Source: Aurantiacibacter sp. D1-12
GTDB taxonomy: Bacteria > Pseudomonadota > Alphaproteobacteria > Sphingomonadales > Sphingomonadaceae
NCBI RefSeq assembly: GCF_028858515.1
Contig: NZ_JAPJZJ010000003.1
Location: 433,001 to 497,000 of the forward strand
Reading direction: 5' to 3'
DNA: 64,000 bases
In this document: positions 1-64,000 of the stretch, one piece after another
Layout of the letters: each line of letters opens with the position of its first letter
Numbering within the stretch: the first letter of the stretch is position 1
Position numbers and translations under genes: made by a program
Notes under the pieces: generated by a model
Database searches by the model: none
Told to the model about the DNA's origin: nothing
Seen by the model: only the letters and a program-made list of their open reading frames with translations

Positions 1-447
1 GTAATCGCGGGTGAAGGGCCCGAACGTGATGCGCTGCTGGCCGAGGCGGAGCGGCTGGGGCTGGAAGACCGCGTGCACCTGCCCGGTTTTGTGGCAGAAC
101 CTGCCAAGCTGATCGGCCTGTTCGATATGTTCGCGCTATCCAGCCAGTCTGAACAGTTTCCGATCTCTGTGGTGGAGGCGATGTCGGCCAGCTTGCCCGT
201 CGTTTCGCCGCGTGTGGGTGATGTCGGCTCCATGGTGGCGAGTGATAACGGCCCCTATCTTGTCGAGTCGGGCGATGAGCATGCTCTTGGCGAATCGCTC
301 GCCCGGCTGGCGGTTGATCCCGAGGCACGCAAACGGATCGGCAAGGCCAACCGCGACAAGGCGCGCGCCGAATTCGATGAAAACAGGATGATCGAGCGCT
401 ATCGCGGGCTCTACTGGGGCCTGATGCAGAAGTACCCGCAGCAATAA
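1..447 (+). CDS. Glycosyltransferase family 4-type protein, 3' part only
   Basis: The frame is open from base 1 to the TAA at 447, so only the last 148 codons are present. This is the C-terminal, nucleotide-sugar-binding lobe of a GT-B glycosyltransferase: an AGEGPERD turn at residues 3-10 of the fragment and the family's E-x7-E signature at E51/E59 (EQFPISVVE). Such enzymes move a sugar from an NDP-sugar to a lipid or glycan acceptor at the cytoplasmic face of the membrane. Donor and acceptor cannot be told from this part. The first ATG inside the window is only an internal methionine. Confidence 0.85.
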   Translation, partial: VIAGEGPERDALLAEAERLGLEDRVHLPGFVAEPAKLIGLFDMFALSSQSEQFPISVVEAMSASLPVVSPRVGDVGSMVASDNGPYLVESGDEHALGESLARLAVDPEARKRIGKANRDKARAEFDENRMIERYRGLYWGLMQKYPQQ

Positions 448-564
448 TTGTGCTTCATCGGCCATTCACTGCAGCGGGGACACGCTAGCATCTTGGATTG
501 AAAAGCGCCGCCCATCCGCTAGGGAGGGGCGCAACAATAGCAATCTGCAAGTTAGACTAGACAC

Positions 565-1359
565 GTGGCACGCACACCGACCGAAACCAACCTGCCTGAC
601 AAGGCCAAGCCCGAAACACGCAAGGACGCAGAGCAGGAAATGCTCATGCGCGAAGTGGACGAGGCTGTCCGTCAGGATGAAGTCACCGATTTTGCCAAGA
701 AGTACGGCTGGCCGGTGGGTATTGGCCTGACGATCGCGATGGCGATTTTTGGTGGCGTGCTGTTCTGGCAATCGCAGACCGAAGCGGCGCTTGAAGAACG
801 CTCTGAATCACTCGTGATGGCAATGGACGAGCTGGAAGCCGGCAATGTTGACATTGCCGATGGCGAGCTGGCGCAGCTTTCTGACGGGACCGATGGTGCC
901 GCTGCAGCCGCCGCTATGATGCGCGCTGGTATCGCCATCCAGCAGGACCGGATCGATGATGCGGTGGCCCTGTTCGATAGTGTCGCGAACAATACCGAGC
1001 TGCCCGCAGAGTATCGCGATATCGCCGCCATCCGGTCTGTAACCCTACAGTTTGACGATATGGAGCCGCAGGCGGTTATCGATCGTATCGGTCCGCTCGC
1101 GCAGCCGGACAACGCCTACTATGGCAGCGCCGGAGAACTGGTGGCACATGCCTATCTCGCGCTCGACCAGCGCGACCAGGCAGGACCGCTGCTGGTGGCC
1201 ATTTCACAGAATGAAGACGTGCCCGGCAGCATTCGCGGCCGTACACGTCAGCTCGCCGGCCTGCTTGGCTTCGACCCGATTGACGATGTCGATGCCGCAC
1301 TGGCGGAAATTACCGGTGAAGACGTGCCTTCCGAAGGCGAAGTCGAGCTGGTCGAGTAA
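565..1359 (+). CDS. YfgM-like membrane-anchored tetratricopeptide protein
   Basis: 264 residues from a GTG start. A charged cytoplasmic N-terminus (residues 1-48) is followed by one membrane segment (about 50-68) and a long helical, Ala-rich periplasmic domain resembling the TPR-like domain of YfgM. In enterobacteria YfgM is an inner-membrane protein that works with periplasmic chaperones and lies directly upstream of bamB, as here. The gap to bamB is 17 bp, so they are probably cotranscribed. ATG codons at 640 and 646 are alternative starts, but they would remove most of the charged N-terminus. The family call rests on topology and synteny more than on motifs. Confidence 0.7.
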   Translation: MARTPTETNLPDKAKPETRKDAEQEMLMREVDEAVRQDEVTDFAKKYGWPVGIGLTIAMAIFGGVLFWQSQTEAALEERSESLVMAMDELEAGNVDIADGELAQLSDGTDGAAAAAAMMRAGIAIQQDRIDDAVALFDSVANNTELPAEYRDIAAIRSVTLQFDDMEPQAVIDRIGPLAQPDNAYYGSAGELVAHAYLALDQRDQAGPLLVAISQNEDVPGSIRGRTRQLAGLLGFDPIDDVDAALAEITGEDVPSEGEVELVE

Positions 1360-1376
1360 GGATTTCAACTATTCCC

Positions 1377-2741
1377 ATGAGCACATTCGCAATGCGCAAG
1401 ACCGTTTCATTCCTTCGCCCTGCCGTGGTGGCGCTGTCTGCCGTGGCCCTTGCGAGCTGCAGCACGCTTGGCCTTGGCGGAGGTGGTGACGATCAGGACG
1501 AAACGCCGACGGTCGGCAATCGTGAGCCGATCCTGTCGCGCATCGCGACCGAGGTGGTTGCCGATCCCGCGCTGGCCAATGTGACGGTTGTAGTACCTCC
1601 GGCACAGACCAACGCGAGCTGGCCGCAGGCTGGTGGCAATGCCGCGAAGGTTGCAGGGCACGTAACGCTCTCGACAACGCCGAACCGCGTGTGGAGCGCG
1701 CAGATCGCTGGCACCACCAACACCCGCCGTCTCGCTTCGGCTCCGGTCGTTGCGGATGGAATGGTCTTCGTGGTGGATACGAGCGCAGTGGTACATGCGT
1801 TCGATGCCGATACCGGTGCCCGTCGCTGGCAGCACCGGATCGAAGTATCGGGCGATCTGGAAGACGCGACATTCGGCGGCGGCGCCGCTTACGATGGCGG
1901 ACGGGTCTATGCCACCAATGGCGTGGGCGATGTTGTGGCGCTGGACGCCGCGACAGGCGCGCAGGTCTGGCGTGTGAAGCCGGGCGGTCCGCTACGCGGC
2001 GCGCCTACGGTTGCGTTCAACAACGTCTTTGTGATGACGCAGGACAACCAGATTTTCGCGCTCGAAGCCGATGATGGCGACGTCAGCTGGCAGCGTGCGG
2101 CGGCGATTGGCCAGTCGGGCGTTTTCGGCGTTGCAGCGCCGGCTGCGGGGCAGGGCACCGTGATCGCAGGTTTCTCCAGTGGTGAGCTGGTTGCCTATCG
2201 TTACGAGAACGGGCGCGAGCTGTGGTCTGACGCACTTGCGCGGACCTCTATCTCGACGCAGGTGGGCACTCTGACCGATGTCGATGCCGATCCGATCATC
2301 GATCAGGGCCGCGTCTACGCGCTTGGCCAGGGTGGCCGCATGGCGGCTTACGAGCTGATCACCGGGCAGCGCATCTGGGAACTCACGCTGGCGGGTATTT
2401 CCGCGCCGACAATCGTGGGTGAATGGGTTTTCACGCTGACAGACGACGCGCGCATTCTTGCGATCCAGCGCAACACGGGTCGCATTCGCTGGATGACCCA
2501 GCTGGACCAGTGGCGCGATGCCGAAGATCGCACGGGGCCGATTTTCTGGACCGGTCCGGTGCTTGCGAACAACCGCCTGTGGATCGCCAGCTCGCGCGGT
2601 TACATCAAATCGGTCGACGTGATGACCGGCGCGGTCGCGGATCATTCGCGGCTGGATGACGGCGTTTCGCTGCCTCCGGTAGTAGCGAACAATACGATGT
2701 ACATCCTTGATGATAGCGGACGCATCACCGCTTTCCGCTAA
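1377..2741 (+). CDS. bamB: Outer membrane assembly lipoprotein BamB (PQQ-type beta-propeller)
   Basis: 454 residues. The signal peptide ends in a lipobox LASC with the lipidated Cys at 28. The rest is a series of PQQ-like blade repeats, seen as recurring AxDAxTGxxxW elements (for example near residues 140-150 and 185-200), giving the eight-bladed propeller of BamB. BamB is a lipoprotein of the BAM complex that helps fold outer-membrane beta-barrels. It sits directly behind the YfgM-like gene. No strong ribosome-binding site precedes ATG 1377. The in-frame ATG at 1392, which gives a more usual MRK signal-peptide start, is an equally good choice. Confidence 0.9.
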   Translation: MSTFAMRKTVSFLRPAVVALSAVALASCSTLGLGGGGDDQDETPTVGNREPILSRIATEVVADPALANVTVVVPPAQTNASWPQAGGNAAKVAGHVTLSTTPNRVWSAQIAGTTNTRRLASAPVVADGMVFVVDTSAVVHAFDADTGARRWQHRIEVSGDLEDATFGGGAAYDGGRVYATNGVGDVVALDAATGAQVWRVKPGGPLRGAPTVAFNNVFVMTQDNQIFALEADDGDVSWQRAAAIGQSGVFGVAAPAAGQGTVIAGFSSGELVAYRYENGRELWSDALARTSISTQVGTLTDVDADPIIDQGRVYALGQGGRMAAYELITGQRIWELTLAGISAPTIVGEWVFTLTDDARILAIQRNTGRIRWMTQLDQWRDAEDRTGPIFWTGPVLANNRLWIASSRGYIKSVDVMTGAVADHSRLDDGVSLPPVVANNTMYILDDSGRITAFR

Positions 2742-2838
2742 GTCACTATAAACGAACGAATTTACCTTTTGGGCGCTGCCCGTGTCTTGGCGGGACAGCG
2801 GCGAAAGGCGTTACCCTGCCTTTAACCCTTGTGCGGTA

Positions 2839-4221
2839 ATGGCAACGCCTATGAGCGAACGCGAATCTGCACAGTCGCAAACACCGGCACAGCTGCCGAA
2901 AAGCGACGTATCTCCGTGGGTGGGCCTTGTCGGCCTTCTCACCCTGCTGGCCTACATCCTGTTCGCGCGCAGTTTTCCGGAGATTTCCGCAGCGCTCGGT
3001 TATCCCAACGATCTTGGCCGCCTGTCCGGCCCGTACTCCGCTCTGTTGGCGATGGTGCTGACGGGCGGGGTGATGGCCGCCTATTCGGTCTTCGTCGAGA
3101 AAGTACATCGCAATCCGACGACCGGGATAGACTGGGACAACCGTCGCGCGGTTGGTGACATTGTCGACATTTCGATCACCAAACTCGCCGGCCTGTGGGC
3201 CACGTGGTTTATCATCGGTGGGCTCTATTGCCTTGGTCGCTGGTACTGGGACGGCCAGTATCTCTTTGCCATGCAGGTGCTTGGCGCGGCGATTGTTCCG
3301 CTGGTGGTACTGAGCGTGCCCTACGTCCTGTGGATCGACCGCGTGCTCGTCAATCCGCGCGATCATGCCTGGCACTTCGGGGCTATGCTCGTAGGGCGCG
3401 AGGCCTACGATATGGAGCAGGTAAAGAAGCACTGGCGCAGCTGGATCATCAAGGGTTTCTTCAGCGCCTTCATGATCTCCATCCTGCCCATCGGTTTCGC
3501 CACCGTGGTGGACACGCAGACGCAGGAGATCTGGAACAATCCGGTGCTACTGGGTGTGTTCCTCTTCGAAATACTGTTCGTGATCGACGTGCAGATCGGC
3601 ACGGTCGGATACCTGCTCACCATGCGTCCGCTCGATGCACATATCCGTAGCGGCAACCCCTTCCTCGCCGGATGGATCGCGGCCTTTTTCTGCTATCCGC
3701 CGCTCGCCTGGGGCGTGCTTGGCAATATCATCAATTACGAAGTGAATACCGCAGACTGGGCATACTGGCTGGCGGACTATCCCGCACTGCTATGGCTCTG
3801 GGCCGGCTGGCTGGTCTTCCTTACCGGCGTCTATGCCTGGGCGACGGTCGCCTTTGGCATCCGCTTCTCCAACCTCACCTATCGCGGTGTGCTGACCAAC
3901 GGTCCGTATCGTTACACGCGCCATCCGGCCTATGTGTCGAAGAACCTGTTCTGGTGGTGCGCGACGATGCCGTTCCTTGTCACCAGCGATTCACTGACCG
4001 ATGCGATCCGCAACACCGCTTTCATCATGATTGTGAGCGCCATCTACTACTGGCGCGCGCGCACTGAAGAGGCGCACCTGCTCGCCGAGGATCCGAAGTA
4101 CCGCGAGTACTACGACTGGATGCAGGAAAACGGCGTGATCACCTCGCGCCTTGCCAAGGCGCTGCACTGGGCGAACCCGCGTAAGGGTCAGGGCCGGATG
4201 GAGCCGCAACCCGCCGAGTAA
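2839..4221 (+). CDS. Multi-pass membrane methyltransferase of the isoprenylcysteine carboxyl methyltransferase / PEMT type
   Basis: 460 residues from ATG 2839 (ATG 2851 is also possible). After a short Gln/Pro-rich N-terminus there are about eight or nine hydrophobic segments. The C-terminal third holds the ICMT/PEMT methyltransferase signature: GPYRYTRHPAYVSKNLFWW, then an E-E pair in ARTEEAHLLAEDPKYREYYDWM. In this superfamily those residues bind S-adenosylmethionine at the membrane surface. The long N-terminal membrane part exceeds that of minimal ICMT proteins (about 150-200 residues). The substrate (lipid, quinone or prenyl-Cys) is unknown. It is followed at once by ubiA on the opposite strand. 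Confidence 0.7.
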   Translation: MATPMSERESAQSQTPAQLPKSDVSPWVGLVGLLTLLAYILFARSFPEISAALGYPNDLGRLSGPYSALLAMVLTGGVMAAYSVFVEKVHRNPTTGIDWDNRRAVGDIVDISITKLAGLWATWFIIGGLYCLGRWYWDGQYLFAMQVLGAAIVPLVVLSVPYVLWIDRVLVNPRDHAWHFGAMLVGREAYDMEQVKKHWRSWIIKGFFSAFMISILPIGFATVVDTQTQEIWNNPVLLGVFLFEILFVIDVQIGTVGYLLTMRPLDAHIRSGNPFLAGWIAAFFCYPPLAWGVLGNIINYEVNTADWAYWLADYPALLWLWAGWLVFLTGVYAWATVAFGIRFSNLTYRGVLTNGPYRYTRHPAYVSKNLFWWCATMPFLVTSDSLTDAIRNTAFIMIVSAIYYWRARTEEAHLLAEDPKYREYYDWMQENGVITSRLAKALHWANPRKGQGRMEPQPAE

Positions 4222-5133
4222 TTACAATCCTGCATTTCCGACAACGAAACAGGCCGCGGCCATCAGCGCGCCCGCCATGCGGTTCGAACGGAAGCGGTCG
4301 AGCGGATTGTCCGGACCGGACGTTTCCAGCGTCACCACCTGCCAGATCAGGTGCAAGGCCATCGGCATCAGCGCCAGCAGCGCGATCGCGTCACTACGCA
4401 GCAGCCAGAAGGCAAGCGCCCAGAGACCAAGTGCGAGCGCGTAGAACAGTCCCACACCGCTCTTCACCCGCCCGCCTAGCCGCAGGGCCGAGCTCTTGAT
4501 GCCCACCAGTGCGTCATCCTCGCGGTCCTGCAGCGCGTAAATTGTATCGTATCCGATTGTCCAGAATACCGCGCCCGCATAGAGCGCGAACATAACGGCG
4601 AGATTGTCGTCGCGTAGCGCCATCCATCCTACCAGCGCCCCCCAGTTGAAGACGAGCCCCAGCCACGCCTGCGGCCACCAGGTGATGCGCTTCATGAAAG
4701 GATAGGCGGCGACCATTGCGAGGCTGCCAAGTGCTACCAGTTGCGCTTGCCATGCGAGTTGCAGCAGCACCACCAGCCCGACAAGGCACAGGCTCACCAG
4801 CCACACCCACGCGGAGCGCTTGCTCACCCGGCCGCTGGCAATCGGGCGAAGCGCAGTTCGCTCGACCTTCTTGTCCAGATCGGCATCGACGATATCGTTG
4901 TAGACGCAGCCTGCCGCGCGCATCGCAATCGCGCCGAGTAGCAGCCACGCGAGCAATGCCCACTGGAAACCAGCTCCCGTCAGCCACACGCCCCACACGC
5001 ACGGCCAGAACAGCAACCACCAGCCGATGGGTCGATCAAACCGCCCGAGCAAAGCGTAGTCGCGAAACGGTTGCGGCAGCCGCTCGGCGAGCGATTTGTG
5101 CTGGCTGTCGGGGGTAATGGTTTCGGCGGTCAT
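4222..5133 (-). CDS. ubiA: 4-hydroxybenzoate polyprenyltransferase
   Basis: 303 residues, about eight or nine membrane helices. It carries both Asp-rich motifs of UbiA prenyltransferases: NDIVDADLDKKVERT at 79-93 and YDTIYALQDREDD at 195-207, which bind the Mg-diphosphate of the polyprenyl donor. The enzyme attaches the polyprenyl tail to 4-hydroxybenzoate in ubiquinone synthesis. ATG 5133 overlaps the stop of the upstream small membrane protein by 4 bp, so the two are translationally coupled. The 3' end abuts the stop of the convergent methyltransferase gene with no gap. Confidence 0.95.
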   Translation of the reverse strand: MTAETITPDSQHKSLAERLPQPFRDYALLGRFDRPIGWWLLFWPCVWGVWLTGAGFQWALLAWLLLGAIAMRAAGCVYNDIVDADLDKKVERTALRPIASGRVSKRSAWVWLVSLCLVGLVVLLQLAWQAQLVALGSLAMVAAYPFMKRITWWPQAWLGLVFNWGALVGWMALRDDNLAVMFALYAGAVFWTIGYDTIYALQDREDDALVGIKSSALRLGGRVKSGVGLFYALALGLWALAFWLLRSDAIALLALMPMALHLIWQVVTLETSGPDNPLDRFRSNRMAGALMAAACFVVGNAGL

Positions 5134-5501
5134 TCGGGGGCCCTACGGTAGCCATGCCAACAGAGCGCGAGCATGATGAGATTGCCGACAAAGTCGATGA
5201 ACATGACCTCGTTCAGGACAGGCTCGACGAAATAGAACCAGTAGTTGAAAATGAAGAACGGAAGCAGGGCCAAGCCGTAAGCTGCGAACGTGCGCCGGGT
5301 GAATTTCGCGGTGAAGGCAACGAGCGCAAACAGGCAGGCCTGCGCACCGAAACAGCCCATCAAGAGACGCGGAAGCAGGTCGTTGCTGTGGTATTCCGGC
5401 GTAACGCCCAGGTCGATGACCGATTGCGGGAAGATCAGTGCCCATCCGCCCAGCACGGCGAAGACGGCTCCGATCAGATACTGTGTTGTTCGCGCCGACA
5501 T
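5130..5501 (-). CDS. Small four-helix membrane protein of unknown function, coupled to ubiA
   Basis: 123 residues, almost entirely hydrophobic, with about four membrane segments (roughly 7-26, 45-63, 72-91, 98-117). No conserved catalytic motif is seen and I do not recognise the family. An AGGAGG-like site lies 8 bp before the ATG (AAGGAGGACAGCG). Its stop codon overlaps the ubiA start (ATGA), which suggests a link to quinone synthesis or simply a shared transcript. Confidence 0.75.
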   Translation of the reverse strand: MSARTTQYLIGAVFAVLGGWALIFPQSVIDLGVTPEYHSNDLLPRLLMGCFGAQACLFALVAFTAKFTRRTFAAYGLALLPFFIFNYWFYFVEPVLNEVMFIDFVGNLIMLALCWHGYRRAPE

Positions 5502-5554
5502 CGCTGTCCTCCTTGGGCTTGCCTGTTAGCCGCACTTGGCCCTAGTGCCTAGCC

Positions 5555-6301
5555 ATGCCCGCTACTCCTGCTTGGCCCCCACGATCCGCTCCGCGCCTGT
5601 TTGTCAGCGATCCCGTGTCCGAGGGCGTGCCCATCACGTTGGACGCGGAACAGGCGCATTATCTCAGCCGCGTGATGCGTGTGGGGGAGGGCGATGCAGT
5701 GATCGTCTGCGACAACATGACGGGCGAGTGGGCGACGCGCGTTACCGTGGCGGGCAAGCGCAATGTAATGCTGGAGCCGGTCGAGAAGCTGCGTGATCGC
5801 GAGGAGGTGCCTGACCTGTGGCTGTGCCCCGCATTGCTCAAGAAGGACCGCTTTGATCTGGTGCTGGAGAAGGCGACCGAGCTGGGCGTCGCGAGAATTT
5901 GCCCGGTGGTGACGCGCCGCTGCGTGGCAGACAAGCTCAACCATGACCGTGTAAGCCGGATCGTGACCGAGGCGGCGGAGCAATGCGCGCGCACGGCGCT
6001 TCCTGGTGTCGAGGAGCCGGTGAAGATCGAGGCGTTCCTGAAAGCCCTCCCCGCTGATCGCGCTCTTTTCTTCGCTGACGAACTTGGTGGCGAGCCTGCT
6101 GCTGAAGTCTTCAAGACGCGCGGAACGCCCGCAGCCATCCTGATCGGTCCCGAAGGCGGCTTCGACGATGCGGAGCGCGAAGCGATCCGCGCGCACCCCC
6201 GGGCGAAACCCATCACGCTCGGCCCGCGAATACTTCGGGGAGAGACCGCGGCCCTTGCTGCTGTCTCGCTTTGGATGGGGACCATGGGCGATTGGCAGTA
6301 G
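5555..6301 (+). CDS. rsmE: 16S rRNA m3U1498 methyltransferase
   Basis: 248 residues with the layout of RsmE: an N-terminal PUA-like RNA-binding part (to about 75) and a C-terminal SPOUT (trefoil-knot) methyltransferase. Knot motifs are IGPEGGFDDAE at 197-207 and LGPRILRGETAA at 222-233, which form the S-adenosylmethionine pocket. It methylates U1498 in helix 44 of 16S rRNA. The neighbour gshA follows 87 bp downstream, as is common in alphaproteobacteria. No clear ribosome-binding site was seen, so the start could be a few codons further in. Confidence 0.93.
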   Translation: MPATPAWPPRSAPRLFVSDPVSEGVPITLDAEQAHYLSRVMRVGEGDAVIVCDNMTGEWATRVTVAGKRNVMLEPVEKLRDREEVPDLWLCPALLKKDRFDLVLEKATELGVARICPVVTRRCVADKLNHDRVSRIVTEAAEQCARTALPGVEEPVKIEAFLKALPADRALFFADELGGEPAAEVFKTRGTPAAILIGPEGGFDDAEREAIRAHPRAKPITLGPRILRGETAALAAVSLWMGTMGDWQ

Positions 6302-6388
6302 GCCAAGTGCAGGCGGGGTAAGCAAAATATTGCGTGGCGAATTGCGACCTATCCGCTAAGGCGCCAATCGCAAGCACGAGGAGAGCCG

Positions 6389-7774
6389 ATGAGCACGCGC
6401 AAGGCATCTGACAGCAATGAACCGCGCATTGAAAGTCGTGACCAGCTGGTCGCACCTATGCAGGCGGGAGAGAAGCCCAAGAGCCGGTTCCGCATCGGCA
6501 CCGAGCATGAGAAACTAGTCTACAAGACCGACGACCACCGTGCGCCGAGATATGACGAGCAGGGCGGCATCCGCGATCTCCTTCTGTCCATGCGCGAATT
6601 CGGATGGGAGCCTGTTGAAGAGGCAGGGCCAAGCGGCAAGGTGGATGTTATTGCCATGTCGGGCGATGATGGCACCATCAGCCTCGAACCTGCCGGTCAG
6701 CTCGAATTGTCGGGCGCGCCACTCGAAGCGCTGCACCAGACCTGCGCCGAAACCGGTCGTCACCTGACACAGGTCAAAAGCGTGAGCGATGAATTCGGCG
6801 TCGGTTTCCTCGGCCTCGGCATGTGGCCGGACAAGACGCGCGAAGAGCTGCCGATGATGCCCAAGCAGCGCTATCAGATCATGCGCAAGCATATGCCGAC
6901 GGTCGGAAACCTCGGTTTGGACATGATGCTGCGCACGTGTACCATTCAGGTTAATTTGGACTATAGTTCAGAGGCGGATATGGCAAAAAAATTCCGCACG
7001 GGACTTGCGCTGCAGCCGCTTGCCACTGCGCTTTTCGCCAATTCTCCGTTTACGGAGGGCAAGCCCAACGGCTTCCTCTCCTATCGCAGCCATATCTGGT
7101 CGGACACCGATCCGCACCGCACCGGCATGCTGCCCTTCGTGTTTGAAGACGGCTTCGGGTACGAACGCTATGTCGACTACATGCTCGATGTGCCGATGTA
7201 TTTCGTCTTCCGCGATGGCAAGTATCTCGACGCAGCCGGGCTCAGCTTCCGCGACTTCCTCAAGGGCGAACTCCCCATCTTGCCGGGCGAGTTGCCGACG
7301 GAAAGCGACTGGTGGGATCACCTTTCAACCGCCTTCCCTGAAGTACGCCTCAAAAGCTTCCTCGAAATGCGCGGGGCTGATGGCGGTCCGTGGAACCGCA
7401 TCTGCGCGCTGCCCGCTTTGTGGGTTGGTCTGCTGTACGATGATACTGCGCTCGATGCCGCGTGGGATCTGGTCAAGGATTGGTCGATGGAAGAGCGAGA
7501 GGCGCTTCGCAATGCCGTGCCTGCGCAGGCGCTTGGCGCGCCCATTCCCGGCGGCGGTACCTTGCGCGATCTGGCGGGCGACGTGCTCGACATCGCCCAC
7601 GCCGGCCTTGTCGCGCGCGGCCGCCTCAACTCGATGGGCGACAATGAAACCGGCTTCCTCGGACCGCTGCGGCAGATTGTCGAAAGCGGAAAAGTCCCCG
7701 CCGAAGTCCTGCTCGACAAGTACCATGGCGAGTGGGGCGGGGACATCAAGCGGATCTACGAAGAGAGCTTCTGA
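6389..7774 (+). CDS. gshA: Glutamate-cysteine ligase, plant/alphaproteobacterial type
   Basis: 461 residues, the usual length for the plant-type enzyme. The ATP/glutamate-binding entry FRIGTEHEKLVY lies near residues 33-44, and the family-specific FLGLGMWPDKTREELPMMPKQRY segment near 136-158 is present. It joins glutamate and cysteine in the first step of glutathione synthesis in the cytosol. A good ribosome-binding site (GAGGAGAG) sits 5-6 bp before ATG 6389. The window also holds two glutathione-transferase genes (58509, 62225), which fits a glutathione-using cell. Confidence 0.93.
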   Translation: MSTRKASDSNEPRIESRDQLVAPMQAGEKPKSRFRIGTEHEKLVYKTDDHRAPRYDEQGGIRDLLLSMREFGWEPVEEAGPSGKVDVIAMSGDDGTISLEPAGQLELSGAPLEALHQTCAETGRHLTQVKSVSDEFGVGFLGLGMWPDKTREELPMMPKQRYQIMRKHMPTVGNLGLDMMLRTCTIQVNLDYSSEADMAKKFRTGLALQPLATALFANSPFTEGKPNGFLSYRSHIWSDTDPHRTGMLPFVFEDGFGYERYVDYMLDVPMYFVFRDGKYLDAAGLSFRDFLKGELPILPGELPTESDWWDHLSTAFPEVRLKSFLEMRGADGGPWNRICALPALWVGLLYDDTALDAAWDLVKDWSMEEREALRNAVPAQALGAPIPGGGTLRDLAGDVLDIAHAGLVARGRLNSMGDNETGFLGPLRQIVESGKVPAEVLLDKYHGEWGGDIKRIYEESF

Positions 7775-7856
7775 GGATACTCATTTCGTCACCCAAACGT
7801 GGCAAATGTCGCGCCCGCGTAGTCAATTGTCGCAATTTGTATCAGATTGATAAGGC

Positions 7857-7879
7857 AACAAAATTTGACAGATTTTGTT
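7857..7879. promoter_or_regulatory. Operator-like inverted repeat upstream of the peroxidase gene
   Basis: Perfect 8-bp arms AACAAAAT and ATTTTGTT separated by 7 bp (TTGACAG). The spacer contains a -35-like TTGACA. It lies 53-75 bp before the ATG at 7932, in an AT-rich stretch of otherwise GC-rich DNA. This is the expected place and form of a dimer-binding operator. The regulator is unknown and no good -10 was found at the right distance. Confidence 0.45.
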
Positions 7880-7931
7880 CAGGTTTGTCGCACAAGAGTC
7901 ACTTCCAAGGAAATCTTTAGGGAGTGAATTG

Positions 7932-9161
7932 ATGGCACCGGGATTTGGTACGAAGGCATTCCTGAGCACTGCCGCGGTCTTGACATTGGGAGCATGCGGT
8001 GGGGGTGAGAGCGGCACCACTCCAACAGGCGTGACAATGACTGTAACGCCAACCCCTACTCCTACCCCAACGCCAACTTCCCCGAGTACTGCCGAACTCA
8101 ACGCGATTGTGCAGGCAACGCTGACGGTCGATCTCGAGAACCTCGACAACTATGCAGCGCCCACACTGCCCGCCTATTATGACCAGGCTGTCGACGTGAT
8201 CGACAACACCCCGGGCAATGATCCGGTTAACGATGCTGTCGCCACTGTGGGACGCGTGCTGTTCTATGACGTCGCGCTGAGTGTGAATGACACCACGAGT
8301 TGTGCGAGCTGCCACCAACAGGGCTTCGGCTTCGATGATGACGGGCAATTCAGCGAGGGATTCGCCGGTGGCGAATTCACTGACGCTCACGCCATGCGCA
8401 TTGGCAATATCCGCTACTATGAGCCCGGAGAGATGTTCTGGGATCGGCGCGCTGCCACGGTGGAGGATCAAGCCACACAGCCGATCCTCAACCCCATAGA
8501 GATGGGGTGGGAAAACAATGGTGGCCTGACCTCACTCGTCACAAAGCTGGAAGGGTTAGACTATTACGCGGCCTTGTTCCGCTTTGCGTTTGGAGATGAA
8601 GAAATCACCGTGGCGCGCATCGAGCGGTCACTCGCGCATTTCCAGCGCGCCATTATCTCATCCGATAGCCGTTGGGATCGCGCCTACGCGCAGGTGTTCG
8701 GCCCGGGCGCACCCAATCGCGCGCTTGATCAGGCGCTGCCGGGTTTCTCGGCTTCGGAGAACCGCGGGCGGCAACTGTTCATGGACGGGCCGGGGCAGGG
8801 CGGCGCTGGATGTGCAGCATGCCATCGTCCGCCAACCTTCGCGCTTGCGGCCAATAGCCGGAGCAATGGGCTCGATGCGGGTGAGACGATTGTGTTCAAG
8901 TCGCCATCACTCAAAAATGTCGGTAGCTCGCGGTTCTTCATGCACGATGGACGCTTCGACAGTCTGCTAGAGGTGATCGAGCACTATGACGCAGGAGTGC
9001 AGGACGGGCCGGCGCTCGACAACCGTTTGCGTACGCCGGGTGGCCAGCCCCGCCGTCTCAACCTGTCAGCTAGCGACCGGCAAGCCCTGGTTGATTTCCT
9101 GCTGACGCTTGATGATGAGACGCTCGCTGCCGACAGCCGGTTTGCCAGTCCGTTTCGATGA
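7932..9161 (+). CDS. Diheme cytochrome c peroxidase / MauG-family lipoprotein
   Basis: 409 residues from ATG 7932, which has an AGGGAG site 7 bp upstream. A lipobox (LGAC, Cys22) is followed by a Thr-Pro repeat linker (about 40-50) and the catalytic part. Two CxxCH heme-binding sites are present: CASCH at 124-128 and CAACH at 294-298. This is the layout of bacterial diheme peroxidases, which reduce hydrogen peroxide in the periplasm with electrons from small cytochromes. MauG-like proteins with the same two hemes instead modify protein substrates, so the exact reaction is open. The Thr-Pro linker probably spaces the enzyme from its lipid anchor. Confidence 0.85.
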   Translation: MAPGFGTKAFLSTAAVLTLGACGGGESGTTPTGVTMTVTPTPTPTPTPTSPSTAELNAIVQATLTVDLENLDNYAAPTLPAYYDQAVDVIDNTPGNDPVNDAVATVGRVLFYDVALSVNDTTSCASCHQQGFGFDDDGQFSEGFAGGEFTDAHAMRIGNIRYYEPGEMFWDRRAATVEDQATQPILNPIEMGWENNGGLTSLVTKLEGLDYYAALFRFAFGDEEITVARIERSLAHFQRAIISSDSRWDRAYAQVFGPGAPNRALDQALPGFSASENRGRQLFMDGPGQGGAGCAACHRPPTFALAANSRSNGLDAGETIVFKSPSLKNVGSSRFFMHDGRFDSLLEVIEHYDAGVQDGPALDNRLRTPGGQPRRLNLSASDRQALVDFLLTLDDETLAADSRFASPFR

Positions 9162-9201
9162 GAGATCGCGATGAACGAACAGTGGTTCGCGCAGGATAAT
9201 C

Positions 9202-9588
9202 TCATTCATAGCTGACCACCTCGAACTCAATTCCATCCCAGTCGAAGAAGTAGAATGTGCGCGGGCCGGGTTCGTATTTGCCGTGGCTGAACGGTTCGAG
9301 ACCGTGGCGCTTCACCACAGCTTCGGCCGCGTCGAGATCACTCACCTGCAGGCCCACGTGGTTCATCGGCTTGCCCTTCTTCTGGCCCGAGTAGTCTTCA
9401 CCGTCAGACCACAGCGCGAGATAGTCCTCGTCCGATCCGACATGAGCAAATTCGCCACCCCAGCCATGCTTTTCACGGATGCGCAGGTGCCACCCCAGCA
9501 GGTCTTCAAACAGGGCGATCGAGCGGTCAAGATCGCTCACAGTAAGGTTCACATGCTCGATGCGGGCTGTATTTTGTGATTGCAGCAT
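9202..9588 (-). CDS. VOC-family (glyoxalase/bleomycin resistance fold) protein, likely SoxR target
   Basis: 128 residues from the ATG at 9588, preceded by AAGGA with 8-bp spacing; a longer frame upstream has no such site. Two beta-alpha-beta-beta-beta halves are visible: RIEHVNLTVSDLDRSIALFE at the start and MNHVGLQVSDLDAAEAVV in the middle. His residues in each half and a Glu near the C-terminus (IEFEVVSYE) are candidate metal ligands. VOC enzymes include glyoxalases, dioxygenases and resistance proteins; the substrate here is unknown. It is divergent from soxR, with a SoxR box between them, so it is probably induced by redox-cycling compounds. Confidence 0.82.
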   Translation of the reverse strand: MLQSQNTARIEHVNLTVSDLDRSIALFEDLLGWHLRIREKHGWGGEFAHVGSDEDYLALWSDGEDYSGQKKGKPMNHVGLQVSDLDAAEAVVKRHGLEPFSHGKYEPGPRTFYFFDWDGIEFEVVSYE

Positions 9589-9680
9589 TGGTTCAAGTCC
9601 TTTCCATAAATCATTGTTTTTATGTCGATTCAAGGGCATCGAAAAATGCATTGCCGAATCGAGACTTGCCTCTTGTGCAA

Positions 9681-9698
9681 CCTCAAGTTAAGTTGAGG
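9681..9698. promoter_or_regulatory. SoxR box in the divergent VOC/soxR promoter region
   Basis: CCTCAAGTTAAGTTGAGG is an 18-bp inverted repeat that differs at one central base from the perfect palindrome CCTCAAGTTAACTTGAGG known as the SoxR-binding consensus. It lies 92 bp before the VOC gene start and 40 bp before the soxR start. SoxR bound here could control both genes. Confidence 0.88.
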
Positions 9699-9738
9699 TC
9701 AAGCTTTTGTTGAAAGTTTTTCGGTAACGAGGAATGCC

Positions 9739-10176
9739 ATGCACGCGAGCTTCATCACAATCGGGCAACTGGCCAAGCGCACAGGCGTCGCGGTGTCCGC
9801 GCTGCGGTTCTATGAAGAGAAGGGCCTGCTCGATCCGATCCGTACGGGCGGCAACCAGCGGCGCTTTCTGCGCGGGGATATCCGCCGGGTGAGCTTCATC
9901 CTGATCGCGCAAAAGCTCGGCCTGGGCCTTGCCGAGATCGAGGACCACCTCGCCGCATTACCGCAAGGCCGCAACCCGACTCTCGCCGACTGGCAAAAGA
10001 TCAGCCGCCAGATGCGTGTCCAGATCGACGAGAAGATCAAATTGCTCAATCGTACCCGCAACCAGCTCGACCAGTGCATCGGCTGCGGCTGCCTGAGTCT
10101 CGAGAAATGCCGCCTGTACAACAAGGATGACAAGTTAGGGTTGAAAGGACCGGGGCCAAGGGCGGTTTTGGATTGA
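9739..10176 (+). CDS. soxR: Redox-sensing MerR-family activator SoxR
   Basis: 145 residues. The N-terminal MerR helix-turn-helix (TIGQLAKRTGVAVSALRFYE, about 7-26) is followed by a dimerisation helix and the SoxR [2Fe-2S] ligand set C113-x2-C116-x-C118-x5-C124. Oxidation of this cluster turns SoxR into an activator. The ATG has a GAGGAA site 6 bp upstream. No soxS was seen. As known for many non-enteric bacteria, SoxR probably acts directly on its targets, here the divergent VOC gene. Confidence 0.95.
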   Translation: MHASFITIGQLAKRTGVAVSALRFYEEKGLLDPIRTGGNQRRFLRGDIRRVSFILIAQKLGLGLAEIEDHLAALPQGRNPTLADWQKISRQMRVQIDEKIKLLNRTRNQLDQCIGCGCLSLEKCRLYNKDDKLGLKGPGPRAVLD

Positions 10177-10184
10177 TTTGCCCC

Positions 10185-10274
10185 GTCATGCTGAACTTGT
10201 TTCAGCATCCATTGGTGACCCATGGGCAAAGGTGAGTGGCTGTGGAATGGATCCTGAAACAAGTTCAGGATGAC
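10185..10274. repeat. Imperfect long inverted repeat (dispersed sphingomonad-type repeat)
   Basis: Two 28-bp arms, 10185-10212 and 10247-10274, are inverted copies of a GTCAT-CTGAA-CTTGTTTCAG-ATCCAT-type sequence with two mismatches, separated by 34 bp. They sit between the ends of soxR and the convergent lipoprotein gene. I recall very similar sequence pairs scattered in sphingomonad intergenic regions; I could not search for other copies. On transcription it would fold into a long hairpin, which could protect or end both convergent mRNAs. Confidence 0.75.
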
Positions 10275-10293
10275 AGTTGTGCCTTTTTGAACC

Positions 10294-10806
10294 CTAATCG
10301 TCCACGAGTTCGATTGAGATCACCTCGCTTACCACGATCTCGCGTTGAGACATGCCCATATGTCCGTGCGATCCCCTTATCGAGGTAATCCGGCCCAAGA
10401 ACTCGATTTCATAAATTCCATCAGAGCTTGAGTCGTATGCAAATCCGTTTGGAAAGATATCATCCTGTTCGGCACCAGACGCAAAGCTCAACCAAACCGT
10501 ATCTGTCGCTTCTTCAGCCTCGTCAGGGTAACATGCCATACCGTCTGGGCCGCAGAAGACAGAATATTCAAACTCTGCGATCCAAAGCCCCTTCCATCGT
10601 CGCTGTTCGCTCATCTCGAAGCAGCGTCCAGTATCATTCGGGTAGGCTTCAATTCCCTCGTACCTCACGATATTGAGGCACTCTTCTGTCATCCCAGGTA
10701 ACGTTTCGCGGAGCAATGCCATATCTTCGTCGGACATGACGGGCTCTGGAGAATTGCACGCCGGTAGCAGCAGAGCCACGGCAAGGGCGATAGGACGGAG
10801 ACCCAT
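10294..10806 (-). CDS. Hypothetical lipoprotein downstream of smc
   Basis: 170 residues from ATG 10806 (GGAG 7 bp upstream, inside the end of smc). The signal peptide ends in a lipobox LPAC (Cys near 17). The mature part has no recognised motif but holds four further Cys residues that could form disulfides. It starts 4 bp after the smc stop, so it is probably read through from smc. Function unknown. Confidence 0.7.
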   Translation of the reverse strand: MGLRPIALAVALLLPACNSPEPVMSDEDMALLRETLPGMTEECLNIVRYEGIEAYPNDTGRCFEMSEQRRWKGLWIAEFEYSVFCGPDGMACYPDEAEEATDTVWLSFASGAEQDDIFPNGFAYDSSSDGIYEIEFLGRITSIRGSHGHMGMSQREIVVSEVISIELVDD

Positions 10807-10810
10807 ACTT

Positions 10811-13800
10811 CTACTCCGCCGCCATCGCTTCGGCCTCACCCAGATCCACGCTCACCAGTCGCGAAATGCCCTTTTCGACCATCGTAACACCGAACAGGCG
10901 GTGCATGCGGCTCATGGTGACGGCGTTGTGGGTCACGATGAGGTAGCGCGTGTTGGTTTCGCTCACCATGGAGTCGAGCAGGTCGCAGAAACGTTCGATA
11001 TTGGCGTCGTCCAGCGGTGCGTCGACCTCGTCCAGTACGCAGATTGGTGCCGGATTGGTTAGAAAAAGCGCAAAAATAAGTGCTGTTGCGGTTAGCGCCT
11101 GTTCGCCGCCTGACAGCAGACTCAAGCTCTGTAGGCGCTTGCCTGGCGGCTGGGCGTAAATTTCGAGACCGGCTTCGAGCGGATCGTCACTATCGATCAT
11201 CGCGAGGTGGGCTTGTCCGCCTTCGAACAAACGGCTGAAGAGCACACGGAAGTGCCCGTCGACTTCTTCGAATGCAGCGCGGAGGCGCTCGCGGCCCTCG
11301 CGGTTGAGGTTGCCGATCGAGTAGCGCAGGCGATTAACGGCTTCGGCCAACTCTTCCTGCTCGGCTGCATTGGCGCCGTGTTCTTCTTCGATCTTCCCGA
11401 GTTCTTCGGCGGCAACCAGGTTGACCGGACCGATGCGCTCGCGGCTTGCAACCAGACGGTCCATCTCGTCGCTTTCGAGGCCCGAATTCTTGACCTCCTC
11501 CTCGTCGAATTCGAACTTGCCCGCCAGCAGCGCAGGCGGCGACTGGAACCGTTCGCCAGAGATGCGCGCCATTTCCTCCCGGCGCTGTTCTTCGTTCTCT
11601 GCGCGGGCGGTCAGAGTTGCACGGTGTTCGCGCGTGGCGGACAGTGCCTCGTTGAGATCGGCGAGAGCGGAATCGGCTTCGCGCGCCTCTGCCTCGGCAC
11701 TGCGAACAGCTGTTTCGGCCTTGGTCAGCTCTTCGGTTAGCCGCGCGCGCACGCTTTCGCCGCTTTCGATCTCGCGCATCAGGCCTTCGGGCTTGGCGGC
11801 GATAACCGCGCGTTCCTCGGCGATCTCCTCGAACCGCGCGGCCATTCCGGCGAGGCGGCTCGCGGCATCGCCCGCGCGTGCCTGCCAGCCATTGATATCG
11901 GCGCGCTGGGCGGCAACGCGCTCGCGCAGCACGGCCAGCGCCTGATCGTGCGCAGCGAGACCGGCATTGGCCGCCTGCAGGCTCTCGCGCGTGGCTTCGT
12001 TCTTGGCCTTGGCTGCATTGAGCGAGGCGCGGCCCGCTTCGGGATCGGGAAGGTCGGAGAGCTTGGCCTTGGCCGCCTCCAGCTCTGCCTCGGCGACCTT
12101 ACGCTGCTCGGCAATCTCGCCTGTCGATGCCTCAATCTGCTCGAGCCGAGAGGCCATCTGTGCCACCGCGGCCTCGGCCTGATCGACTGTGCGCAGGGCT
12201 TTGCGTTCGTTCTCCGATGCTTCGGCAATCGAGCGATCCTTCTCGATCAGCGCCTGCTGCAACGCTGCATAGTCTTCCTGCCGCTGGTTGGACTTGGCTT
12301 CCGCCTCTGCCAGCTTTTCGCGCAGCGCCGGGAGCTGCGCCTCCAGCTCGGCAAAACGGTTATCCGCTTCCAGCCGCGCCGCTTCCGCGCCGCCTTCACC
12401 TCGTGCAACAAAGCCGTCCCAGCGCCGTAGTGCGCCATCCTTTGTGACGAGCCAGTGGCCCGGATCCAGATCGCGGCCATCGTCGCTGTCCGCCACGTGC
12501 ACCAGCGCCATGCGCGCGGCCAATTCGTCGGGACAATTCTCGATATGCTGTGCGAGCGAATTCGCCACAGGGGAGGGGGCATTGCGGCCCGTCCAGTAGC
12601 GGCCATCGCCCTCGGGGCTGCCGATGGGAGACTTGGCGTCGCGGCCTAGCACGGCGGCAAGAGCGCGCTCGTATCCGGGCGCCGCACGCACCGCATCGTT
12701 GGCGAGCTTGCGGCCCGAGCGGTTCGATTTCTGCTTCTCGCGCGCCTGCCTGTCCCGTTCCAGCGCGGTGTACTCGCGCTCGATCCCGGCCAATTCGGCC
12801 TTCGCGGCGGAGTAGGCCTCGCGCGCATCCTCGCGCGCCTGTGCCACGGCTTCCTTGCGTTCGCGGTCGTCCGCGGTTTCACTGCGCAGCAGCTCGAGCA
12901 GGGCAGTGGCCTTACTCGCTGCTTCCTGTGCCTCGGCCAATTCCTCCGCCGGATCACGCGCGCCGGTCAGTGCTTCGCGCTGCTGGGCTAGCCGCGCGGC
13001 GTCGTTGTCGAGTCGATCGAGCCGCGCTTGCGCCTGGGCAATCTCCGCTTCTGCCACCCGCCACTCGGCTTCGACCCCGGCATGATCCGCTGTCGCATTG
13101 GCGAGCGCGAGTTCGGCGGCACGGCCGGCCCGCTCGGCATCCTCGACCTTGGCGGCGAGGGCGGGGCGATCCGCCTCGTCCTTTTCCAGCGATGCCTCAC
13201 CCGCGGAAAGCGCGCTTTCGAGATCCTTCAGCGCCTTGGCGGCATCGCGCGTCATGCGGTCGGCATCGACCTTGTCCTCTTCCAAGCGCTCTTTCTGGCG
13301 GTCGAGGTCTTTCAGGCGTTGCTCTGCCGCTTCCAACTGGCTTGAGAGGGCCGCCATGCGGTGTCCGTGAGCGCTGGCATCATCGCGGCGGTCGGCGAGC
13401 TCGTCACGCAGTTCGGCAAGCTTGCCCGCCAGTTCGTGCTGCGCCTTTTGCGCGGCCTTGGCGGCCTGCTGAGCGCCTGCGACCTTCTCATCCGCAATCT
13501 TGGCTTCATTGCGCGCGGCCTCGGCAGCCGCAGCCGCATCGCGCCAGCGGGCGAAGAGCAGCCGGGCCTCTGCCACGCGAATCTGGTCGGACAGCTTCTT
13601 GTAGCGTTCGGCCTGCTTGGCCTGCCGCCGCAGCGAAGAAATCTGCGAGTCCAGCCCCGCCATCAGGTCCTCGAGCCGCTCGAGGTTCTTCTCGGTCGAG
13701 CGCAGCTTGCTCTCGGCATCGCGGCGGCGCACGTGCAGGCCAGCGATCCCCGCCGCCTCTTCCAGCATCATGCGGCGCTCGGTGGGCTTGGCGGCGATCA

Positions 13801-14227
13801 CCTGCGCGATCTTGCCCTGGCTCACCAGAGCCGGAGAATGCGCACCCGTGGCGGCATCGGCGAACAGCAGCGAGACGTCTTTCGCACGAACATCGCTGCC
13901 GTTCAGGCGATAGGCGCTGCCCGCACCACGCTCGATACGGCGGGTAACGTCCATGTCTTCGCCATGATCATCTACCGCGTGGAGCACGACTTCGGCGAAA
14001 TCGCGCGGCGGGCGGCCTGCGGTTCCGGCAAAGATGACATCTTCCATCCCGCCCGAACGCATGGACTTGGGCGAGTTTTCACCCATCACCCAGCGGATGG
14101 CTTCCAGCAGGTTCGATTTTCCGCAGCCGTTGGGGCCGACAACGCCTGTCAGCCCCGGCTCAATACGCAGCTCGGACGGTTCAACGAAGCTCTTGAAGCC
14201 GCTCAGGCGAAGCTTGCGGAACTCCAT
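10811..14227 (-). CDS. smc: Chromosome segregation ATPase SMC
   Basis: 1138 residues. Walker A (GPNGCGKSNLLEAIRW) lies at 31-46; two long coiled coils flank a hinge near 500-600; the C-terminal head has the ABC signature LSGGEQALTA and Walker B ICVLDEVDAPLDD. SMC dimers with ScpA/ScpB organise and separate the chromosome. The Ala/Glu/Arg-rich coiled coils explain the many long open frames on the other strand here. The gene follows a DsbA-like gene by 18 bp. Confidence 0.97.
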   Translation of the reverse strand: MEFRKLRLSGFKSFVEPSELRIEPGLTGVVGPNGCGKSNLLEAIRWVMGENSPKSMRSGGMEDVIFAGTAGRPPRDFAEVVLHAVDDHGEDMDVTRRIERGAGSAYRLNGSDVRAKDVSLLFADAATGAHSPALVSQGKIAQVIAAKPTERRMMLEEAAGIAGLHVRRRDAESKLRSTEKNLERLEDLMAGLDSQISSLRRQAKQAERYKKLSDQIRVAEARLLFARWRDAAAAAEAARNEAKIADEKVAGAQQAAKAAQKAQHELAGKLAELRDELADRRDDASAHGHRMAALSSQLEAAEQRLKDLDRQKERLEEDKVDADRMTRDAAKALKDLESALSAGEASLEKDEADRPALAAKVEDAERAGRAAELALANATADHAGVEAEWRVAEAEIAQAQARLDRLDNDAARLAQQREALTGARDPAEELAEAQEAASKATALLELLRSETADDRERKEAVAQAREDAREAYSAAKAELAGIEREYTALERDRQAREKQKSNRSGRKLANDAVRAAPGYERALAAVLGRDAKSPIGSPEGDGRYWTGRNAPSPVANSLAQHIENCPDELAARMALVHVADSDDGRDLDPGHWLVTKDGALRRWDGFVARGEGGAEAARLEADNRFAELEAQLPALREKLAEAEAKSNQRQEDYAALQQALIEKDRSIAEASENERKALRTVDQAEAAVAQMASRLEQIEASTGEIAEQRKVAEAELEAAKAKLSDLPDPEAGRASLNAAKAKNEATRESLQAANAGLAAHDQALAVLRERVAAQRADINGWQARAGDAASRLAGMAARFEEIAEERAVIAAKPEGLMREIESGESVRARLTEELTKAETAVRSAEAEAREADSALADLNEALSATREHRATLTARAENEEQRREEMARISGERFQSPPALLAGKFEFDEEEVKNSGLESDEMDRLVASRERIGPVNLVAAEELGKIEEEHGANAAEQEELAEAVNRLRYSIGNLNREGRERLRAAFEEVDGHFRVLFSRLFEGGQAHLAMIDSDDPLEAGLEIYAQPPGKRLQSLSLLSGGEQALTATALIFALFLTNPAPICVLDEVDAPLDDANIERFCDLLDSMVSETNTRYLIVTHNAVTMSRMHRLFGVTMVEKGISRLVSVDLGEAEAMAAE

Positions 14228-14245
14228 GCCTCGCCCGCCCCGCTC

Positions 14246-14995
14246 TTACTCTTCCCGAGCGCCCGCGCGGCGCAGGATCGGCTCGAGGTCCAGCCAGCTG
14301 ACGCCATCGACCTTGCTGCCGTTGACGTAGAAGGACGGTGTGCCGGTGGCGCCCATTTCGTTGGCAATGGCATTGGTCGCATTGCTGAAATTGAGCACGG
14401 CATCGTAATCGGAAAGGCACGATGCGGCCTGATCGCGGCTGATGCCCCGCGCAGCGAAGAAGTCGAGCAAGCCCGATTCCTGCGCCACATAGACCCATTG
14501 CTGTTCCTGCGGCAGGCTGGCGCTGGCACCCAGATCAGCCGACTGGACGCCCTGCATCACCGTTTCGAAATTCAGCCATACCTGATCGGCCAGCGGGTGG
14601 AATGCTTCCGGTGCGGTGCAACGCGTGATCGCGCTGATCACCGTGTCGACGCCATTGCGATCGAGGTTACGCAGCTCGTAGGAGACGAGGCCGGTGCTGA
14701 CATAATCCTGCTTGAGCGGTTCAGACCCTTCCATCGTGAAGCGGGCGCAAGTGCCGCAGGTGAAAGAGCCGTATTCGATCAGCTTGATCGGCGCATCGGG
14801 ATTGCCCAACACGTACCCGTACTCTTCGGTTTGTGTCACCACATCGAGCCAGCTACCACCTTCGGGCGCGGCGATGGGATCGAGGGCTTCTCCTTCGGCG
14901 ATCTCACCGTCAGCAGCGCCACCGCTGCAAGCGGAGATGGCCAGCGCGAGCGGCGCGGCGAAGAGAGCGAGAGTGATACGGCGTGAAGCGTTCAT
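14246..14995 (-). CDS. DsbA-like thiol oxidoreductase lipoprotein
   Basis: 249 residues. Lipobox ISAC with Cys23; thioredoxin fold with the active site CGTC at 80-83 and the cis-Pro loop TGTPSFYVNG near 218-227. The Thr in the third active-site position differs from the usual CPHC of strong oxidants, so the redox potential is probably different. It acts in the periplasm, held to a membrane by lipid. A second DsbA-like gene lies upstream on the same strand, with a terminator-like hairpin between them. Confidence 0.88.
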   Translation of the reverse strand: MNASRRITLALFAAPLALAISACSGGAADGEIAEGEALDPIAAPEGGSWLDVVTQTEEYGYVLGNPDAPIKLIEYGSFTCGTCARFTMEGSEPLKQDYVSTGLVSYELRNLDRNGVDTVISAITRCTAPEAFHPLADQVWLNFETVMQGVQSADLGASASLPQEQQWVYVAQESGLLDFFAARGISRDQAASCLSDYDAVLNFSNATNAIANEMGATGTPSFYVNGSKVDGVSWLDLEPILRRAGAREE

Positions 14996-15054
14996 AGTAA
15001 GAATCTTTCCGTCATCAGGCGAACCCCGAAGGTAGACAGGTGATAGGGAGCACG

Positions 15055-15086
15055 AAAAGCGCCCGGGGTCCGGAATCGGCGCTTTT
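15055..15086 (-). terminator. Rho-independent terminator candidate between the two dsbA-like genes
   Basis: Perfect 9-bp arms AAAAGCGCC and GGCGCTTTT around a 14-base loop. Read on the minus strand, the stem ends in a TTTT tract. It would end transcripts from dciA and the CPHC dsbA gene, leaving the lipoprotein gene and smc to their own promoter. Confidence 0.65.
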
Positions 15087-15102
15087 GCACAGGGTTTTCC
15101 CC

Positions 15103-15804
15103 TTATTCGAAGTCTTCTGGTGCAGATTCACGTGCAGACATGAACACCTGGCTCAATTGTGGCCAGCTGTGCACGCCTTCCAGCAGTGTGCCATTGAGCA
15201 CAAAACTGGGTGTTCCGGTAACGCCGAACTCGGCAGCATTGCCGGCAGATGCGGCGACGAGGGCGTCTGCACGCGCCTCGTCAGACAGGCAGCGATCAAG
15301 CTCGCTGATCGAGTAACCGCGCGGTTCCATCATCTCATAGAAGTCGAGGTCCGAGGCGATGGCACGCATCCGTTCGGAAACGCGGCCCGAGTTCCAGCGT
15401 GCCTGCTGGCCCGGCGTGAGAGCCTGTGCGCGGGCGATCCAGTTGGGCTGTTCGTGCAGCATGACGCGGTGGTTGGCGAAGAAGTTCTCCTCCGGCCCGC
15501 ACTCGGTGACGAGCGCGGCTGCGACATCGGCGATATTGCGGATCAGGTGCCGCACTTCGACCGCCGCATAGCCTTCATGCACGTAGAAATAGCGCAGCTC
15601 GGCTTCGCTATCCCGCTCGAAATGGGCGCAGTGCGGACAGGTGTAGCTGACGAATTCGATCAATTGCAGCGGAGCATCGGGGTTGCCGACGCGGTGCCCC
15701 TGCGCGGTCTGTTCAACCTCTGCGTTCCAATGCTGCGCGGCAGCGGGCGCTGCGGGCAGAGTGCTGGCTGCAAGCAAAAGGCCGGCGAGTGCGGCTCGTT
15801 TCAT
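15103..15804 (-). CDS. Periplasmic DsbA-family thiol:disulfide oxidoreductase
   Basis: 233 residues with a cleavable signal peptide (about 1-24, cut after AAA-Q). The active site is CPHC at 56-59, as in DsbA, and the cis-Pro loop is TGTPSFVLNG. It introduces or shuffles disulfide bonds in periplasmic proteins. Its start overlaps the stop of dciA by 4 bp (ATGA). The pair of DsbA-like genes next to smc and mutY is a familiar alphaproteobacterial arrangement. Confidence 0.9.
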   Translation of the reverse strand: MKRAALAGLLLAASTLPAAPAAAQHWNAEVEQTAQGHRVGNPDAPLQLIEFVSYTCPHCAHFERDSEAELRYFYVHEGYAAVEVRHLIRNIADVAAALVTECGPEENFFANHRVMLHEQPNWIARAQALTPGQQARWNSGRVSERMRAIASDLDFYEMMEPRGYSISELDRCLSDEARADALVAASAGNAAEFGVTGTPSFVLNGTLLEGVHSWPQLSQVFMSARESAPEDFE

Positions 15805-16391
15805 TTACTCTCATCCTCCTTGTTCGCCACAGACTGGGCGAGCGATTCCAAAACGGCGCGCAATTCGGGATCGCCGATATCGCGCAGGCCTTCACCAAGG
15901 TCCATCGGGATGGGCTTCAATGAAGGCGGAGCCTTGCGGCCCTCTCCAGCACTCGGCGGCTTAACCGCACCTTGCCGGATCTTTACCTTGGCCACAGCCT
16001 TGTAGCCGAAAAAGCGGTTCACGCGCTCGATAATCTCGGGAATCACATGCTGGATCAGCGGCGCGTGGGCGGGCAGGACGACCAGTTGCATGATCCCGTC
16101 AGACTTTTCGCCCGGCGGGAAACGAATGCTTTCGGGTGCGCAGACCTTGGCATGGTGCGGACCGACGATTTCGGGCCAGCGGGTGACGACGCTTGATTGT
16201 ACGAAGCCGAAGCGGCGGAATGCGGCGCGGCCAATCTGTGGTACAAGATCCGCCACCTGCTTGGCAGGCCCGCCGCGCGGGCGCTGATACGGGCGCGCCT
16301 TGCGACCCTTCGCCTTGCTGCCCTTGGCGCCGGGTTGGGGGCTCTTCCCCGATTTCGGTGGGTCATCACGTTCCATGAGGTCCGCGTCCAT
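15801..16391 (-). CDS. dciA: DUF721 protein, DciA-type replicative helicase operator
   Basis: 196 residues. A basic, Gly/Lys-rich N-terminus (1-45) leads into a DUF721 domain (about 45-140: VADLVPQIGRAAFRRFGF, VVTRWPEIVG, IQHVIPEIIERVNRFFGYKAV). DUF721 proteins of the DciA type load DnaB helicase in bacteria without DnaC/DnaI. The symbol is given by family; the function in this group is inferred. It is divergent from mutY with only 14 bp between the starts, so the two promoters must overlap or lie within coding sequence. Confidence 0.8.
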   Translation of the reverse strand: MDADLMERDDPPKSGKSPQPGAKGSKAKGRKARPYQRPRGGPAKQVADLVPQIGRAAFRRFGFVQSSVVTRWPEIVGPHHAKVCAPESIRFPPGEKSDGIMQLVVLPAHAPLIQHVIPEIIERVNRFFGYKAVAKVKIRQGAVKPPSAGEGRKAPPSLKPIPMDLGEGLRDIGDPELRAVLESLAQSVANKEDESK

Positions 16392-16405
16392 GCCATAGGC
16401 GCGGC

Positions 16406-17434
16406 GTGACTGCTACCATCTCTTCGCGCCTTTTGGACTGGTATAACGATCACGCCCGGCATCTTCCGTGGCGCGCGCCTCCCGGTGAGCCGCGTCCAGA
16501 TCCCTACCGCGTGTGGCTGTCCGAGGTCATGCTGCAGCAGACAACCGTGGCGGCTGTCACTCCCTACTTCGCGAAGTTCACCAAGACATGGCCCACGGTG
16601 GAGGCATTGGCGGCGGCTCCTGAAGAGGACGTGATGGCGGCATGGGCGGGGCTGGGATACTACTCGCGCGCGCGCAATCTGGTGAAGTGCGCACGCGCTG
16701 TTTCTGAAATGGGGGGCTTTCCACAGACCGAGGCAGAGCTGAAAAAACTGCCTGGGTTGGGTGATTATACCGCCGCTGCTGTTACGGCGATTGCCTTTGG
16801 TGAGCGGGCGGTAGTGGTCGATGCCAATGTCGAGCGAGTGGTTGCCCGGCTGTTCGCCATCGAAGAGCCATTGCCCGGCGCGCGCAAGGCCATCCGCGTC
16901 AAAGCCGATGGTATCACGCCTGACGAGCGCTCAGGAGACTTCGCGCAGGCGATGATGGACCTTGGGGCGACGATCTGCACGGCGCGCGATGCCAAGTGCC
17001 TGCTCTGTCCGCTGCGGGACCCATGCGAGGCGCGAAAGACAGGCGATCCGTTGCGACTGCCGGTGAAGGCGGCGAAAAAGCCTAAGCCAAGCCGGACAGG
17101 CACGGCATTCTGGATTGAGAAAGATGGCGCAGTATGGCTCGTCCAGCGCCCCGGCAAAGGGATGCTCGGCGGAATGCGTGCCTTGCCGGATGATGGCTGG
17201 TCCGCGCGGAAGAATGGCAATGAGGACGCTCCCGTATCGGGTGCGTGGAAAGCGGTGGGCGTTGTCCGCCACTCCTTCACCCACTTCGACCTTGAACTGG
17301 GCGTTGCGGTCCATGCGGGGAATGCGTCTGCTCCGTCAGGTGAGGGGGATTGGTGGCCGGTCAGTCAGATCGAGGATGCCGGGCTGCCAACCTTGTTTGC
17401 CAAGGCTGCAAGACTGGTGCTGGCGGCCCGATGA
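16406..17434 (+). CDS. mutY: A/G-specific adenine DNA glycosylase
   Basis: 342 residues from a GTG start. The catalytic Glu40 is in LSEVMLQQTTV, the helix-hairpin-helix is LPGLGDYTAAAV (115-126), the catalytic Asp139 is in VVDANVERV, and the [4Fe-4S] ligands are C191-x6-C198-x2-C201-x5-C207. The C-terminal part resembles the NUDIX-like domain that reads 8-oxoG. MutY removes adenine mispaired with 8-oxoguanine. GTG 16406 is the only start close to the conserved LLDWY segment. Confidence 0.96.
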   Translation: MTATISSRLLDWYNDHARHLPWRAPPGEPRPDPYRVWLSEVMLQQTTVAAVTPYFAKFTKTWPTVEALAAAPEEDVMAAWAGLGYYSRARNLVKCARAVSEMGGFPQTEAELKKLPGLGDYTAAAVTAIAFGERAVVVDANVERVVARLFAIEEPLPGARKAIRVKADGITPDERSGDFAQAMMDLGATICTARDAKCLLCPLRDPCEARKTGDPLRLPVKAAKKPKPSRTGTAFWIEKDGAVWLVQRPGKGMLGGMRALPDDGWSARKNGNEDAPVSGAWKAVGVVRHSFTHFDLELGVAVHAGNASAPSGEGDWWPVSQIEDAGLPTLFAKAARLVLAAR

Positions 17435-17456
17435 GCCACTCCTTCCCGGGAAGGTG

Positions 17457-17834
17457 CTATTTACTGTCTGGAGTATCGCGCAGCGCCTCGATCTCGCGCG
17501 CAGTCCGCTCGGCTGGGTCGGTGGCGATAGTTTCGAGCACGCCAACCCGATCTTGCAGAACTTTCATCAGTTCGCGCAATTCGCTGGCTTCGGCTTCAAC
17601 GCTAGACAGTGTCTTGACGGGCTTGGCGCCGGTATCCGTGAAGAATTCGATGAATCCGCAAGCGCTGCAGCGGTGTGACGATACTTCACTGGATGGTGGG
17701 CCCATGCCAAGACCGGTCGCCAGCGTTCGCCACAGGCTCCTCTCACCGTCGATCCATTTGACGCGCCCGCCCGTATCCGGACTGTAAACATAGCCCGGCG
17801 TCATCTGGCCGTTGCATTTGGGACATTGTGCCAT
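17457..17834 (-). CDS. Small zinc-ribbon protein with C-terminal coiled coil
   Basis: 125 residues. Two Cys pairs, C4-x2-C7 (CPKC) and C56-x2-C59 (CSAC), form a likely zinc ribbon with an inserted beta segment holding GYVYSPDTGGRVKW. Residues 75-115 are predicted coiled coil. I recall short proteins of this CPKC-CSAC type but no defined function. It is followed upstream by a small membrane protein 8 bp away, on the same strand. Confidence 0.75.
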   Translation of the reverse strand: MAQCPKCNGQMTPGYVYSPDTGGRVKWIDGERSLWRTLATGLGMGPPSSEVSSHRCSACGFIEFFTDTGAKPVKTLSSVEAEASELRELMKVLQDRVGVLETIATDPAERTAREIEALRDTPDSK

Positions 17835-17842
17835 GTGCTCTC

Positions 17843-18064
17843 CTAAAGCAGTCCGCCGCCCAGCATCAGGCGCACGACAGCGATCAAGCCGACAACGAAA
17901 CAGAAGTTGCGCCCGCTATTGCTGCTGGAAATCTGTCCGATCAGAATTCCCACCGCGATAAATGGTAGGGCAATCCAGTTGGCGATACCAAGGCCGGGAA
18001 TCAGGCCGGGGATGACGAGGACCAGCGACAGCAGCCCGAGCAGAAAAGAGATGATATTGAACAT
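17843..18064 (-). CDS. Small two-helix membrane protein
   Basis: 73 residues from ATG 18064; the frame extends further upstream but that part is not protein-like. Two or three hydrophobic segments (about 3-22, 29-45, 53-70) around a Ser/Asn-rich turn. No motif is recognised. It probably shares a transcript with the zinc-ribbon gene just downstream. Confidence 0.6.
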   Translation of the reverse strand: MFNIISFLLGLLSLVLVIPGLIPGLGIANWIALPFIAVGILIGQISSSNSGRNFCFVVGLIAVVRLMLGGGLL

Positions 18065-18174
18065 GTGTTCTATATAGGCAATACACCAAAGTTCTACAAG
18101 GTTGCTGCCTGAAATTTGCCTGCTACACCCCCCTGTTATACTGGCGCGAAGCGACAAGAGTGAGAGACCCCCCA

Positions 18175-19512
18175 ATGCTCGAAAATGTGATGTCCACCCC
18201 GTTCTCCCGCCGCGATGCCTTGCGTTCGGGGGCTCTGCTTGGTGCGGGAGCGGTTGCAGGCACCTTGCCGCTCGGCTCTGCCGCCTTCGCGCAAAGCGCC
18301 GATGTCCGCGCGCGTTGGCCGCAAGTGGCGGCGATGGTTGATCGCTATGTGCGTGGAGGACAGATTTCCGGCATGGTCACCGCGATGGGCCTTGGCGCGG
18401 CAGAGCCTGACGTGATCGCGGCAGGAAATCGCATGTTTTCCGAGGCAAGTGCGGTCAACGCCGATACCATCTACCGCATCTATTCGATGACCAAGCCGGT
18501 AACCGGCATGGCGGCGATGATCTGCATGGATGAAGGCCTGCTGGAGCTCGACCAGCCGCTGCATGAAGTGCTTCCCGCCTTCCGCAACATGCAGGTGCAG
18601 AAGCAGTATGACGGTGCGATCACTCCGGGCAATCTGGAACCTGCGGAGCGTGACATCACCATGCGTCACCTGCTCACGCACACGGCAGGGTTTGGCTATT
18701 CGATCGTGCAGAGCGGGCCGATCCGTGATGCCTATATGCGCGAAGGGATTAACCCGGCGCGGGTGAGTAATCTGCCCCTCGCGCGCGACCTGCTGGGTGG
18801 AAACATCGCGCCTAGCCTGGAAGCCTTTGCAGACCGCCTTGCAGACCTGCCGCTGGTGAGCCAGCCGGGCCGCCGCTGGCTCTATTCGGTCAGTCTCGAC
18901 CTGATGGGCCGCGTGATCGAGGTGGTGAGCGGGGAGAGCTTTGAACAATTCCTGCAGAGCCGCATCTTCGACCCTGTCGGCATGCCCGATACCGGCTTCC
19001 GCGTTCCGCGTGAAAAGGCCAACCGTCTGGCGGCGAACTACTTCCTGCTTGGCGGCATGCCCGTGCCGCTCGATCTGCCGGGTAGTTCGGTCTATCTCGA
19101 ACGGCCCGAATTCGCCTTTGGCGGGGCGGGGCTGGTTTCGACTGCACGCGACTATGACCGCTTCCTGCAGATGGTCGGCGGCCTGGGTGAAATCGACGGA
19201 CGGCAGGTGATCAGCGAGGCTGCGGTGCGTCTCGGCACCTCCAACCTGTTCCCCGACACGCTGGTGCCGGGCGGCGGCTTTGTCGGCAACGGTACAGAAC
19301 ACGGATTTGGCGCAGGCGGCATGGTGGGGGCAGGTGCCGCGCAGGGCCTGTTCGGCTGGTTCGGTGCTGCCGGAACCGCGGGTCTGGTCAACATGGATTA
19401 CAGCCTGCGCATGACCATGATGACGCAGTATATGCCGCAGGAAAGCCTCTCTCTGCCAACCGAATTTCCGCGTGCTGTCAGTCGTGACGCCGTGGCCATG
19501 TTCGCCAACTGA
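18175..19512 (+). CDS. Tat-exported serine hydrolase, class C beta-lactamase / EstB-type esterase family
   Basis: 445 residues from ATG 18175 (ATG 18190 also possible). A twin-arginine signal (SRRDALRSGALLGAGAVAG) sends the folded protein to the periplasm. The catalytic S104-x-x-K107 is in YSMTKPVTG; the second motif is YSVSLD in place of Y-x-N, as in EstB-like esterases; the third is HGFGAGG. Members hydrolyse esters or D-amino-acid peptides and only rarely beta-lactams, so an esterase is more likely than a resistance enzyme. nudC begins on its stop codon. Confidence 0.82.
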   Translation: MLENVMSTPFSRRDALRSGALLGAGAVAGTLPLGSAAFAQSADVRARWPQVAAMVDRYVRGGQISGMVTAMGLGAAEPDVIAAGNRMFSEASAVNADTIYRIYSMTKPVTGMAAMICMDEGLLELDQPLHEVLPAFRNMQVQKQYDGAITPGNLEPAERDITMRHLLTHTAGFGYSIVQSGPIRDAYMREGINPARVSNLPLARDLLGGNIAPSLEAFADRLADLPLVSQPGRRWLYSVSLDLMGRVIEVVSGESFEQFLQSRIFDPVGMPDTGFRVPREKANRLAANYFLLGGMPVPLDLPGSSVYLERPEFAFGGAGLVSTARDYDRFLQMVGGLGEIDGRQVISEAAVRLGTSNLFPDTLVPGGGFVGNGTEHGFGAGGMVGAGAAQGLFGWFGAAGTAGLVNMDYSLRMTMMTQYMPQESLSLPTEFPRAVSRDAVAMFAN

Positions 19513-20414
19513 TGGGTGATTTTACGCCCGCACTGACCGGCCACGGTATCGACCGTGACGATCATACCCGCGCGGACCCCGCACGGCTGGCACGGATGAA
19601 GGGCCGTGACGATGCCCAACTGATGCGGCTGGACGGGTTGATGCCGCTGATCGAAACGGGCGCACTTACCTATGCGCCTTTTGCCGAAACCCCGCAGGAT
19701 TGCGAAACCGTGTATCTCGGCTTGAAGGACGGAGCGCCTACCTTCGTGCCCGTGCCCGGCGTAGGCGATGCACGGCAGGCGCTGGAACAGCGTGCCAATC
19801 GCGCGGTGATCATGCAGCTGGGCCCGCGTGATCTGGCGATCTATGCCGGCGCGCGCAGCATCGTCGACTGGCACGCACGCCACCGTTTTTGCGCCAATTG
19901 CGGGGCCCCCACGACGATTGCCAAAGGCGGCTGGCAGCGCGATTGCAGCAAGGATGCCGGCGGCTGCGGCGTCATGCATTTCCCGCGCACAGATCCGGTC
20001 GCCATCATGCTGGTGGAGCACAATGGCGACCTGCTGCTAGGGCGTGGCCATGGTTGGCTGGAGCGTAACTATTCCGCACTCGCCGGCTTTCTCGAACCGG
20101 GCGAAAGTCTTGAAGAAGGCGTATCGCGTGAAGTGTTCGAAGAAGCAGGCGTGACGGTGAGCAATGTCAGCTACGTCGCCAGCCAGCCCTGGCCTTTCCC
20201 TTCGCAATTGATGATCGGTTGCCACGGCTTTGCGAGTGGTCGCGAACTCGTCATCGACACAACAGAGATGGAAGACGTGCGCTGGTTCACCCGCGAAGAG
20301 GTGGCAGAGGCCATGGCGAACGCGCCCGACGGAAAGGCCTTCCGCGCGCCGCCCAAAGAGGCGATTGCGCACACGCTGCTCGCTTGGTGGCTGGCGCAAG
20401 GAGGACAGGACTGA
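19512..20414 (+). CDS. nudC: NADH pyrophosphatase / NAD-cap decapping Nudix hydrolase
   Basis: 300 residues. A zinc-ribbon region (CANC near 127-130, then two more Cys near 143 and 151) precedes the Nudix box GFLEPGESLEEGVSREVFEEAG, and the NudC-specific SQPWPFPSQLM follows it. The enzyme splits NADH to NMNH and AMP and can remove NAD caps from RNA. The ATG overlaps the previous stop (TGATG) and its own stop overlaps the next start in the same way, so three genes are coupled. Confidence 0.93.
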   Translation: MGDFTPALTGHGIDRDDHTRADPARLARMKGRDDAQLMRLDGLMPLIETGALTYAPFAETPQDCETVYLGLKDGAPTFVPVPGVGDARQALEQRANRAVIMQLGPRDLAIYAGARSIVDWHARHRFCANCGAPTTIAKGGWQRDCSKDAGGCGVMHFPRTDPVAIMLVEHNGDLLLGRGHGWLERNYSALAGFLEPGESLEEGVSREVFEEAGVTVSNVSYVASQPWPFPSQLMIGCHGFASGRELVIDTTEMEDVRWFTREEVAEAMANAPDGKAFRAPPKEAIAHTLLAWWLAQGGQD

Positions 20415-21376
20415 TGCTGAAGTTTGCGCCACTTGCGGTTATCGCAGCTGCGCTGCTCTGCAATCCCGCACAGGCCCAGCGTGTCGATCTCGATGAGGTT
20501 GAATTGCGCGCGCAGGCGGGCGTTCCGGTGGAAGTCGTGATCAACGACCAGCCGGTGCAGATCCTGATCGCGCCCGATGCGGTTTCCGCCGTTTCGATGA
20601 ACGGTGACGCGGCAGAGCGGCTCGGGTTTGAACCGAGCATGGTCGGATTTGTCTATGTGATTGGCCCTGAGCGACTGCGGTTCAGCACCGATACCGTCCG
20701 CTATCATATGCAAGGCGGGACTTTCCGTCGCCGGACCGCCTATAGCGAGCGACAGATTGTCGAGGGCGCTGACGGTGTGGTGGGTCCGGGCCATTTCCCG
20801 CAGGAGCGCGTGGTGCTGACCCTGCGCGAACCGACGGAACGTGATCGCGCCATCACCTATCCGCTGGAACGCATGGGCCGGACACTCGCTGGAACGCTGA
20901 TCGAGGCGGGCGGGGTGCCGATCTATGTCGCTTTCAGTTTCGACCGTCCGGAGACTCTGGTGTCGGCCACTGGCGGGCGCATCCTTGCAGATGATTATCG
21001 CGGATATTTTGATGGCGAGGCACGCTTTATGCCGGTGCTTTACGGCGTTGACCGTCCAGTCCGTCGGCTCACCCTGCGTGATCCGCTGATGCTGGGAGAG
21101 TTGGAAGTGCGCAATATCGCCGTGCGCGTCAGCGATCACGGCAGTTCGGAAGGCATTGACGAGGAAGCACCGGAGGAAGGCGATCCGGACGAAATCGTGG
21201 TCACTGCCAATACCGGCGACATCCCACGCCAGCGCATGTATGTCGGCATGGACACGATCGGCCACTGCGCCAGCATCACCTATGATTTTGACGAGGAAGT
21301 GCTGACCCTGATGTGCCCGGATCAGCCGCCCGCGGGGAGCGTGCCTATCCCGTCAGATGAGCCCGAGGCGTTGTAG
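20414..21376 (+). CDS. Secreted protein with degenerate retropepsin-like fold (function unknown)
   Basis: 320 residues from the ATG that overlaps the nudC stop. A signal peptide (MLKFAPLAVIAAALLCNPAQA) ends near 21. The first 100 residues have the rhythm of a retropepsin-like beta domain (PVEVVINDQPVQILIAPDAVSAV) but lack the catalytic D-T/S-G. Two late Cys residues could form a disulfide. It is probably periplasmic. The 3' end overlaps the convergent DUF1489 gene by 24 bp. Confidence 0.6.
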   Translation: MLKFAPLAVIAAALLCNPAQAQRVDLDEVELRAQAGVPVEVVINDQPVQILIAPDAVSAVSMNGDAAERLGFEPSMVGFVYVIGPERLRFSTDTVRYHMQGGTFRRRTAYSERQIVEGADGVVGPGHFPQERVVLTLREPTERDRAITYPLERMGRTLAGTLIEAGGVPIYVAFSFDRPETLVSATGGRILADDYRGYFDGEARFMPVLYGVDRPVRRLTLRDPLMLGELEVRNIAVRVSDHGSSEGIDEEAPEEGDPDEIVVTANTGDIPRQRMYVGMDTIGHCASITYDFDEEVLTLMCPDQPPAGSVPIPSDEPEAL

Positions 21377-21742
21377 CTTCCCTGCGAGCTTGCCCGGGAT
21401 TACGCCGCCCACATCCTCGCCGTCCATTAGATCGCGCGGTGGTTCACCTTTCAAATAACGCCAGCCTTGATGCGCACGCTTGGGGCGAGGCATGACTTTG
21501 ACCAATTCCGGCTCCAGCTCAATCCGCCAGCGACCGGTGTCGGTCTGCGAGAAGCCGGTGATGGTCGAGCGGGCAACGATGTTGTGTTCGAATATCCAGA
21601 ACAGCGATCCGCCGATGCATTGCTCCCACTTGGTCGGGCGATAGCGCGTGGTCAGATGGGGGCTGCGGCGATTGGCGTACCACTCCTCGATATCGGCAAA
21701 GCTCTTTGCGCCGAAAGCGATCTTGGTGAGGTGGAGTGGCAT
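21353..21742 (-). CDS. DUF1489 family protein
   Basis: 129 residues with the compact, Trp-rich sequence of DUF1489, a family found mostly in alphaproteobacteria (ADIEEWYANRR, RPTKWEQCIGGSLFWIFEH, QGWRYLKGEPPRDL). Function unknown. Its last 24 bp overlap the end of the convergent secreted-protein gene. Confidence 0.85.
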   Translation of the reverse strand: MPLHLTKIAFGAKSFADIEEWYANRRSPHLTTRYRPTKWEQCIGGSLFWIFEHNIVARSTITGFSQTDTGRWRIELEPELVKVMPRPKRAHQGWRYLKGEPPRDLMDGEDVGGVIPGKLAGKLQRLGLI

Positions 21743-21794
21743 GGGGAGGAGATAGTGGCTCCGGCAGAATGCTCAAGCAGTGCTTACGCCTGTA

Positions 21795-23213
21795 CTACAG
21801 ACTCACCAGCCCGCTTGCGACCGCCAGGCCAAGGAAGGCGAAGAAGCCCATCGAGTCGGTGATCATCGTCACGAATACAGAGGATGCGACGGCCGGGTCC
21901 TGATCGAGGCGGTCAAAGGCAACGGGCACCAGTACACCCGCCATCCCGCTTATGATGATGTTGATGATCATCGCTGCCGCAATCACGGCACCGAGTTCGG
22001 GTGTGAAGATCAGTGCGGTGGCAATGCCGATCAGCACTGCAATCGTCGCCCCGTTCATCAGCGCGACCTTGAGTTCTCGCAAGACGAGCCGCTTGGTGTT
22101 GGAACGGGTCAGCTGGTTCATCGCAATAGCGCGGACGGTGACGGCCATTGTCTGTGTACCCGCATTGCCGCCGATGGAAGCCACGATCGGCATCAGCACG
22201 GCAAGGGCGACGAGCTTCTCGATAGCGCCGCCGAAGAAGGCGATGATCGCGCTAGCAACCACTGCGGTGCCGAGGTTGGCGATCAGCCAGCGCACACGCG
22301 CCGAATAGGCATCGCGCAGCGGCTCGTTGATGTCACCGTCACCGGCACCCGACATCAGCATGACGTCCTCGTCCGCTTCTTCCTGGATGATATGAACGAT
22401 GTCATCGACCGTCAGCTGGCCGACTAGCCTGCCATTCTCGTCCACCACGGCGGCAGAGATGAGCGCGTACTTCTGGAACCGCAGTGCGACCTCTTCCTGG
22501 TCCATGTCGACCGGGATCAGCGTCTGGTCGCGCTTCATCACATCGGACAGCGCGATGTCGCGTGGGGTTCGCAGGATCCAGCTCAGCTCGATAGAGCCGA
22601 TAGGGTGGAAGCGGTGATCGACGACGAAGACTTCCCAGAACTCGGTCGGCAAGTGGTCATCGCGGCGCAGGTAATCGATCAGATCGCCCACGGTCATGCT
22701 TTCGGGCACGGCCACCAGCTCGCGCTGCATCAGGCGGCCGGCGGTCTCTTCCGGATAGGCGAGCGCGGCTTCAATCGCGGTACGGTCTTCGGCCTCGACT
22801 TCGGCCAGAATGGCGCGTTGGTCGGGCGGATCGAGGTCTTCGATCAGTTGGACGGCGTCATCGGTATCGAGCTGTTCGACGATATCGGCGACGGCTTCCG
22901 GCGCCAGCGCCTCGACCATGTCTTCACGCACGAAGTCGTTGAGCTCGGCGATCACTTCGCTGCTCATCAGGTCAGTGATGGCGGCGGCGAGGTGCCCGCG
23001 GTCCTCGCGGTCGATCAGCTCGAACAGGTCGGCAATGTCGGCGGGGTGCAGCGGTTCGACGAGTTCGTAGGTGCTCTCGTCATTGTCATCGCGCAGCGAA
23101 TAGGAAACGAGCCGAACGAATTCGGGCTTCAGCCGGTTCTCCTCGTCAAACTGCTCGCCTTCGCCCTGGATGGGCGTTTCGAGGTCAGCATCCTGGAGAT
23201 CGGTCTCGGCCAT
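21795..23213 (-). CDS. mgtE: Magnesium transporter MgtE
   Basis: 472 residues. N-terminal MgtE N domain (about 60-165, with LHPADIADLFELI and LDTDDAVQLIEDLDPPDQRAIL), a CBS-domain pair (about 165-290), then five membrane helices with the pore segment PIVASIGGNAGTQTM near 350-365. The acidic soluble domains sense cytosolic Mg2+ and gate the channel. No magnesium riboswitch was seen in the 115-bp divergent space to the cyclophilin gene. Confidence 0.95.
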   Translation of the reverse strand: MAETDLQDADLETPIQGEGEQFDEENRLKPEFVRLVSYSLRDDNDESTYELVEPLHPADIADLFELIDREDRGHLAAAITDLMSSEVIAELNDFVREDMVEALAPEAVADIVEQLDTDDAVQLIEDLDPPDQRAILAEVEAEDRTAIEAALAYPEETAGRLMQRELVAVPESMTVGDLIDYLRRDDHLPTEFWEVFVVDHRFHPIGSIELSWILRTPRDIALSDVMKRDQTLIPVDMDQEEVALRFQKYALISAAVVDENGRLVGQLTVDDIVHIIQEEADEDVMLMSGAGDGDINEPLRDAYSARVRWLIANLGTAVVASAIIAFFGGAIEKLVALAVLMPIVASIGGNAGTQTMAVTVRAIAMNQLTRSNTKRLVLRELKVALMNGATIAVLIGIATALIFTPELGAVIAAAMIINIIISGMAGVLVPVAFDRLDQDPAVASSVFVTMITDSMGFFAFLGLAVASGLVSL

Positions 23214-23328
23214 GTGCGACGGTGTATTGCCCTGTGTGGCAAAAGCAAGCGCGGCGGGGTGACTTTGCGCGGATCATCCCTATACCGAGCGGCAAGCCAC
23301 CCAATGGCATAACAAGGAGATACCCCCA

Positions 23329-23793
23329 ATGGCCGACGAAAAGCTCACCTTCACCCTCGATACCGGCGATGGCGAGGGCAAGGACGTTGTCATCAAGCTG
23401 CGCCGCGATCTGGCACCCAATCACGTTGAACGCATCACCGAGCTGGCCAAGGAAGGCTTCTACGATGGCGTGGTGTTCCACCGCGTGATCTCGGGCTTCA
23501 TGGCGCAGGGCGGTGACCCGACCGGCACCGGCATGAGCGGATCAGATAAGCCCAATCTCCGCCAAGAATTCAGCGATGCGAAGCACGTGCGCGGCACCTG
23601 CTCGATGGCGCGCACGATGGACCCGGACAGCGCCAATTCGCAGTTCTTCATCTGCTTCGATGATGCCGGCTTCCTTGATCGCCAGTACACCGTGTGGGGC
23701 GAAGTCGAGAGCGGCATGGACCACATCGACGCGCTTCCCAAGGGTGAGCCGCCTGCAAACCCGGGCAAGATCATGAAGGCCACTGTCGCCTGA
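23329..23793 (+). CDS. Cyclophilin-type peptidyl-prolyl cis-trans isomerase
   Basis: 154 residues, no signal peptide, so cytosolic. The cyclophilin core is clear: FYDGVVFHRVISGFMAQGGDPTGTG, then the GTCSMART segment and NSQFFICFDD, holding the active-site Arg, Phe and Gln. It speeds proline isomerisation in protein folding. AAGGAG lies 9 bp before the ATG. The stop overlaps the start of the lipase gene (TGATG). Confidence 0.93.
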   Translation: MADEKLTFTLDTGDGEGKDVVIKLRRDLAPNHVERITELAKEGFYDGVVFHRVISGFMAQGGDPTGTGMSGSDKPNLRQEFSDAKHVRGTCSMARTMDPDSANSQFFICFDDAGFLDRQYTVWGEVESGMDHIDALPKGEPPANPGKIMKATVA

Positions 23794-24941
23794 TGCGAGC
23801 GGGCGCGCTTGCGTCCGCACTGTGTGCAGCCGCCTTGCTGGGCGGCTGCACGACCAGCACCGCAATAGATCGGGGCGGTGCTAACCCGGTTGCCGGCTGG
23901 AATGCGGGCACACGTGCACTTGCAGCAAACAGCTGGCTCTACGCACAGCTGGCAATTAACGCATACGAGGATCACGAGGCGTTCATCCTGCCCGGCGATG
24001 TGGTGCAGCGCACCCCGACCCTGGGCAATGACGATATCGGCTATGCCTATGTCATCTTTGACCGTTTTGACGGAGACGAGCTGGTTGAAACCATTATCGC
24101 CTATCGCGGTACAGAGCCGGGCTTTGATGATTTCGTCCTCGGAAGCGTTCTCGGCGGCCACCATGATCGCGGTCTTGCAACTGCAATGGCTGTTTATGAG
24201 CAAATGCAAGCGCCGCAGTACGCGCAGACAAGCCTTAGCCTGACCGGCCATTCGCTTGGCGGCGGCGTTGCAATGGAAGTCTCCGAACAACCGCTCGGGG
24301 AAGATGGTGAAGGGCGTGCGCGTATCGTCGCATTCAACAGCGCGCCGCGCTTTGGCGCGCTTGACAGCGAAACCGATCGGCTGAGTATTGTCGAACGCGG
24401 AGACTGGCTAGGCTTCCTGCGCCAGTTCGGCAATAGACCTTCAGAAGCCTATTCGCTCGATTGTCAGCCCGGTTTCTCTCCGGGTCGCGATCACTCGATG
24501 CGCGATCTTGCGGAATGTCTGACCTGGATCGCCGCCTATGATGATCCCGAGGCCGGCCTTTCGCTTGCCCAAAATCCGCTGATCGGCAGGCCCGTGAGCC
24601 AGACGAGTCCGGAAAGGCCTCGGGTGCCGGCCGAAATAGGCGATGGGGTGCCGATCAACCCCCACTCGAACGATGAGGATATCGCCTATCGTCTGCGGCA
24701 ACGTCTGACCGCTTCCCCAGTCCTGTTTCCTTGGTACCGAAGCCGGGTGGGCTGGCGCGTTCATGTGGACCGTTTGGAAGGAGATGGCAGGCTCAGCGCC
24801 TACTGGGTGCTGAACGGCGTAGAACAGAGCCGGATCGTGCTCACTTGTGAGGAGCCGAGCTCAATCGAGTCCTGCATCGATCTGATTGTTTCGGGTGGAG
24901 AAGCGATGGTGGTTGACTTCTACAGCCGCCCGGAACGCTAA
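23793..24941 (+). CDS. Lipase (class 3 type) lipoprotein
   Basis: 382 residues. Lipobox LGGC (Cys19) and a GHSLGGG nucleophile elbow with Ser154, as in alpha/beta-hydrolase lipases of the class 3 type (preceded by IIAYRGTEPGFDDF near 108-121, which matches the oxyanion-side YRGT motif). The C-terminal third (about 270-380) has no assigned domain. It is likely anchored in the outer membrane and may cleave lipids or other esters. The 3' end overlaps the convergent LysR gene by 4 bp. Confidence 0.8.
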   Translation: MRAGALASALCAAALLGGCTTSTAIDRGGANPVAGWNAGTRALAANSWLYAQLAINAYEDHEAFILPGDVVQRTPTLGNDDIGYAYVIFDRFDGDELVETIIAYRGTEPGFDDFVLGSVLGGHHDRGLATAMAVYEQMQAPQYAQTSLSLTGHSLGGGVAMEVSEQPLGEDGEGRARIVAFNSAPRFGALDSETDRLSIVERGDWLGFLRQFGNRPSEAYSLDCQPGFSPGRDHSMRDLAECLTWIAAYDDPEAGLSLAQNPLIGRPVSQTSPERPRVPAEIGDGVPINPHSNDEDIAYRLRQRLTASPVLFPWYRSRVGWRVHVDRLEGDGRLSAYWVLNGVEQSRIVLTCEEPSSIESCIDLIVSGGEAMVVDFYSRPER

Positions 24942-25816
24942 AGTCCAGCCTGCACGATCCAGTCATGGAAGATGCGGACGGGTCGCGCCTCCAGATCTGC
25001 TGGACGACACATAAACCAATAGGAATAAGGGCTTGCCACGCTTTGATCATAAAGTGGCGCAAGCCGCGGATCGTTGTTACGGGCCAGATGGTCATCGTGC
25101 ATAATGGCAATGCCAATGCGCTGTGCAGCGGCTTCCAGAATCAGCTGGCCTGAATCGTAATGGTCGATGGCGGAAGGCTGCATGCCTTCGATGCCGAGCC
25201 CTGCTTTCCATGCTTCGAAGCTTTGCGGCATGTCGGTGTGGACGAGGAAAGTTTGCTTGGCGAGTTCGGTCTCGTCAGGTTTATCGCTCAGCGCGTCTAC
25301 CAGATCGCGATTGGCGATGGCGTGGATCGTGTTCTGGTCCAGCTGCACGCTGTACATGCCCGGATCGGGCTGCGTCGTGAGTGCAATGGCGGCGTCCAGC
25401 GTGTCGCCGACACGGTCGATCAGATGCGGTCCGGTGTCGATATCGAGATGCAGACGCGGATGACGTTCGCGCAGTTCGCCGAGCCTTGGAAAAAGTCGCT
25501 GGGTTCCGAACAGCGGCATAACCCCAAGGCGCAGGCGCATGAGTTGCAGATTCTCGCTCTGCGATTCTACCGCAGCCGCCAGCGCTTCCAGTTGCGGAGC
25601 CACCGCATCGTAAAAGCCGCGCCCTTCATCTGTCAGCCGCATGGTCTGGCCGGAACGTGAAAACAGCTTGCGCCCGGTGAACTCTTCCAGATTGGTAATC
25701 CGGCGGGAAAGGGCAGACGGGCTCAACCCCAGTTCGTTCGCCGCCGAGCGCGCCGAACCCAGTCTGACCGTGCGGATGAAGGCTTCAAGAGCACGCAGGG
25801 GCGGAAGGCGACGCAT
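24938..25816 (-). CDS. LysR-family transcriptional regulator, GcvA-like
   Basis: 292 residues. N-terminal winged helix-turn-helix (LRALEAFIRTVRLGSARSAA, LGLSPSALSRRITNLEEF) and a C-terminal periplasmic-binding-like effector domain. The PPLRALEAF start is typical of GcvA-type LysR proteins, which usually act on a divergent neighbour. Here the gene upstream (corC) runs in the same direction, so the target is unclear. Confidence 0.88.
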   Translation of the reverse strand: MRRLPPLRALEAFIRTVRLGSARSAANELGLSPSALSRRITNLEEFTGRKLFSRSGQTMRLTDEGRGFYDAVAPQLEALAAAVESQSENLQLMRLRLGVMPLFGTQRLFPRLGELRERHPRLHLDIDTGPHLIDRVGDTLDAAIALTTQPDPGMYSVQLDQNTIHAIANRDLVDALSDKPDETELAKQTFLVHTDMPQSFEAWKAGLGIEGMQPSAIDHYDSGQLILEAAAQRIGIAIMHDDHLARNNDPRLAPLYDQSVASPYSYWFMCRPADLEARPVRIFHDWIVQAGL

Positions 25817-25896
25817 GCCGCTTTGTCACCCGAAGCGGAGCAGCTGTCGAGAGCTAATGTTGCGTTTCGTGCAATTATTCGACCGAATGCAACAGC

Positions 25897-26835
25897 CTAG
25901 GCGGCGTCTTCGTCGTCCGTATCCTCTGCCGGGGCGTGCAGGCGTAGGCGTGTCACATGCGTTTCGTCGCCTGCGGTGACTTCCACTTTCCAGCCCGACG
26001 GGTGATCGAGCACCGTTCCGGGCTGCGGCACTTCTTCGGCAAGCACGAAGGCGAGGCCGCCGAGTGTGTCCACGGCTTCCTCGATTTCAGCCAGCTGTGC
26101 ATCGCCAACCTTTTCGGCCACATCGTCCAGCTCTGCGCGGGCGTCCGCATCCCAGATGCCAGGCGCGATTTCGACGAGCTGCTCGATGGGCGCCTCGTCA
26201 TGCTCGTCCTCAATCTCGCCGACGATTTCTTCGACCAGATCCTCAATCGTGATGATCCCGTCTGTGCCGGAGAATTCATCGACCACGATGGCAAGGTGGG
26301 TGCGGCGTGCACGCATGTCGGCAAGCACATCCAGAGCGCCGCGCGCCTGCGGCACGTATAAGGGCTGACGCATCAGCGAAGACCAGTCTTCCGGCGGCGT
26401 CTTGCCGCTGACGATGAAGGCGAACACATCCTTGATGTGCATCATACCGATTACATCATCGAGCTGGTCGCGATAGACGGGCATCCGCGAAATGCCGTGT
26501 TCGGCAAAGGCGGCAACCATGTCGTCCCAGCTGGCATTCACATCGACCGCGATGATCTCGCTGCGCGGGATTGCAACATCGTCGGCATCGTGATCGCTGA
26601 AATGCAGGAGGTTGCGCAGCATGGTGACTTCCACCGCAGAAAGGTCGCCTTTCTCCGGTTCCTCGCCGCCATTGCGCGAAGCTTCGTCCTCATGCTCGTC
26701 GATCTTTTCCTCGATCTGCGCGCGCAGAGAGGGTTCGGCATCGTCTTCAAAAAGTCCACGGATTGCGTTCCACAATCCGCCGCTACTGTCTCCGTCTCCC
26801 GCAGGAGAACTGTCGGTCTTGTCAGAATCGGGCAT
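25897..26835 (-). CDS. corC: CorC/HlyC-type CBS-domain protein
   Basis: 312 residues, cytosolic. Acidic N-terminus, two CBS domains (about 75-200) and a C-terminal CorC_HlyC domain (about 215-300). CorC proteins are tied to Mg/Co efflux and membrane integrity. It follows ybeY by 17 bp, the classical ybeY-corC order. The gene lnt, which often follows, is absent. Confidence 0.9.
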   Translation of the reverse strand: MPDSDKTDSSPAGDGDSSGGLWNAIRGLFEDDAEPSLRAQIEEKIDEHEDEASRNGGEEPEKGDLSAVEVTMLRNLLHFSDHDADDVAIPRSEIIAVDVNASWDDMVAAFAEHGISRMPVYRDQLDDVIGMMHIKDVFAFIVSGKTPPEDWSSLMRQPLYVPQARGALDVLADMRARRTHLAIVVDEFSGTDGIITIEDLVEEIVGEIEDEHDEAPIEQLVEIAPGIWDADARAELDDVAEKVGDAQLAEIEEAVDTLGGLAFVLAEEVPQPGTVLDHPSGWKVEVTAGDETHVTRLRLHAPAEDTDDEDAA

Positions 26836-26852
26836 TGCCCTGTCGCTTTTCC

Positions 26853-27347
26853 TTATTCAGCCGTGATCGCGGTATATGGGTTCGCAATACCCAAAAGTGC
26901 AAGGACCTTCACTTCCATTTCTTCCATCGCCTCTGCGTCGGCATCGGAAATCTCGTGATCATAGCCTGCAAGGTGGAGCAATCCGTGGACGATTAGATGT
27001 GCGGTATGATCACGTACGGCCACGCCTTTCTCGCCCGCCTCGCGTGCACAGACGCCGTAAGCAAGAGCCACATCGCCCAGCATTTCCGGCGGGCCTTCGT
27101 CCGGATCGAGATGCACCAGATCGGTGCGCTCGAGCATCGGGAATGAGAGCACGTTGGTCGGCTTATCCTTGCCGCGCCAATCGGCATTGAGCGTTTGAAT
27201 CGTGGCATCATCGGTAAACAGTACGCTGGTGACGAGCCGCGGATTGGCGAGTTCGGTCGCCACCTGCGCCGTCGCCAGCGCGGCAGAGGCGGTGAGATCT
27301 TCCCAGTCACCATCCGGCCAGTTTTCTATGTCGATTTCGAGTTCCAT
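26853..27347 (-). CDS. ybeY: Endoribonuclease YbeY (rRNA maturation)
   Basis: 164 residues with the zinc motif H121-x3-H125-x5-H131 (HGLLHLAGYDHE). YbeY takes part in 16S rRNA 3' maturation and ribosome quality control. The start is 6 bp behind the phoH stop, so phoH-ybeY-corC form one operon. Confidence 0.95.
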   Translation of the reverse strand: MELEIDIENWPDGDWEDLTASAALATAQVATELANPRLVTSVLFTDDATIQTLNADWRGKDKPTNVLSFPMLERTDLVHLDPDEGPPEMLGDVALAYGVCAREAGEKGVAVRDHTAHLIVHGLLHLAGYDHEISDADAEAMEEMEVKVLALLGIANPYTAITAE

Positions 27348-27353
27348 GGCGGC

Positions 27354-28397
27354 CTAGGGCGCGGCACCCTCGCCCTCATAAGCTTCGACAATCCGCCCAA
27401 CAATCGGGTGGCGGACCACGTCGGCGGCGGTGAAGCGGGTCACGCCGATCCCTTCGACCCCTTCAAGGCGACCCACGGCATCGGCCAGGCCGCTCATCCG
27501 GTCGCCGCCGGGCAAGTCGACCTGGCGCGGATCGCCGCAGATGACCATGCGGCTGTTCTGGCCGAAGCGGGTGAGGAACATCTTCATCTGTTCCTTGGTG
27601 GTGTTCTGCGCCTCGTCGAGAATGACAAAGGCATCAGCCAGCGTGCGGCCGCGCATGAAGGCGATGGGGGCAATCTCGATTTCGCCGCTGGCAATGCGGC
27701 GGTCGACCTGCTCGGGCGGCATGCAGTCGTACAGCGCATCGTAAAGCGGGCGCAGGTACGGATCGACCTTCTCCTTCATATCACCGGGCAGGAAGCCGAG
27801 CTTTTCACCCGCCTCCACCGCAGGGCGCGAGAGGATCAGGCGCTGCACACTGCCGGTGATCAGCTGGCTGATTGCTTGAGCAACGGCCAGATAGGTTTTG
27901 CCTGTACCCGCTGGGCCAAGCGAGAAGATCACATCGCGGCTGGCAAGCAGGCGCATGTAGTCGCCCTGCATCGCGCTGCGCGGGCTGATCGTCTTTTTGC
28001 GGGTGCGGATCTGGATCGGCGGCAGCTTGGCGTCGCCTGTGATAATGCCGTCGAGAACAGGCTCGTCCGACATGTTGATCAGTGCATCGATAGCCCCCGC
28101 ATCAAGCTCTTCACCTGCAACAAGTTTTTCGTGCATCTTGACGAGTACGTCCCTCGCACGGGCGACATCGTCAGCAGTTCCTTCGATCGCAACGCGGTCT
28201 CCCCGCGCGGCGATGAACACGCCAAGGCGGTTTTCAATCTGGACTAGGTTGGCGTCGAACTCTCCGAACAGAGCGCCTAGGACGGCCTGTTCGTCAAAAC
28301 CCACTTCGATCCGGGCGCGGCGCGAATGATCGAGGCGTTCTTCTGGGTGAGCGATGGCGGCGGCTTGATCTCCGCCCTTTGTTGCTTTGCGGGCCAT
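27354..28397 (-). CDS. phoH: PhoH-like ATPase (YbeZ type)
   Basis: 347 residues from ATG 28397 (MARKATKGG); the frame is open further but that part is not conserved in kind. A KH-like N-terminal part (about 20-90) precedes the ATPase core with Walker A GPAGTGKT and Walker B VILDEAQN. YbeZ-type PhoH proteins bind YbeY and act on RNA. The next gene upstream runs the other way, so this operon has its own promoter in 28398-28524. Confidence 0.92.
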   Translation of the reverse strand: MARKATKGGDQAAAIAHPEERLDHSRRARIEVGFDEQAVLGALFGEFDANLVQIENRLGVFIAARGDRVAIEGTADDVARARDVLVKMHEKLVAGEELDAGAIDALINMSDEPVLDGIITGDAKLPPIQIRTRKKTISPRSAMQGDYMRLLASRDVIFSLGPAGTGKTYLAVAQAISQLITGSVQRLILSRPAVEAGEKLGFLPGDMKEKVDPYLRPLYDALYDCMPPEQVDRRIASGEIEIAPIAFMRGRTLADAFVILDEAQNTTKEQMKMFLTRFGQNSRMVICGDPRQVDLPGGDRMSGLADAVGRLEGVEGIGVTRFTAADVVRHPIVGRIVEAYEGEGAAP

Positions 28398-28524
28398 GCA
28401 GCTTGTGGCGAGTCCTTTCGATTGACTGACATGACTGTAGGCTGCTGACGAAGGGAAGCAATATCGGCCGGGTTTGTTTGCGGTGGAAAGTGCAGGTTCA
28501 TCTTCGGGCTGGCACAAGTTACCG

Positions 28525-29451
28525 ATGGATTTGAAATCTTTACCGCTCGCCGCGCTGGCTTTCTCCTTCGCACTGCCCCCGACTCACGTCCTGGCACAGG
28601 ATGAAGAGCTGCACGAAGAAGCCACGCAGGACCCGCCCGAACAGGATGCCATCATCGTATCGGGCAATCTGCCCGAAGACAGCGACATTCGCGGTGCGGT
28701 GCGAGCGGTCATGCAGGAACGCGGCAATACCGATCCGATCCACCGCTATCTCGATCCGCTGTGTCTGCACGTGACGGGTATGAACGCGCAGTCGAATGCT
28801 TTCGTTCGTGCAAGAATGTTGGCCAACGCGGAAGAGGCAGAGATTGATCTGGGCGAGGAAGGCTGCACGGCCAATGCCATCGTATTCGTTGTGGCGGAGC
28901 CGGGCGAACTACTCGACCTGCTGCAAGAGCGCCAACCCTGGCTGTTGACCTCGGACGAACGCCGCCGTGTCGAGCATGAAGCGGGTGAGGGCGAACCGGT
29001 GCTCGTCTGGCACAACTTCGAAGATCGCTCTGCCCAGGGTAACCAGATTGCCCACAGTGCGACTGTGCCGGGCGCAGGCGGCAGTGCCACGCCGCTCAGC
29101 GTGAATGTGCGCGTGAACACGCAGGCCCGCCCGTCCAGATCGACTGCCACGCACAGTACCGCGGTCCAGAGCGGCGTGGTCGTGCTCGATATGGATTGGC
29201 TAGTGGGAATGGATCTCGAACGGATCAGCGATTTCGCGACGATGCGGCTGCTTGCACCGGGACTGGTCCCGTTCGGGCACGAATTCACCAGACCGACTTC
29301 GGTCACCTCGCCATTTATCGCCGAAGAAGGCGAGACTGAGATGACCCGCTTCGACCGCGCCTACCTCAGAGCACTGTATGGGTTGCAGCCCAACGCAGCA
29401 GCCAACCGCCTCCCTGCGGCGGTGTTGCGCGAATACGAGAGTGACGGTTAG
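28525..29451 (+). CDS. Secreted protein of unknown function inserted in the miaB-phoH order
   Basis: 308 residues from ATG 28525. Signal peptide (MDLKSLPLAALAFSFALPPTHVLAQ, cut near 25), then a soluble domain with two Cys residues (LCLHV and GCTAN) about 50 apart and a WLVGMDLERISDFATMRLLAPG segment. I recognise no family motif. It lies between miaB and phoH on the opposite strand and its stop overlaps that of miaB by 4 bp. Probably periplasmic. Confidence 0.65.
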   Translation: MDLKSLPLAALAFSFALPPTHVLAQDEELHEEATQDPPEQDAIIVSGNLPEDSDIRGAVRAVMQERGNTDPIHRYLDPLCLHVTGMNAQSNAFVRARMLANAEEAEIDLGEEGCTANAIVFVVAEPGELLDLLQERQPWLLTSDERRRVEHEAGEGEPVLVWHNFEDRSAQGNQIAHSATVPGAGGSATPLSVNVRVNTQARPSRSTATHSTAVQSGVVVLDMDWLVGMDLERISDFATMRLLAPGLVPFGHEFTRPTSVTSPFIAEEGETEMTRFDRAYLRALYGLQPNAAANRLPAAVLREYESDG

Positions 29452-30791
29452 GCGCTAACGCTTTCCAGCACGCGGCCCTGCAGCGAGCTTGGGCCGGCTT
29501 GGACCAGCTCCGCGCGGACCATGTCGCCGATCTGTAGGTCGGCATCGAAGAATACCGATTGCAGCCACGGCGACTTGCCGAGCATCTGCCCCGGGCGACG
29601 GCCCTTGCGTTCGATCAATACGTCGCAGGTCTTGCCCACGCTCGCCTCGTTGAAAGCGAGCTGGTCGCGGCCCAGCGCGGCCTGCAGGCGTTGCAGGCGC
29701 TCGTCCATCACTTCGAGCGGGATCTGGTCGTCCATGCTCGCGGCGGGAGTGCCGGGGCGGGGCGAGTACTTGAAGCTGAAGGCGGAGGCATAGCGCACGG
29801 CATCGACGATGCGCAGCGTGTCTTCGAATTCGGCGTCGGTTTCACCCGGAAAGCCGACGATGAAATCACCGCTGAGCGCGATATCAGGGCGCACTTCGCG
29901 GAAGCGGTCGAGCAGCTTGAGATAGCTTTCGGCCGTGTGGCTGCGGTTCATGGCCTTGAGCACGCGGTCGCTGCCGCTCTGCACGGGCAGGTGCAGGTAA
30001 GGCATCAGCTTGTCGACCTCGCCATGCGCGGCGATCAGCGCATCAGTCATGTCGTTGGGATGGCTGGTGGTGTAGCGGATACGCTTCAGGTCAGGCAGAT
30101 CGGCGAGCGCATGGATCAGCCTTTCGAGGCCGACCGTGCGGCCCTTGTCATCCTCACCCGACCACGCGTTGACGTTCTGGCCCAGCAGCGTGATTTCGCG
30201 CGCTCCGGCATCAACCAGCTTTTTCGCTTCCTCGACCAGGTCGCTGTAAGGTCGCGAGATTTCCGCACCGCGGGTGTAGGGCACCACGCAATAGGTGCAG
30301 AACTTGTCGCACCCTTCCTGCACGGTGAGGAAGGAGGTGGGAGAAACACGGCGACGTGCGGGCAAGGCATCGAACTTCGCGTTTTCGGGCATGTCGGTGT
30401 CAGTGGTGCGTTCACCACGTGCGGCGCGGTCCACCATGTCACCCAGCCGGTGGTACGCCTGCGGGCCGACGACCATGCCGACGCCGGGAGACCGCTTCAT
30501 GATCTCCTCACCCTCTGCCTGCGCCACGCAGCCCGCGACCGCAATCATCGGGTCCTTGCCGTGTTGGCGACCCGACTTCCGGATCCGGCCGATGTCCGAA
30601 TAGACTTTCTCGGTCGCCTTCTCGCGAATGTGGCAGGTGTTGAGCACCACAAGGTCAGCATCCTCGCCCTCGGCCGCAGGGGTAATGCCCTTAGCCTCAA
30701 GCAATTCGCCCATCCGCTCGCCATCATAGACGTTCATCTGGCAGCCGAAGCTTTTGACCCGGTAGGTCTTGGGAGTGTCAGTCGGTTTCAT
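29448..30791 (-). CDS. miaB: tRNA-2-methylthio-N6-dimethylallyladenosine synthase
   Basis: 447 residues. N-terminal MTTase domain with the auxiliary-cluster Cys residues (SFGCQMN at about 14-20, LNTCHIREKA, AGCVAQ), a radical-SAM core with C-x3-C-x2-C (CDKFCTYC), and a C-terminal TRAM domain. It adds the 2-methylthio group to i6A37 of tRNAs reading U-start codons. It follows plsC by 34 bp. Confidence 0.97.
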   Translation of the reverse strand: MKPTDTPKTYRVKSFGCQMNVYDGERMGELLEAKGITPAAEGEDADLVVLNTCHIREKATEKVYSDIGRIRKSGRQHGKDPMIAVAGCVAQAEGEEIMKRSPGVGMVVGPQAYHRLGDMVDRAARGERTTDTDMPENAKFDALPARRRVSPTSFLTVQEGCDKFCTYCVVPYTRGAEISRPYSDLVEEAKKLVDAGAREITLLGQNVNAWSGEDDKGRTVGLERLIHALADLPDLKRIRYTTSHPNDMTDALIAAHGEVDKLMPYLHLPVQSGSDRVLKAMNRSHTAESYLKLLDRFREVRPDIALSGDFIVGFPGETDAEFEDTLRIVDAVRYASAFSFKYSPRPGTPAASMDDQIPLEVMDERLQRLQAALGRDQLAFNEASVGKTCDVLIERKGRRPGQMLGKSPWLQSVFFDADLQIGDMVRAELVQAGPSSLQGRVLESVSA

Positions 30792-30825
30792 GATGTGGGC
30801 GCCCTTAAGGCAAAATTGCGCGCAG

Positions 30826-31584
30826 TTAAAGCATCGCCTCGCGCACTGCCCTCTGCGCGGCGGCGGTCATGGTCTTGCGGTTGGTCAGCTCTTCACCCGA
30901 AAGCGGCGTGAGGAAATGCACCGTCAGCCGCACCGGCTTCACACGAGAGAGTATGCGCTTGAAGTTGTCGAGGCCGGGTTCGTCGCCCACCCAGCTGACA
31001 TCGGGCGCGTCGTGGTATTCGAGAAGAACCGGCTGGACCACAGCGCCTACGGGCAGTGGCTCCAGCGCGCCGAGCAGTGATGACTTGAACGGCAGCAGGT
31101 TGGCGGTGCCATCGCTGGTCGTGCCTTCGGGGAACAGCGTAAGCGTACCGTCGCCCGACATAGCCTCACGGATATCATTGGCCTGGTTGCTCACATCGGT
31201 GCGTTTGTGACGTGCGATGAACACCGTGTCGTTCATGTCGCACAGCCATTTGAGCAGGCCAAACTGCGCCAGCCCATCATGCGCGACAAAGGCACTATTG
31301 GCAGCATGCGAGAGCGCGGGGATGTCCATCCAGCTGACATGATTGGCAAGCAGCAGTGCGTTGGGCACACGTTTGCCCTTGCGTTTCAGGTCGATCCCGG
31401 CGGCCAGGCTTATGCCAGTCAAAAAAACGCGCGGCCACATGCGCCTGAGGCCCAGCAGCCTCCATAGGTAATGGAGCGGGACGCATATCAGTACCAGCAT
31501 CAGCATCAGCAGAATGCGAAAGATGATCAGCATGTACCCCAGCGGGGAAATCCGCAGTTCGGGATAGGTGACGGTAGGAGCCAT
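30826..31584 (-). CDS. plsC: 1-acyl-sn-glycerol-3-phosphate acyltransferase
   Basis: 252 residues from ATG 31584; the frame runs further upstream into fur and is not used. An N-terminal membrane helix (about 14-36) precedes the acyltransferase motifs: the H-x4-D motif in NHVSWMD, the substrate-binding FPEGTTSDG, and a later VQPVLLEY. It makes phosphatidic acid from lysophosphatidic acid. The start lies 10 bp after the fur stop. Confidence 0.92.
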   Translation of the reverse strand: MAPTVTYPELRISPLGYMLIIFRILLMLMLVLICVPLHYLWRLLGLRRMWPRVFLTGISLAAGIDLKRKGKRVPNALLLANHVSWMDIPALSHAANSAFVAHDGLAQFGLLKWLCDMNDTVFIARHKRTDVSNQANDIREAMSGDGTLTLFPEGTTSDGTANLLPFKSSLLGALEPLPVGAVVQPVLLEYHDAPDVSWVGDEPGLDNFKRILSRVKPVRLTVHFLTPLSGEELTNRKTMTAAAQRAVREAML

Positions 31585-31594
31585 CAGGCTGGGC

Positions 31595-32014
31595 TCAGCT
31601 CTTTTCTTCGCGGTCCAGACGGACAGCGTAGAGCTCCATGCGGTGGTCGACCAGGCGGTATCCCAGCTTTTCGGCGATCTGGCGTTGCAGTGCTTCCAAT
31701 TCGGGGTCGACGAACTCAACGACCTTGCCCGTTTCCACATCGATCAGATGATCGTGATGCGCCTCGGGAGCAGCTTCATAGCGGGCGCGACCATCGCCGA
31801 AATCGTGCCGGTCTAGAATGCCGGCTTCTTCGAACAGGCGCACCGTGCGATAGACTGTGGCGATGGAGATACCCGGATCAACCGCGGATGCGCGTTCGTG
31901 TACCTTTTCGACATCAGGGTGATCGTCGCTCTCGGACAGGACCTTGGCGATCACGCGACGCTGGTCGGTGATCCGCAAACCGCGTTCTGCACAAAGAGCT
32001 TCGAGATCGATCAT
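31595..32014 (-). CDS. fur: Fur-family metal-dependent repressor
   Basis: 139 residues. Winged helix (TDQRRVIAKVL, ISIATVYRTVRLFEEAGIL) and the metal-binding HHDHLIDVETGKVVEFVDPELE. The CxxC pairs that bind structural zinc in enteric Fur are missing, as in many alphaproteobacterial Fur/Mur proteins. It may therefore answer to iron or manganese; the name is by family. Confidence 0.88.
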   Translation of the reverse strand: MIDLEALCAERGLRITDQRRVIAKVLSESDDHPDVEKVHERASAVDPGISIATVYRTVRLFEEAGILDRHDFGDGRARYEAAPEAHHDHLIDVETGKVVEFVDPELEALQRQIAEKLGYRLVDHRMELYAVRLDREEKS

Positions 32015-32061
32015 CGCTTTAGTTTTGGCCTGCCTTGGCTGAAATTCAATCCCTGAAACGG

Positions 32062-32097
32062 GAAACGCCTCGCTGCCATAGGGTGGCGAGGCGTTTC
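32062..32097 (-). terminator. Terminator candidate downstream of mucR
   Basis: Perfect 12-bp arms GAAACGCCTCGC and GCGAGGCGTTTC with a 12-base loop that can pair further. On the minus strand the stem is followed by TTTCCCGTTTC. It lies 64 bp after the mucR stop and before fur, so it should separate the two transcripts. Confidence 0.7.
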
Positions 32098-32161
32098 ACT
32101 CAAGCATCCTCCCGAGCTAAACTTCGGGACAATTCAATCGACCATGTCGATCAAAGGGCCA

Positions 32162-32593
32162 TCACTTCTTCTTTTTCTTGGGGCTTTCACCCGGCTTGCG
32201 CCCCAGGCCGATCTTCTTTGCCAGCTGGCGGCGCTTCTCGGCATAGGCCGGCGCGACCAGCGGATAATCGGCGGGCAGGTTCCAGCGCTCGCGGTATTCT
32301 TCGGGCGTCATGCCGTGGTCGGTCATCAGGTGGCGCTTCAGCATCTTCATCTTCTTGCCGTCTTCCAGGCAAACGACATGATCCTGCTTTACCGAAGCGC
32401 GGATCGAAACGGCGGGTTCGGGCCGTTCCTGCTCTGTGGTCTTCTGGCCGAGACCGGACAATGCGCCGTAGACATTCTCGATCAGGGTGGGGACGTCGTC
32501 GACCTCCACATTGTTGTTGGCGACATGCGCGGTGACGATATCCGCCGTCAGTTCGATCAGCAGTTCATTATCGCCATTATCATTGGTATTCAT
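32162..32593 (-). CDS. mucR: MucR/Ros-family zinc-finger transcriptional regulator
   Basis: 143 residues. The MucR core is intact: CLEDGKKMKMLKRHLMTDHGMTPEEYRERWNLPADYPLVAPAYAEKR at about 84-130, with a Cys, Asp, His, His zinc-binding set as in Ros/MucR. A Lys-rich tail (KKKKK) ends the protein. In alphaproteobacteria MucR binds AT-rich DNA and controls exopolysaccharide, motility and cell-cycle genes. Confidence 0.93.
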   Translation of the reverse strand: MNTNDNGDNELLIELTADIVTAHVANNNVEVDDVPTLIENVYGALSGLGQKTTEQERPEPAVSIRASVKQDHVVCLEDGKKMKMLKRHLMTDHGMTPEEYRERWNLPADYPLVAPAYAEKRRQLAKKIGLGRKPGESPKKKKK

Positions 32594-32763
32594 TGGTGCC
32601 TCTATTTTGCGAGCCCGAGAAGGGTGGCAGCATCGTCCATCGCGCCGCCTTGGTGGCCGTGCCTTGGCGCAATCACGTGATGGTCACAACCGGCAATTCT
32701 GGCAAATTGAAGGCGCACGTGTTTCGGCCATTGTAATTGCACGATGAATTATTTGGTCGCGAT

Positions 32764-33222
32764 TTAAGAGAGCGTGCAGGCGAAAGTAATCGCGTCGATC
32801 GGGCCACCAACAGCGCCGCGATAATAGCCCTTGCGAAGGCCGACCTGCTCAAACCCGAACTGGCGATAGAGGTGCTCGGCAGGATTGCCCGCACGCATTT
32901 CCAGAAACACCCGCGCCGTGCCCCGCGCCTTTGCGGCGGAAAGGAAGTCTCGCATCAGCTGCTTGCCCACGCCTTGCCCGCGAAAATCGGGCCTAACGGC
33001 GATCAGCAGCAATTCTTCTTCGTCTGCCGCGCTGCGCGAGAGCGTGAAACCCGATGTCTTGCCAGCGTCAACAGGCTCTTCCCCGCTTCGGCCGCTGAGA
33101 ACGTAATGCGTGTTGGGCGTGGTGAGCGCATCGCTCACCTGCCGCCGCGTCCAGGCCTCGCCAAACGAGTGGTCGAATGCTTCTTGCATCACCGCCATGA
33201 TCGCATCGACAGGATCGTCCAT
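32764..33222 (-). CDS. rimI: GNAT N-acetyltransferase, RimI type
   Basis: 152 residues with a GNAT fold. The acetyl-CoA loop is VRPDFRGQGVGKQLM near 85-100, and LEMRAGNPAEHLYRQFGFEQVGLRKGYY follows, as in RimI. RimI acetylates the N-terminus of ribosomal protein S18. It follows tsaB by 13 bp, a common pairing. Confidence 0.88.
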   Translation of the reverse strand: MDDPVDAIMAVMQEAFDHSFGEAWTRRQVSDALTTPNTHYVLSGRSGEEPVDAGKTSGFTLSRSAADEEELLLIAVRPDFRGQGVGKQLMRDFLSAAKARGTARVFLEMRAGNPAEHLYRQFGFEQVGLRKGYYRGAVGGPIDAITFACTLS

Positions 33223-33235
33223 CAGGCTTCACCCC

Positions 33236-33853
33236 TCATGACTCACCGGGTTTCTTGGCATCGGGCGCGCGGCCATAGATCGGGGTGAGACCGGTGGTCA
33301 GCCGGGTCTCGTGCAACATATACGCCTTGCGCGCATCGGGCAGCATGTTGAGCGCCATTGTGTCGCCGCCAATCAGCTCTGCCAGCTCGTTCGCACGATT
33401 GCCGGCGATCACTTTGTGTTGTGCGAACCTGGCGGCCTCTTCCGGCGCAAGCGAGCGAACTTCGCCATCGACCTGTGTGCCATTGGCAAAGTTCTGCACA
33501 AACCATTCGCCATGCCCGCCATTCATGCAAACGGTGACGGGGCGCGGTGTGGGTTGCCAGGTGCGCGCCGCGACCAGCGACAAGGTGGGATAGCCGAGCA
33601 CTTCTGCACCCCAGGCAAGGCCCAACGCGCGCGCAGTTGCAAGCCCGATCCGCACGCCGGTGAAACTGCCGGGGCCGAGCGAAACGAGAATGCGGTCCGC
33701 GCGGCCCTTGTCGGGCAGTTCGGCGATCATCGGCACGAGCCGTTCTGCGTGTCCGCGGCCCAGCACTTCGTACCGGCCGTCGAGCAGGCTCGACCCGTTA
33801 AACAGCGCTGCCGAGCAAGCCTCGGTCGCGCATTCTATCGCTAAAGTCTTCAC
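33236..33853 (-). CDS. tsaB: tRNA threonylcarbamoyladenosine synthesis protein TsaB
   Basis: 205 residues with an ASKHA fold. Start MKTLAIECATEACSAAL and the segment LVSLGPGSFTGVRIGLATARALGLAWG at about 57-83 are diagnostic for TsaB. TsaB forms the TsaD-TsaB-TsaE complex that makes t6A37 in tRNAs. The start is 17 bp after the stop of the nitroreductase gene. Confidence 0.93.
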   Translation of the reverse strand: MKTLAIECATEACSAALFNGSSLLDGRYEVLGRGHAERLVPMIAELPDKGRADRILVSLGPGSFTGVRIGLATARALGLAWGAEVLGYPTLSLVAARTWQPTPRPVTVCMNGGHGEWFVQNFANGTQVDGEVRSLAPEEAARFAQHKVIAGNRANELAELIGGDTMALNMLPDARKAYMLHETRLTTGLTPIYGRAPDAKKPGES

Positions 33854-33870
33854 GCCTCTTCTTTGGCGGA

Positions 33871-34464
33871 TCAGACGACTTTGTTGAAGGTATCAAATTC
33901 CGGGCGTGGGCTGCGGTCGAAGATCGATTCCGGATCGCCATAGCCGATCGAGCAGATCCAATCGGCGCGATAGCGCGGCTGGTCAGCGAAGAATTCGGCA
34001 GTGGTCTTGTCCTGATCAAAGCCGGACATCGGGCCGCAATCGAAGCCCAGCGCCCGCGCCGCAATCATCAGATAGGCGCCCTGCAGAACCGAGTTGCGGA
34101 AGGCGCTTTCCTTCCGTGCGGCCTCGTCACCTTCGAACCAGCTCTTCGCGTCGGTGTGCGGGAACAGCCACGGCAGCTGCTCGTGGAAATCGAGATCATA
34201 TCCGATAATCACGGTAGCGGGTGCGGCAAGGATCTTCTCCTTGTTTCCTTCCATCGCGCAGTCGGCGAGCTTGGCTTTGGCTTCATCCGAGCGGACCCAC
34301 ACAAAGCGTCCCGGCTGCTGGTTGGCCGATGTAGGCCCCATTTTCATCAGGTCATAGATCGCTTGAATGTCTGCCTCGGTCACATCCTTGTCGAGCCAGC
34401 CGTTGTAACTGCGGGCATTGCGGAAAATGAGATCGAGTGCGGAATCGGAGAGCGTATCGGACAT
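33871..34464 (-). CDS. Nitroreductase-family flavoprotein, RutE/HadB-like
   Basis: 197 residues. The N-terminal segment ARSYNGWLDKDVTEADIQAIYDLMKMGPTSANQQPGRFVWV is the FMN-binding start of RutE-like members (malonic semialdehyde reductase). No other rut gene is near, so the substrate cannot be named. It lies between the nfu-type gene and tsaB on the same strand. Confidence 0.85.
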   Translation of the reverse strand: MSDTLSDSALDLIFRNARSYNGWLDKDVTEADIQAIYDLMKMGPTSANQQPGRFVWVRSDEAKAKLADCAMEGNKEKILAAPATVIIGYDLDFHEQLPWLFPHTDAKSWFEGDEAARKESAFRNSVLQGAYLMIAARALGFDCGPMSGFDQDKTTAEFFADQPRYRADWICSIGYGDPESIFDRSPRPEFDTFNKVV

Positions 34465-34556
34465 GAGGACCCTTTCGGGAGAGGACGTGGATGATGTAAC
34501 TGTGTTCGCCCGTCTTAACGCGGGGGCGGTGATATTGTTCTCGGCCGGTAGCGCGA

Positions 34557-35138
34557 TCAGGCTGCGCGGACTTCCTTCACCTCGGGAACGTAGTGCTTCA
34601 GCAGGCCTTCGATGCCGTGCTTGAGCGTTGCGGTCGAACTTGGGCAGCCCGAGCAGGCCCCCTGCATCTGCAGGTAGACCACGCCTTCGCGAAAACCCCG
34701 ATACCTTATGTCCCCGCCATCGCTCGCAACCGCCGGGCGGACGCGGGTTTCGATGAGTTCGTTGATCTGGGCAACGATATCTTCGGTGCCCTCGTCATTG
34801 CCCATGTCGCTGGCGTCATCTTCCGGCGGGACGGCAAATCCGCTGGCATCGCCACCTGCAAACAGCGGCGCTTCGGACACGAAGTGGTCGAGCAGGACGG
34901 CGACAACCTGCGGTTTCAGGTCGCTCCATGAAACACCGGGTGCTGCGGTGACCGAGACAAAATCTGCGCCGAAGAACACGCCGGTCACTTCGCCCGTATC
35001 GAACAGCGCCTGCGCCAACGGGCTGGCCTCGGCATCTTCGGGCGTCGCAAAATCGCGGGTGCCGCTCTTCATCACTTCCCGCCCGGGAAGGAACTTCAGC
35101 GTGGACGGGTTGGGCGTTGTTTCGGTCTCGATAAACAT
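34557..35138 (-). CDS. NifU-family iron-sulfur cluster carrier (Nfu type)
   Basis: 193 residues from ATG 35138. An Nfu N-terminal domain (MFIETETTPNPSTLKFLPGREVM) is joined to a NifU C-terminal domain whose C-x2-C (ACSGCPSS, near residues 165-170) holds a transferable [4Fe-4S] cluster. It delivers clusters to targets such as MiaB, coded nearby. The two-domain layout is the usual alphaproteobacterial and mitochondrial one. Confidence 0.92.
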   Translation of the reverse strand: MFIETETTPNPSTLKFLPGREVMKSGTRDFATPEDAEASPLAQALFDTGEVTGVFFGADFVSVTAAPGVSWSDLKPQVVAVLLDHFVSEAPLFAGGDASGFAVPPEDDASDMGNDEGTEDIVAQINELIETRVRPAVASDGGDIRYRGFREGVVYLQMQGACSGCPSSTATLKHGIEGLLKHYVPEVKEVRAA

Positions 35139-35258
35139 GGCTGTGAATGTAGGATCGGGCAGGTCGTGCGGCAAGGACAGAAAAAGGCGGGGGTGGCGCG
35201 AGCAATTCTTCACGCCTATTCACCGGACCTTCATTCCTTGGCCAGCTAATGGGGCCCC

Positions 35259-38195
35259 ATGACCTTTATTGCTCGCGCGGTTCGCGCCTTTCTGCCCGTC
35301 GCCATCGTCTCTTCACTGGCGGCTCCGCTGCCCGCACTGGCGCAATTTTGCACAATACAAGCGACTGCCGAGGATACCCCGGAATATGCCCGGCCGGATG
35401 ATCCGTGGATCTATCGCGGCACGGATATCCCGGTGGACGAGGAATGGCTGTTCGGTGAAATGCCCAATGGCGTGCGCTATGCCGTACGTCAGAACGGTGT
35501 GCCGCCATGTCAGGCCAGCCTGCGCGTCCGGATCGACGCGGGCTCATTGCACGAGGAAGACAGCGAGCGCGGCTTTGCCCACCTGCTCGAACATATGATT
35601 TTCCGCGAGAGCGCGACCTTCGGCCCGGGCGAGGCAATCCCCCATTTCCAGCGTCTTGGAGCAAGCTTTGGTTTCGATACCAACGCGACGACCAGCCCGA
35701 CCGCGACGACCTATAACCTCAACCTGCCCAATGCGAACCGTGAAACGCTGGATGACAGCGTACGGCGTTTTGCAGGCATGGTGATTGCGCCCATCCTCTC
35801 TGAAGAGAACTTGGCACAGGACGTGCCGATTGTGCTCTCGGAGCGCCGCGAGCAGGCAGGTCCGCAACGCCGCGTGGCGGAACGTACAACCGCGACCTTG
35901 TTCGCCGGACAACGACTTGCCGAACGCAGCCCGATCGGCACAGTTGAAACGCTTGAAGGTGCAACCGCTGCAGCAGTACAGGCGTTTCACACCCGTTGGT
36001 ATCGCCCGGAAAACGCCGTTGTAGTGCTGGTTGGCGATGCCGACCCGCAGGTTCTCGCCGCCACGGTAGAGCGCCATTTCCGCGACTGGCAGGGCTCGGG
36101 TCCGCTGACCCCGGCGCCAGACTTCGGTGATCCGGTGGCGCCCGCAGGTGCCGATCCCGAAAATCCAGTCGGCGAAGTCGACGTGATCGTGGAGGCCGGC
36201 CAGCCGCGTGCGCTCACCTACGCGATCATGCGTCCGTGGGTCGAAGTGGTCGACAACCTTGAATACAATCGCGGCAACTTGCTGATGGATGTGGCGGCAG
36301 AGGTCGTAAACCGCCGCCTTGAAAACCGCGCACGCTCAGGCGGATCGTTTCTGTTTGCCGGTATCGGGCGGGAGAAGATCAGCCGTTCGGCCGACGCGAC
36401 TTTCGTAACCTACGCTCCGCTGACCGAAGATTGGGAACCCGCGCTCGCCGATGTGCGCAGCGTTATCGCCGATGCGCTGGCCGAGCCGCCCTCTCAAGCC
36501 GAGATAAACCAGGCCGTGTCGCGCTTCGATGTCGCCTTCGTCGACATGGTTGAACAGTCGCGCATCCAGGCAGGCTCTTCGCTGGCCGATCAGGTTGTCG
36601 GCGCTGTCGACATCCGAGAAGCCATTGCGAGCCCTGAGACCTTCCTTGAAGTGTTTCGCTCCATCGCCCCGCGCTTCACGCCGGACGACGTGCTTGCCGC
36701 GACGCAACGCCTGTTTGAAGGCGATGTGATCCGCGCTGTGCTGATGACGCCTGCACCGGGCGAGGCGACCGAGATGGAACTGCGCGCCGCGCTCGAGACG
36801 TCTGCCATCGCGAATGGCCTGGCACGCGATAACCGCGAGGCGATCAATTTTGCCGACCTTCCGCCGATTGGCGAACCCGCAACGGTGGTCAATCGCCAGC
36901 CGATCGGTATCCTTGATATCGAGCAACTGACGTTCGAGAACGGCGTTCGTGCGCTCACCATGCAGCGCACCAATGAACCGGGCCGTGTGACCGTGCGTGT
37001 GCGTTTCGGAGCAGGCTGGCGCGGGATCGAGGATGACGAGGCGGCCTACGCGACACTCGCCCCGATCGCGCTCATCAATTCCGGCATCGGAGAGCTTGAC
37101 CAGAATGATCTCGACAATCTCGCTGCGCAACTGAAGGTCAGTTTCGATTTCAGCATCGAAGATGGCGTGTTCGTGTTCGAAGGACTGACCCGCCGCGAAG
37201 ACCTGGAGGCACAGCTCTACCTCTTCGCCGGATTGCTCGCGATGCCAAGCTGGGACCCGGCACCGTTCGAACGCGCACAGGCATCCGCGCTGATCGCCTA
37301 CGACAGCTATGGCCGCGATCCGAACGGCGTGCTCAATCGCGATCTCGACTGGTTGCTCAACAACCGCGATCCGCGCTTCATTACACCGACGCCCGAACAG
37401 ATGCGCGCTGCAACGCCAGAAGGCTTCCGCGCAACATGGGAACGCCTGCTGGCGCAAGGCCAGATCGAAGTGGCGGTGTTCGGCGATATCGATCCCGACG
37501 CAACGGTGCGTGCGCTTGGCCGCACTTTCGGCGCGCTCGAACCGCGCCAACCGCTGCCGCGTGACGTTGCCAGCCGTGGGCGCAGCTTCCCTGAAGGCGG
37601 CCGTACACCCACTACGCTAACCCACGGCGGCGATGCCGATCAGGCAGCCGGTGTGATCGCATGGGAAACCGGCGGTGGTTCGGCAGGCATAGTGCAGAGC
37701 CGCAAGCTCGATCTGCTCGCACAGATATTCTCCAATCGTCTGCTCGATGGCCTGCGTGAACGCGCAGGGGCCGCCTATTCGCCGTTCGTGGCAAGCAACT
37801 GGCCGCTTGATACCAACAACGGCGGGGTGATCTTTGCGCTGGTGCAGATGGCCCCCGCGATCCTGCCCGCCTTCTTCGCTGAAGCCGAAGCACAGGCACA
37901 GGACCTGGCGACCAATGGCCCGACCGCGGACGAGCTGGAGCGTGCGGTTGAACCCGCGCGCCAGTATCTCAACCGTGCGCAGACCGGGCACACCTTCTGG
38001 CTCAACCAGGTGCAAGGTGCCGGTTTCGACCGCAACCGCCTGATCTATCTGCCGTCGATCTACCGCGACTATGACGAGGCGACGGTGGAGGAAATGCGCA
38101 GTCTGGCGCAGCGGTATCTGACCGGGCCGGGCTTCCGCTTGCAGGTCATGCCGGAGGCGGGCGCAAGCTCTGCTCCGGCAGCCAGCGGTCGGTAA
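35259..38195 (+). CDS. Periplasmic M16-family zinc metallopeptidase (two-unit)
   Basis: 978 residues with a signal peptide (cut after LPALA, about 28). The N-terminal M16 unit has the inverted zinc motif H108-x-x-E111-H112 (HLLEH) with a following Glu-rich helix; the second unit (about 540-960) lacks it, as is normal for the inactive half. The clam-like M16 enzymes cut short unfolded peptides. The mature N-terminus holds two Cys residues (31 and 84) that may form a disulfide. Confidence 0.92.
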   Translation: MTFIARAVRAFLPVAIVSSLAAPLPALAQFCTIQATAEDTPEYARPDDPWIYRGTDIPVDEEWLFGEMPNGVRYAVRQNGVPPCQASLRVRIDAGSLHEEDSERGFAHLLEHMIFRESATFGPGEAIPHFQRLGASFGFDTNATTSPTATTYNLNLPNANRETLDDSVRRFAGMVIAPILSEENLAQDVPIVLSERREQAGPQRRVAERTTATLFAGQRLAERSPIGTVETLEGATAAAVQAFHTRWYRPENAVVVLVGDADPQVLAATVERHFRDWQGSGPLTPAPDFGDPVAPAGADPENPVGEVDVIVEAGQPRALTYAIMRPWVEVVDNLEYNRGNLLMDVAAEVVNRRLENRARSGGSFLFAGIGREKISRSADATFVTYAPLTEDWEPALADVRSVIADALAEPPSQAEINQAVSRFDVAFVDMVEQSRIQAGSSLADQVVGAVDIREAIASPETFLEVFRSIAPRFTPDDVLAATQRLFEGDVIRAVLMTPAPGEATEMELRAALETSAIANGLARDNREAINFADLPPIGEPATVVNRQPIGILDIEQLTFENGVRALTMQRTNEPGRVTVRVRFGAGWRGIEDDEAAYATLAPIALINSGIGELDQNDLDNLAAQLKVSFDFSIEDGVFVFEGLTRREDLEAQLYLFAGLLAMPSWDPAPFERAQASALIAYDSYGRDPNGVLNRDLDWLLNNRDPRFITPTPEQMRAATPEGFRATWERLLAQGQIEVAVFGDIDPDATVRALGRTFGALEPRQPLPRDVASRGRSFPEGGRTPTTLTHGGDADQAAGVIAWETGGGSAGIVQSRKLDLLAQIFSNRLLDGLRERAGAAYSPFVASNWPLDTNNGGVIFALVQMAPAILPAFFAEAEAQAQDLATNGPTADELERAVEPARQYLNRAQTGHTFWLNQVQGAGFDRNRLIYLPSIYRDYDEATVEEMRSLAQRYLTGPGFRLQVMPEAGASSAPAASGR

Positions 38196-38346
38196 GACGC
38201 CAAGGTCTTCTTCCCGGCGAAGCAGATAAGATTTCGCAAGTAACCTTTGCACCACCTTGCGTGGAACGGTAGTTGTGCCAATCTTCCCCGCATAACGAGT
38301 TGAAGTTTCCCGCCGGGGACGGGCTGATACTGGATTGAATTTGACC

Positions 38347-39726
38347 GTGGCACAGAACTGGACACCCGATAGCTGGCAGCAGACGCGCTTCACCGCGAAG
38401 CACCTGCCGCACTATGAGGACGCCGATGCGCTGAGCGATGCGACGCGCACGCTTGCCGGGTTCCCGCCGCTCGTCTTTGCCGGGGAAGCGCGCCGCCTGC
38501 GCGAGGATCTGGGCCGTGTGGCCATGGGACAATCGTTCTTGCTGCAAGGCGGTGACTGTGCAGAGAGCTTTGCCGAGTTTTCGCCTAACAATATCCGCGA
38601 TACCTTCCGCGTGATCCTGCAGATGGCAGCGGTGCTGACCTTTGCCAGCAAGCTACCGGTTGTGAAGCTTGGGCGGATGGCGGGGCAATTCGCCAAGCCG
38701 CGCAGCTCGGATACCGAAACACAAGGTGATCTGACGCTGCCGAGCTACTTCGGAGACAACGTCAACGGGATCGAATTCTCGCCCGAAAGCCGCGTCAACG
38801 ATCCGCAGCGGATGGTGAAGGCGTACAATCAGTCCGCCGCGACGCTCAATCTGCTACGTGCGTTCGCCGGTGGCGGCTATGCGAACCTGCGCGAAGTGCA
38901 GAAGTGGACGCTCGATTTCATGGGCCGCAGCCCGTGGGCGGATAAGTATCAGGATATCGCCAACCGTATCGGCGAAGCGCTTGATTTCATGGAAGCTTGC
39001 GGCGTCGACATTATCGACGATCCGCACCTGAAGGGCACCAGCTTCTACACCAGTCATGAGGCGCTGCTGCTGCCTTACGAACAGGCGATGGCGCGGCAGG
39101 ATTCGCTGACGGGTGAGTGGTATGACACCTCCGCCCACTTCCTGTGGATCGGTGATCGTACCCGCTTTGAAGACAGCGCGCATGTCGAATTCCTGCGCGG
39201 GGTGAACAACCCTATCGGCATCAAGTGCGGGCCGAGCCTCGATTCCGATGTGCTTTTGAAGTTGCTCGATGTGCTCAATCCCTCGCGCGATCCGGGCCGC
39301 ATCACGCTGATAAGCCGCTTCGGGCACGACAAGGTGGAAAAGGGCCTGCCGCCGCTGGTGCGCGCGGTAACGCGTGAAGGCCAGCCGGTGGTGTGGAGTT
39401 GCGATCCGATGCACGGCAATGTCATCAAGGCGGATAGCGGCTACAAGACGCGACCATTTGAACGCATCCTTGCCGAAGTGCGCGGATTCTTCGCCGTCCA
39501 TCGGGCAGAGGGCACCCATGCGGGCGGCATCCATCTGGAAATGACCGGGCAGGATGTGACCGAATGCACCGGCGGCGCGGTGGCGATCACCGATGAAGGG
39601 CTGAACGATCGCTATCACACGCATTGCGATCCGCGCCTCAACGCCGCGCAATCGCTGGAACTGGCCTTCCTGCTGGCAGAAATGCTCAACCTGGAACTTG
39701 GTGAAAGCGGCCGCGCGGCAGCCTGA
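38347..39726 (+). CDS. 3-deoxy-7-phosphoheptulonate (DAHP) synthase, class II
   Basis: 459 residues from GTG 38347, which gives the family-typical start (M)AQNWTPDSW. An upstream TTG in frame would add four residues. Class II motifs include [12 protein letters not shown] near 60-72 and the metal-binding DPMHGN and CTGGA segments in the C-terminal half. It joins phosphoenolpyruvate and erythrose-4-phosphate in the first shikimate-pathway step. The class II type is common in alphaproteobacteria and plants. Confidence 0.93.
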
Positions 39727-39820
39727 GTAATGCCCACCGGAATGGTGGCGGGGTTGTAGGCAGTTCCACTTAGGTCGCCCGAGAGCGCGATCTTACCTAT
39801 GTGCGGTAGCACCCCGATCT

Positions 39821-41650
39821 ATGAACGATTGGGGACCATCTCCGGCGATCTGGCGCAACCTGCGTACGCCGCTGCTGTTCGGCTGCCTCTGGGCACTGCT
39901 GGCGGTCGGCAGCCTCGCCTTGCGCGACGGGCTGGGTGCTGCGCTGCTTATCTGGGCGCCGAGCGGCGTGGCGGTTGCCGCCTATCGTTACGCCCCCCGC
40001 AAAGACTGGCTACTCCTTTCTGGAACACTGTTCGCTTTCATGCTCGGCACCTCGCTTGTGATGGGTGGGGAGGCCTTGTCCGGATCGGCTTATACCCTTT
40101 CCAACCTTGTCCAGGCGGTTGTCTGCGCAACCCTGAGCCTGCGGGTTCTGGGGAGCCGTACAGCGCAGCCGCGCGGCATTCGCGATGTGGCGGGCCTGCT
40201 TGGCGCTGCAGCGGTGAGCTGCCTGATCGGTGCGCTGATTGCTCTGCCGTTTCGCGCAGATCAGGCGCTCGCCGAATTTGCCTGGTGGTTCCTCGCGAAC
40301 ATTATCAGCATTCTGATTATTACACCCATTCTTCTGCACGCCGGGAGCGTGATCAGTCGGGCGCGAGCAGGAGCCGAAGTGTTTCTCGACCGCGATCTCA
40401 CCCTCGGCCTGATCGGTTGTGCAGCGCTCTGTTTGCTCGCGCTGACACTCGAAGGCGTTTCGCTCATGCCGCTGCTGGTCGCTGCGATGGTGTGGATGGC
40501 AGTGCGGTATGGCAATGCCGCCATCCATTTCACTCTGCTCAGCTATGTCGCAGTGGCCACAATGCTCAGCCTGGGTGGAGAGAATCCGGTTTCGTTCATC
40601 GCCGTCACGCGTGCCGAGGGCGTCTTGCTGATCCAGAGCTGGCTGGTGACGCTTCTCGCCACCGCGCTACCCATTTCATCGATGCTGATGAAGCGAGATG
40701 AGCTGCAGTTTGAACTGATCCGGCGCAATGCCGGTATGCATGAAAACCTGATGCTGCTCGACCTGGCCGAACAGATGGCGGGTATCGGGCGCTGGCGCAT
40801 GGATCTGGTCACCGGAGAGCAGGAATGGTCGCAGCGCATGCTGCAGATGAACGGCCTGCCCGCCGATCTTTCCCCCGATCCGGGCGATATCCGACATCTG
40901 CTGCCCGACAACGGGCGCGAGTTGATGACGCAGCTTTCCCGAAATCGCCATGAACGCGAACCCTTCACCTTTGATTACAAAGTCAAACCCCCGCGGTCGC
41001 CCGAACGGATCCTGCGCATTTCGGTGCTCAACGAATTCGATATGGCCGACCGCCGCATCGCGCTGTTCGGCATCGCGATGGACGTGACCGAGCAGGTGCA
41101 CCGCGAACAGGCGCTCGATCTGGCGCGGGGGAGGGCGGTGCGATTGGCCGCAGAGGCACAGCAGCTCGCCAACACCGATCCGCTCACCAGCCTGCCCAAC
41201 AGGCGATGCACTTTTGCGCGGCTGGAAAGCATGGTGGACGTCGCGAGCAAGCACGGCACGCCGCTCACCGCGATCATGTTCGATATCGACTTCTTCAAAG
41301 CCATCAATGACCGGCACGGTCACCAGACGGGCGACGAAGTTATCGTGCAAGTTGCAGAACTTGCGCGGCGTCAGGCGCGGCAAGGCGATCTGGTCGGCCG
41401 CATCGGCGGAGAGGAATTCGTGTGGCTGCTGCCGGGCATCGACAGTCGCGGAGCGAATGCCCTGGCGGAACGTCTTCGCTTATCGGTCGAACGCGGCATT
41501 GAAGGTTCTGCGCTGCCCAACGTGACCATCAGCATCGGTCTTTCGCAATTTGCCAAAGGCGATGATGGTGATGAAATGCTCGCTCGCGCGGATGCAGCGC
41601 TTTACGAAGCGAAGGAAGGTGGCCGCAACCAGGTGCGCCGCGCAGCCTGA
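39821..41650 (+). CDS. MASE1-PAS-GGDEF diguanylate cyclase
   Basis: 609 residues. An eight- to nine-helix MASE1-type membrane sensor (about 15-290), a PAS-like domain (about 310-430, ending FGIAMDVTEQVHREQALDLAR) and a GGDEF domain (about 450-605) with an active-site GGEEF at 529-533. It should make cyclic di-GMP from GTP in answer to a signal at the membrane. No RxxD inhibition site is obvious just before the GGEEF. Confidence 0.88.
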   Translation: MNDWGPSPAIWRNLRTPLLFGCLWALLAVGSLALRDGLGAALLIWAPSGVAVAAYRYAPRKDWLLLSGTLFAFMLGTSLVMGGEALSGSAYTLSNLVQAVVCATLSLRVLGSRTAQPRGIRDVAGLLGAAAVSCLIGALIALPFRADQALAEFAWWFLANIISILIITPILLHAGSVISRARAGAEVFLDRDLTLGLIGCAALCLLALTLEGVSLMPLLVAAMVWMAVRYGNAAIHFTLLSYVAVATMLSLGGENPVSFIAVTRAEGVLLIQSWLVTLLATALPISSMLMKRDELQFELIRRNAGMHENLMLLDLAEQMAGIGRWRMDLVTGEQEWSQRMLQMNGLPADLSPDPGDIRHLLPDNGRELMTQLSRNRHEREPFTFDYKVKPPRSPERILRISVLNEFDMADRRIALFGIAMDVTEQVHREQALDLARGRAVRLAAEAQQLANTDPLTSLPNRRCTFARLESMVDVASKHGTPLTAIMFDIDFFKAINDRHGHQTGDEVIVQVAELARRQARQGDLVGRIGGEEFVWLLPGIDSRGANALAERLRLSVERGIEGSALPNVTISIGLSQFAKGDDGDEMLARADAALYEAKEGGRNQVRRAA

Positions 41651-41749
41651 AGCTGATGCGACAAGCATTTGCATCTCAAGGGTTTCAATCCGTGACGCTC
41701 TGCCCCATGTTGTCATCTCACTGTCCAGCCAGCCTTACGGAAAGACCTG

Positions 41750-42985
41750 TTGCCCGGAGCGTCCCCCAGCGAACATTCGACTGCCCATGACGGCGGTCTT
41801 GCTGCGCAATACCGGCATACCCGCACGCTGACCGAAAGCCTGCTGGAACTGCTGAGCGAGGCGGATGCGACGATTCAATCGATGGAAGATGCCTCGCCCG
41901 CCAAATGGCATGCTGCGCATACGACGTGGTTCTGGGAAACTTTTCTGCTGCGCGACCATGTGCAGGGGTACTCGCTCTTTAACGAGCGATATCCGTTCCT
42001 GTTCAACTCTTATTACGAAGCCGAGGGTGAGCGCATTCTGCGCGGCAAACGCGGCCTCATAAGCCGCCCGACGCTCACCGACGTACTGGATTGGCGGCAC
42101 GCGGTGGACGCGGCGATGGAACAACTGTTCGACCAGCCCGAATGTGCGGACCTGATCGCGCTCGGCATTGCGCATGAACAGCAGCATATCGAACTGTTGC
42201 TGACCGATATCAAACACGCCTTCAGCAAGAATCCGCTGGACCCGGCCATGTGGAGCGAGGTGCCTGTGCCAGCGGAGCCACAACCCGATAGCTGGACCGA
42301 GTATCCCGGTGGCGTAGCCATGATCGGGCATCAGGGTGATGGCTTTGGCTTCGACAATGAAGGCCCGGCGCATCGCGTGCTGCTCGAACCCTTTGCGCTT
42401 GCTAGCCCGTTGGTGACCAATCGCGAGTGGGCCGAGTTCATTGCGGATGGCGGGTATTCCGATTATCGGTTGTGGCTGTCCGATGCATGGGCATGGCTGA
42501 GCCGCTGTAACATTACCGCGCCTCTCTATTGGCGTGATGACGAGCACTTCACCCACACCGGGTGGCAGGCTCGCGATCCTGACGCGCCCGTTGCGCATAT
42601 CTCGTATTACGAAGCGGATGCCTTTGCCACATGGGCAGGGGCCAGATTGCCGACCGAGTTCGAATGGGAAGCCGTGGCGCAGGGTAGCGATGCAAGCGGT
42701 GGCAATCAGCTGGACAGGGCAGTAGCACCGTCACCGCAAGGCTCACAAAGCCTGTTCGGTGATGTCTGGCAATTCACTCGCTCAGCCTATCTCCCCTATC
42801 CGCGCTTCGCTCCGGCAGAGGGCGCGGTCGGCGAATACAACGGAAAGTTCATGGCCGGGCAGTGGGTGCTCAAGGGCGCAAGCTGCGCCACGGTGCGGGG
42901 CCACTCGCGCGCCAGCTACCGCAATTTCTTCTACCCCCAACAGCGCTGGCAGTTCACCGGACTGCGTCTCGCCAAGGATATTTGA
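41750..42985 (+). CDS. egtB: Ergothioneine synthesis sulfoxide synthase EgtB
   Basis: 411 residues from TTG 41750; no in-frame ATG lies before the conserved part, so TTG or a nearby codon must serve. The N-terminal DinB-like domain carries the iron ligands: a His in AHTTWFWETFLL and the H-x3-H-x-E motif HEQQHIE (about 141-147). The C-terminal part is the FGE-sulfatase fold (EWAEFIADGGY, RLPTEFEWEA, QWRFTGLRLAK). EgtB joins cysteine or gamma-glutamylcysteine to trimethylhistidine using oxygen. Its stop overlaps the egtD start. Confidence 0.93.
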   Translation: MPGASPSEHSTAHDGGLAAQYRHTRTLTESLLELLSEADATIQSMEDASPAKWHAAHTTWFWETFLLRDHVQGYSLFNERYPFLFNSYYEAEGERILRGKRGLISRPTLTDVLDWRHAVDAAMEQLFDQPECADLIALGIAHEQQHIELLLTDIKHAFSKNPLDPAMWSEVPVPAEPQPDSWTEYPGGVAMIGHQGDGFGFDNEGPAHRVLLEPFALASPLVTNREWAEFIADGGYSDYRLWLSDAWAWLSRCNITAPLYWRDDEHFTHTGWQARDPDAPVAHISYYEADAFATWAGARLPTEFEWEAVAQGSDASGGNQLDRAVAPSPQGSQSLFGDVWQFTRSAYLPYPRFAPAEGAVGEYNGKFMAGQWVLKGASCATVRGHSRASYRNFFYPQQRWQFTGLRLAKDI

Positions 42986-43971
42986 TGAGTAACACCAGCG
43001 ATACACGCCTTGTCGATCTGGACGAGGACGGGGTCGACCGTGCCTTTCGCGCGGATGTTCTGGCGGGCCTGAAGCAGGCGCAAAAGGCTGTGCCTGCGCG
43101 CTGGTTCTATGACGAGCGCGGATCGCAGCTGTTCGAGGACATCACGCAGGTAGAGGAGTATTATCCCACCCGTGCGGAGACAGAGATCCTGCGTTCACGC
43201 GGTGGCGAATTTGCCGAGATGATCGGTGCGGGCCGTGCGGTGGTGGAGTTCGGTTCGGGCTCCTCGGTCAAAACGCCGCTCCTGCTCTCAGCTATCGAGC
43301 CCGGCGCTTACGTGCCGCTTGACATCTCGGGTGAATTCCTGCGCGCCGCCGCAGCGGACCTTTCGGCCAAGTTCCCCGGCTTGCCAGTGCATCCGGTGGA
43401 GGCCGATTTCACCAAGCGTGTCGACCTGCCCGATGCCGTGGTGGACATGCCAAAGCTCGGTTTCTTTCCCGGCTCCACCATCGGCAACATGGTGCCACGC
43501 ACTGCGACCGACCTGCTGCGCAGTATGCGCGAAACGCTGGGTGACGAGGCGCTGCTGCTGATTGGCATGGACCTGATCAAGAGCCGCAAGGTGCTGGAAG
43601 CAGCCTACGACGATGCCGCAGGGGTCACCGCAGACTTCAACCTCAACCTGCTCACCCGCATCAATCGCGAACTGGGCGGTGACATCCCGGTCCAAAGCTT
43701 CCGCCACGAAGCCCGCTGGTCAGACACGTTCGCACGGATCGAGATGCATCTGGTGGCAACCGAGGATGTGCAGTTCACCGTATCGGGAGAGCGCTTCACT
43801 ATGGCCGCCGGTGAAAGCATCCACACAGAGAACAGCCACAAATTCGGCAAGCGCAGCGGCAATATGCTGCTGCTAGCAGGCCACTGGACCCCCGTCGCGC
43901 GCTGGACCGACGAACAAGAGCGCTTCTCGCTGGTCCTCGCAAAGGCGACGATCAAACGGAGCGCTCCGTAA
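42985..43971 (+). CDS. egtD: L-histidine N-alpha-methyltransferase EgtD
   Basis: 328 residues from the ATG that overlaps the egtB stop (TGATG). Motifs: ARWFYDERGSQLFEDITQVEEYYPTRAE at the start, the S-adenosylmethionine site VVEFGSGSSVKT, the acidic YVPLDIS and the FFPGSTIGNM loop. It trimethylates histidine to hercynine, the substrate of EgtB. egtC and egtE were not seen here; other enzymes or unlinked genes may finish the pathway. Confidence 0.95.
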   Translation: MSNTSDTRLVDLDEDGVDRAFRADVLAGLKQAQKAVPARWFYDERGSQLFEDITQVEEYYPTRAETEILRSRGGEFAEMIGAGRAVVEFGSGSSVKTPLLLSAIEPGAYVPLDISGEFLRAAAADLSAKFPGLPVHPVEADFTKRVDLPDAVVDMPKLGFFPGSTIGNMVPRTATDLLRSMRETLGDEALLLIGMDLIKSRKVLEAAYDDAAGVTADFNLNLLTRINRELGGDIPVQSFRHEARWSDTFARIEMHLVATEDVQFTVSGERFTMAAGESIHTENSHKFGKRSGNMLLLAGHWTPVARWTDEQERFSLVLAKATIKRSAP

Positions 43972-44015
43972 CTGGCCGCATCGCAAATCCGGCCACGTTC
44001 GCTATATAGGGTTGC

Positions 44016-44690
44016 ATGGACCTCGCTCCCGTCTTTGACCAACTGGCACTTTCGATCCGCGAGATTTCGAAATCCACGCTGCTAATGGCGGCAGTCGCAG
44101 CGATGGTTATGGGCGTCATCGGGTCTTTTGTGATCCGGCGTAGTCCCGCCATCGGCCGCTTGTTGCGGCTGGGCAGCACATTGACGCTCGTTGCCGTCCT
44201 CGTACTCGTCATCCTGCAGGTCTCGCGTCTCGACCCGCGCTTCTCGGTCGCACTGCCCGAGCTAGGCTTGCCCGAGCAGGTCGTCGAAGGCGAGGAAACA
44301 CGCATCCCGCTGCATGTGGATGGGCACTATTGGCTGGAGGCTGAGGTGAACGGCCACCGTGCTGCTTTCCTGGTCGATACCGGTGCTACGCTCACTGCAG
44401 TGTCTGAAACGACCGCCGCTGCGGCGGGACTGGAAAAGCAGAACACCGGCGTTCCTGTGCGCTTGCAGACCGCCAATGGGACCGTCTCGGCCCATATGAC
44501 GAACATCGATGAAATGCGCTTCGGCAATGTTGCCGCGCGGGGTCTGGATGCGGTGATCGCGCCCGGGCTCGGGCAGACCAATGTCATCGGTATGAACCTC
44601 TTGAGTCGTCTCGCATCGGTGCGCATCGAGCAAGGCGAGCTGATCCTCACTCCGCATAATCCCCAGCCAGCGCTCGAACAAAGCGAGTAG
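44016..44690 (+). CDS. Membrane-anchored retropepsin-like aspartic protease (TIGR02281 type)
   Basis: 224 residues. Two membrane segments (about 24-42 and 50-69) are followed by a retropepsin-like domain with the active site FLVDTGATLTAVS near 118-130. The second hydrophobic signature is NVIGMNLLSRL. Proteins of this kind act as dimers in the periplasm; their substrates are not known to me. Confidence 0.85.
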   Translation: MDLAPVFDQLALSIREISKSTLLMAAVAAMVMGVIGSFVIRRSPAIGRLLRLGSTLTLVAVLVLVILQVSRLDPRFSVALPELGLPEQVVEGEETRIPLHVDGHYWLEAEVNGHRAAFLVDTGATLTAVSETTAAAAGLEKQNTGVPVRLQTANGTVSAHMTNIDEMRFGNVAARGLDAVIAPGLGQTNVIGMNLLSRLASVRIEQGELILTPHNPQPALEQSE

Positions 44691-44729
44691 CACTTTGCAA
44701 TTGATGCGGGGCTGAGGCAGGGCACAATC

Positions 44730-45986
44730 ATGATACGGCGCGCATTGACCAATACCGGCTGGCTGATGGGCGCCAAGGCGATCAACGCCGTGCTCAGCCT
44801 CGTCTACCTGGCGATTGCGACGCGCGAACTGGGGCCTGAACGCTTTGGCATTTTCGTCATCGCGTTCACCTTCGCGCAGCTGGTGGTCGGCTTTTGCAGC
44901 TTCCAGACCTGGCAGAGCATTATCCGATGGGGGCAGGAGGATGATGGCCGCAAGACTGCGACCGGGTTTGCCCTCGCGTTGGATTCCATGACTATTGTCG
45001 TTGGCGCGATCCTATCCGCGCTGATCCTGTTCAACTTTCACGAGGTGCTGCTGCTTCCGGACAAGATGGTGGTGCCCACCTATCTGTTCACTCTCGCCTC
45101 GCTGCTTTCCATCCGCTCGACGCCAACGGGCTTACTGCGATTGCATGACCGGTATGACCGTGCAGCATTTGCCGATGCCACGACGAGTATCGTGCGTGCG
45201 GTCGGCGCGGGCGTCGTCGTGTTTGTGAAGCCGAGCATCCAGAGCTTCCTGATCGTGTGGGGCGCTGCAGAAGTCGCCACCGCTGCGATCTACTGGTGGC
45301 TCGCCGCACGGACCGAGCCGATCCACTGGCAGCGCTATAGCCTGATCCGCCTTCCGCGCGAGGCAAAGGCACGCGGCGAGAAGGTCTGGAGCTTTGCCAT
45401 CGGTACCAGCCTGACCGGCATGCTCTCCATCGCCAGCCGGCAGCTTCTGGTCGTGCTCACCGGCATATTCGGTGGTGCTGCGCTGGCCGGTGTATACCGC
45501 GTGGCGAACCAGCTGGGAGACGGGCTGCTGAAGCTCGCTCAGGCGCTGCTGAAGGCGGTCTATCCCGAACTGGTGCGCAACCCTGATGTGGCGAAGGCGC
45601 TCACCGCGAAACTCACGAAGATTGCGATCTTCTCCGGGATCATCGTCGTCGGTTTCGGCATGCTGGCGGGTGAGTGGATCATCACCGCCATTGCCGGCCG
45701 CGAGTATCTCGCGGCCTTCGTGCCGATGATTGTGCTGGCGGGAGCCGCTTCGATAGAGCTGGCCGGAGCAAGCCTCGAAGCACTGCTCGTCGCGCGTGGC
45801 CATGCGATCCGTAACTTCCTGCTGCGCGGCATTCCGCTCGCGGCGGGTCTGATTGCTCTGCCGTGGCTGATCGACTGGTTTGGTGCAGTGGGCGCAGCGC
45901 TGGTTGTGCTGGGCACGAGCCTTGCCAGCGTGACCGGCTTTATCCTCGCTACGCGCGATCCGAAGGACGTCGATTTAGGGAAATAG
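44730..45986 (+). CDS. Polysaccharide/lipid flippase, Wzx-like (MOP superfamily)
   Basis: 418 residues with about twelve membrane helices and the start IRRALTNTGWLMGAKAINAVLSLVYLAIATRELGPERFG, typical of O-antigen or teichoic-type flippases. It probably moves a lipid-linked glycan across the inner membrane. The TAG stop at 45984-45986 directly touches the left copy of the 17-bp att repeat, so the element left this gene intact. Confidence 0.88.
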   Translation: MIRRALTNTGWLMGAKAINAVLSLVYLAIATRELGPERFGIFVIAFTFAQLVVGFCSFQTWQSIIRWGQEDDGRKTATGFALALDSMTIVVGAILSALILFNFHEVLLLPDKMVVPTYLFTLASLLSIRSTPTGLLRLHDRYDRAAFADATTSIVRAVGAGVVVFVKPSIQSFLIVWGAAEVATAAIYWWLAARTEPIHWQRYSLIRLPREAKARGEKVWSFAIGTSLTGMLSIASRQLLVVLTGIFGGAALAGVYRVANQLGDGLLKLAQALLKAVYPELVRNPDVAKALTAKLTKIAIFSGIIVVGFGMLAGEWIITAIAGREYLAAFVPMIVLAGAASIELAGASLEALLVARGHAIRNFLLRGIPLAAGLIALPWLIDWFGAVGAALVVLGTSLASVTGFILATRDPKDVDLGK

Positions 45987-46003
45987 TGGCTGGGGTGGCA
46001 GGG
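45987..46003 (+). repeat. attL, 17-bp direct repeat
   Basis: TGGCTGGGGTGGCAGGG, identical to the copy at 58363-58379, which is the 3' end of tRNA-Gln including CCA. It starts on the base after the flippase stop codon. The bases on both sides of the two copies differ, so the match ends sharply. Confidence 0.92.
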
Positions 46004-46079
46004 GCTAAAGTTGGACGCATGTTATCCCCATGGAACTCCTATATTCTCTTGTAAATCAGCCATTAGCGGACCACAAACT

Positions 46080-46102
46080 TGGCCCACAAAGCTGGCACAC
46101 AG
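46080..46102 (+). repeat. Candidate integrase arm-type site, left
   Basis: A 23-bp sequence (TGGCCCACAAAG then TGGCACACAG around one variable base) that recurs at 58291-58313 with 22 of 23 bases the same and in the same orientation. A shorter related unit (CCACAAACTTGGC) precedes it at 46071-46083. It ends 15 bp before the integrase start, so integrase bound here could also repress its own gene. Confidence 0.7.
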
Positions 46103-46117
46103 AGAATCGGAGAAGGC

Positions 46118-47551
46118 ATGGCTTCACTCCAAAACCGAGGCAACAAGTGGCGCGCGAAGGTTCGTATCCCGGCGGCCCTTAGGGACCAGTACGATAGCCG
46201 GGAGCACCTCTACCGGACCCTTAAAGCTCTCGACAGACCCTCTGCCAAAGCCGAAGCGGAAGTCTGGGAGGCAGGGCTGCGCTCAGAGTGGGCGGCTCAG
46301 CAGCCTGCGCCAGTAAATACACCTAGCGACCTTCGGCGTATCTATGAGGACGGGCGGCGTGCTGCGGCGGGAGGTGCTTACGTCGCCGATATGGATGTCG
46401 ATGAAGAGCCTGAGGTTATTGGCATCGATCTCGAGATCGACAAGCTCGCAGAGAAAGGGGAGGGACCGGGGCTTACGGAAGCCGACGAGGCTCGTCTTGC
46501 AGCTCTCAACGACGCCAAGCGTGATCGGCAGGGACTACCCGTCCCGAGGCGCAGGGAATATGAGCCAGGGTTCGCAGAATTGGCGGGGCGTTTTCTTGAC
46601 CTCTGGGCCACTCAATACGGGCTGAAGGCATCAAACACGCGGCCTCAAAAGGAGGCTACCTTCCGGCTCTTTGGGGGCTTCATTGGAGACAAGCCTTTGA
46701 GAGACGTGAAGCGTTCGGAGGTCGCCGACTTCATGGACGAACTGCGCCGCCTCAATCCCAACTATGGCAGGTCGCCCAAGTCACAAACGATGACATGGTC
46801 GGAGATCATTCGGGAGCACGGGGGGAACGCCAAGGGCCTCTCGCCACAGACTATGAATCGCCACATCGACACCCTTTCGGCTCTCTGGAAGTGGGCAGAT
46901 CAGCACGAGCTTGTCGATGGCCGAAACCCCTTTGCAGGCTTCAAACAGCGTATCAAAGCTGGCGTGAACCAGCATCCGTACCTCCCGTGGACTGCGGAGG
47001 AGCTGCGAACACTTTTCGACCCGCCACCGAAGCGTGATGACTTAACAGAACTCATGGTGGCAGCACTTCATACGGGCATGCGGTTGGACGAACTTGCCTC
47101 CCTCACGCTTGGTCAGATCAAGCAAGAGGATGGAATCCACTTCATAGATGTTAGGGACGCGAAGACGCCGGCTGGAGATCGGGCGGTGCCTTTGCATTTC
47201 CGGCTGCGGTGGATGGCAGAGCTTGAAGGCGAGCCACAGGACCGAGTGTGGCCCAAGTTCAACCCAGAGGGTCCCGGTAAGAAACCGGGCGCGGATGCGG
47301 GCAGGGCATTCTCCGCCTTCAAAGCCCGAAAGGGTTTCAGCGACCGGACGCGGGTATTCCACTCGTTCCGCAAGAACGTCACCCAGATCATGGAGAGGGC
47401 CGGAGTACCGGAGAACGAGTGGGCGCAGGTTCTAGGACACGAGCGGAACATTACCTACGGCCTCTACAATCCCGAGGGTATTACGTTGTTGCGGAAGGCG
47501 CAGCTAATAGAGCTGATTGAGTACCCGGGGATCGACTTTCCCGGAAGGTAA
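46118..47551 (+). CDS. int: Tyrosine recombinase / integrase of the tRNA-Gln element
   Basis: 477 residues from ATG 46118, which has a GGAG site 5 bp upstream; an upstream TTG falls in the arm repeat and is less likely. N-terminal arm-binding-type part (ASLQNRGNKWRAKVRIP), a SAM-like core-binding domain (about 155-270), then the catalytic domain with R322 (HTGMRLDEL), H415-x-x-R418 (HSFR), H441 (LGH) and nucleophile Y450. The set is complete, so it should be active. It cuts and joins the tRNA-Gln att sites. Confidence 0.94.
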   Translation: MASLQNRGNKWRAKVRIPAALRDQYDSREHLYRTLKALDRPSAKAEAEVWEAGLRSEWAAQQPAPVNTPSDLRRIYEDGRRAAAGGAYVADMDVDEEPEVIGIDLEIDKLAEKGEGPGLTEADEARLAALNDAKRDRQGLPVPRRREYEPGFAELAGRFLDLWATQYGLKASNTRPQKEATFRLFGGFIGDKPLRDVKRSEVADFMDELRRLNPNYGRSPKSQTMTWSEIIREHGGNAKGLSPQTMNRHIDTLSALWKWADQHELVDGRNPFAGFKQRIKAGVNQHPYLPWTAEELRTLFDPPPKRDDLTELMVAALHTGMRLDELASLTLGQIKQEDGIHFIDVRDAKTPAGDRAVPLHFRLRWMAELEGEPQDRVWPKFNPEGPGKKPGADAGRAFSAFKARKGFSDRTRVFHSFRKNVTQIMERAGVPENEWAQVLGHERNITYGLYNPEGITLLRKAQLIELIEYPGIDFPGR

Positions 47552-47676
47552 GCGAAGAGCATCCGGAACGTCCGCTAGCGACCCGATTGCTGACCTCACG
47601 GCATTGTCCCATCCGAGTTGAACGATGTGAGCCGGTAGGCTTCGCTAGGAACAGCGCCCCCTCAGATCGCATTTAT

Positions 47677-47692
47677 TGACAATATATTGTCA
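47677..47692. promoter_or_regulatory. MarR operator: perfect 16-bp palindrome
   Basis: TGACAATATATTGTCA is its own reverse complement, placed 20 bp before the marR ATG. It overlaps a TTGACA -35 (47676-47681); a weak -10 (TTATTT, 47699-47704) lies 17 bp on. That would start transcription at or next to the ATG, so the mRNA may be leaderless. A MarR dimer here would block RNA polymerase. Confidence 0.8.
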
Positions 47693-47711
47693 TTCCGGTT
47701 ATTTGCTGTCT

Positions 47712-48167
47712 ATGGCGATTCGAGACAAGAATGGTGAAGCACTTACGGCCCTGATTCTGGAGATATTCCGGATCAACGGGCAGATGCTCAGCGTTGGCAA
47801 TAAGCTCACCAAGCCATATGGCCTAACTAGCGCTCGCTGGCAGGTCATCGGTGCAATCGATGAAGAAGGGCAAGCGCTCACTGTCTCACAGATTGCTCGG
47901 CGGATGGGCCTTGCACGGCAAGGCGTCCAGAGGATCATAAACGATCTCGAAAAGGTCGGCCTTGTCGAAAGCAGGCCGAATATTGATCACAAGAGAGCGC
48001 CACTTTTCGCAATTAGCGACGATGGTGAAAAGGTGATGGCAGAGGTCAACAAAGCGCAGGTCGAATGGGTCAATGCGCTGGCCGAAGGCCTTTCCGTCCA
48101 AGACCTCAGTAGCGCGCTCAGCCTCCTGCAGACCGTTCGAGAACGGTCGGAAGAACCCAATTCTTGA
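47712..48167 (+). CDS. MarR-family transcriptional regulator
   Basis: 151 residues from ATG 47712; an upstream TTG would lie in the operator. Winged helix (LTVSQIARRMGLARQGVQRIINDLEKVGLVESRPN, with the wing HKRAPLFAISDDG). No clear ribosome-binding site precedes the ATG. It heads a cargo operon with an ABM monooxygenase (23 bp gap) and a cytochrome b561. MarR proteins release DNA on binding phenolic or quinone-like ligands, or on thiol oxidation. Confidence 0.9.
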   Translation: MAIRDKNGEALTALILEIFRINGQMLSVGNKLTKPYGLTSARWQVIGAIDEEGQALTVSQIARRMGLARQGVQRIINDLEKVGLVESRPNIDHKRAPLFAISDDGEKVMAEVNKAQVEWVNALAEGLSVQDLSSALSLLQTVRERSEEPNS

Positions 48168-48190
48168 ATAGACAGACTAAGGAATTCTAG

Positions 48191-48562
48191 ATGCCAAATC
48201 TCAAGGAACTAAACGACGCTGTAAGCCTGATGGACCAGCTCCAGACCAATGAGGATGGGTCTGTTGTCTTGATCAACATCTTCACAATCGATCCCGCTGA
48301 CGAAGAGGCGCTAATTGCGGCATGGACTCACGATGCTGATTTCATGAAAGCGCAGCCGGGCTATATCTCCACTCAGATGCACCAAGCAATCGCTGGCAGC
48401 CCTACCTTCTTAAACTATGCGGTATGGGAGAGTGTACAGAGCTTTCGGGCTGCCTTCACGAACCCGGAGTTTCAGGCTCGCATTGCCCGCTACCCCGACA
48501 GCGCCACCGTATCGCCGTATCTCTTCAAGAAGCTCGCGGTCGCGGGACACTGCGTTGCCTAA
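48191..48562 (+). CDS. Antibiotic biosynthesis monooxygenase (ABM)-family protein
   Basis: 123 residues, a single ferredoxin-like ABM domain (VVLINIFTIDPADEEALIAAWTHDADFMKAQPGYISTQMHQ, then FLNYAVWESVQSFRAAFTNPEFQ). Relatives include YgiN-type quinol monooxygenases, which act on quinols without a cofactor. An AGGA site lies 7 bp before the ATG. Placement between marR and cytochrome b561 suggests a role with quinones or phenolic compounds. Confidence 0.85.
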   Translation: MPNLKELNDAVSLMDQLQTNEDGSVVLINIFTIDPADEEALIAAWTHDADFMKAQPGYISTQMHQAIAGSPTFLNYAVWESVQSFRAAFTNPEFQARIARYPDSATVSPYLFKKLAVAGHCVA

Positions 48563-48623
48563 AGACACAGCGAGCCTCTCGCGGGTCAATCAGCCCGATT
48601 TGATCAAATTCAGGAACTGAACA

Positions 48624-49166
48624 ATGCCCTCAAAAAGCACGGCAACGCACTACGGCAATGCGGCCGTCACCATTCACTGGCTCACCGCAATCCTGATCAT
48701 TGCGCTGATCGGTTCTGGCTTCAACGCAGGTGATGCCGAGAATGCAGCAGCTAAGGCGGCGTTTTTGAGGGTTCACATCCCGCTCGGCGTGACGGTTCTC
48801 GTGCTTACGGTAGTGCGCATTCTCTGGTGGTTCTTCGCAGACAAGAAGCCAGACCCACTGCCAATGCCTGTCTGGCAAGATCGTATGGCTCGAGCAGTCC
48901 ACCTTCTCTTCTACATTGTGATTTTAGGGATGGCGGCAAGCGGCGTTGGCATGATGGTTCTGTCAGGGGCAGGTCCGATTATTTTTGGTGGCTCGGAGTC
49001 TGCATTGCCCGACTTCTGGGACTTCAAGCCGCGCTTCCCACACGGCATTGGTGGTAGACTAATTCTAGCGCTATTCGTCTTTCATGCGGGAGCAGCGCTC
49101 TATCATCAGTTCGTGAAACGCGATGGACTGCTTGGGCGCATGTGGTTTCCGAGAAGCAAGGACTGA
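48624..49166 (+). CDS. Cytochrome b561-family membrane protein
   Basis: 180 residues, four membrane helices. Candidate heme-ligand His residues lie in VTIHWLTA (helix 1), FLRVHIPLG (helix 2), RAVHLLFY (helix 3) and FHAGAALYHQF (helix 4). This family passes electrons between quinols and periplasmic or superoxide acceptors. An AGGAAC site precedes the ATG. It is the last gene of the marR operon; a hairpin follows. Confidence 0.9.
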   Translation: MPSKSTATHYGNAAVTIHWLTAILIIALIGSGFNAGDAENAAAKAAFLRVHIPLGVTVLVLTVVRILWWFFADKKPDPLPMPVWQDRMARAVHLLFYIVILGMAASGVGMMVLSGAGPIIFGGSESALPDFWDFKPRFPHGIGGRLILALFVFHAGAALYHQFVKRDGLLGRMWFPRSKD

Positions 49167-49188
49167 ATCCAACAAACGCTGTCTTCGC

Positions 49189-49218
49189 GTGTCCGCTCTC
49201 ACTCCCAAAAGCGGACAC
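49189..49218 (+). terminator. Hairpin after the cytochrome b561 gene
   Basis: Perfect 9-bp arms GTGTCCGCT and AGCGGACAC with a 12-base loop, 22 bp after the stop. The tail (CTGACTTTTGG) has only a short T run, so termination strength is uncertain. Confidence 0.5.
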
Positions 49219-49279
49219 CTGACTTTTGGCATTGAGACGCTGGCCTTTTCAGCAACCCGAATGGCCTCTGGTACGTCGA

Positions 49280-49330
49280 GAACTAATCGGCCTCATCGAT
49301 TATCCGAGTATTGATTTCCCGGGACGATAG
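49280..49330 (+). pseudogene. 3' remnant of a second, related integrase
   Basis: In frame, this stretch reads ELIGLIDYPSIDFPGR then TAG. The intact integrase ends LIELIEYPGIDFPGR then TAA, so 12 of the last 15 residues agree although the DNA has diverged. Weaker similarity may reach back to about 49254. The rest of the gene is gone. This marks an older integrase end left between the marR cargo and the phage-like genes. Confidence 0.75.
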
Positions 49331-49411
49331 GCCGCGCTGGGGTTGAGAGTTTTTGCTGTCCTACAGCCCCCGATGTGTGAATATCAGGCACCTCCAAGAT
49401 TCGGAGGTATC

Positions 49412-49504
49412 ATGATTGTTCTCGACGCTACTTTGATCTTCGCCTTTGCTGCGGTACTAACTGCGCTATCGACCATTGTTTGGTCTGTCAGGCGCAAGCC
49501 GTAG
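49412..49504 (+). CDS. 30-residue single-helix membrane peptide
   Basis: MIVLDATLIFAFAAVLTALS is followed by TIVWSVRRKP: one hydrophobic helix and a basic tail. A strong GGAGG site lies 5 bp before the ATG. It starts a run of three tightly packed small genes. Size and form suit a phage-type small membrane protein, but no family is recognised. Confidence 0.55.
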   Translation: MIVLDATLIFAFAAVLTALSTIVWSVRRKP

Positions 49505-49516
49505 GAAGGACACGAC

Positions 49517-49651
49517 ATGCTCAGGGAACTAGGAGAGTCGGACGATACGACGGCCCCGACATACAATGTTCCAGCTATCTTGGGTGTTTGCCTGTTTTGG
49601 CTTCTGATCGGCATAACAGCGCATTCAGTCATTTCGGCTGCCATTGATTGA
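49517..49651 (+). CDS. 44-residue membrane protein
   Basis: An acidic N-terminus (LRELGESDDTTAPTY) and one hydrophobic helix (about 19-40). GGAAGGA lies 6 bp before the ATG and overlaps the previous stop. The next gene starts 3 bp after its stop. Likely cotranscribed with both neighbours. Function unknown. Confidence 0.55.
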   Translation: MLRELGESDDTTAPTYNVPAILGVCLFWLLIGITAHSVISAAID

Positions 49652-49654
49652 GCC

Positions 49655-49870
49655 ATGACCCGCGACCAAGAGCTTTGGGGAGTGGCGCTCTGGGTCGAGA
49701 AGAACCACGGCGGCGATGGCCATGAATTCATCGCGGGCCGTGTGTCTACGCTTAAAGCACGGGGCGACGAGAGCGGCGCTGCTTACTGGGAGACGGTTGA
49801 GGAGCGGTTTTCAGCGCTCAGGACCGGGCCCATTTGTGTTTACGGCCAGCCGGAGACGTGGCCAAACTAA
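49655..49870 (+). CDS. 71-residue phage-associated protein (DUF6961-like)
   Basis: The start MTRDQELWGVALWVEKNHG and the AAYWETVEERFSAL helix match short proteins I recall from sphingomonad prophage regions, grouped as DUF6961; this was not checked. Soluble and helical. Last of three packed small genes. Confidence 0.6.
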   Translation: MTRDQELWGVALWVEKNHGGDGHEFIAGRVSTLKARGDESGAAYWETVEERFSALRTGPICVYGQPETWPN

Positions 49871-49912
49871 GCAGAGGCCGCCCATTCTGAGAGGCCGCCC
49901 ACGCGGGGTATG

Positions 49913-49932
49913 CAATTAGGACGGACCCTCGG
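49913..49932 (+). repeat. Element spacer motif, copy 1
   Basis: CAATTAGGACGGACCCTCGG, identical over 20 bp to copy 3 at 55879-55898; copy 2 (50157-50175) shares the 15-bp core AGGACGGACCYTCGG. All three are in the same orientation in non-coding DNA. A hairpin follows 2 bp later. Confidence 0.85.
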
Positions 49933-50156
49933 GGGTGAGAGCATCTCACACTGAAAGAGAACCTAAGGAGAACCACTAGGCTCACCTTCGGAGACACTTC
50001 AATTCAAAGACCTCCAACTGCGCAACTCCGACCCGAAAAACGGGCAAATACTCCCCCGCAGACCACGGGCGGGACCGCACGCCGCTCCCTAGTGAAATCC
50101 TCGATCCCTTCCGTGCTCTTACAGCGGTCTTGGAGAGGCAGACGGAGCTACTGCTG

Positions 50157-50175
50157 AAATAGGACGGACCTTCGG
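50157..50175 (+). repeat. Element spacer motif, copy 2
   Basis: AAATAGGACGGACCTTCGG, with the shared core but a T for C in the fourth-last region and a changed 5' flank. It lies 195 bp before the 267-residue gene. Confidence 0.75.
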
Positions 50176-50369
50176 AGATGGAAACTTGTCGCAACTCGAC
50201 GGTCGGGATCATTTTGAGTGCAGCCCGCTGCACCTCAGTGGCCCCCTCGAGTTCATCGGCAGCGCCCATATCCAGCCCGCGCGGCACGATGATTGGGAGT
50301 ACTCCCCGTCACTGAGCTGCATCCCTCCCACACAAGCAGTCGGGGCCTACCCGCAGATTGTGAATATAA

Positions 50370-51173
50370 ATGAACGACACAACTCCCTCTGACGAAGGCG
50401 GCGCAGCAGGCATGCGAGCCGCGGTCGCCAACTATGGCAGCCTCTCTAGCAATGACGAGAGCATCCCAGATGAGCATCGGCTCTACGCCGAGAAGATTTT
50501 GAAGATGGACCCGCTTGAAGACGTGCAAGCCAATGTGAGCGGTCCAGGCGGAGCTCGCCCCATGAAACTCAAGGCTTCCGGTTTGCCTAGCGATCTAAGC
50601 GCAGAGGTCTATAGGCGGCTCGAACGGATGCCCACCATGCCGCACGAAGAGCGCGAAAAGCACGAAAGCAACATTGTTGCAGAGGTGCTGAAAGAGCGCC
50701 GAGGTGCGTTGCGGTCTATCACTGGCGTACGCCCAGACTCGCTTCCCTTTCATACGGAGCAAGCCAACATCGCAATGCAAGTTCGCGGCCTCTATGAGAA
50801 GCGCAACAGTCTTCAGCGAGACATAGATCGAGTAAAAGATGTTCGGAAGTCCGAAGACCCGGAAACTGGCGAGGTTGTCGCCGAGCCGATCTATTGGTTG
50901 AGCGATACCAAGCGTGCGAACTTCGCAGATCAAGTCGTCGACATTGAGAGACAGGTACGCCTTCTCGTCAATGAAGACGGCACTTATGGTATCGAAGGCC
51001 TGAAACGGGTCCGAAAGGCGTTGGCTGAATCAGCAGCGCAGCTCCACCGACTTGACCTCCAGAGAGCCGAAGAGGCTGAGGCCAAGAAGCGAAGCGCGGA
51101 GATAAACCGCGATGCGCGGATCAACAGGCGGGCTGAAGCCTACGCCCGCATGTCGAGAGACGAAATCAAGTGA
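50370..51173 (+). CDS. 267-residue helical protein of unknown function
   Basis: A charged protein with little hydrophobic core; residues 125-165 (MQVRGLYEKRNSLQRDIDRVKDVRK) and 190-260 are strongly helical, with an Arg/Lys/Glu/Ala-rich tail likely to form a coiled coil. A TAA in frame directly precedes ATG 50370; ATG 50412 is an alternative start. No motif is recognised. The place before the M23 gene and the helical build would suit a virion scaffold or internal protein; this is inference only. Confidence 0.65.
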   Translation: MNDTTPSDEGGAAGMRAAVANYGSLSSNDESIPDEHRLYAEKILKMDPLEDVQANVSGPGGARPMKLKASGLPSDLSAEVYRRLERMPTMPHEEREKHESNIVAEVLKERRGALRSITGVRPDSLPFHTEQANIAMQVRGLYEKRNSLQRDIDRVKDVRKSEDPETGEVVAEPIYWLSDTKRANFADQVVDIERQVRLLVNEDGTYGIEGLKRVRKALAESAAQLHRLDLQRAEEAEAKKRSAEINRDARINRRAEAYARMSRDEIK

Positions 51174-51249
51174 GCTGACGCAGCGAAGCGTCACTCAATC
51201 GGCCCGAGTGGGCTGACCACAATCCAATGAAAACCACGGAGATCGACCT

Positions 51250-51384
51250 ATGGTTGACCTGTACCAGCCGCTCCTGCGGCACCCCAAGGCTTCCCTTTGG
51301 GACGACATACACGCTGCCCAAGCACTGGTCTCCGCAGACGAGGGAAACCCTCTATGCAAGACACTACCGCTCCTGAAGCCCTGA
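51250..51384 (+). CDS. 44-residue hypothetical protein
   Basis: MVDLYQPLLRHPKASLWDDI begins a short soluble protein. GGAG lies 8 bp before the ATG. It ends 19 bp before the next small gene. No family recognised; the call rests on ribosome-binding site and spacing. Confidence 0.4.
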   Translation: MVDLYQPLLRHPKASLWDDIHAAQALVSADEGNPLCKTLPLLKP

Positions 51385-51403
51385 CAGGGCAACGGGGCCA
51401 TGC

Positions 51404-51568
51404 GTGAGCGCCCCGCGGACATCCCGCAAGGCCGCAATCGATGCGAAATGCAAAGACTGCATATACGACCCGATAGAGGCTGGAGGATGGCGACAGCAAG
51501 TTGCCGCATGTACCTGCACAGTCTGTCCGCTCTATCCTTTCCGGCCAATGCCCCGGCAGCGCTCCTAA
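51404..51568 (+). CDS. 54-residue Cys-rich protein resembling small podovirus proteins
   Basis: From GTG 51404. A basic start (SRKAAIDAKCKDCIYDP) leads to WRQQVAACTCTVCPLYPFRP. Five Cys residues (C-x2-C, then C-x-C-x2-C) could bind zinc. I recall very similar short proteins near structural genes of marine T7-like podoviruses, but this was not checked. No in-frame ATG is available, so GTG is the likely start. Confidence 0.6.
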   Translation: MSAPRTSRKAAIDAKCKDCIYDPIEAGGWRQQVAACTCTVCPLYPFRPMPRQRS

Positions 51569-51630
51569 TCGCCGCTGTGGCCTGAGAAAGACCCTAAAAG
51601 GCTGGCATATTCAGACAATCTGAGCCGCCT

Positions 51631-51686
51631 TTGGGGTCAATCCCCAAGCCACCCTGCACATTCCTTTTTGCCAGCGTTTTGCTGGC
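51631..51686 (+). other. Two hairpins before the zinc-finger gene
   Basis: TTGGGG/CCCCAA (51631-51636 with 51642-51647) and GCCAGC/GCTGGC (51670-51675 with 51681-51686, loop GTTTT) stand in tandem 12-67 bp before ATG 51698. They may be a structured leader or a weak terminator. Confidence 0.4.
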
Positions 51687-51697
51687 GTGGGGGCAGC

Positions 51698-52117
51698 ATG
51701 AAGAACGATATTTGCCAAGCCCACTCAAGTGGCTCAGCCCCCGTGCTTCAAGAGAAGCGCTGCACCAAGTGCCAAGAGACGAAGCCGCTTGATCGCTTCT
51801 ACTTTCGCCGCGCTGCGGACCCCACCGGTCCCCGGCGGTCTAGCTGCAAGGCCTGCGATAACGCCGCCACCGCGGCACGCCGTCGCAACGGCCCGTCCCT
51901 CGACAGCAGGATACGGATGGAGCTGCTTGAGCACGGGTCCGATAACCCCGAGGCGCTCAGTCCCGAGGTTAGGGACGCGGTATTCACAGAACGGCCAATC
52001 GACCCGAAAGTTCTCGCGGATTACCGCGAGAGGCAGAAGGCCGAGGCCAGACGAGAAAAGCGGAGACAGCGTGCCAGACGCGGACGCAATCAGTATGCAA
52101 TCGCGGGCGTGCTATGA
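51698..52117 (+). CDS. Two-CxxC zinc-finger protein like the N-terminus of phage HNH nucleases
   Basis: 139 residues from ATG 51698. RCTKCQETKPLDRFYFRRA and a second SCKACDNAA give C-x2-C ... C-x2-C, the arrangement found at the start of many phage HNH endonucleases. The HNH core itself is absent; the rest is highly basic (RREKRRQRARRGR). It is probably a nucleic-acid binder. The stop overlaps the next start (ATGA). Confidence 0.6.
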   Translation: MKNDICQAHSSGSAPVLQEKRCTKCQETKPLDRFYFRRAADPTGPRRSSCKACDNAATAARRRNGPSLDSRIRMELLEHGSDNPEALSPEVRDAVFTERPIDPKVLADYRERQKAEARREKRRQRARRGRNQYAIAGVL

Positions 52118-52386
52118 GCGGGTTTCGGTACTACCTGGGCATTCACGGCGAAACCGTGCCTGTCCGAGACCACATGATCTCAACTGTGCGGCTTGACCAT
52201 GGAATGGGCGCTTATCCATTTGCGGAGATCGCAAAGGGCTTGGGCGACAGACGAGACAGGTTTGCCTCCCTCTGCCAAACCGCTCCATGGATCGACAGCG
52301 CGTTGAGTTTGAAGGCCGTGCGCGCGGTGCTGGCTCCTAACGGCGGTCGCTTTCGGCGCAAAAATCCGAAGCGGCATATACGCTAA
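52114..52386 (+). CDS. 90-residue basic hypothetical protein, coupled to the zinc-finger gene
   Basis: The start overlaps the previous stop by 4 bp. Soluble; SALSLKAVRAVLAPNGGRF and a basic end (RRKNPKRHIR). No family recognised. Confidence 0.55.
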   Translation: MSGFRYYLGIHGETVPVRDHMISTVRLDHGMGAYPFAEIAKGLGDRRDRFASLCQTAPWIDSALSLKAVRAVLAPNGGRFRRKNPKRHIR

Positions 52387-52515
52387 CGACAGACGCGTGT
52401 TCCCCCCATAGGGGGCGGCGCCGAGTAACACATCCGCCGCGCTCCCGCTCTCGCTCCAAATGTTACCGGACGAGATGCGTGGACGCGGCGGGCCGTGCCT
52501 TAAGAAGGGGCGGGG

Positions 52516-52629
52516 TTAGGAATTACGGTCGCCGTCGAGGAACTTGCTGAGACGCTCCCGTGCCGCCTCGGCTCTTCCCTTAATGTGCAGGTCAATGCTG
52601 TCGCTTGCTTCATGCTGATTGTCGGTCAT
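52516..52629 (-). CDS. 37-residue protein, opposite strand
   Basis: MTDNQHEASDSIDLHIKGRA begins a short helical protein ending in RLSKFLDGDRNS. A strong AGGAG site lies 7 bp before ATG 52629, which is the main support. It is the only minus-strand gene in this part of the element and is divergent from the M23 gene, so it could be a small regulator. Confidence 0.45.
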   Translation of the reverse strand: MTDNQHEASDSIDLHIKGRAEAARERLSKFLDGDRNS

Positions 52630-52858
52630 CTGTTCGCTCCTATTCGTGTGGAAGTGCGGAGCTGCACCGGATCGCAGCATCTGTGAACCACATGGTTCCA
52701 CAAGGTAGATAGTAACGAGTCCAGCCGAGTCCGTTTCGCGGTGAAGCGAGCGTTTTGGGCGTCCCGAATCCTCGACGCCGAACCAAACCACTATCCAAAA
52801 ACCCCAAACGTGTTGCATCCCAGCCGAGCGGCTGCGCGGCAGCGCCGAAAGGTCTATT

Positions 52859-55042
52859 ATGAACATCGGAGACGACAACCCGCGCATTCAGCGACAAGCG
52901 AGCCGGGTCTCCAACAAAGATTCAATCGTGCCCGGAAGGCGCAACACGCGCGCGCCGGAACTCGAGACATTCGCGAGCTTGCGACACTCCCGGAGGGGTG
53001 ACGTAGGCGGCGCTCAAGAACTTATGCGGAGCCTCGGGATTGCCGAGGAAGGCGTAGAGGACTTGGGCAATGCTCAGTTCAATCAATATGTAGAGGACGA
53101 GCAAGGCAACATCGCGCAAGGCGCACTCGACGTACAATCGGACTCCGTTGACGACGAGATGATGGAGCGCAGCTTGGGCTACCGCAATGCGGTTACCAAG
53201 GGACGCACTGTCACGGGCTTCACTGAAGCTGCCCGCGAGTTCTCCGACGAACTCGAGACGGTTCTTGAAGCGCAGGACAGCCCGCTCCTCGAAGTGAGGC
53301 GCTCCGAAGCGCTCGGCATGACAGAGAGGTTCTTCGAGAACTTCGCGGTCAACCCGGAAACCGGGGAGCTGCGAGAATATCTCCAGTCGCCCGGAGCCAT
53401 GCGGTACCTGGCAGAGACCATACAGACCGTCCGGCCTCAGTTTGAAGCCAACGCAATCCAGCGAATTGAGGAACGCTTCAACAGGGAAGCCCTCTCTCAC
53501 TTCAGCCAAAACGTTGTGAACCAAGTCGAGGAGACTGGCGTATTTGACGTAGAGGCCGCTCTATCGCTCTTGCCCGATACTGTGACGGACGAAGAGGCCT
53601 CCGAGACTCTCCTCACTTCCGTCTTCAACGCATACAACGTGCTCAGGTCCGCAGGACGACGCGAGGAAGCGGTTGCGTTGCTGGCGTCCGTCCGTGGCCA
53701 CTTCGACACGCCCGTGGACGCTGGAGAGGCCACAGCACGGCCCTCAGGCCTTCCCTCAACGGGCGGTAATCGCGAAGTGCTCCGAATGCCTGTACAGGGC
53801 CGGATCACATCAGAGTTCGGCGAAGGCCGCGGGAACGGCACACACAACGGCGTAGACATTGCTGTCCCCGTCGGTACCCCGGTGCCTGCCGCAATGGGCG
53901 GCGAGGTGCTCCGAGTGTGGACGGCGGATCGCGGAGGTCTCTCCATGCGGGTCCGCTACGACGACGGAACGGTCGTGGGCTTCGCGCACTTGTCCGAAAC
54001 GAACTTCGAAGCAGGCGCTCGGGTCAGCCCGGGAGACACTCTGGTTCTGACAGGGAATAGCGGACAGAGCACCGGGCCGCACCTCCACTACACGGTAACT
54101 CGGGACGGGCAGAAAATGAATCCGCTGGAGGCGGAGTTTGGTCCTGTCTCCGTTGACGCAAGCGCGGTTGAAGGTGGCGCACCCCCGGCGCGTCTTCGGG
54201 ACCCGAATGAGGACCCTATTACCGCCCTTGAGAACTCCGGCGAGATCGTCCCGATCCCCGGCCTCGACCAAGTACACTTCTCTGCCGATCAAGTGGCACG
54301 ATTGAACCAGTTCTATCGGGAAGCCACCGCGTCGATGCGCCGAGAATGGAATGCCGCCAATGAGGACAGGTACGCCGAGAGCGCAACCAATCTGGCCCTT
54401 GGTATGTTCGGGACTGGGGACCGCATAACGACCCGCGAGGACATCCTACGCGCTTTCGAGAATGGCGAGGTAGACGGCGAAGCTGTCATGACGCTCATTC
54501 GCCTCCATGAGGGGCGGGAAGATCGCATTGAGAGCCGACGGGAGCGTGCCGAGAGTCGTGCAGAACGCGAAGAGCGACGGCGACAGGCGAACCGAGTAAA
54601 CGCAGGATCGGAAGTCCTGATCGGTCGGATGATCCGGGGAGAACTGTCTCCAGCGCAGGCCCGTCAGGCCGCCTTAGGTCTTGCAACACGGCTAGACGAT
54701 ACAGAGGTGGCATCTGCCCTAATCGCGTCTGTGAACTCCGCAGCCGGAAGCTACGAAAGCGCGCTCCAGAACAGCGCGCCTGTGCGGGACGCAATGGCAG
54801 AGTACGCAGAGCTGGCAGAGGACCCATCAGGATACCTTGCGGGCCTCAATCTACCCCGTCATCGCATGGCTGTGGCAGAGGAAGCCTTTATCGACATACT
54901 GGATCGAGCACAGGGGCGTCTCATGCGCCGCCTGATGGACGGAGAGGACCCTCAGGAAGCCCGCGAAGCCGTTGAAGGCTGGGTGGCCCAGCAAGAGCGC
55001 CTGATGGTGCAGGAACTCACTCCGAGTTCCCCGCAATATTAG
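52859..55042 (+). CDS. 727-residue protein with internal M23 metallopeptidase domain, virion-protein-like
   Basis: No signal peptide. Residues 1-300 are helical and unassigned. An M23 (LytM-type) peptidase domain spans about 305-430 with the zinc and catalytic set H329-x3-D333 (HNGVD), H377 and H408-x-H410 (HLH), all intact. Residues 450-727 are helical, with an Arg/Glu coiled coil near 553-575. M23 enzymes cut peptide bridges of peptidoglycan. A large cytosolic protein with the domain in the middle fits a virion-associated cell-wall hydrolase that acts on infection, not a lysis enzyme. AAAGG lies 6 bp before the ATG. Confidence 0.8.
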   Translation: MNIGDDNPRIQRQASRVSNKDSIVPGRRNTRAPELETFASLRHSRRGDVGGAQELMRSLGIAEEGVEDLGNAQFNQYVEDEQGNIAQGALDVQSDSVDDEMMERSLGYRNAVTKGRTVTGFTEAAREFSDELETVLEAQDSPLLEVRRSEALGMTERFFENFAVNPETGELREYLQSPGAMRYLAETIQTVRPQFEANAIQRIEERFNREALSHFSQNVVNQVEETGVFDVEAALSLLPDTVTDEEASETLLTSVFNAYNVLRSAGRREEAVALLASVRGHFDTPVDAGEATARPSGLPSTGGNREVLRMPVQGRITSEFGEGRGNGTHNGVDIAVPVGTPVPAAMGGEVLRVWTADRGGLSMRVRYDDGTVVGFAHLSETNFEAGARVSPGDTLVLTGNSGQSTGPHLHYTVTRDGQKMNPLEAEFGPVSVDASAVEGGAPPARLRDPNEDPITALENSGEIVPIPGLDQVHFSADQVARLNQFYREATASMRREWNAANEDRYAESATNLALGMFGTGDRITTREDILRAFENGEVDGEAVMTLIRLHEGREDRIESRRERAESRAEREERRRQANRVNAGSEVLIGRMIRGELSPAQARQAALGLATRLDDTEVASALIASVNSAAGSYESALQNSAPVRDAMAEYAELAEDPSGYLAGLNLPRHRMAVAEEAFIDILDRAQGRLMRRLMDGEDPQEAREAVEGWVAQQERLMVQELTPSSPQY

Positions 55043-55139
55043 GGAGGGCTAGGTCGGCTCCCGTGCGCAACATGATTGCGGCGGGGGCGGCCTATCAGCA
55101 TCGCATGTGTCTTTATGGGGCATGGCTATTGGAGACATA

Positions 55140-55226
55140 CTTATCGGACACTCTTTCTGTCCATTTAGGGTTGACTTAGAGCTTATCGGACATTATCCAC
55201 CGGGACTCTAGACCCTAAATGGACAG
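55140..55226. promoter_or_regulatory. res-like recombination site before the serine recombinase
   Basis: CTTATCGGACA occurs as direct repeats at 55140-55150 and 55182-55192. A perfect 15-bp inverted repeat (CTGTCCATTTAGGGT at 55157-55171, ACCCTAAATGGACAG at 55212-55226) is interleaved. The units share a GGACA half-site; the first pair (55140-55168) makes a 29-bp inverted dimer site, the size of a resolvase site I. It ends 8 bp before the recombinase ATG, so it may also be its operator. Confidence 0.65.
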
Positions 55227-55234
55227 GAGGCACC

Positions 55235-55783
55235 ATGGCTCAGACCATCGGCTACGCCCGTGTGAGTACGAAAGACCAAGACTGTAGCATTCAAGAGGAA
55301 GCACTCCGTGCCGCAGGGGCGGCGGTTGTCCGCTCCGAGAAGAAGAGCGGAGCCACAACAAAGGGGCGGGCAGAACTCAAGACCATCCTCGATTTTATGC
55401 GGTCCGGAGACACGCTTCTAGTGACCCGTATTGACCGTCTAGCGAGGTCCGTTAGAGACCTTGAGAAGATCGTGGAGGCCCTCGAAAAGAAGGGCGCACA
55501 CCTACGCGCAACAGAACAGTCAATTGATACCTCGTCCCCGGCGGGACGGGCGTTCGTGCAAATGCTGGCAGTGTTCGCCCAGTTTGAATATGACGTACGC
55601 AAGGAGCGCCAAATGGAGGGCATCGAGAAGGCCAAAAGGAAGGGTGTATATAAAGGCCGCAAGCCAACCGTTCCTGTCGAGAAGGTACGGGAGATGAAAG
55701 CAGACGGCGTCGGTGCAAGTGCCATCGCCCGGGAGCTGAAGATCGCGCGCAGCAGCGTCTACAAGGCACTGGAGGGGGCCTGA
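55235..55783 (+). CDS. Serine recombinase (resolvase/invertase family)
   Basis: 182 residues. The catalytic domain has Ser11 in GYARVSTKDQ and the RIDRLARSVRDL segment; the C-terminal helix-turn-helix is VGASAIARELKIARSSVYKALEG. Length and layout are those of Tn3-type resolvases and DNA invertases. A strong AGGAGG lies before the ATG. With the res-like site upstream it may resolve element multimers or invert a segment; no clear second site was found. Confidence 0.92.
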   Translation: MAQTIGYARVSTKDQDCSIQEEALRAAGAAVVRSEKKSGATTKGRAELKTILDFMRSGDTLLVTRIDRLARSVRDLEKIVEALEKKGAHLRATEQSIDTSSPAGRAFVQMLAVFAQFEYDVRKERQMEGIEKAKRKGVYKGRKPTVPVEKVREMKADGVGASAIARELKIARSSVYKALEGA

Positions 55784-55878
55784 GGATTTCTGTCGGTTTG
55801 CTTCCGGGCCTCTGATGCCCTGCTTTGTTTTTCTTATGACGGGCCGCTTCGGATTTCTGCACCAAAACCAACGGGTTT

Positions 55879-55898
55879 CAATTAGGACGGACCCTCGG
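55879..55898 (+). repeat. Element spacer motif, copy 3
   Basis: Identical over 20 bp to copy 1. It lies 95 bp after the serine recombinase stop, in the 249-bp spacer before the convergent SRAP gene. A further inverted repeat (GGGTA/TACCC, 55929-55947) follows. Confidence 0.85.
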
Positions 55899-56032
55899 AG
55901 GGCAGAGAGGATAAGGTATCTCTATAAGGGTACCTGTAGGCTACCCTCAGGGGCTCTTTCGGTGCTCTTCCAGATGGCCGGGAGTTGTGCACGGGTATCT
56001 CTCACCTCTGCCTCTTTACGGCCTCCGCCCCC

Positions 56033-56617
56033 CTAATCCTCCTTTACAGCCATCAATTGGGAAGGAAACGGCACTGCAAGGTTCTGTGGATCATCACCTG
56101 CCAGCCACGCATCGTAGCATTCCTCAGGAAGGATCACTGGCATCGCTTTGGGATGCCGTGGAGCCACGAGGGCATTTGGTTCACATGTGAGGAAGGCGAA
56201 TACTCGCCCAATATCGCTCTCTCTCCATATCCCTGCGAACGCTGCAACTGGACGGGATGGAATAGAAAACCAGTACTCCTCGCGGCCTTGCTTCGGCTCA
56301 GCAAACTCGGTGAACGGCACCAAACACCTTTGTGGAGGGTTTGCCAGCGTTGAGCGCCAAAACGGGCTGGTCAGGTTCCGCACGTTTGTGATGTACTTGG
56401 TAGTGGTGGTGCCGGGGCGTTTGCCCTTCAAAGTGAGCGGAACGCCCCATGTAGCTGTGTCGACTACTCTGCCGTGCTTCTCCTGCCTCACGACATACCC
56501 CAGACGGCGCGGCCACAAATCTTCGGCGGGCTTTTTGTCGAAGTCTGCGAAGGATGCACGTTCTATCGCAGCCCACTCGCGCATCTGTTTTTCGAGGTTT
56601 CTGTAGTGGTTGCACAT
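56033..56617 (-). CDS. SRAP-domain protein (HMCES/YedK type)
   Basis: 194 residues. The catalytic Cys2 directly follows the initiator Met, and N78 (ITNVRNL), E104 (VPFTEFAEP) and H155 (RHPKAMPV) match the YedK set Cys2, Asn75, Glu105, His160. SRAP proteins form a thiazolidine crosslink with abasic sites in single-stranded DNA and so shield them from cleavage. The gene is divergent from a Y-family polymerase and shares a LexA box with it, so it should be induced by DNA damage. Confidence 0.93.
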   Translation of the reverse strand: MCNHYRNLEKQMREWAAIERASFADFDKKPAEDLWPRRLGYVVRQEKHGRVVDTATWGVPLTLKGKRPGTTTTKYITNVRNLTSPFWRSTLANPPQRCLVPFTEFAEPKQGREEYWFSIPSRPVAAFAGIWRESDIGRVFAFLTCEPNALVAPRHPKAMPVILPEECYDAWLAGDDPQNLAVPFPSQLMAVKED

Positions 56618-56672
56618 GAGCGGTGTTCATCCCGTCATCCAGCTCAAAAAGTCAAGTGCCTAACCGCCGTAT

Positions 56673-56687
56673 GTTCGCTATATGTTC
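56673..56687. promoter_or_regulatory. LexA box (SOS operator)
   Basis: GTTCGCTATATGTTC matches the alphaproteobacterial LexA consensus GTTC-N7-GTTC exactly. It lies in the 93-bp space between SRAP (56 bp from its start) and the polymerase (24 bp from its start), so LexA bound here can repress both. Confidence 0.88.
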
Positions 56688-56710
56688 TAATCCCCGATTC
56701 GGAACATGCG

Positions 56711-57958
56711 ATGCGTAAGCCAACACATATAGAACGCCTCTATCTCGACTTCGATGGCTTCTTTGCGTCCGTTGCCCAGCAGGTGCGTCCCGAGCTGCGT
56801 GGGCGTCCCGTGGGCATCGTTCCGTTCTCTGGGGGGAAGGCGTCGTGTGTAATTGCCTGCTCTAAGGAAGCGAAGGCGCTGGGTCTATCCAACGTGATGC
56901 CAGTGGGCGAGGCTAAGCGGGCGTGCCCTGATCTTGTGCTGGTGCCTCAGCAGCCGCACCTCTATCGCAGAGCACACAATGCCCTAATTGCAGAGATCGA
57001 GAGCATTGTCCCTATCGACGCGATCAAGAGCATCGACGAGCTGACATGCAAGGTCGACCCGGAACAGCGGCAAAGGCCTGAAGACCTTGCGCGGTCCATC
57101 AAGCGAACCATCGGGGAGAACATCGGACGCCATATCACGTGCTCGATTGGCTTTGCCGCCAATAGGCAACTCGCCAAGATGGCTTGTAAGATGGACAAGC
57201 CTGACGGTGTGACGATCTGGCACCCTGAAGACATGCCGGGGCCGTTACTGACTGTTCCGCTCAAGGATATTCCCGGCGTTGGCACCAACATGGCCAAACG
57301 TCTCGCGCGAAGCCGCATCTTCACTACAAAAGACTTATACGAGACAGCCCCCAAACAGATGCGGAAAATCTGGCGCAATGTCACAGGTGAGCGGCTCTGG
57401 TACGCGCTGCATGGCTACGATGTACAGGCCCCCGAGAGCCGCAGGGGGATGTTCGGTCACGGGCGCGTGTTGCCACCCGAGTGCCGCTCGATTGAAGGTG
57501 CAAGGGATATATGCCGCGTCCTGCTAACCAAGGCAGCACGTAGGTTAAGACGCGAAGGCTATTACTGCTCGGGCGTCTGGCTCTGGTTGGATCATGGTGA
57601 AGGCGGCTGGAGCGGCAAGCGTACCCTTCCTACAGTTCATGACGATCAGGCTTTGTTATCGGAGTTTCAGGTACTTTGGGAGCAGGCTGCTGCACAGCTA
57701 TCACGCCGAACCAAGATATACCGCATTGGCGTAACGCTGTTTGACCTCTCCCCTTCAAACAGCCGTCAGCTTGATTTTCTATTAGCTGATGACAGCGAGC
57801 GTCAACGGTGGGAGGCGATCAACAGTGCCATCGATCTGCTAAATTACAAATGGGGCAAGACGGTTGCCAGCGTCGGGTTCTGGCCGCGCGAGTATATAGA
57901 GAACATCGGCGGTAAGATCAGCTACACCCGCATTCCGAGCGCTGAGGACTTTTGGTGA
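56711..57958 (+). CDS. Y-family translesion DNA polymerase (DinB/UmuC type)
   Basis: 415 residues from ATG 56711; longer frames run back into SRAP and are rejected. The palm has D13 and D15 in YLDFDGFFASV with Phe steric-gate residues 17/18, and SIDE at 107-110 gives catalytic D109/E110 (followed by LTCKV where DinB has AYLD). Helix-hairpin-helix DIPGVGTNMAKRL lies at 187-199. A candidate beta-clamp motif, QLDFL, is at 353-357. It should copy damaged DNA. It is SOS-controlled by the LexA box and coupled to a zinc-ribbon gene. It may belong to a group separate from chromosomal DinB. Confidence 0.92.
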   Translation: MRKPTHIERLYLDFDGFFASVAQQVRPELRGRPVGIVPFSGGKASCVIACSKEAKALGLSNVMPVGEAKRACPDLVLVPQQPHLYRRAHNALIAEIESIVPIDAIKSIDELTCKVDPEQRQRPEDLARSIKRTIGENIGRHITCSIGFAANRQLAKMACKMDKPDGVTIWHPEDMPGPLLTVPLKDIPGVGTNMAKRLARSRIFTTKDLYETAPKQMRKIWRNVTGERLWYALHGYDVQAPESRRGMFGHGRVLPPECRSIEGARDICRVLLTKAARRLRREGYYCSGVWLWLDHGEGGWSGKRTLPTVHDDQALLSEFQVLWEQAAAQLSRRTKIYRIGVTLFDLSPSNSRQLDFLLADDSERQRWEAINSAIDLLNYKWGKTVASVGFWPREYIENIGGKISYTRIPSAEDFW

Positions 57959-58212
57959 TGGGAAGCTGGAAGACGAAACTGCGAGCGAACGATCTGCCCG
58001 AGAACTGCAAACTGGAAGCCTCTTGCCGGAAGTGTGGCCATGTACGCTACCTTTCGCAGAGCTATTTAGTTGCGGAGAGAGGGGCAGGGCACCTTTATAT
58101 TGATCAGATAGAGAACCGCTCCCGTTGCCAAGTGCTGGGTTGTGGCGGCGGCATGAGACTGGCCATGATGCACGGTGGTCAGACTAGCGGATTTGTTGGC
58201 GGAATGGCGTAG
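57958..58212 (+). CDS. Small zinc-ribbon protein coupled to the polymerase
   Basis: 84 residues; the ATG overlaps the polymerase stop (TGATG). CRKCGHVRYLS and a later RCQVLGCGGGMRL give C-x2-C and C-x4-C, a likely zinc ribbon. Basic and soluble, so possibly a DNA or polymerase binder. Coupling predicts production in step with the polymerase. No family is recognised. Confidence 0.75.
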   Translation: MGSWKTKLRANDLPENCKLEASCRKCGHVRYLSQSYLVAERGAGHLYIDQIENRSRCQVLGCGGGMRLAMMHGGQTSGFVGGMA

Positions 58213-58290
58213 TGCGAGCCGAACGACGCTTAGGCCCCAGAGGTGAGCACGGAGGACGGCAGCGAGCCATGCCGCTCTGGCCCCCATGTC

Positions 58291-58313
58291 TGGCCCACAA
58301 AGTTGGCACACAG
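58291..58313 (+). repeat. Candidate integrase arm-type site, right
   Basis: The partner of 46080-46102 (22 of 23 bases). It lies 50 bp inside the right att copy, in the 150-bp non-coding end of the element. A short TAAATCAGC is also shared between the two ends. Confidence 0.7.
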
Positions 58314-58362
58314 GCTCGTTAAATCAGCACTAAATAGCTGAATAGAAATGAATTTAATACTC

Positions 58363-58437
<75 letters not shown>

Positions 58438-58461
58438 GCAGAGTTGCGCCCATATAGCCGT

Positions 58462-58493
58462 GTGGCCGCGCGGTGCAAGGCCGCGCGGCGCAC
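58462..58493 (-). other. GC-rich hairpin between the glutathione transferase gene and tRNA-Gln
   Basis: GCCGCGCGG and CCGCGCGGC (58465-58473, 58481-58489) with an outer GTG/CAC. No T run follows on either strand, so it is not a classical terminator; it may help set tRNA 5' processing or slow read-through. Confidence 0.4.
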
Positions 58494-58508
58494 AAATTGT
58501 GATTGGTA

Positions 58509-59351
58509 TCAGCCGAGTTTGTCGAAGTCGGCGGCAGAGTGGCGTTCGGGCAGCTGGTCTGCCTCATCACCCCAGGTGCGATTGACTTTGCGGCCGCGCT
58601 TTACAGCCGGCCTCGCGGCAATCTCGTTCGCCCAGCGTACGACGTTTTCGTAGCCATCGATTTCGAGGAAAGTCCGCGCATCGTTGTAGATTGTGCCTTC
58701 GACGAAGGGGATCATCCACGGCGCGGCGGCGATATCGGCTACGGTGTAGTCATCACCGCCAAGGAAGCGCGTTTCGCCGAGGCGCTGGTTGGCGACATCG
58801 AACAGGCGCTTGGTTTCCATTGCGTAGCGATCGATCGGGTACTGGTACTTCTCCGGAGCATAGGCATAGAAGTGCCCGAACCCGCCGCCGATGAAGGGCG
58901 CGCTGCCGATCTGCCAGAACAGCCAGCTGAGCACTTCGGCGCGGGTGTGATCGGTGGGCAGGAACTTGCCGAACTTTTCGGCTAGATGGACAAGGATTGC
59001 GCCGCTTTCGAATATACGCACCGGCGTGTCACCGCTCTTGTCGAGTAAGGCCGGGATCTTGCCGTTGGGGTTGATCGCGGTGAAACCGCTGCCGAACTGG
59101 TCTCCATCGCCGATGTTGATCAGCCAGGCATCGTATTCCGCATCGTGTCCGGCCTCGAGCAGTTCCTCGAACATGACAGTCGCTTTCACCCCGTTAGGCG
59201 TGGCGAGCGAATAGAGCTGGAAGGGATGCTTGCCCTCTGGCAATTCCTTCTCGTGCCGCGCACCCGCTGTGGGGCGGTTGATACTGGCAAACTGGCCGCC
59301 GGACTCGGTAGGCTTCCAGACTTTAGGCGGCGTGTATGTTGGATCGGACAT
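58509..59351 (-). CDS. yghU: Glutathione transferase-like protein, YghU type
   Basis: 280 residues from ATG 59351, which has AGGAG 8 bp upstream. An N-terminal extension (1-50) precedes the thioredoxin-like domain (FQLYSLATPNGVKATVMFEELLEAG ... NPNGKIPALLD) and the helical domain (VLSWLFWQIGSAPFIGGGFGHFYAYAPEK). YghU-type proteins reduce organic peroxides or disulfides with two glutathiones. Name by family resemblance. Confidence 0.88.
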   Translation of the reverse strand: MSDPTYTPPKVWKPTESGGQFASINRPTAGARHEKELPEGKHPFQLYSLATPNGVKATVMFEELLEAGHDAEYDAWLINIGDGDQFGSGFTAINPNGKIPALLDKSGDTPVRIFESGAILVHLAEKFGKFLPTDHTRAEVLSWLFWQIGSAPFIGGGFGHFYAYAPEKYQYPIDRYAMETKRLFDVANQRLGETRFLGGDDYTVADIAAAPWMIPFVEGTIYNDARTFLEIDGYENVVRWANEIAARPAVKRGRKVNRTWGDEADQLPERHSAADFDKLG

Positions 59352-59516
59352 TCGGGGTTCTCCTGTGGGGGATCGTGTGCCAGCCGAGATAGGCGCGGGC
59401 AAGCACGCGGCAACAAAGCTTTGCTTGACCCCGACTGCAGCAAGGCTTGCCAAGTGCCGCGTGGCAGCCGTAACAAGCGCCTCAATCGTTTCGCCTGAAA
59501 CAAAGAAGGAATTCCC

Positions 59517-61178
59517 ATGCGCCGCGCTCTTATTGCTCTCAGCCTTGCCACTGCACCTGTAGCTCTGCTGGCCGCTTGCTCCGCCGATACCGAACAGGCT
59601 TCAGTCGACGGCGAATACGATATGGCCGCTAGCCGCGCGAGCATCGCCGATATCGAAATGGCGCCCGACACCGCTTACCTCACGGACGAGGAGCGGCAGG
59701 TGGTCAACCTGCTGATCGAAGCCAGCGGCTACATGGACGAGATCTACCTGCGCCAGCGTGGTGGAGACCTGCCCACCGTGCGCGAAGAGATCGCAGCATC
59801 GGGCGATGCTGAGATGCTCGATATGTTCGATCGCAACTTCGGCACATGGGATGCGGTCGCGGACAACCATCCGTTCTATGGCGAAGCGGAATGGCCCGAG
59901 GGTGCGGGCTTTTACCCTGCAGACCTGACGCGCGAGGAATTCGACGCCTACCTTGAAGCCAACCCTGACCAGCGCGATGACCTGATGAGCCCCTACACGG
60001 TGGTAAAGCGGGATGGCGATGGTTTCATCGCGGTTCCCTACAGCGAGGAATATGCCGAATTCCTCCAGCCCGCGGCAGAGCTGCTGCGCGAAGCGGCGGA
60101 AATCACCACCAATCCCAGCCTAAAGCGCTTCCTGACGCTGCGCGCGGACAGCTTCCTCTCTGATGACTATTACGAAAGCGAAATGGCGTGGATGGACCTG
60201 GCGGACACACCCATCGAAATCGCCATCGGCCCGTACGAAGTTTACACCGACCGGCTCTACGGCACCAAGACCGCGTTCGAGAGCTTCGTGACGCTCAAGA
60301 ACCCTGAAGAAAGCGCCGCGCTCGACCGCTACGTGGGCTACCTGCGCGATATGGAGGGCAACCTTCCCATCGCCGAGGAGCACCACAATTTCGCGCGCGG
60401 TTTCGAAAGCCCCATCGCGGTGGCGGACCAGATCCACGGCGGCGGCGACAACGTACCCGGCGTGCAGACCATCGCCTTCAACCTGCCCAATGACGAGCGC
60501 GTGCGCGAAGCCAAGGGTGCAAAGAAGGTGATACTAGCCAACGTGCTTGGCGCGAAGTTCGACATGATCCTTGATCCGATTGCAGACGTGGTGCTTGCCC
60601 CCGATCAGGCCGCACTGGTGAGCCGCCGCTACATGCAGATGTTCACGCTGTTCCACGAACTCAGTCACTCGCTCGGCCCGGGCACGATCACCATCGATGG
60701 CCGCGAGACCACGGTGAACGAGGAACTGCGCGAGCAGTATTCGGCGCTGGAAGAAAGCAAGGCCGATGTCATGGGCATCTACAACATCCTCTACCTGATG
60801 GAGCGTGGCGAGATCCCAGCGGAGGAAAAGAGCGAGGCACTGCAGACCTACTTCGCAGGCCTGTTCCGCTCGGTCCGCTTCGGTATCGAAGAAGCGCACG
60901 GCAAGGGCGCGGCGGCGCAATACGGCTTCCTGCTCGAATACGGCGCCTTCGCGTGGGACGAGGATGCCGACCATTTTGTGGTCGACGAAGCACGGCTCGA
61001 AGCGGGAATCACCGAACTGCTGCGCACCGAACTGATGCTGCAGGCGACCGGCGATTACGAAGGCACGATCGCCTTCTTCGAACGCTACGCGCACCTCGAC
61101 GAACACGCCGAAGCCGCGATTGCGGGGATGGACGGCATTCCGGTGGATATCCGGCCGCTTTATCCTGACGAGGTCTGA
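59517..61178 (+). CDS. M49-like (dipeptidyl-peptidase III type) zinc peptidase lipoprotein
   Basis: 553 residues. Lipobox LAAC (Cys near 21). The zinc motif is the five-residue H380-E-L-S-H384, not the six-residue HExxGH of most M49 enzymes, and the second motif EESKAD (412-417, third ligand probably E413) replaces EECRAE. A short HExxH form has been described for a bacterial dipeptidyl-peptidase III. It would trim peptides outside the inner membrane, and 553 residues is shorter than animal enzymes. Confidence 0.82.
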   Translation: MRRALIALSLATAPVALLAACSADTEQASVDGEYDMAASRASIADIEMAPDTAYLTDEERQVVNLLIEASGYMDEIYLRQRGGDLPTVREEIAASGDAEMLDMFDRNFGTWDAVADNHPFYGEAEWPEGAGFYPADLTREEFDAYLEANPDQRDDLMSPYTVVKRDGDGFIAVPYSEEYAEFLQPAAELLREAAEITTNPSLKRFLTLRADSFLSDDYYESEMAWMDLADTPIEIAIGPYEVYTDRLYGTKTAFESFVTLKNPEESAALDRYVGYLRDMEGNLPIAEEHHNFARGFESPIAVADQIHGGGDNVPGVQTIAFNLPNDERVREAKGAKKVILANVLGAKFDMILDPIADVVLAPDQAALVSRRYMQMFTLFHELSHSLGPGTITIDGRETTVNEELREQYSALEESKADVMGIYNILYLMERGEIPAEEKSEALQTYFAGLFRSVRFGIEEAHGKGAAAQYGFLLEYGAFAWDEDADHFVVDEARLEAGITELLRTELMLQATGDYEGTIAFFERYAHLDEHAEAAIAGMDGIPVDIRPLYPDEV

Positions 61179-61197
61179 CGCCATCTGAACTGTGATA

Positions 61198-61224
61198 CGC
61201 CGCGCGGACTGGAACCGCGCGGCG
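61198..61224. other. GC-rich hairpin before trhO
   Basis: Perfect 10-bp arms CGCCGCGCGG and CCGCGCGGCG with a 7-base loop, 20 bp after the peptidase stop and 22 bp before the trhO start. No T tail. It could be an attenuator or mRNA-end stabiliser. The same CCGCGCGG core appears in the hairpin near 58470. Confidence 0.4.
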
Positions 61225-61245
61225 CCTGTCGCTAAGGCGCCTCGC

Positions 61246-62232
61246 ATGCCGATAGATCCCTCCGTTCCCAATGCCCCCATCCGCGTCGCCGCGCTGTACC
61301 AGTTCACGCGGTTTGATGATCACGAAGCGCTGCAAGCTCCGCTGCAGGCGCTATTTGACGAGCAGGGCATTCGCGGGATCATGCTGCTCGCTGCAGAAGG
61401 GATCAACGGGACGATTGCCGGCACGCCAGAGGCGATTGATGCAGCGCTCGAGCATATTCGCGGACTTCCCGGCTGCGCCGATATTGCGGTGAAGTTTTCG
61501 GGCGCGCAGAAGATGCCGTTCCTGCGGATGAAGGTGCGGCTCAAGAACGAGATCGTCACCATGGGTCAGCCCGATATCGATCCTGCCAGGCACGCGGGTA
61601 CCTATGTCGATCCCGCCGACTGGAATGACCTGATTGCTGATCCCGACACCATCGTGATCGATACGCGCAATGACTACGAGGTTGCCATCGGCCAGTTCGA
61701 CGGTGCGATTGACCCGAAGACGCCGAGCTTCCGCGATTTCCCCGAATGGTTCCGTGCCGAGCGGGAGCGGCTGCTCGGGGAGGGCAAGCAGCCCAAGGTC
61801 GCCATGTATTGCACCGGCGGCATCCGCTGCGAGAAGTCGACCGCCTTCCTCGCCAAAGAAGGGGTGGACGAGGTCTATCACCTCAAGGGCGGCATCCTGA
61901 AATACCTCGAGGAGATCCCCGAGGAACTGAGCATGTGGCGCGGGGAATGCTTTGTGTTCGATCAGCGCGTGAGTGTAGGCCACGGCCTGAAGCAAGGCCC
62001 CTACAGCCTGTGCCGCGCCTGCCGTCGCCCCCTGAGCGAAGAGGACAAGGCTTCCGAATATTACGAGGAAGGCGTCAGCTGCGCCGCGTGCATCACCGAG
62101 AAGACCGAGCAGCAGCGCGCGAGCTATCGCGAGCGGCAGAAGCAGGAAAAGCTCGCCGCAAGCCGCGGTGAGGCACACCTCGGCAAGAAGCTCGCGACCA
62201 GCGCCGGGCCGGATGGTTTCGACGATGAGTGA
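61246..62232 (+). CDS. trhO: tRNA uridine-34 hydroxylase (rhodanese-like)
   Basis: 328 residues from ATG 61246. N-terminal domain ([30 protein letters not shown]) and a rhodanese domain with the loop [10 protein letters not shown], then a C-terminal Cys-rich part ([15 protein letters not shown]). TrhO makes 5-hydroxyuridine at tRNA position 34 with oxygen. The stop overlaps the next gene by 8 bp. Confidence 0.93.
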
Positions 62233-62854
62233 CCGTATTCTCTACAGCTTCCGCCGCTGCCCCTACGCGATGCGCGCCCGCATGGCGCTCGTCATCAGCA
62301 AGAGCCGCTGCGAGCTGCGCGAGGTGAAGCTTTCCGACAAGCCACAGGCAATGCTCGATGTCTCACCTAAGGCCACCGTGCCCGTGCTGGTGCACAGTGA
62401 TGGTGCGTTTCTGGAAGAAAGCCTCGACATTATACGTTGGGCTCTCGGCCACACCGACCCCGAAGGCTGGCTGGAGCGCGAGGACAAAGAACTGATCGCC
62501 GAGAATGATGGTCCGTTCAAACACGCGCTCGACCACTACAAATACCCGACGCGTTATGATGACTGCGATCCAATGCCCCACCGCGACCGCGGAGAAGAGT
62601 TCCTGCGCAAACTCGACGCACGGATCGCTGGGCAGGGTCAACTGTGCGGTGACAAACGCGGCTTGACCGACGTGGCGATATTCCCGTTCATCCGCCAGTT
62701 CGCCAACCACGACCGCGCCTGGTTCGATGCGCTCGACCTGCCGCATGTGCAGCAATGGCTGGCGGGGCACTTGGAAAGCGACCTGTTCAAAACCGCGATG
62801 CAACGCGAAAAGCCATGGCAGGAAGGCGATGCGCCCATTGCCATGGCTTTGTGA
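62225..62854 (+). CDS. Glutathione transferase-family protein (GrxB-like N-terminus)
   Basis: 209 residues from ATG 62225, overlapping trhO by 8 bp. Thioredoxin-like domain starting [17 protein letters not shown] with the single Cys of a CPYA site, then [24 protein letters not shown] (the glutathione-binding ES pair) and an all-helical C-terminal domain. Likely a thiol-disulfide or dehalogenase-type transferase; the substrate is unknown. Confidence 0.82.
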
Positions 62855-62878
62855 TCGGTCGAGTGGTTCGGCGCTTGG

Positions 62879-63349
62879 TTAGACCTTCGCCGGCATGAAG
62901 CGCGGATTGCGCAGGAGGGCTGCGGCCACCAGCGGCACCACCAGAGCTACTGGTAGGATCTCGGTAAAGGTGATCGGCAGACGATAGGCCGGGTTGGCGT
63001 AGTCCGGATATCCCATGTCGATCGCCGACTGCACGAAAGCATAGTCAGTGGACGCGAGATAGGCTTCCCAGCCGAGTACGTAGAAAAGCGATGCTACCAG
63101 CGCCATGCCGATCCCGAGCTTAAGGGCTTGCCAGAAACCAATCACGCCGCCCAGTTCCTGATCGCGGTACCGCTTCACCCCGACGAAGATTACGCTCAGC
63201 GCGATGAACATCGTGAGGAACCCGATGATCATGCCGAAGGTGTTGTCGGGACTGGACGTGTCCATGAAGCTCAGCGTCGTCAGGAACAGTACGGCGAGGA
63301 TTATCCCGGAGATCGAGCCGAAGGTGAGAACTGTACGTGTCTGGGTCAT
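62879..63349 (-). CDS. DUF4199 membrane protein
   Basis: 156 residues with four membrane segments (about 10-28, 38-58, 75-95, 128-148) and the VGVKRYRDQELGGVIGFWQALKLGIGMALVASLFYVLGWEAYL segment of DUF4199. Function unknown. It follows the LuxR-type gene by 91 bp on the same strand; an AGGAGG site precedes the ATG. Confidence 0.85.
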   Translation of the reverse strand: MTQTRTVLTFGSISGIILAVLFLTTLSFMDTSSPDNTFGMIIGFLTMFIALSVIFVGVKRYRDQELGGVIGFWQALKLGIGMALVASLFYVLGWEAYLASTDYAFVQSAIDMGYPDYANPAYRLPITFTEILPVALVVPLVAAALLRNPRFMPAKV

Positions 63350-63440
63350 GAAATGCCTCCTTGTTGGTGGCCTTGGCCTGTCACGTGGCTCGTGTGCCCG
63401 CTATCACCCAAACGGGTGATTTGGGCAAAATCACTCCAAT

Positions 63441-63863
63441 TTACGGGAGCAGGCCGAGTTCGCGCGCCTTGGCAATCGCTTCGGTTCGGTTGTTTGCTTC
63501 CAGCTTCTCGAACAGCTTGGCCAGATGGGTCTTCACCGTATTGGGAGAGATATCGAGATCGCGTGCAATCAACTTGTTGGCCCGTCCCTCGGCGAGTTTC
63601 TCAAGCACTTCGCACTCGCGAGGAGAGATACCGAGGCTAGCGATTGCGCGATCATTGCGGACGAATTCTTTCGCGCGCGCAGTAGGTGTCAATCGATTGC
63701 CCAACCAGATACCAAGCGCGGCGAACACCAAGGCGATAACGACACTGTAGAATTCGGTAGTCCACTCGCGCGAGAGATGTCGCCAATCAGCCCAGGTCAG
63801 GAAAAGCGAAAGCGCGGCGATAGCGGCGCCGTACATTGCCATCCATCGCCAGTGTGCCTTCAT
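63441..63863 (-). CDS. LuxR-type regulator anchored by two membrane helices
   Basis: 140 residues from ATG 63863, which overlaps the ilvE stop (ATGA) and is preferred over an upstream TTG. Two membrane helices (about 8-24 and 38-54) precede a LuxR helix-turn-helix (ISPRECEVLEKLAEGRANKLIARDLDISPNTVKTHLAKLFEKL). There is no receiver or ligand domain. Membrane binding would put the DNA-binding part at the inner membrane; it may control the DUF4199 gene downstream. Confidence 0.87.
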   Translation of the reverse strand: MKAHWRWMAMYGAAIAALSLFLTWADWRHLSREWTTEFYSVVIALVFAALGIWLGNRLTPTARAKEFVRNDRAIASLGISPRECEVLEKLAEGRANKLIARDLDISPNTVKTHLAKLFEKLEANNRTEAIAKARELGLLP

Positions 63864-64000
63864 TCGATCCGCATCACCCAACTGTGGCGGTCCTCAACGG
63901 TCCCGCGCTGGATGCCGACGAGCTTTTCGCGGATCGTGCTCGTCAGCTGGCCGGGGCCGCCTGAGCCGATGGTGAATTCGCCGTCGTGGCTGGCGACTTT
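63860..64000 (-). CDS. ilvE: Branched-chain amino acid aminotransferase, C-terminal 46 codons
   Basis: The gene enters from beyond the window end. The last residues KVASHDGEFTIGSGGPGQLT and IREKLVGIQRGTVEDRHSW match the IlvE C-terminus (the DGExTIGxGxPG and LxxIQxGxxEDxxxW elements). IlvE moves the amino group between glutamate and Leu, Ile or Val. Only the end is seen, so this is a family-level call. Confidence 0.85.
   Translation of the reverse strand, partial: KVASHDGEFTIGSGGPGQLTSTIREKLVGIQRGTVEDRHSWVMRIE

Follow-up and report, generated by a model that had tools for sequence, protein, structure and literature searches.

The window analyzed here is a 64,000-nucleotide stretch of the Aurantiacibacter sp. 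D1-12 genome (contig NZ_JAPJZJ010000003.1, positions 433,001 to 497,000). It carries an integrative element with, at one end, a gene for a SRAP protein, a gene for a Y-family DNA polymerase transcribed divergently from it, and a downstream gene for a small four-cysteine zinc-ribbon-like protein, designated ZnR (Table 1). The predicted polymerase start lies 24 bp from the end of a GTTC-N7-GTTC box, and the SRAP start lies 56 bp from the box on the opposite side. The ZnR start (ATG at 57958 or GTG at 57955) overlaps the polymerase stop codon (TGA, 57956-57958). Both the exact box between the divergent genes and the overlap of the polymerase stop with the zinc-ribbon start had been pointed out in a first-pass annotation, and both were found at the positions given there. 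A scan of 55700-58500 for sigma-70 promoters and terminators found none. A PADLOC search with seven proteins gave no match, and a role in anti-phage defense was therefore rejected.

Table 1. Features of the integrative element and of the polymerase locus within it (window positions)
Feature	Position	Strand	Basis
Integrative element, 12,376 bp, at tRNA-Gln 3' end	45987..58362	.	Direct repeats, empty sites
att repeat TGGCTGGGGTGGCAGGG, distal copy	45987..46003	+	Exact repeat, 0.02 expected
Tyrosine integrase	46079..47551	+	PF00589 8.1e-9, phrog_1 5.2e-35
SRAP protein (YedK/HMCES family)	56033..56617	-	PF02586 5e-18; alignment of 25 SRAPs
LexA box GTTCGCTATATGTTC between divergent SRAP and polymerase genes	56673..56687	+	
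Y-family DNA polymerase, 415 aa	56711..57958	+	PF00817 2.5e-36, PF11799 1.6e-11
ZnR, 84-aa four-cysteine zinc-ribbon-like protein	57958..58212	+	C-terminal SGFVGG-like tail conserved
att repeat, copy within tRNA-Gln 3' end	58363..58379	+	
tRNA-Gln (TTG), integration site	58363..58437	-	

The proposed location on a mobile element was borne out by a tyrosine integrase, a 17-bp direct repeat, and empty sites in three of six same-genus loci. The repeat has exactly two copies, one at each end; it came from the empty-site comparison, an earlier 20-base probe having matched one copy only. At loci L151, L152, and L155, the flanks (44488-46003 and 58363 onward) are joined without the element, and the junction was read directly in L152; at the other three loci compared (L153, L154, and L157), both flanks were not seen joined. 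Because the repeats lie at the ends and the flanks are joined in empty-site genomes, the element was sized at 12,376 bp. Its G+C content is 57.8%, below the 61% of the flanks. Besides the trio, it carries MarR, antibiotic-biosynthesis-monooxygenase, and cytochrome b561-type genes, an endonuclease-VII-like gene, a phage endolysin/internal-protein-like protein, and a resolvase; no capsid or terminase was found among the subset of element proteins scanned. A 29-bp repeat with a AATTAGGACGGACC core occurs three times (49913-49941, 50156-50184, and 55879-55907), is intergenic-looking and confined to the element, and looks like a group of phage-type binding sites or promoters.

Tyrosine integrases were in view at related loci as well as in the window (L057, L058, L115, L132, and L135). 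L132 adjoins a tRNA-Ser and L058 a tRNA-Glu, on the same side as in the window, and at L057 a tRNA-Ser adjoins the integrase. Qipengyuania algicida has two copies of the trio (L056 and L057), on separate contigs with unrelated flanks, and the trio block is the sole part that they have in common with the window. Compared with the Q. algicida copies, dN was 0.07 to 0.08 for the polymerase, 0.18 to 0.19 for ZnR, and 0.18 for SRAP, with dS at least 1.4 or saturated; purifying selection acts on each of the three genes. Since the trio is found on plasmids, prophage-like contigs, and integrative elements, it might mainly serve the element, along the lines of a suggestion in the first-pass annotation: SOS induction would coincide with excision, and the set would aid replication or diversification. 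However, no replication genes were identified adjoining the trio in this element, and the same unit is found on unrelated element backbones, so that we regard this explanation as very improbable.

Next, the GTTC-N7-GTTC box, the LexA motif of Alphaproteobacteria in the available text of PMC3323433, was assessed. Its significance could not be argued from counts: the pattern occurs twice in the window, against 1.72 expected, and 59 times in the genome, versus 74 for the reversed pattern, which is chance level in both. Conservation is what sets the box beyond chance. At 77 of 80 loci (the best 80 of at least 507 confirmed genome relatives of the polymerase), the box stands no more than 250 bp ahead of the polymerase gene; it is absent from L115, L128, and L134. 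The reversed pattern was found at 1 of 80, and random 260-bp windows gave a mean of 0.5 of 80 and a maximum of 3. When these best 80 of at least 507 were grouped into 28 clusters at 75% identity, every member had the box in 26 clusters and at least one member had it in 27. The box was also found in all 17 viral contigs that extend 250 bp beyond the polymerase start (2 further contigs end too early), in 5 of 5 plasmid loci, and in 8 of 9 more distant relatives. It lies 26 to 62 nt upstream of the polymerase in one orientation and approximately 40 to 113 nt upstream in the other (43 forward and 34 reverse among the best 80 of at least 507). Its center is A/T-rich, and a T precedes the second half-site in 39 of 42 distinct boxes, as it does in the window box and in the host recA and uvrA boxes. 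The host has 18 boxes ending in TGTTC, and 12 loci with such boxes were examined; at 8 of these the neighboring gene is of a repair or SOS type (recA, uvrA, uvrD, rmuC, the gene of a second Y polymerase, and S24 repressor-like, RadA-like, and radical-SAM genes), and at 4 it is not. The E. coli-type box CTGT-N8-ACAG does not occur in the window. By its conserved operator at the promoter, the locus thus fits the predicted LexA regulon of Alphaproteobacteria. Elsewhere in the host genome, two tandem GTTC-N7-GTTC boxes (G000:C4:327852-327900) lie approximately 300 bp upstream of an rpsB-looking gene, an unexpected place for SOS control.

The polymerase is a Y-family enzyme, with an IMS palm/finger domain, the catalytic D and DE residues, and a little finger. 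D13, D109, and E110 were invariant in 63 aligned polymerases, and the fold matches DinB/Dpo4 structures (TMt of approximately 0.8). More specific assignments failed. The best score against the classical DinB (Pol IV) equivalog was 155 bits versus an NCBIfam cutoff of 367, and that against UmuC (Pol V) was 76 versus 431. Inspection of the window by eye found no UmuD beside the polymerase; ImuB was rejected since the catalytic residues are kept and no ImuA or DnaE2 genes were seen beside the polymerase in the same inspection. In the polymerase tree, which the first-pass annotation had called for, the ZnR-bearing polymerases formed one clade (support, 100/97) and DinB proteins stood apart; E. coli UmuC fell on the ZnR-clade side, by a branch too long to trust. 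One match, at 32% identity, was found when phage records were searched with the polymerase. The enzyme is probably error-prone.

Two further motifs were recognized toward the C terminus. QLDFL at 353-357 is clamp-like and resembles the QxxLF motif described in the accessible portion of PMC12926913. A RecA-N-terminus-like helix follows at approximately 356-382 (AF2 helix at 361-381, low-confidence tail), in the same order after the clamp motif as the RecA-NT motif in the available text of PMC6511836. The segment from 356 to 392, chosen by eye, aligned without gaps to the host RecA N terminus with a score of 33, which none of 2,000 shuffles reached; the E. coli UmuC segment, a control, reached no more than 15 with this RecA. 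The polymerase tail beyond is conserved, as it also is in polymerases with small subunits (PMC6511836, in the part available). The same tail is kept in a sister clade of polymerases that has no ZnR, so that it is not a ZnR-specific dock. That sister clade includes the host's second Y polymerase (G000:C4:700911-702167), which lies behind a separate box, GTTCCTATTATGTTC, and lacks ZnR.

The linkage of polymerase and ZnR was then examined at the best 80 of the at least 507 relatives. The linkage was not selected for, since the search was made with the polymerase and the neighbors were inspected afterwards. ZnR lay downstream of the polymerase at 79 of these best 80 of at least 507 loci, within 600 nt at 78, at 628 nt in L129, and not at all in L134; 2 of the 78 ZnR genes are cut by a contig end (L066 and L103). 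At least one member of each of the 28 clusters (75% identity, best 80 of at least 507) had it. A script scored start/stop overlap at 54 of the 79 loci and a distance of up to 15 nt at 8; it left 17 unresolved, among which 3 have real gaps. ZnR was present at 18 of 19 viral loci (the 19th stops within the gene), at 7 of 9 distant relatives with 44 to 52% polymerase identity (L036 and L038 had no match), and at 0 of 9 sister-clade loci. The polymerase and ZnR are therefore the basic conserved unit, in place of the trio that had been proposed as such.

This distribution bears on the view of the polymerase as an ordinary SOS-induced DinB/UmuC-like enzyme that acts by itself, with SRAP and ZnR in separate repair steps and the cassette serving host damage tolerance. 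The sister clade, common in the order, has the box (8 of 9 loci) and does without ZnR, as that view would have it, and SOS control is accordingly older than the ZnR partnership. The confinement of ZnR to one clade, in near-fixed linkage, points instead to a joint job, and we consider a polymerase acting alone improbable.

Plasmids gave a more mixed picture. Among 25 plasmid records with the polymerase (E of 1e-60), 12 with 57 to 65% identity also hold ZnR in the record, and the other 13 polymerases, at approximately 35% identity, are absent from the ZnR list; adjacency was read in five records. Conversely, 24 of 36 plasmid records with ZnR have no polymerase at E of 1e-60, so that ZnR may serve a separate purpose there or survive as a remnant. 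Three of these polymerase-free records were opened, and none has an annotated polymerase nearby. In two of them, from Aeromonas bestiarum and Acinetobacter bereziniae, the neighborhoods are closely similar, with aminoglycoside-resistance genes on one side of ZnR and tet(Y) on the other; their ZnR homologues are approximately 41% identical. The third, from Rhizobium BT04, is a partial ZnR match. Aeromonas salmonicida pBY3 has both polymerase and ZnR beside tet(Y), and the polymerase-free tet(Y) copies may therefore be remnants of a segment of this kind. Across 240 genomes of the class, ZnR was found in four, the host included, and lay beside the polymerase in three. The fourth (G246) has a weak ZnR-like match (2.6e-6) without a polymerase, 1.1 kb from a SRAP gene; that neighborhood (L172:2412-4533) also contains a nuclease-like gene and integrases.

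Binding of nucleic acid is common among zinc ribbons, and ZnR could thus bind nucleic acid or have a regulatory function in mobile elements, being simply co-transcribed with the polymerase and forming no complex with it. The 24 of 36 plasmid records without a listed polymerase and the weak relative near SRAP and a nuclease-like gene fit such a protein. Set against this, chromosomal and viral ZnR genes lie nearly always directly downstream of the polymerase, often with start/stop overlap; two of the three polymerase-free records opened share similar tet(Y) neighborhoods and may be hitchhiking remnants; and in the unbiased class sample the polymerase adjoins ZnR in three of the four genomes, the host's own included. 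On balance, we judge simple co-transcription unlikely, though it is the most serious competitor to a polymerase-ZnR complex.

ZnR itself is a family tied to the polymerase clade: models in Pfam, PHROGs, NCBIfam, and PADLOC did not match it, nor did any phage record, and the PDB gave nothing under E of 0.001 by profile or fold, so that a known zinc-ribbon fold was rejected. Cys23, Cys26, and Cys57 are invariant, and Cys62 is 98% conserved. The AF2 model, built from an alignment of the window protein (P0003) with 65 of 72 nonredundant references (plasmid rows L050 to L055 and the overlong L102 were left out), is of middling confidence overall (pLDDT, 76.6; pTM, 0.58), with a compact core at pLDDT 80 to 87. 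Residues 74-84 have pLDDT below 50, yet F79, G81, and G82 within them are 98 to 100% conserved. Disordered tails that are conserved are often binding peptides, and that of ZnR may bind the polymerase.

The SRAP gene proved to be a less constant neighbor. The search for the three genes together found them recurring in the window, at 7 of 80 loci with a shared box, and on one plasmid, from Maritalea, which has the full trio with its box; a SRAP gene within approximately 5 kb of the polymerase was seen at only 18 of 80 loci (10 of 28 clusters), divergent and adjacent in 8 and otherwise nearby in 10 (all among the best 80 of at least 507). A fixed polymerase-SRAP-ZnR trio was ruled out by this count. 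The box is shared by 7 of the 8 divergent SRAP genes (L056, L057, L058, L080, L116, L132, and L135, not L115), and among SRAP genes that do not share the operator, downstream ones included, 0 of 14 rows have a box at a distance of up to 250 bp. Since the genomes of the group carry one to three SRAP genes each (38 of 41 genomes), we estimate that approximately 1% would be expected within 5 kb by chance. In the SRAP tree, the divergent set requires five label changes, four of them forced by well-supported branches: L135 groups with canonical SRAPs, L080 with chromosomal ones, and L054 among the downstream ones. SRAP is thus a recurrent, optional partner, the SRAPs at these loci coming from several lineages. 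We read the tree as repeated recruitment of SRAP, with losses able to explain part of the label changes; given the several lineages, the number of trio loci was rejected as proof of a single origin.

The window SRAP has the Met-Cys start and the Asn, Glu, and His expected of a YedK/HMCES-type active site, by which it is assigned to that family. Cys2, Asn78, and Glu107 are present in 25 of 25 aligned rows and His155 in 23 of 25, some rows being duplicates (L028 and L029 repeat the window and L058, and the SRAPs of L023 and L131 and of L052 and L071 are identical). These positions, matched by eye, are equivalents of YedK Cys2, Asn75, Glu105, and His160 as given in the available text of PMC9436759; the subfamily here differs in belonging to mobile elements. 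Catalytic residues are kept in both the polymerase and SRAP. The closest solved relatives of the SRAP are 2aeg and 1zn6, which are unstudied proteins. In the host genome, the element's own SRAP and one of approximately 61 bits (G000:C6:220801-221394) were seen; a distinct chromosomal SRAP of approximately 80 to 108 bits, present in most same-genus genomes searched, was not found there.

These results indicate that the locus is a real SOS-controlled mobile polymerase cassette, with a predicted function. We infer that the cassette is induced, that the polymerase binds RecA, the clamp, and ZnR, and that lesions are bypassed and abasic sites capped, and we give an even chance to a working model in which an SOS-induced mobile translesion polymerase acts with RecA, ZnR serves as a UmuD'/YolD-like small subunit, and SRAP covers abasic sites. 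Upon DNA damage, RecA would inactivate LexA and free the single box, so that the polymerase-ZnR operon would be switched on and, with genes arranged as in the window, SRAP as well. QLDFL would let the polymerase load on the sliding clamp, and its RecA-N-terminus-like helix would bind RecA. ZnR, translationally coupled, would fill the UmuD'/YolD role of a small regulatory subunit and would bind the polymerase, probably by its conserved disordered tail. The complex would copy past lesions, with mutation as a by-product, and SRAP would covalently cap abasic sites in single-stranded DNA, protecting those not bypassed.

Mutasomes with a UmuD' or YolD small subunit resemble this cassette in having an SOS-type box, a Y-family catalytic subunit that carries clamp and candidate RecA-NT-like motifs ahead of a conserved tail, and a small protein from an overlapping gene; here, however, the small protein is four-cysteine zinc-ribbon-like and encoded downstream of the polymerase, and no UmuD or YolD homologue was found in the loci read. 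Association of SRAP with UmuCD, ImuAB-DnaE2, and DinB, and its place beside SOS polymerases, have been published (PMC3765255 and PMC12926913, in the portions available). Aravind 2013 (PMC3765255), as far as its text was accessible, likewise describes SRAP beside Y-family polymerases and in prophages; it also reports two zinc-ribbon-like domains in SRAP-Ku neighborhoods, comparable with ZnR by description only, whereas the loci read here have no Ku or ligase. A UmuC-like polymerase with a SRAP-like protein is one of 11 predicted complexes in the available text of Timinskas 2026 (PMC12926913), which likewise ties the two together; by description, that text names neither a zinc-ribbon partner nor this alphaproteobacterial group. 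A zinc partner is not mentioned there outside the references, nor in the accessible part of PMC6511836, and no report of a ZnR partner was found in the open-access literature. The new part of the cassette is ZnR together with the recurrent capture of SRAP at the operator.

More broadly, and with odds that we put somewhat short of even, PolY-ZnR-RecA may be a third small-subunit type of mutasome that arose independently of UmuD and YolD and that integrative elements, prophages, and plasmids spread among Alphaproteobacteria as a cassette under SOS control, with different SRAP lineages captured at the operator and abasic sites divided between capping and bypass. The small subunits of mutasomes decide when error-prone polymerases act. 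If the proposal is true, a third, unrelated small subunit in one mobile polymerase clade would mean that such control evolved repeatedly, and the polymerase and ZnR would offer a compact two-gene system for studying small-subunit function. Because SRAP blocks abasic sites and Y-family polymerases cross them, and the two are repeatedly paired at one operator, the choice between capping and bypass would be directly testable in bacteria. The findings suggest a portable damage-tolerance kit with an unrecognized helper subunit and bear on how mobile DNA increases mutation, or tolerance of damage, in its hosts.
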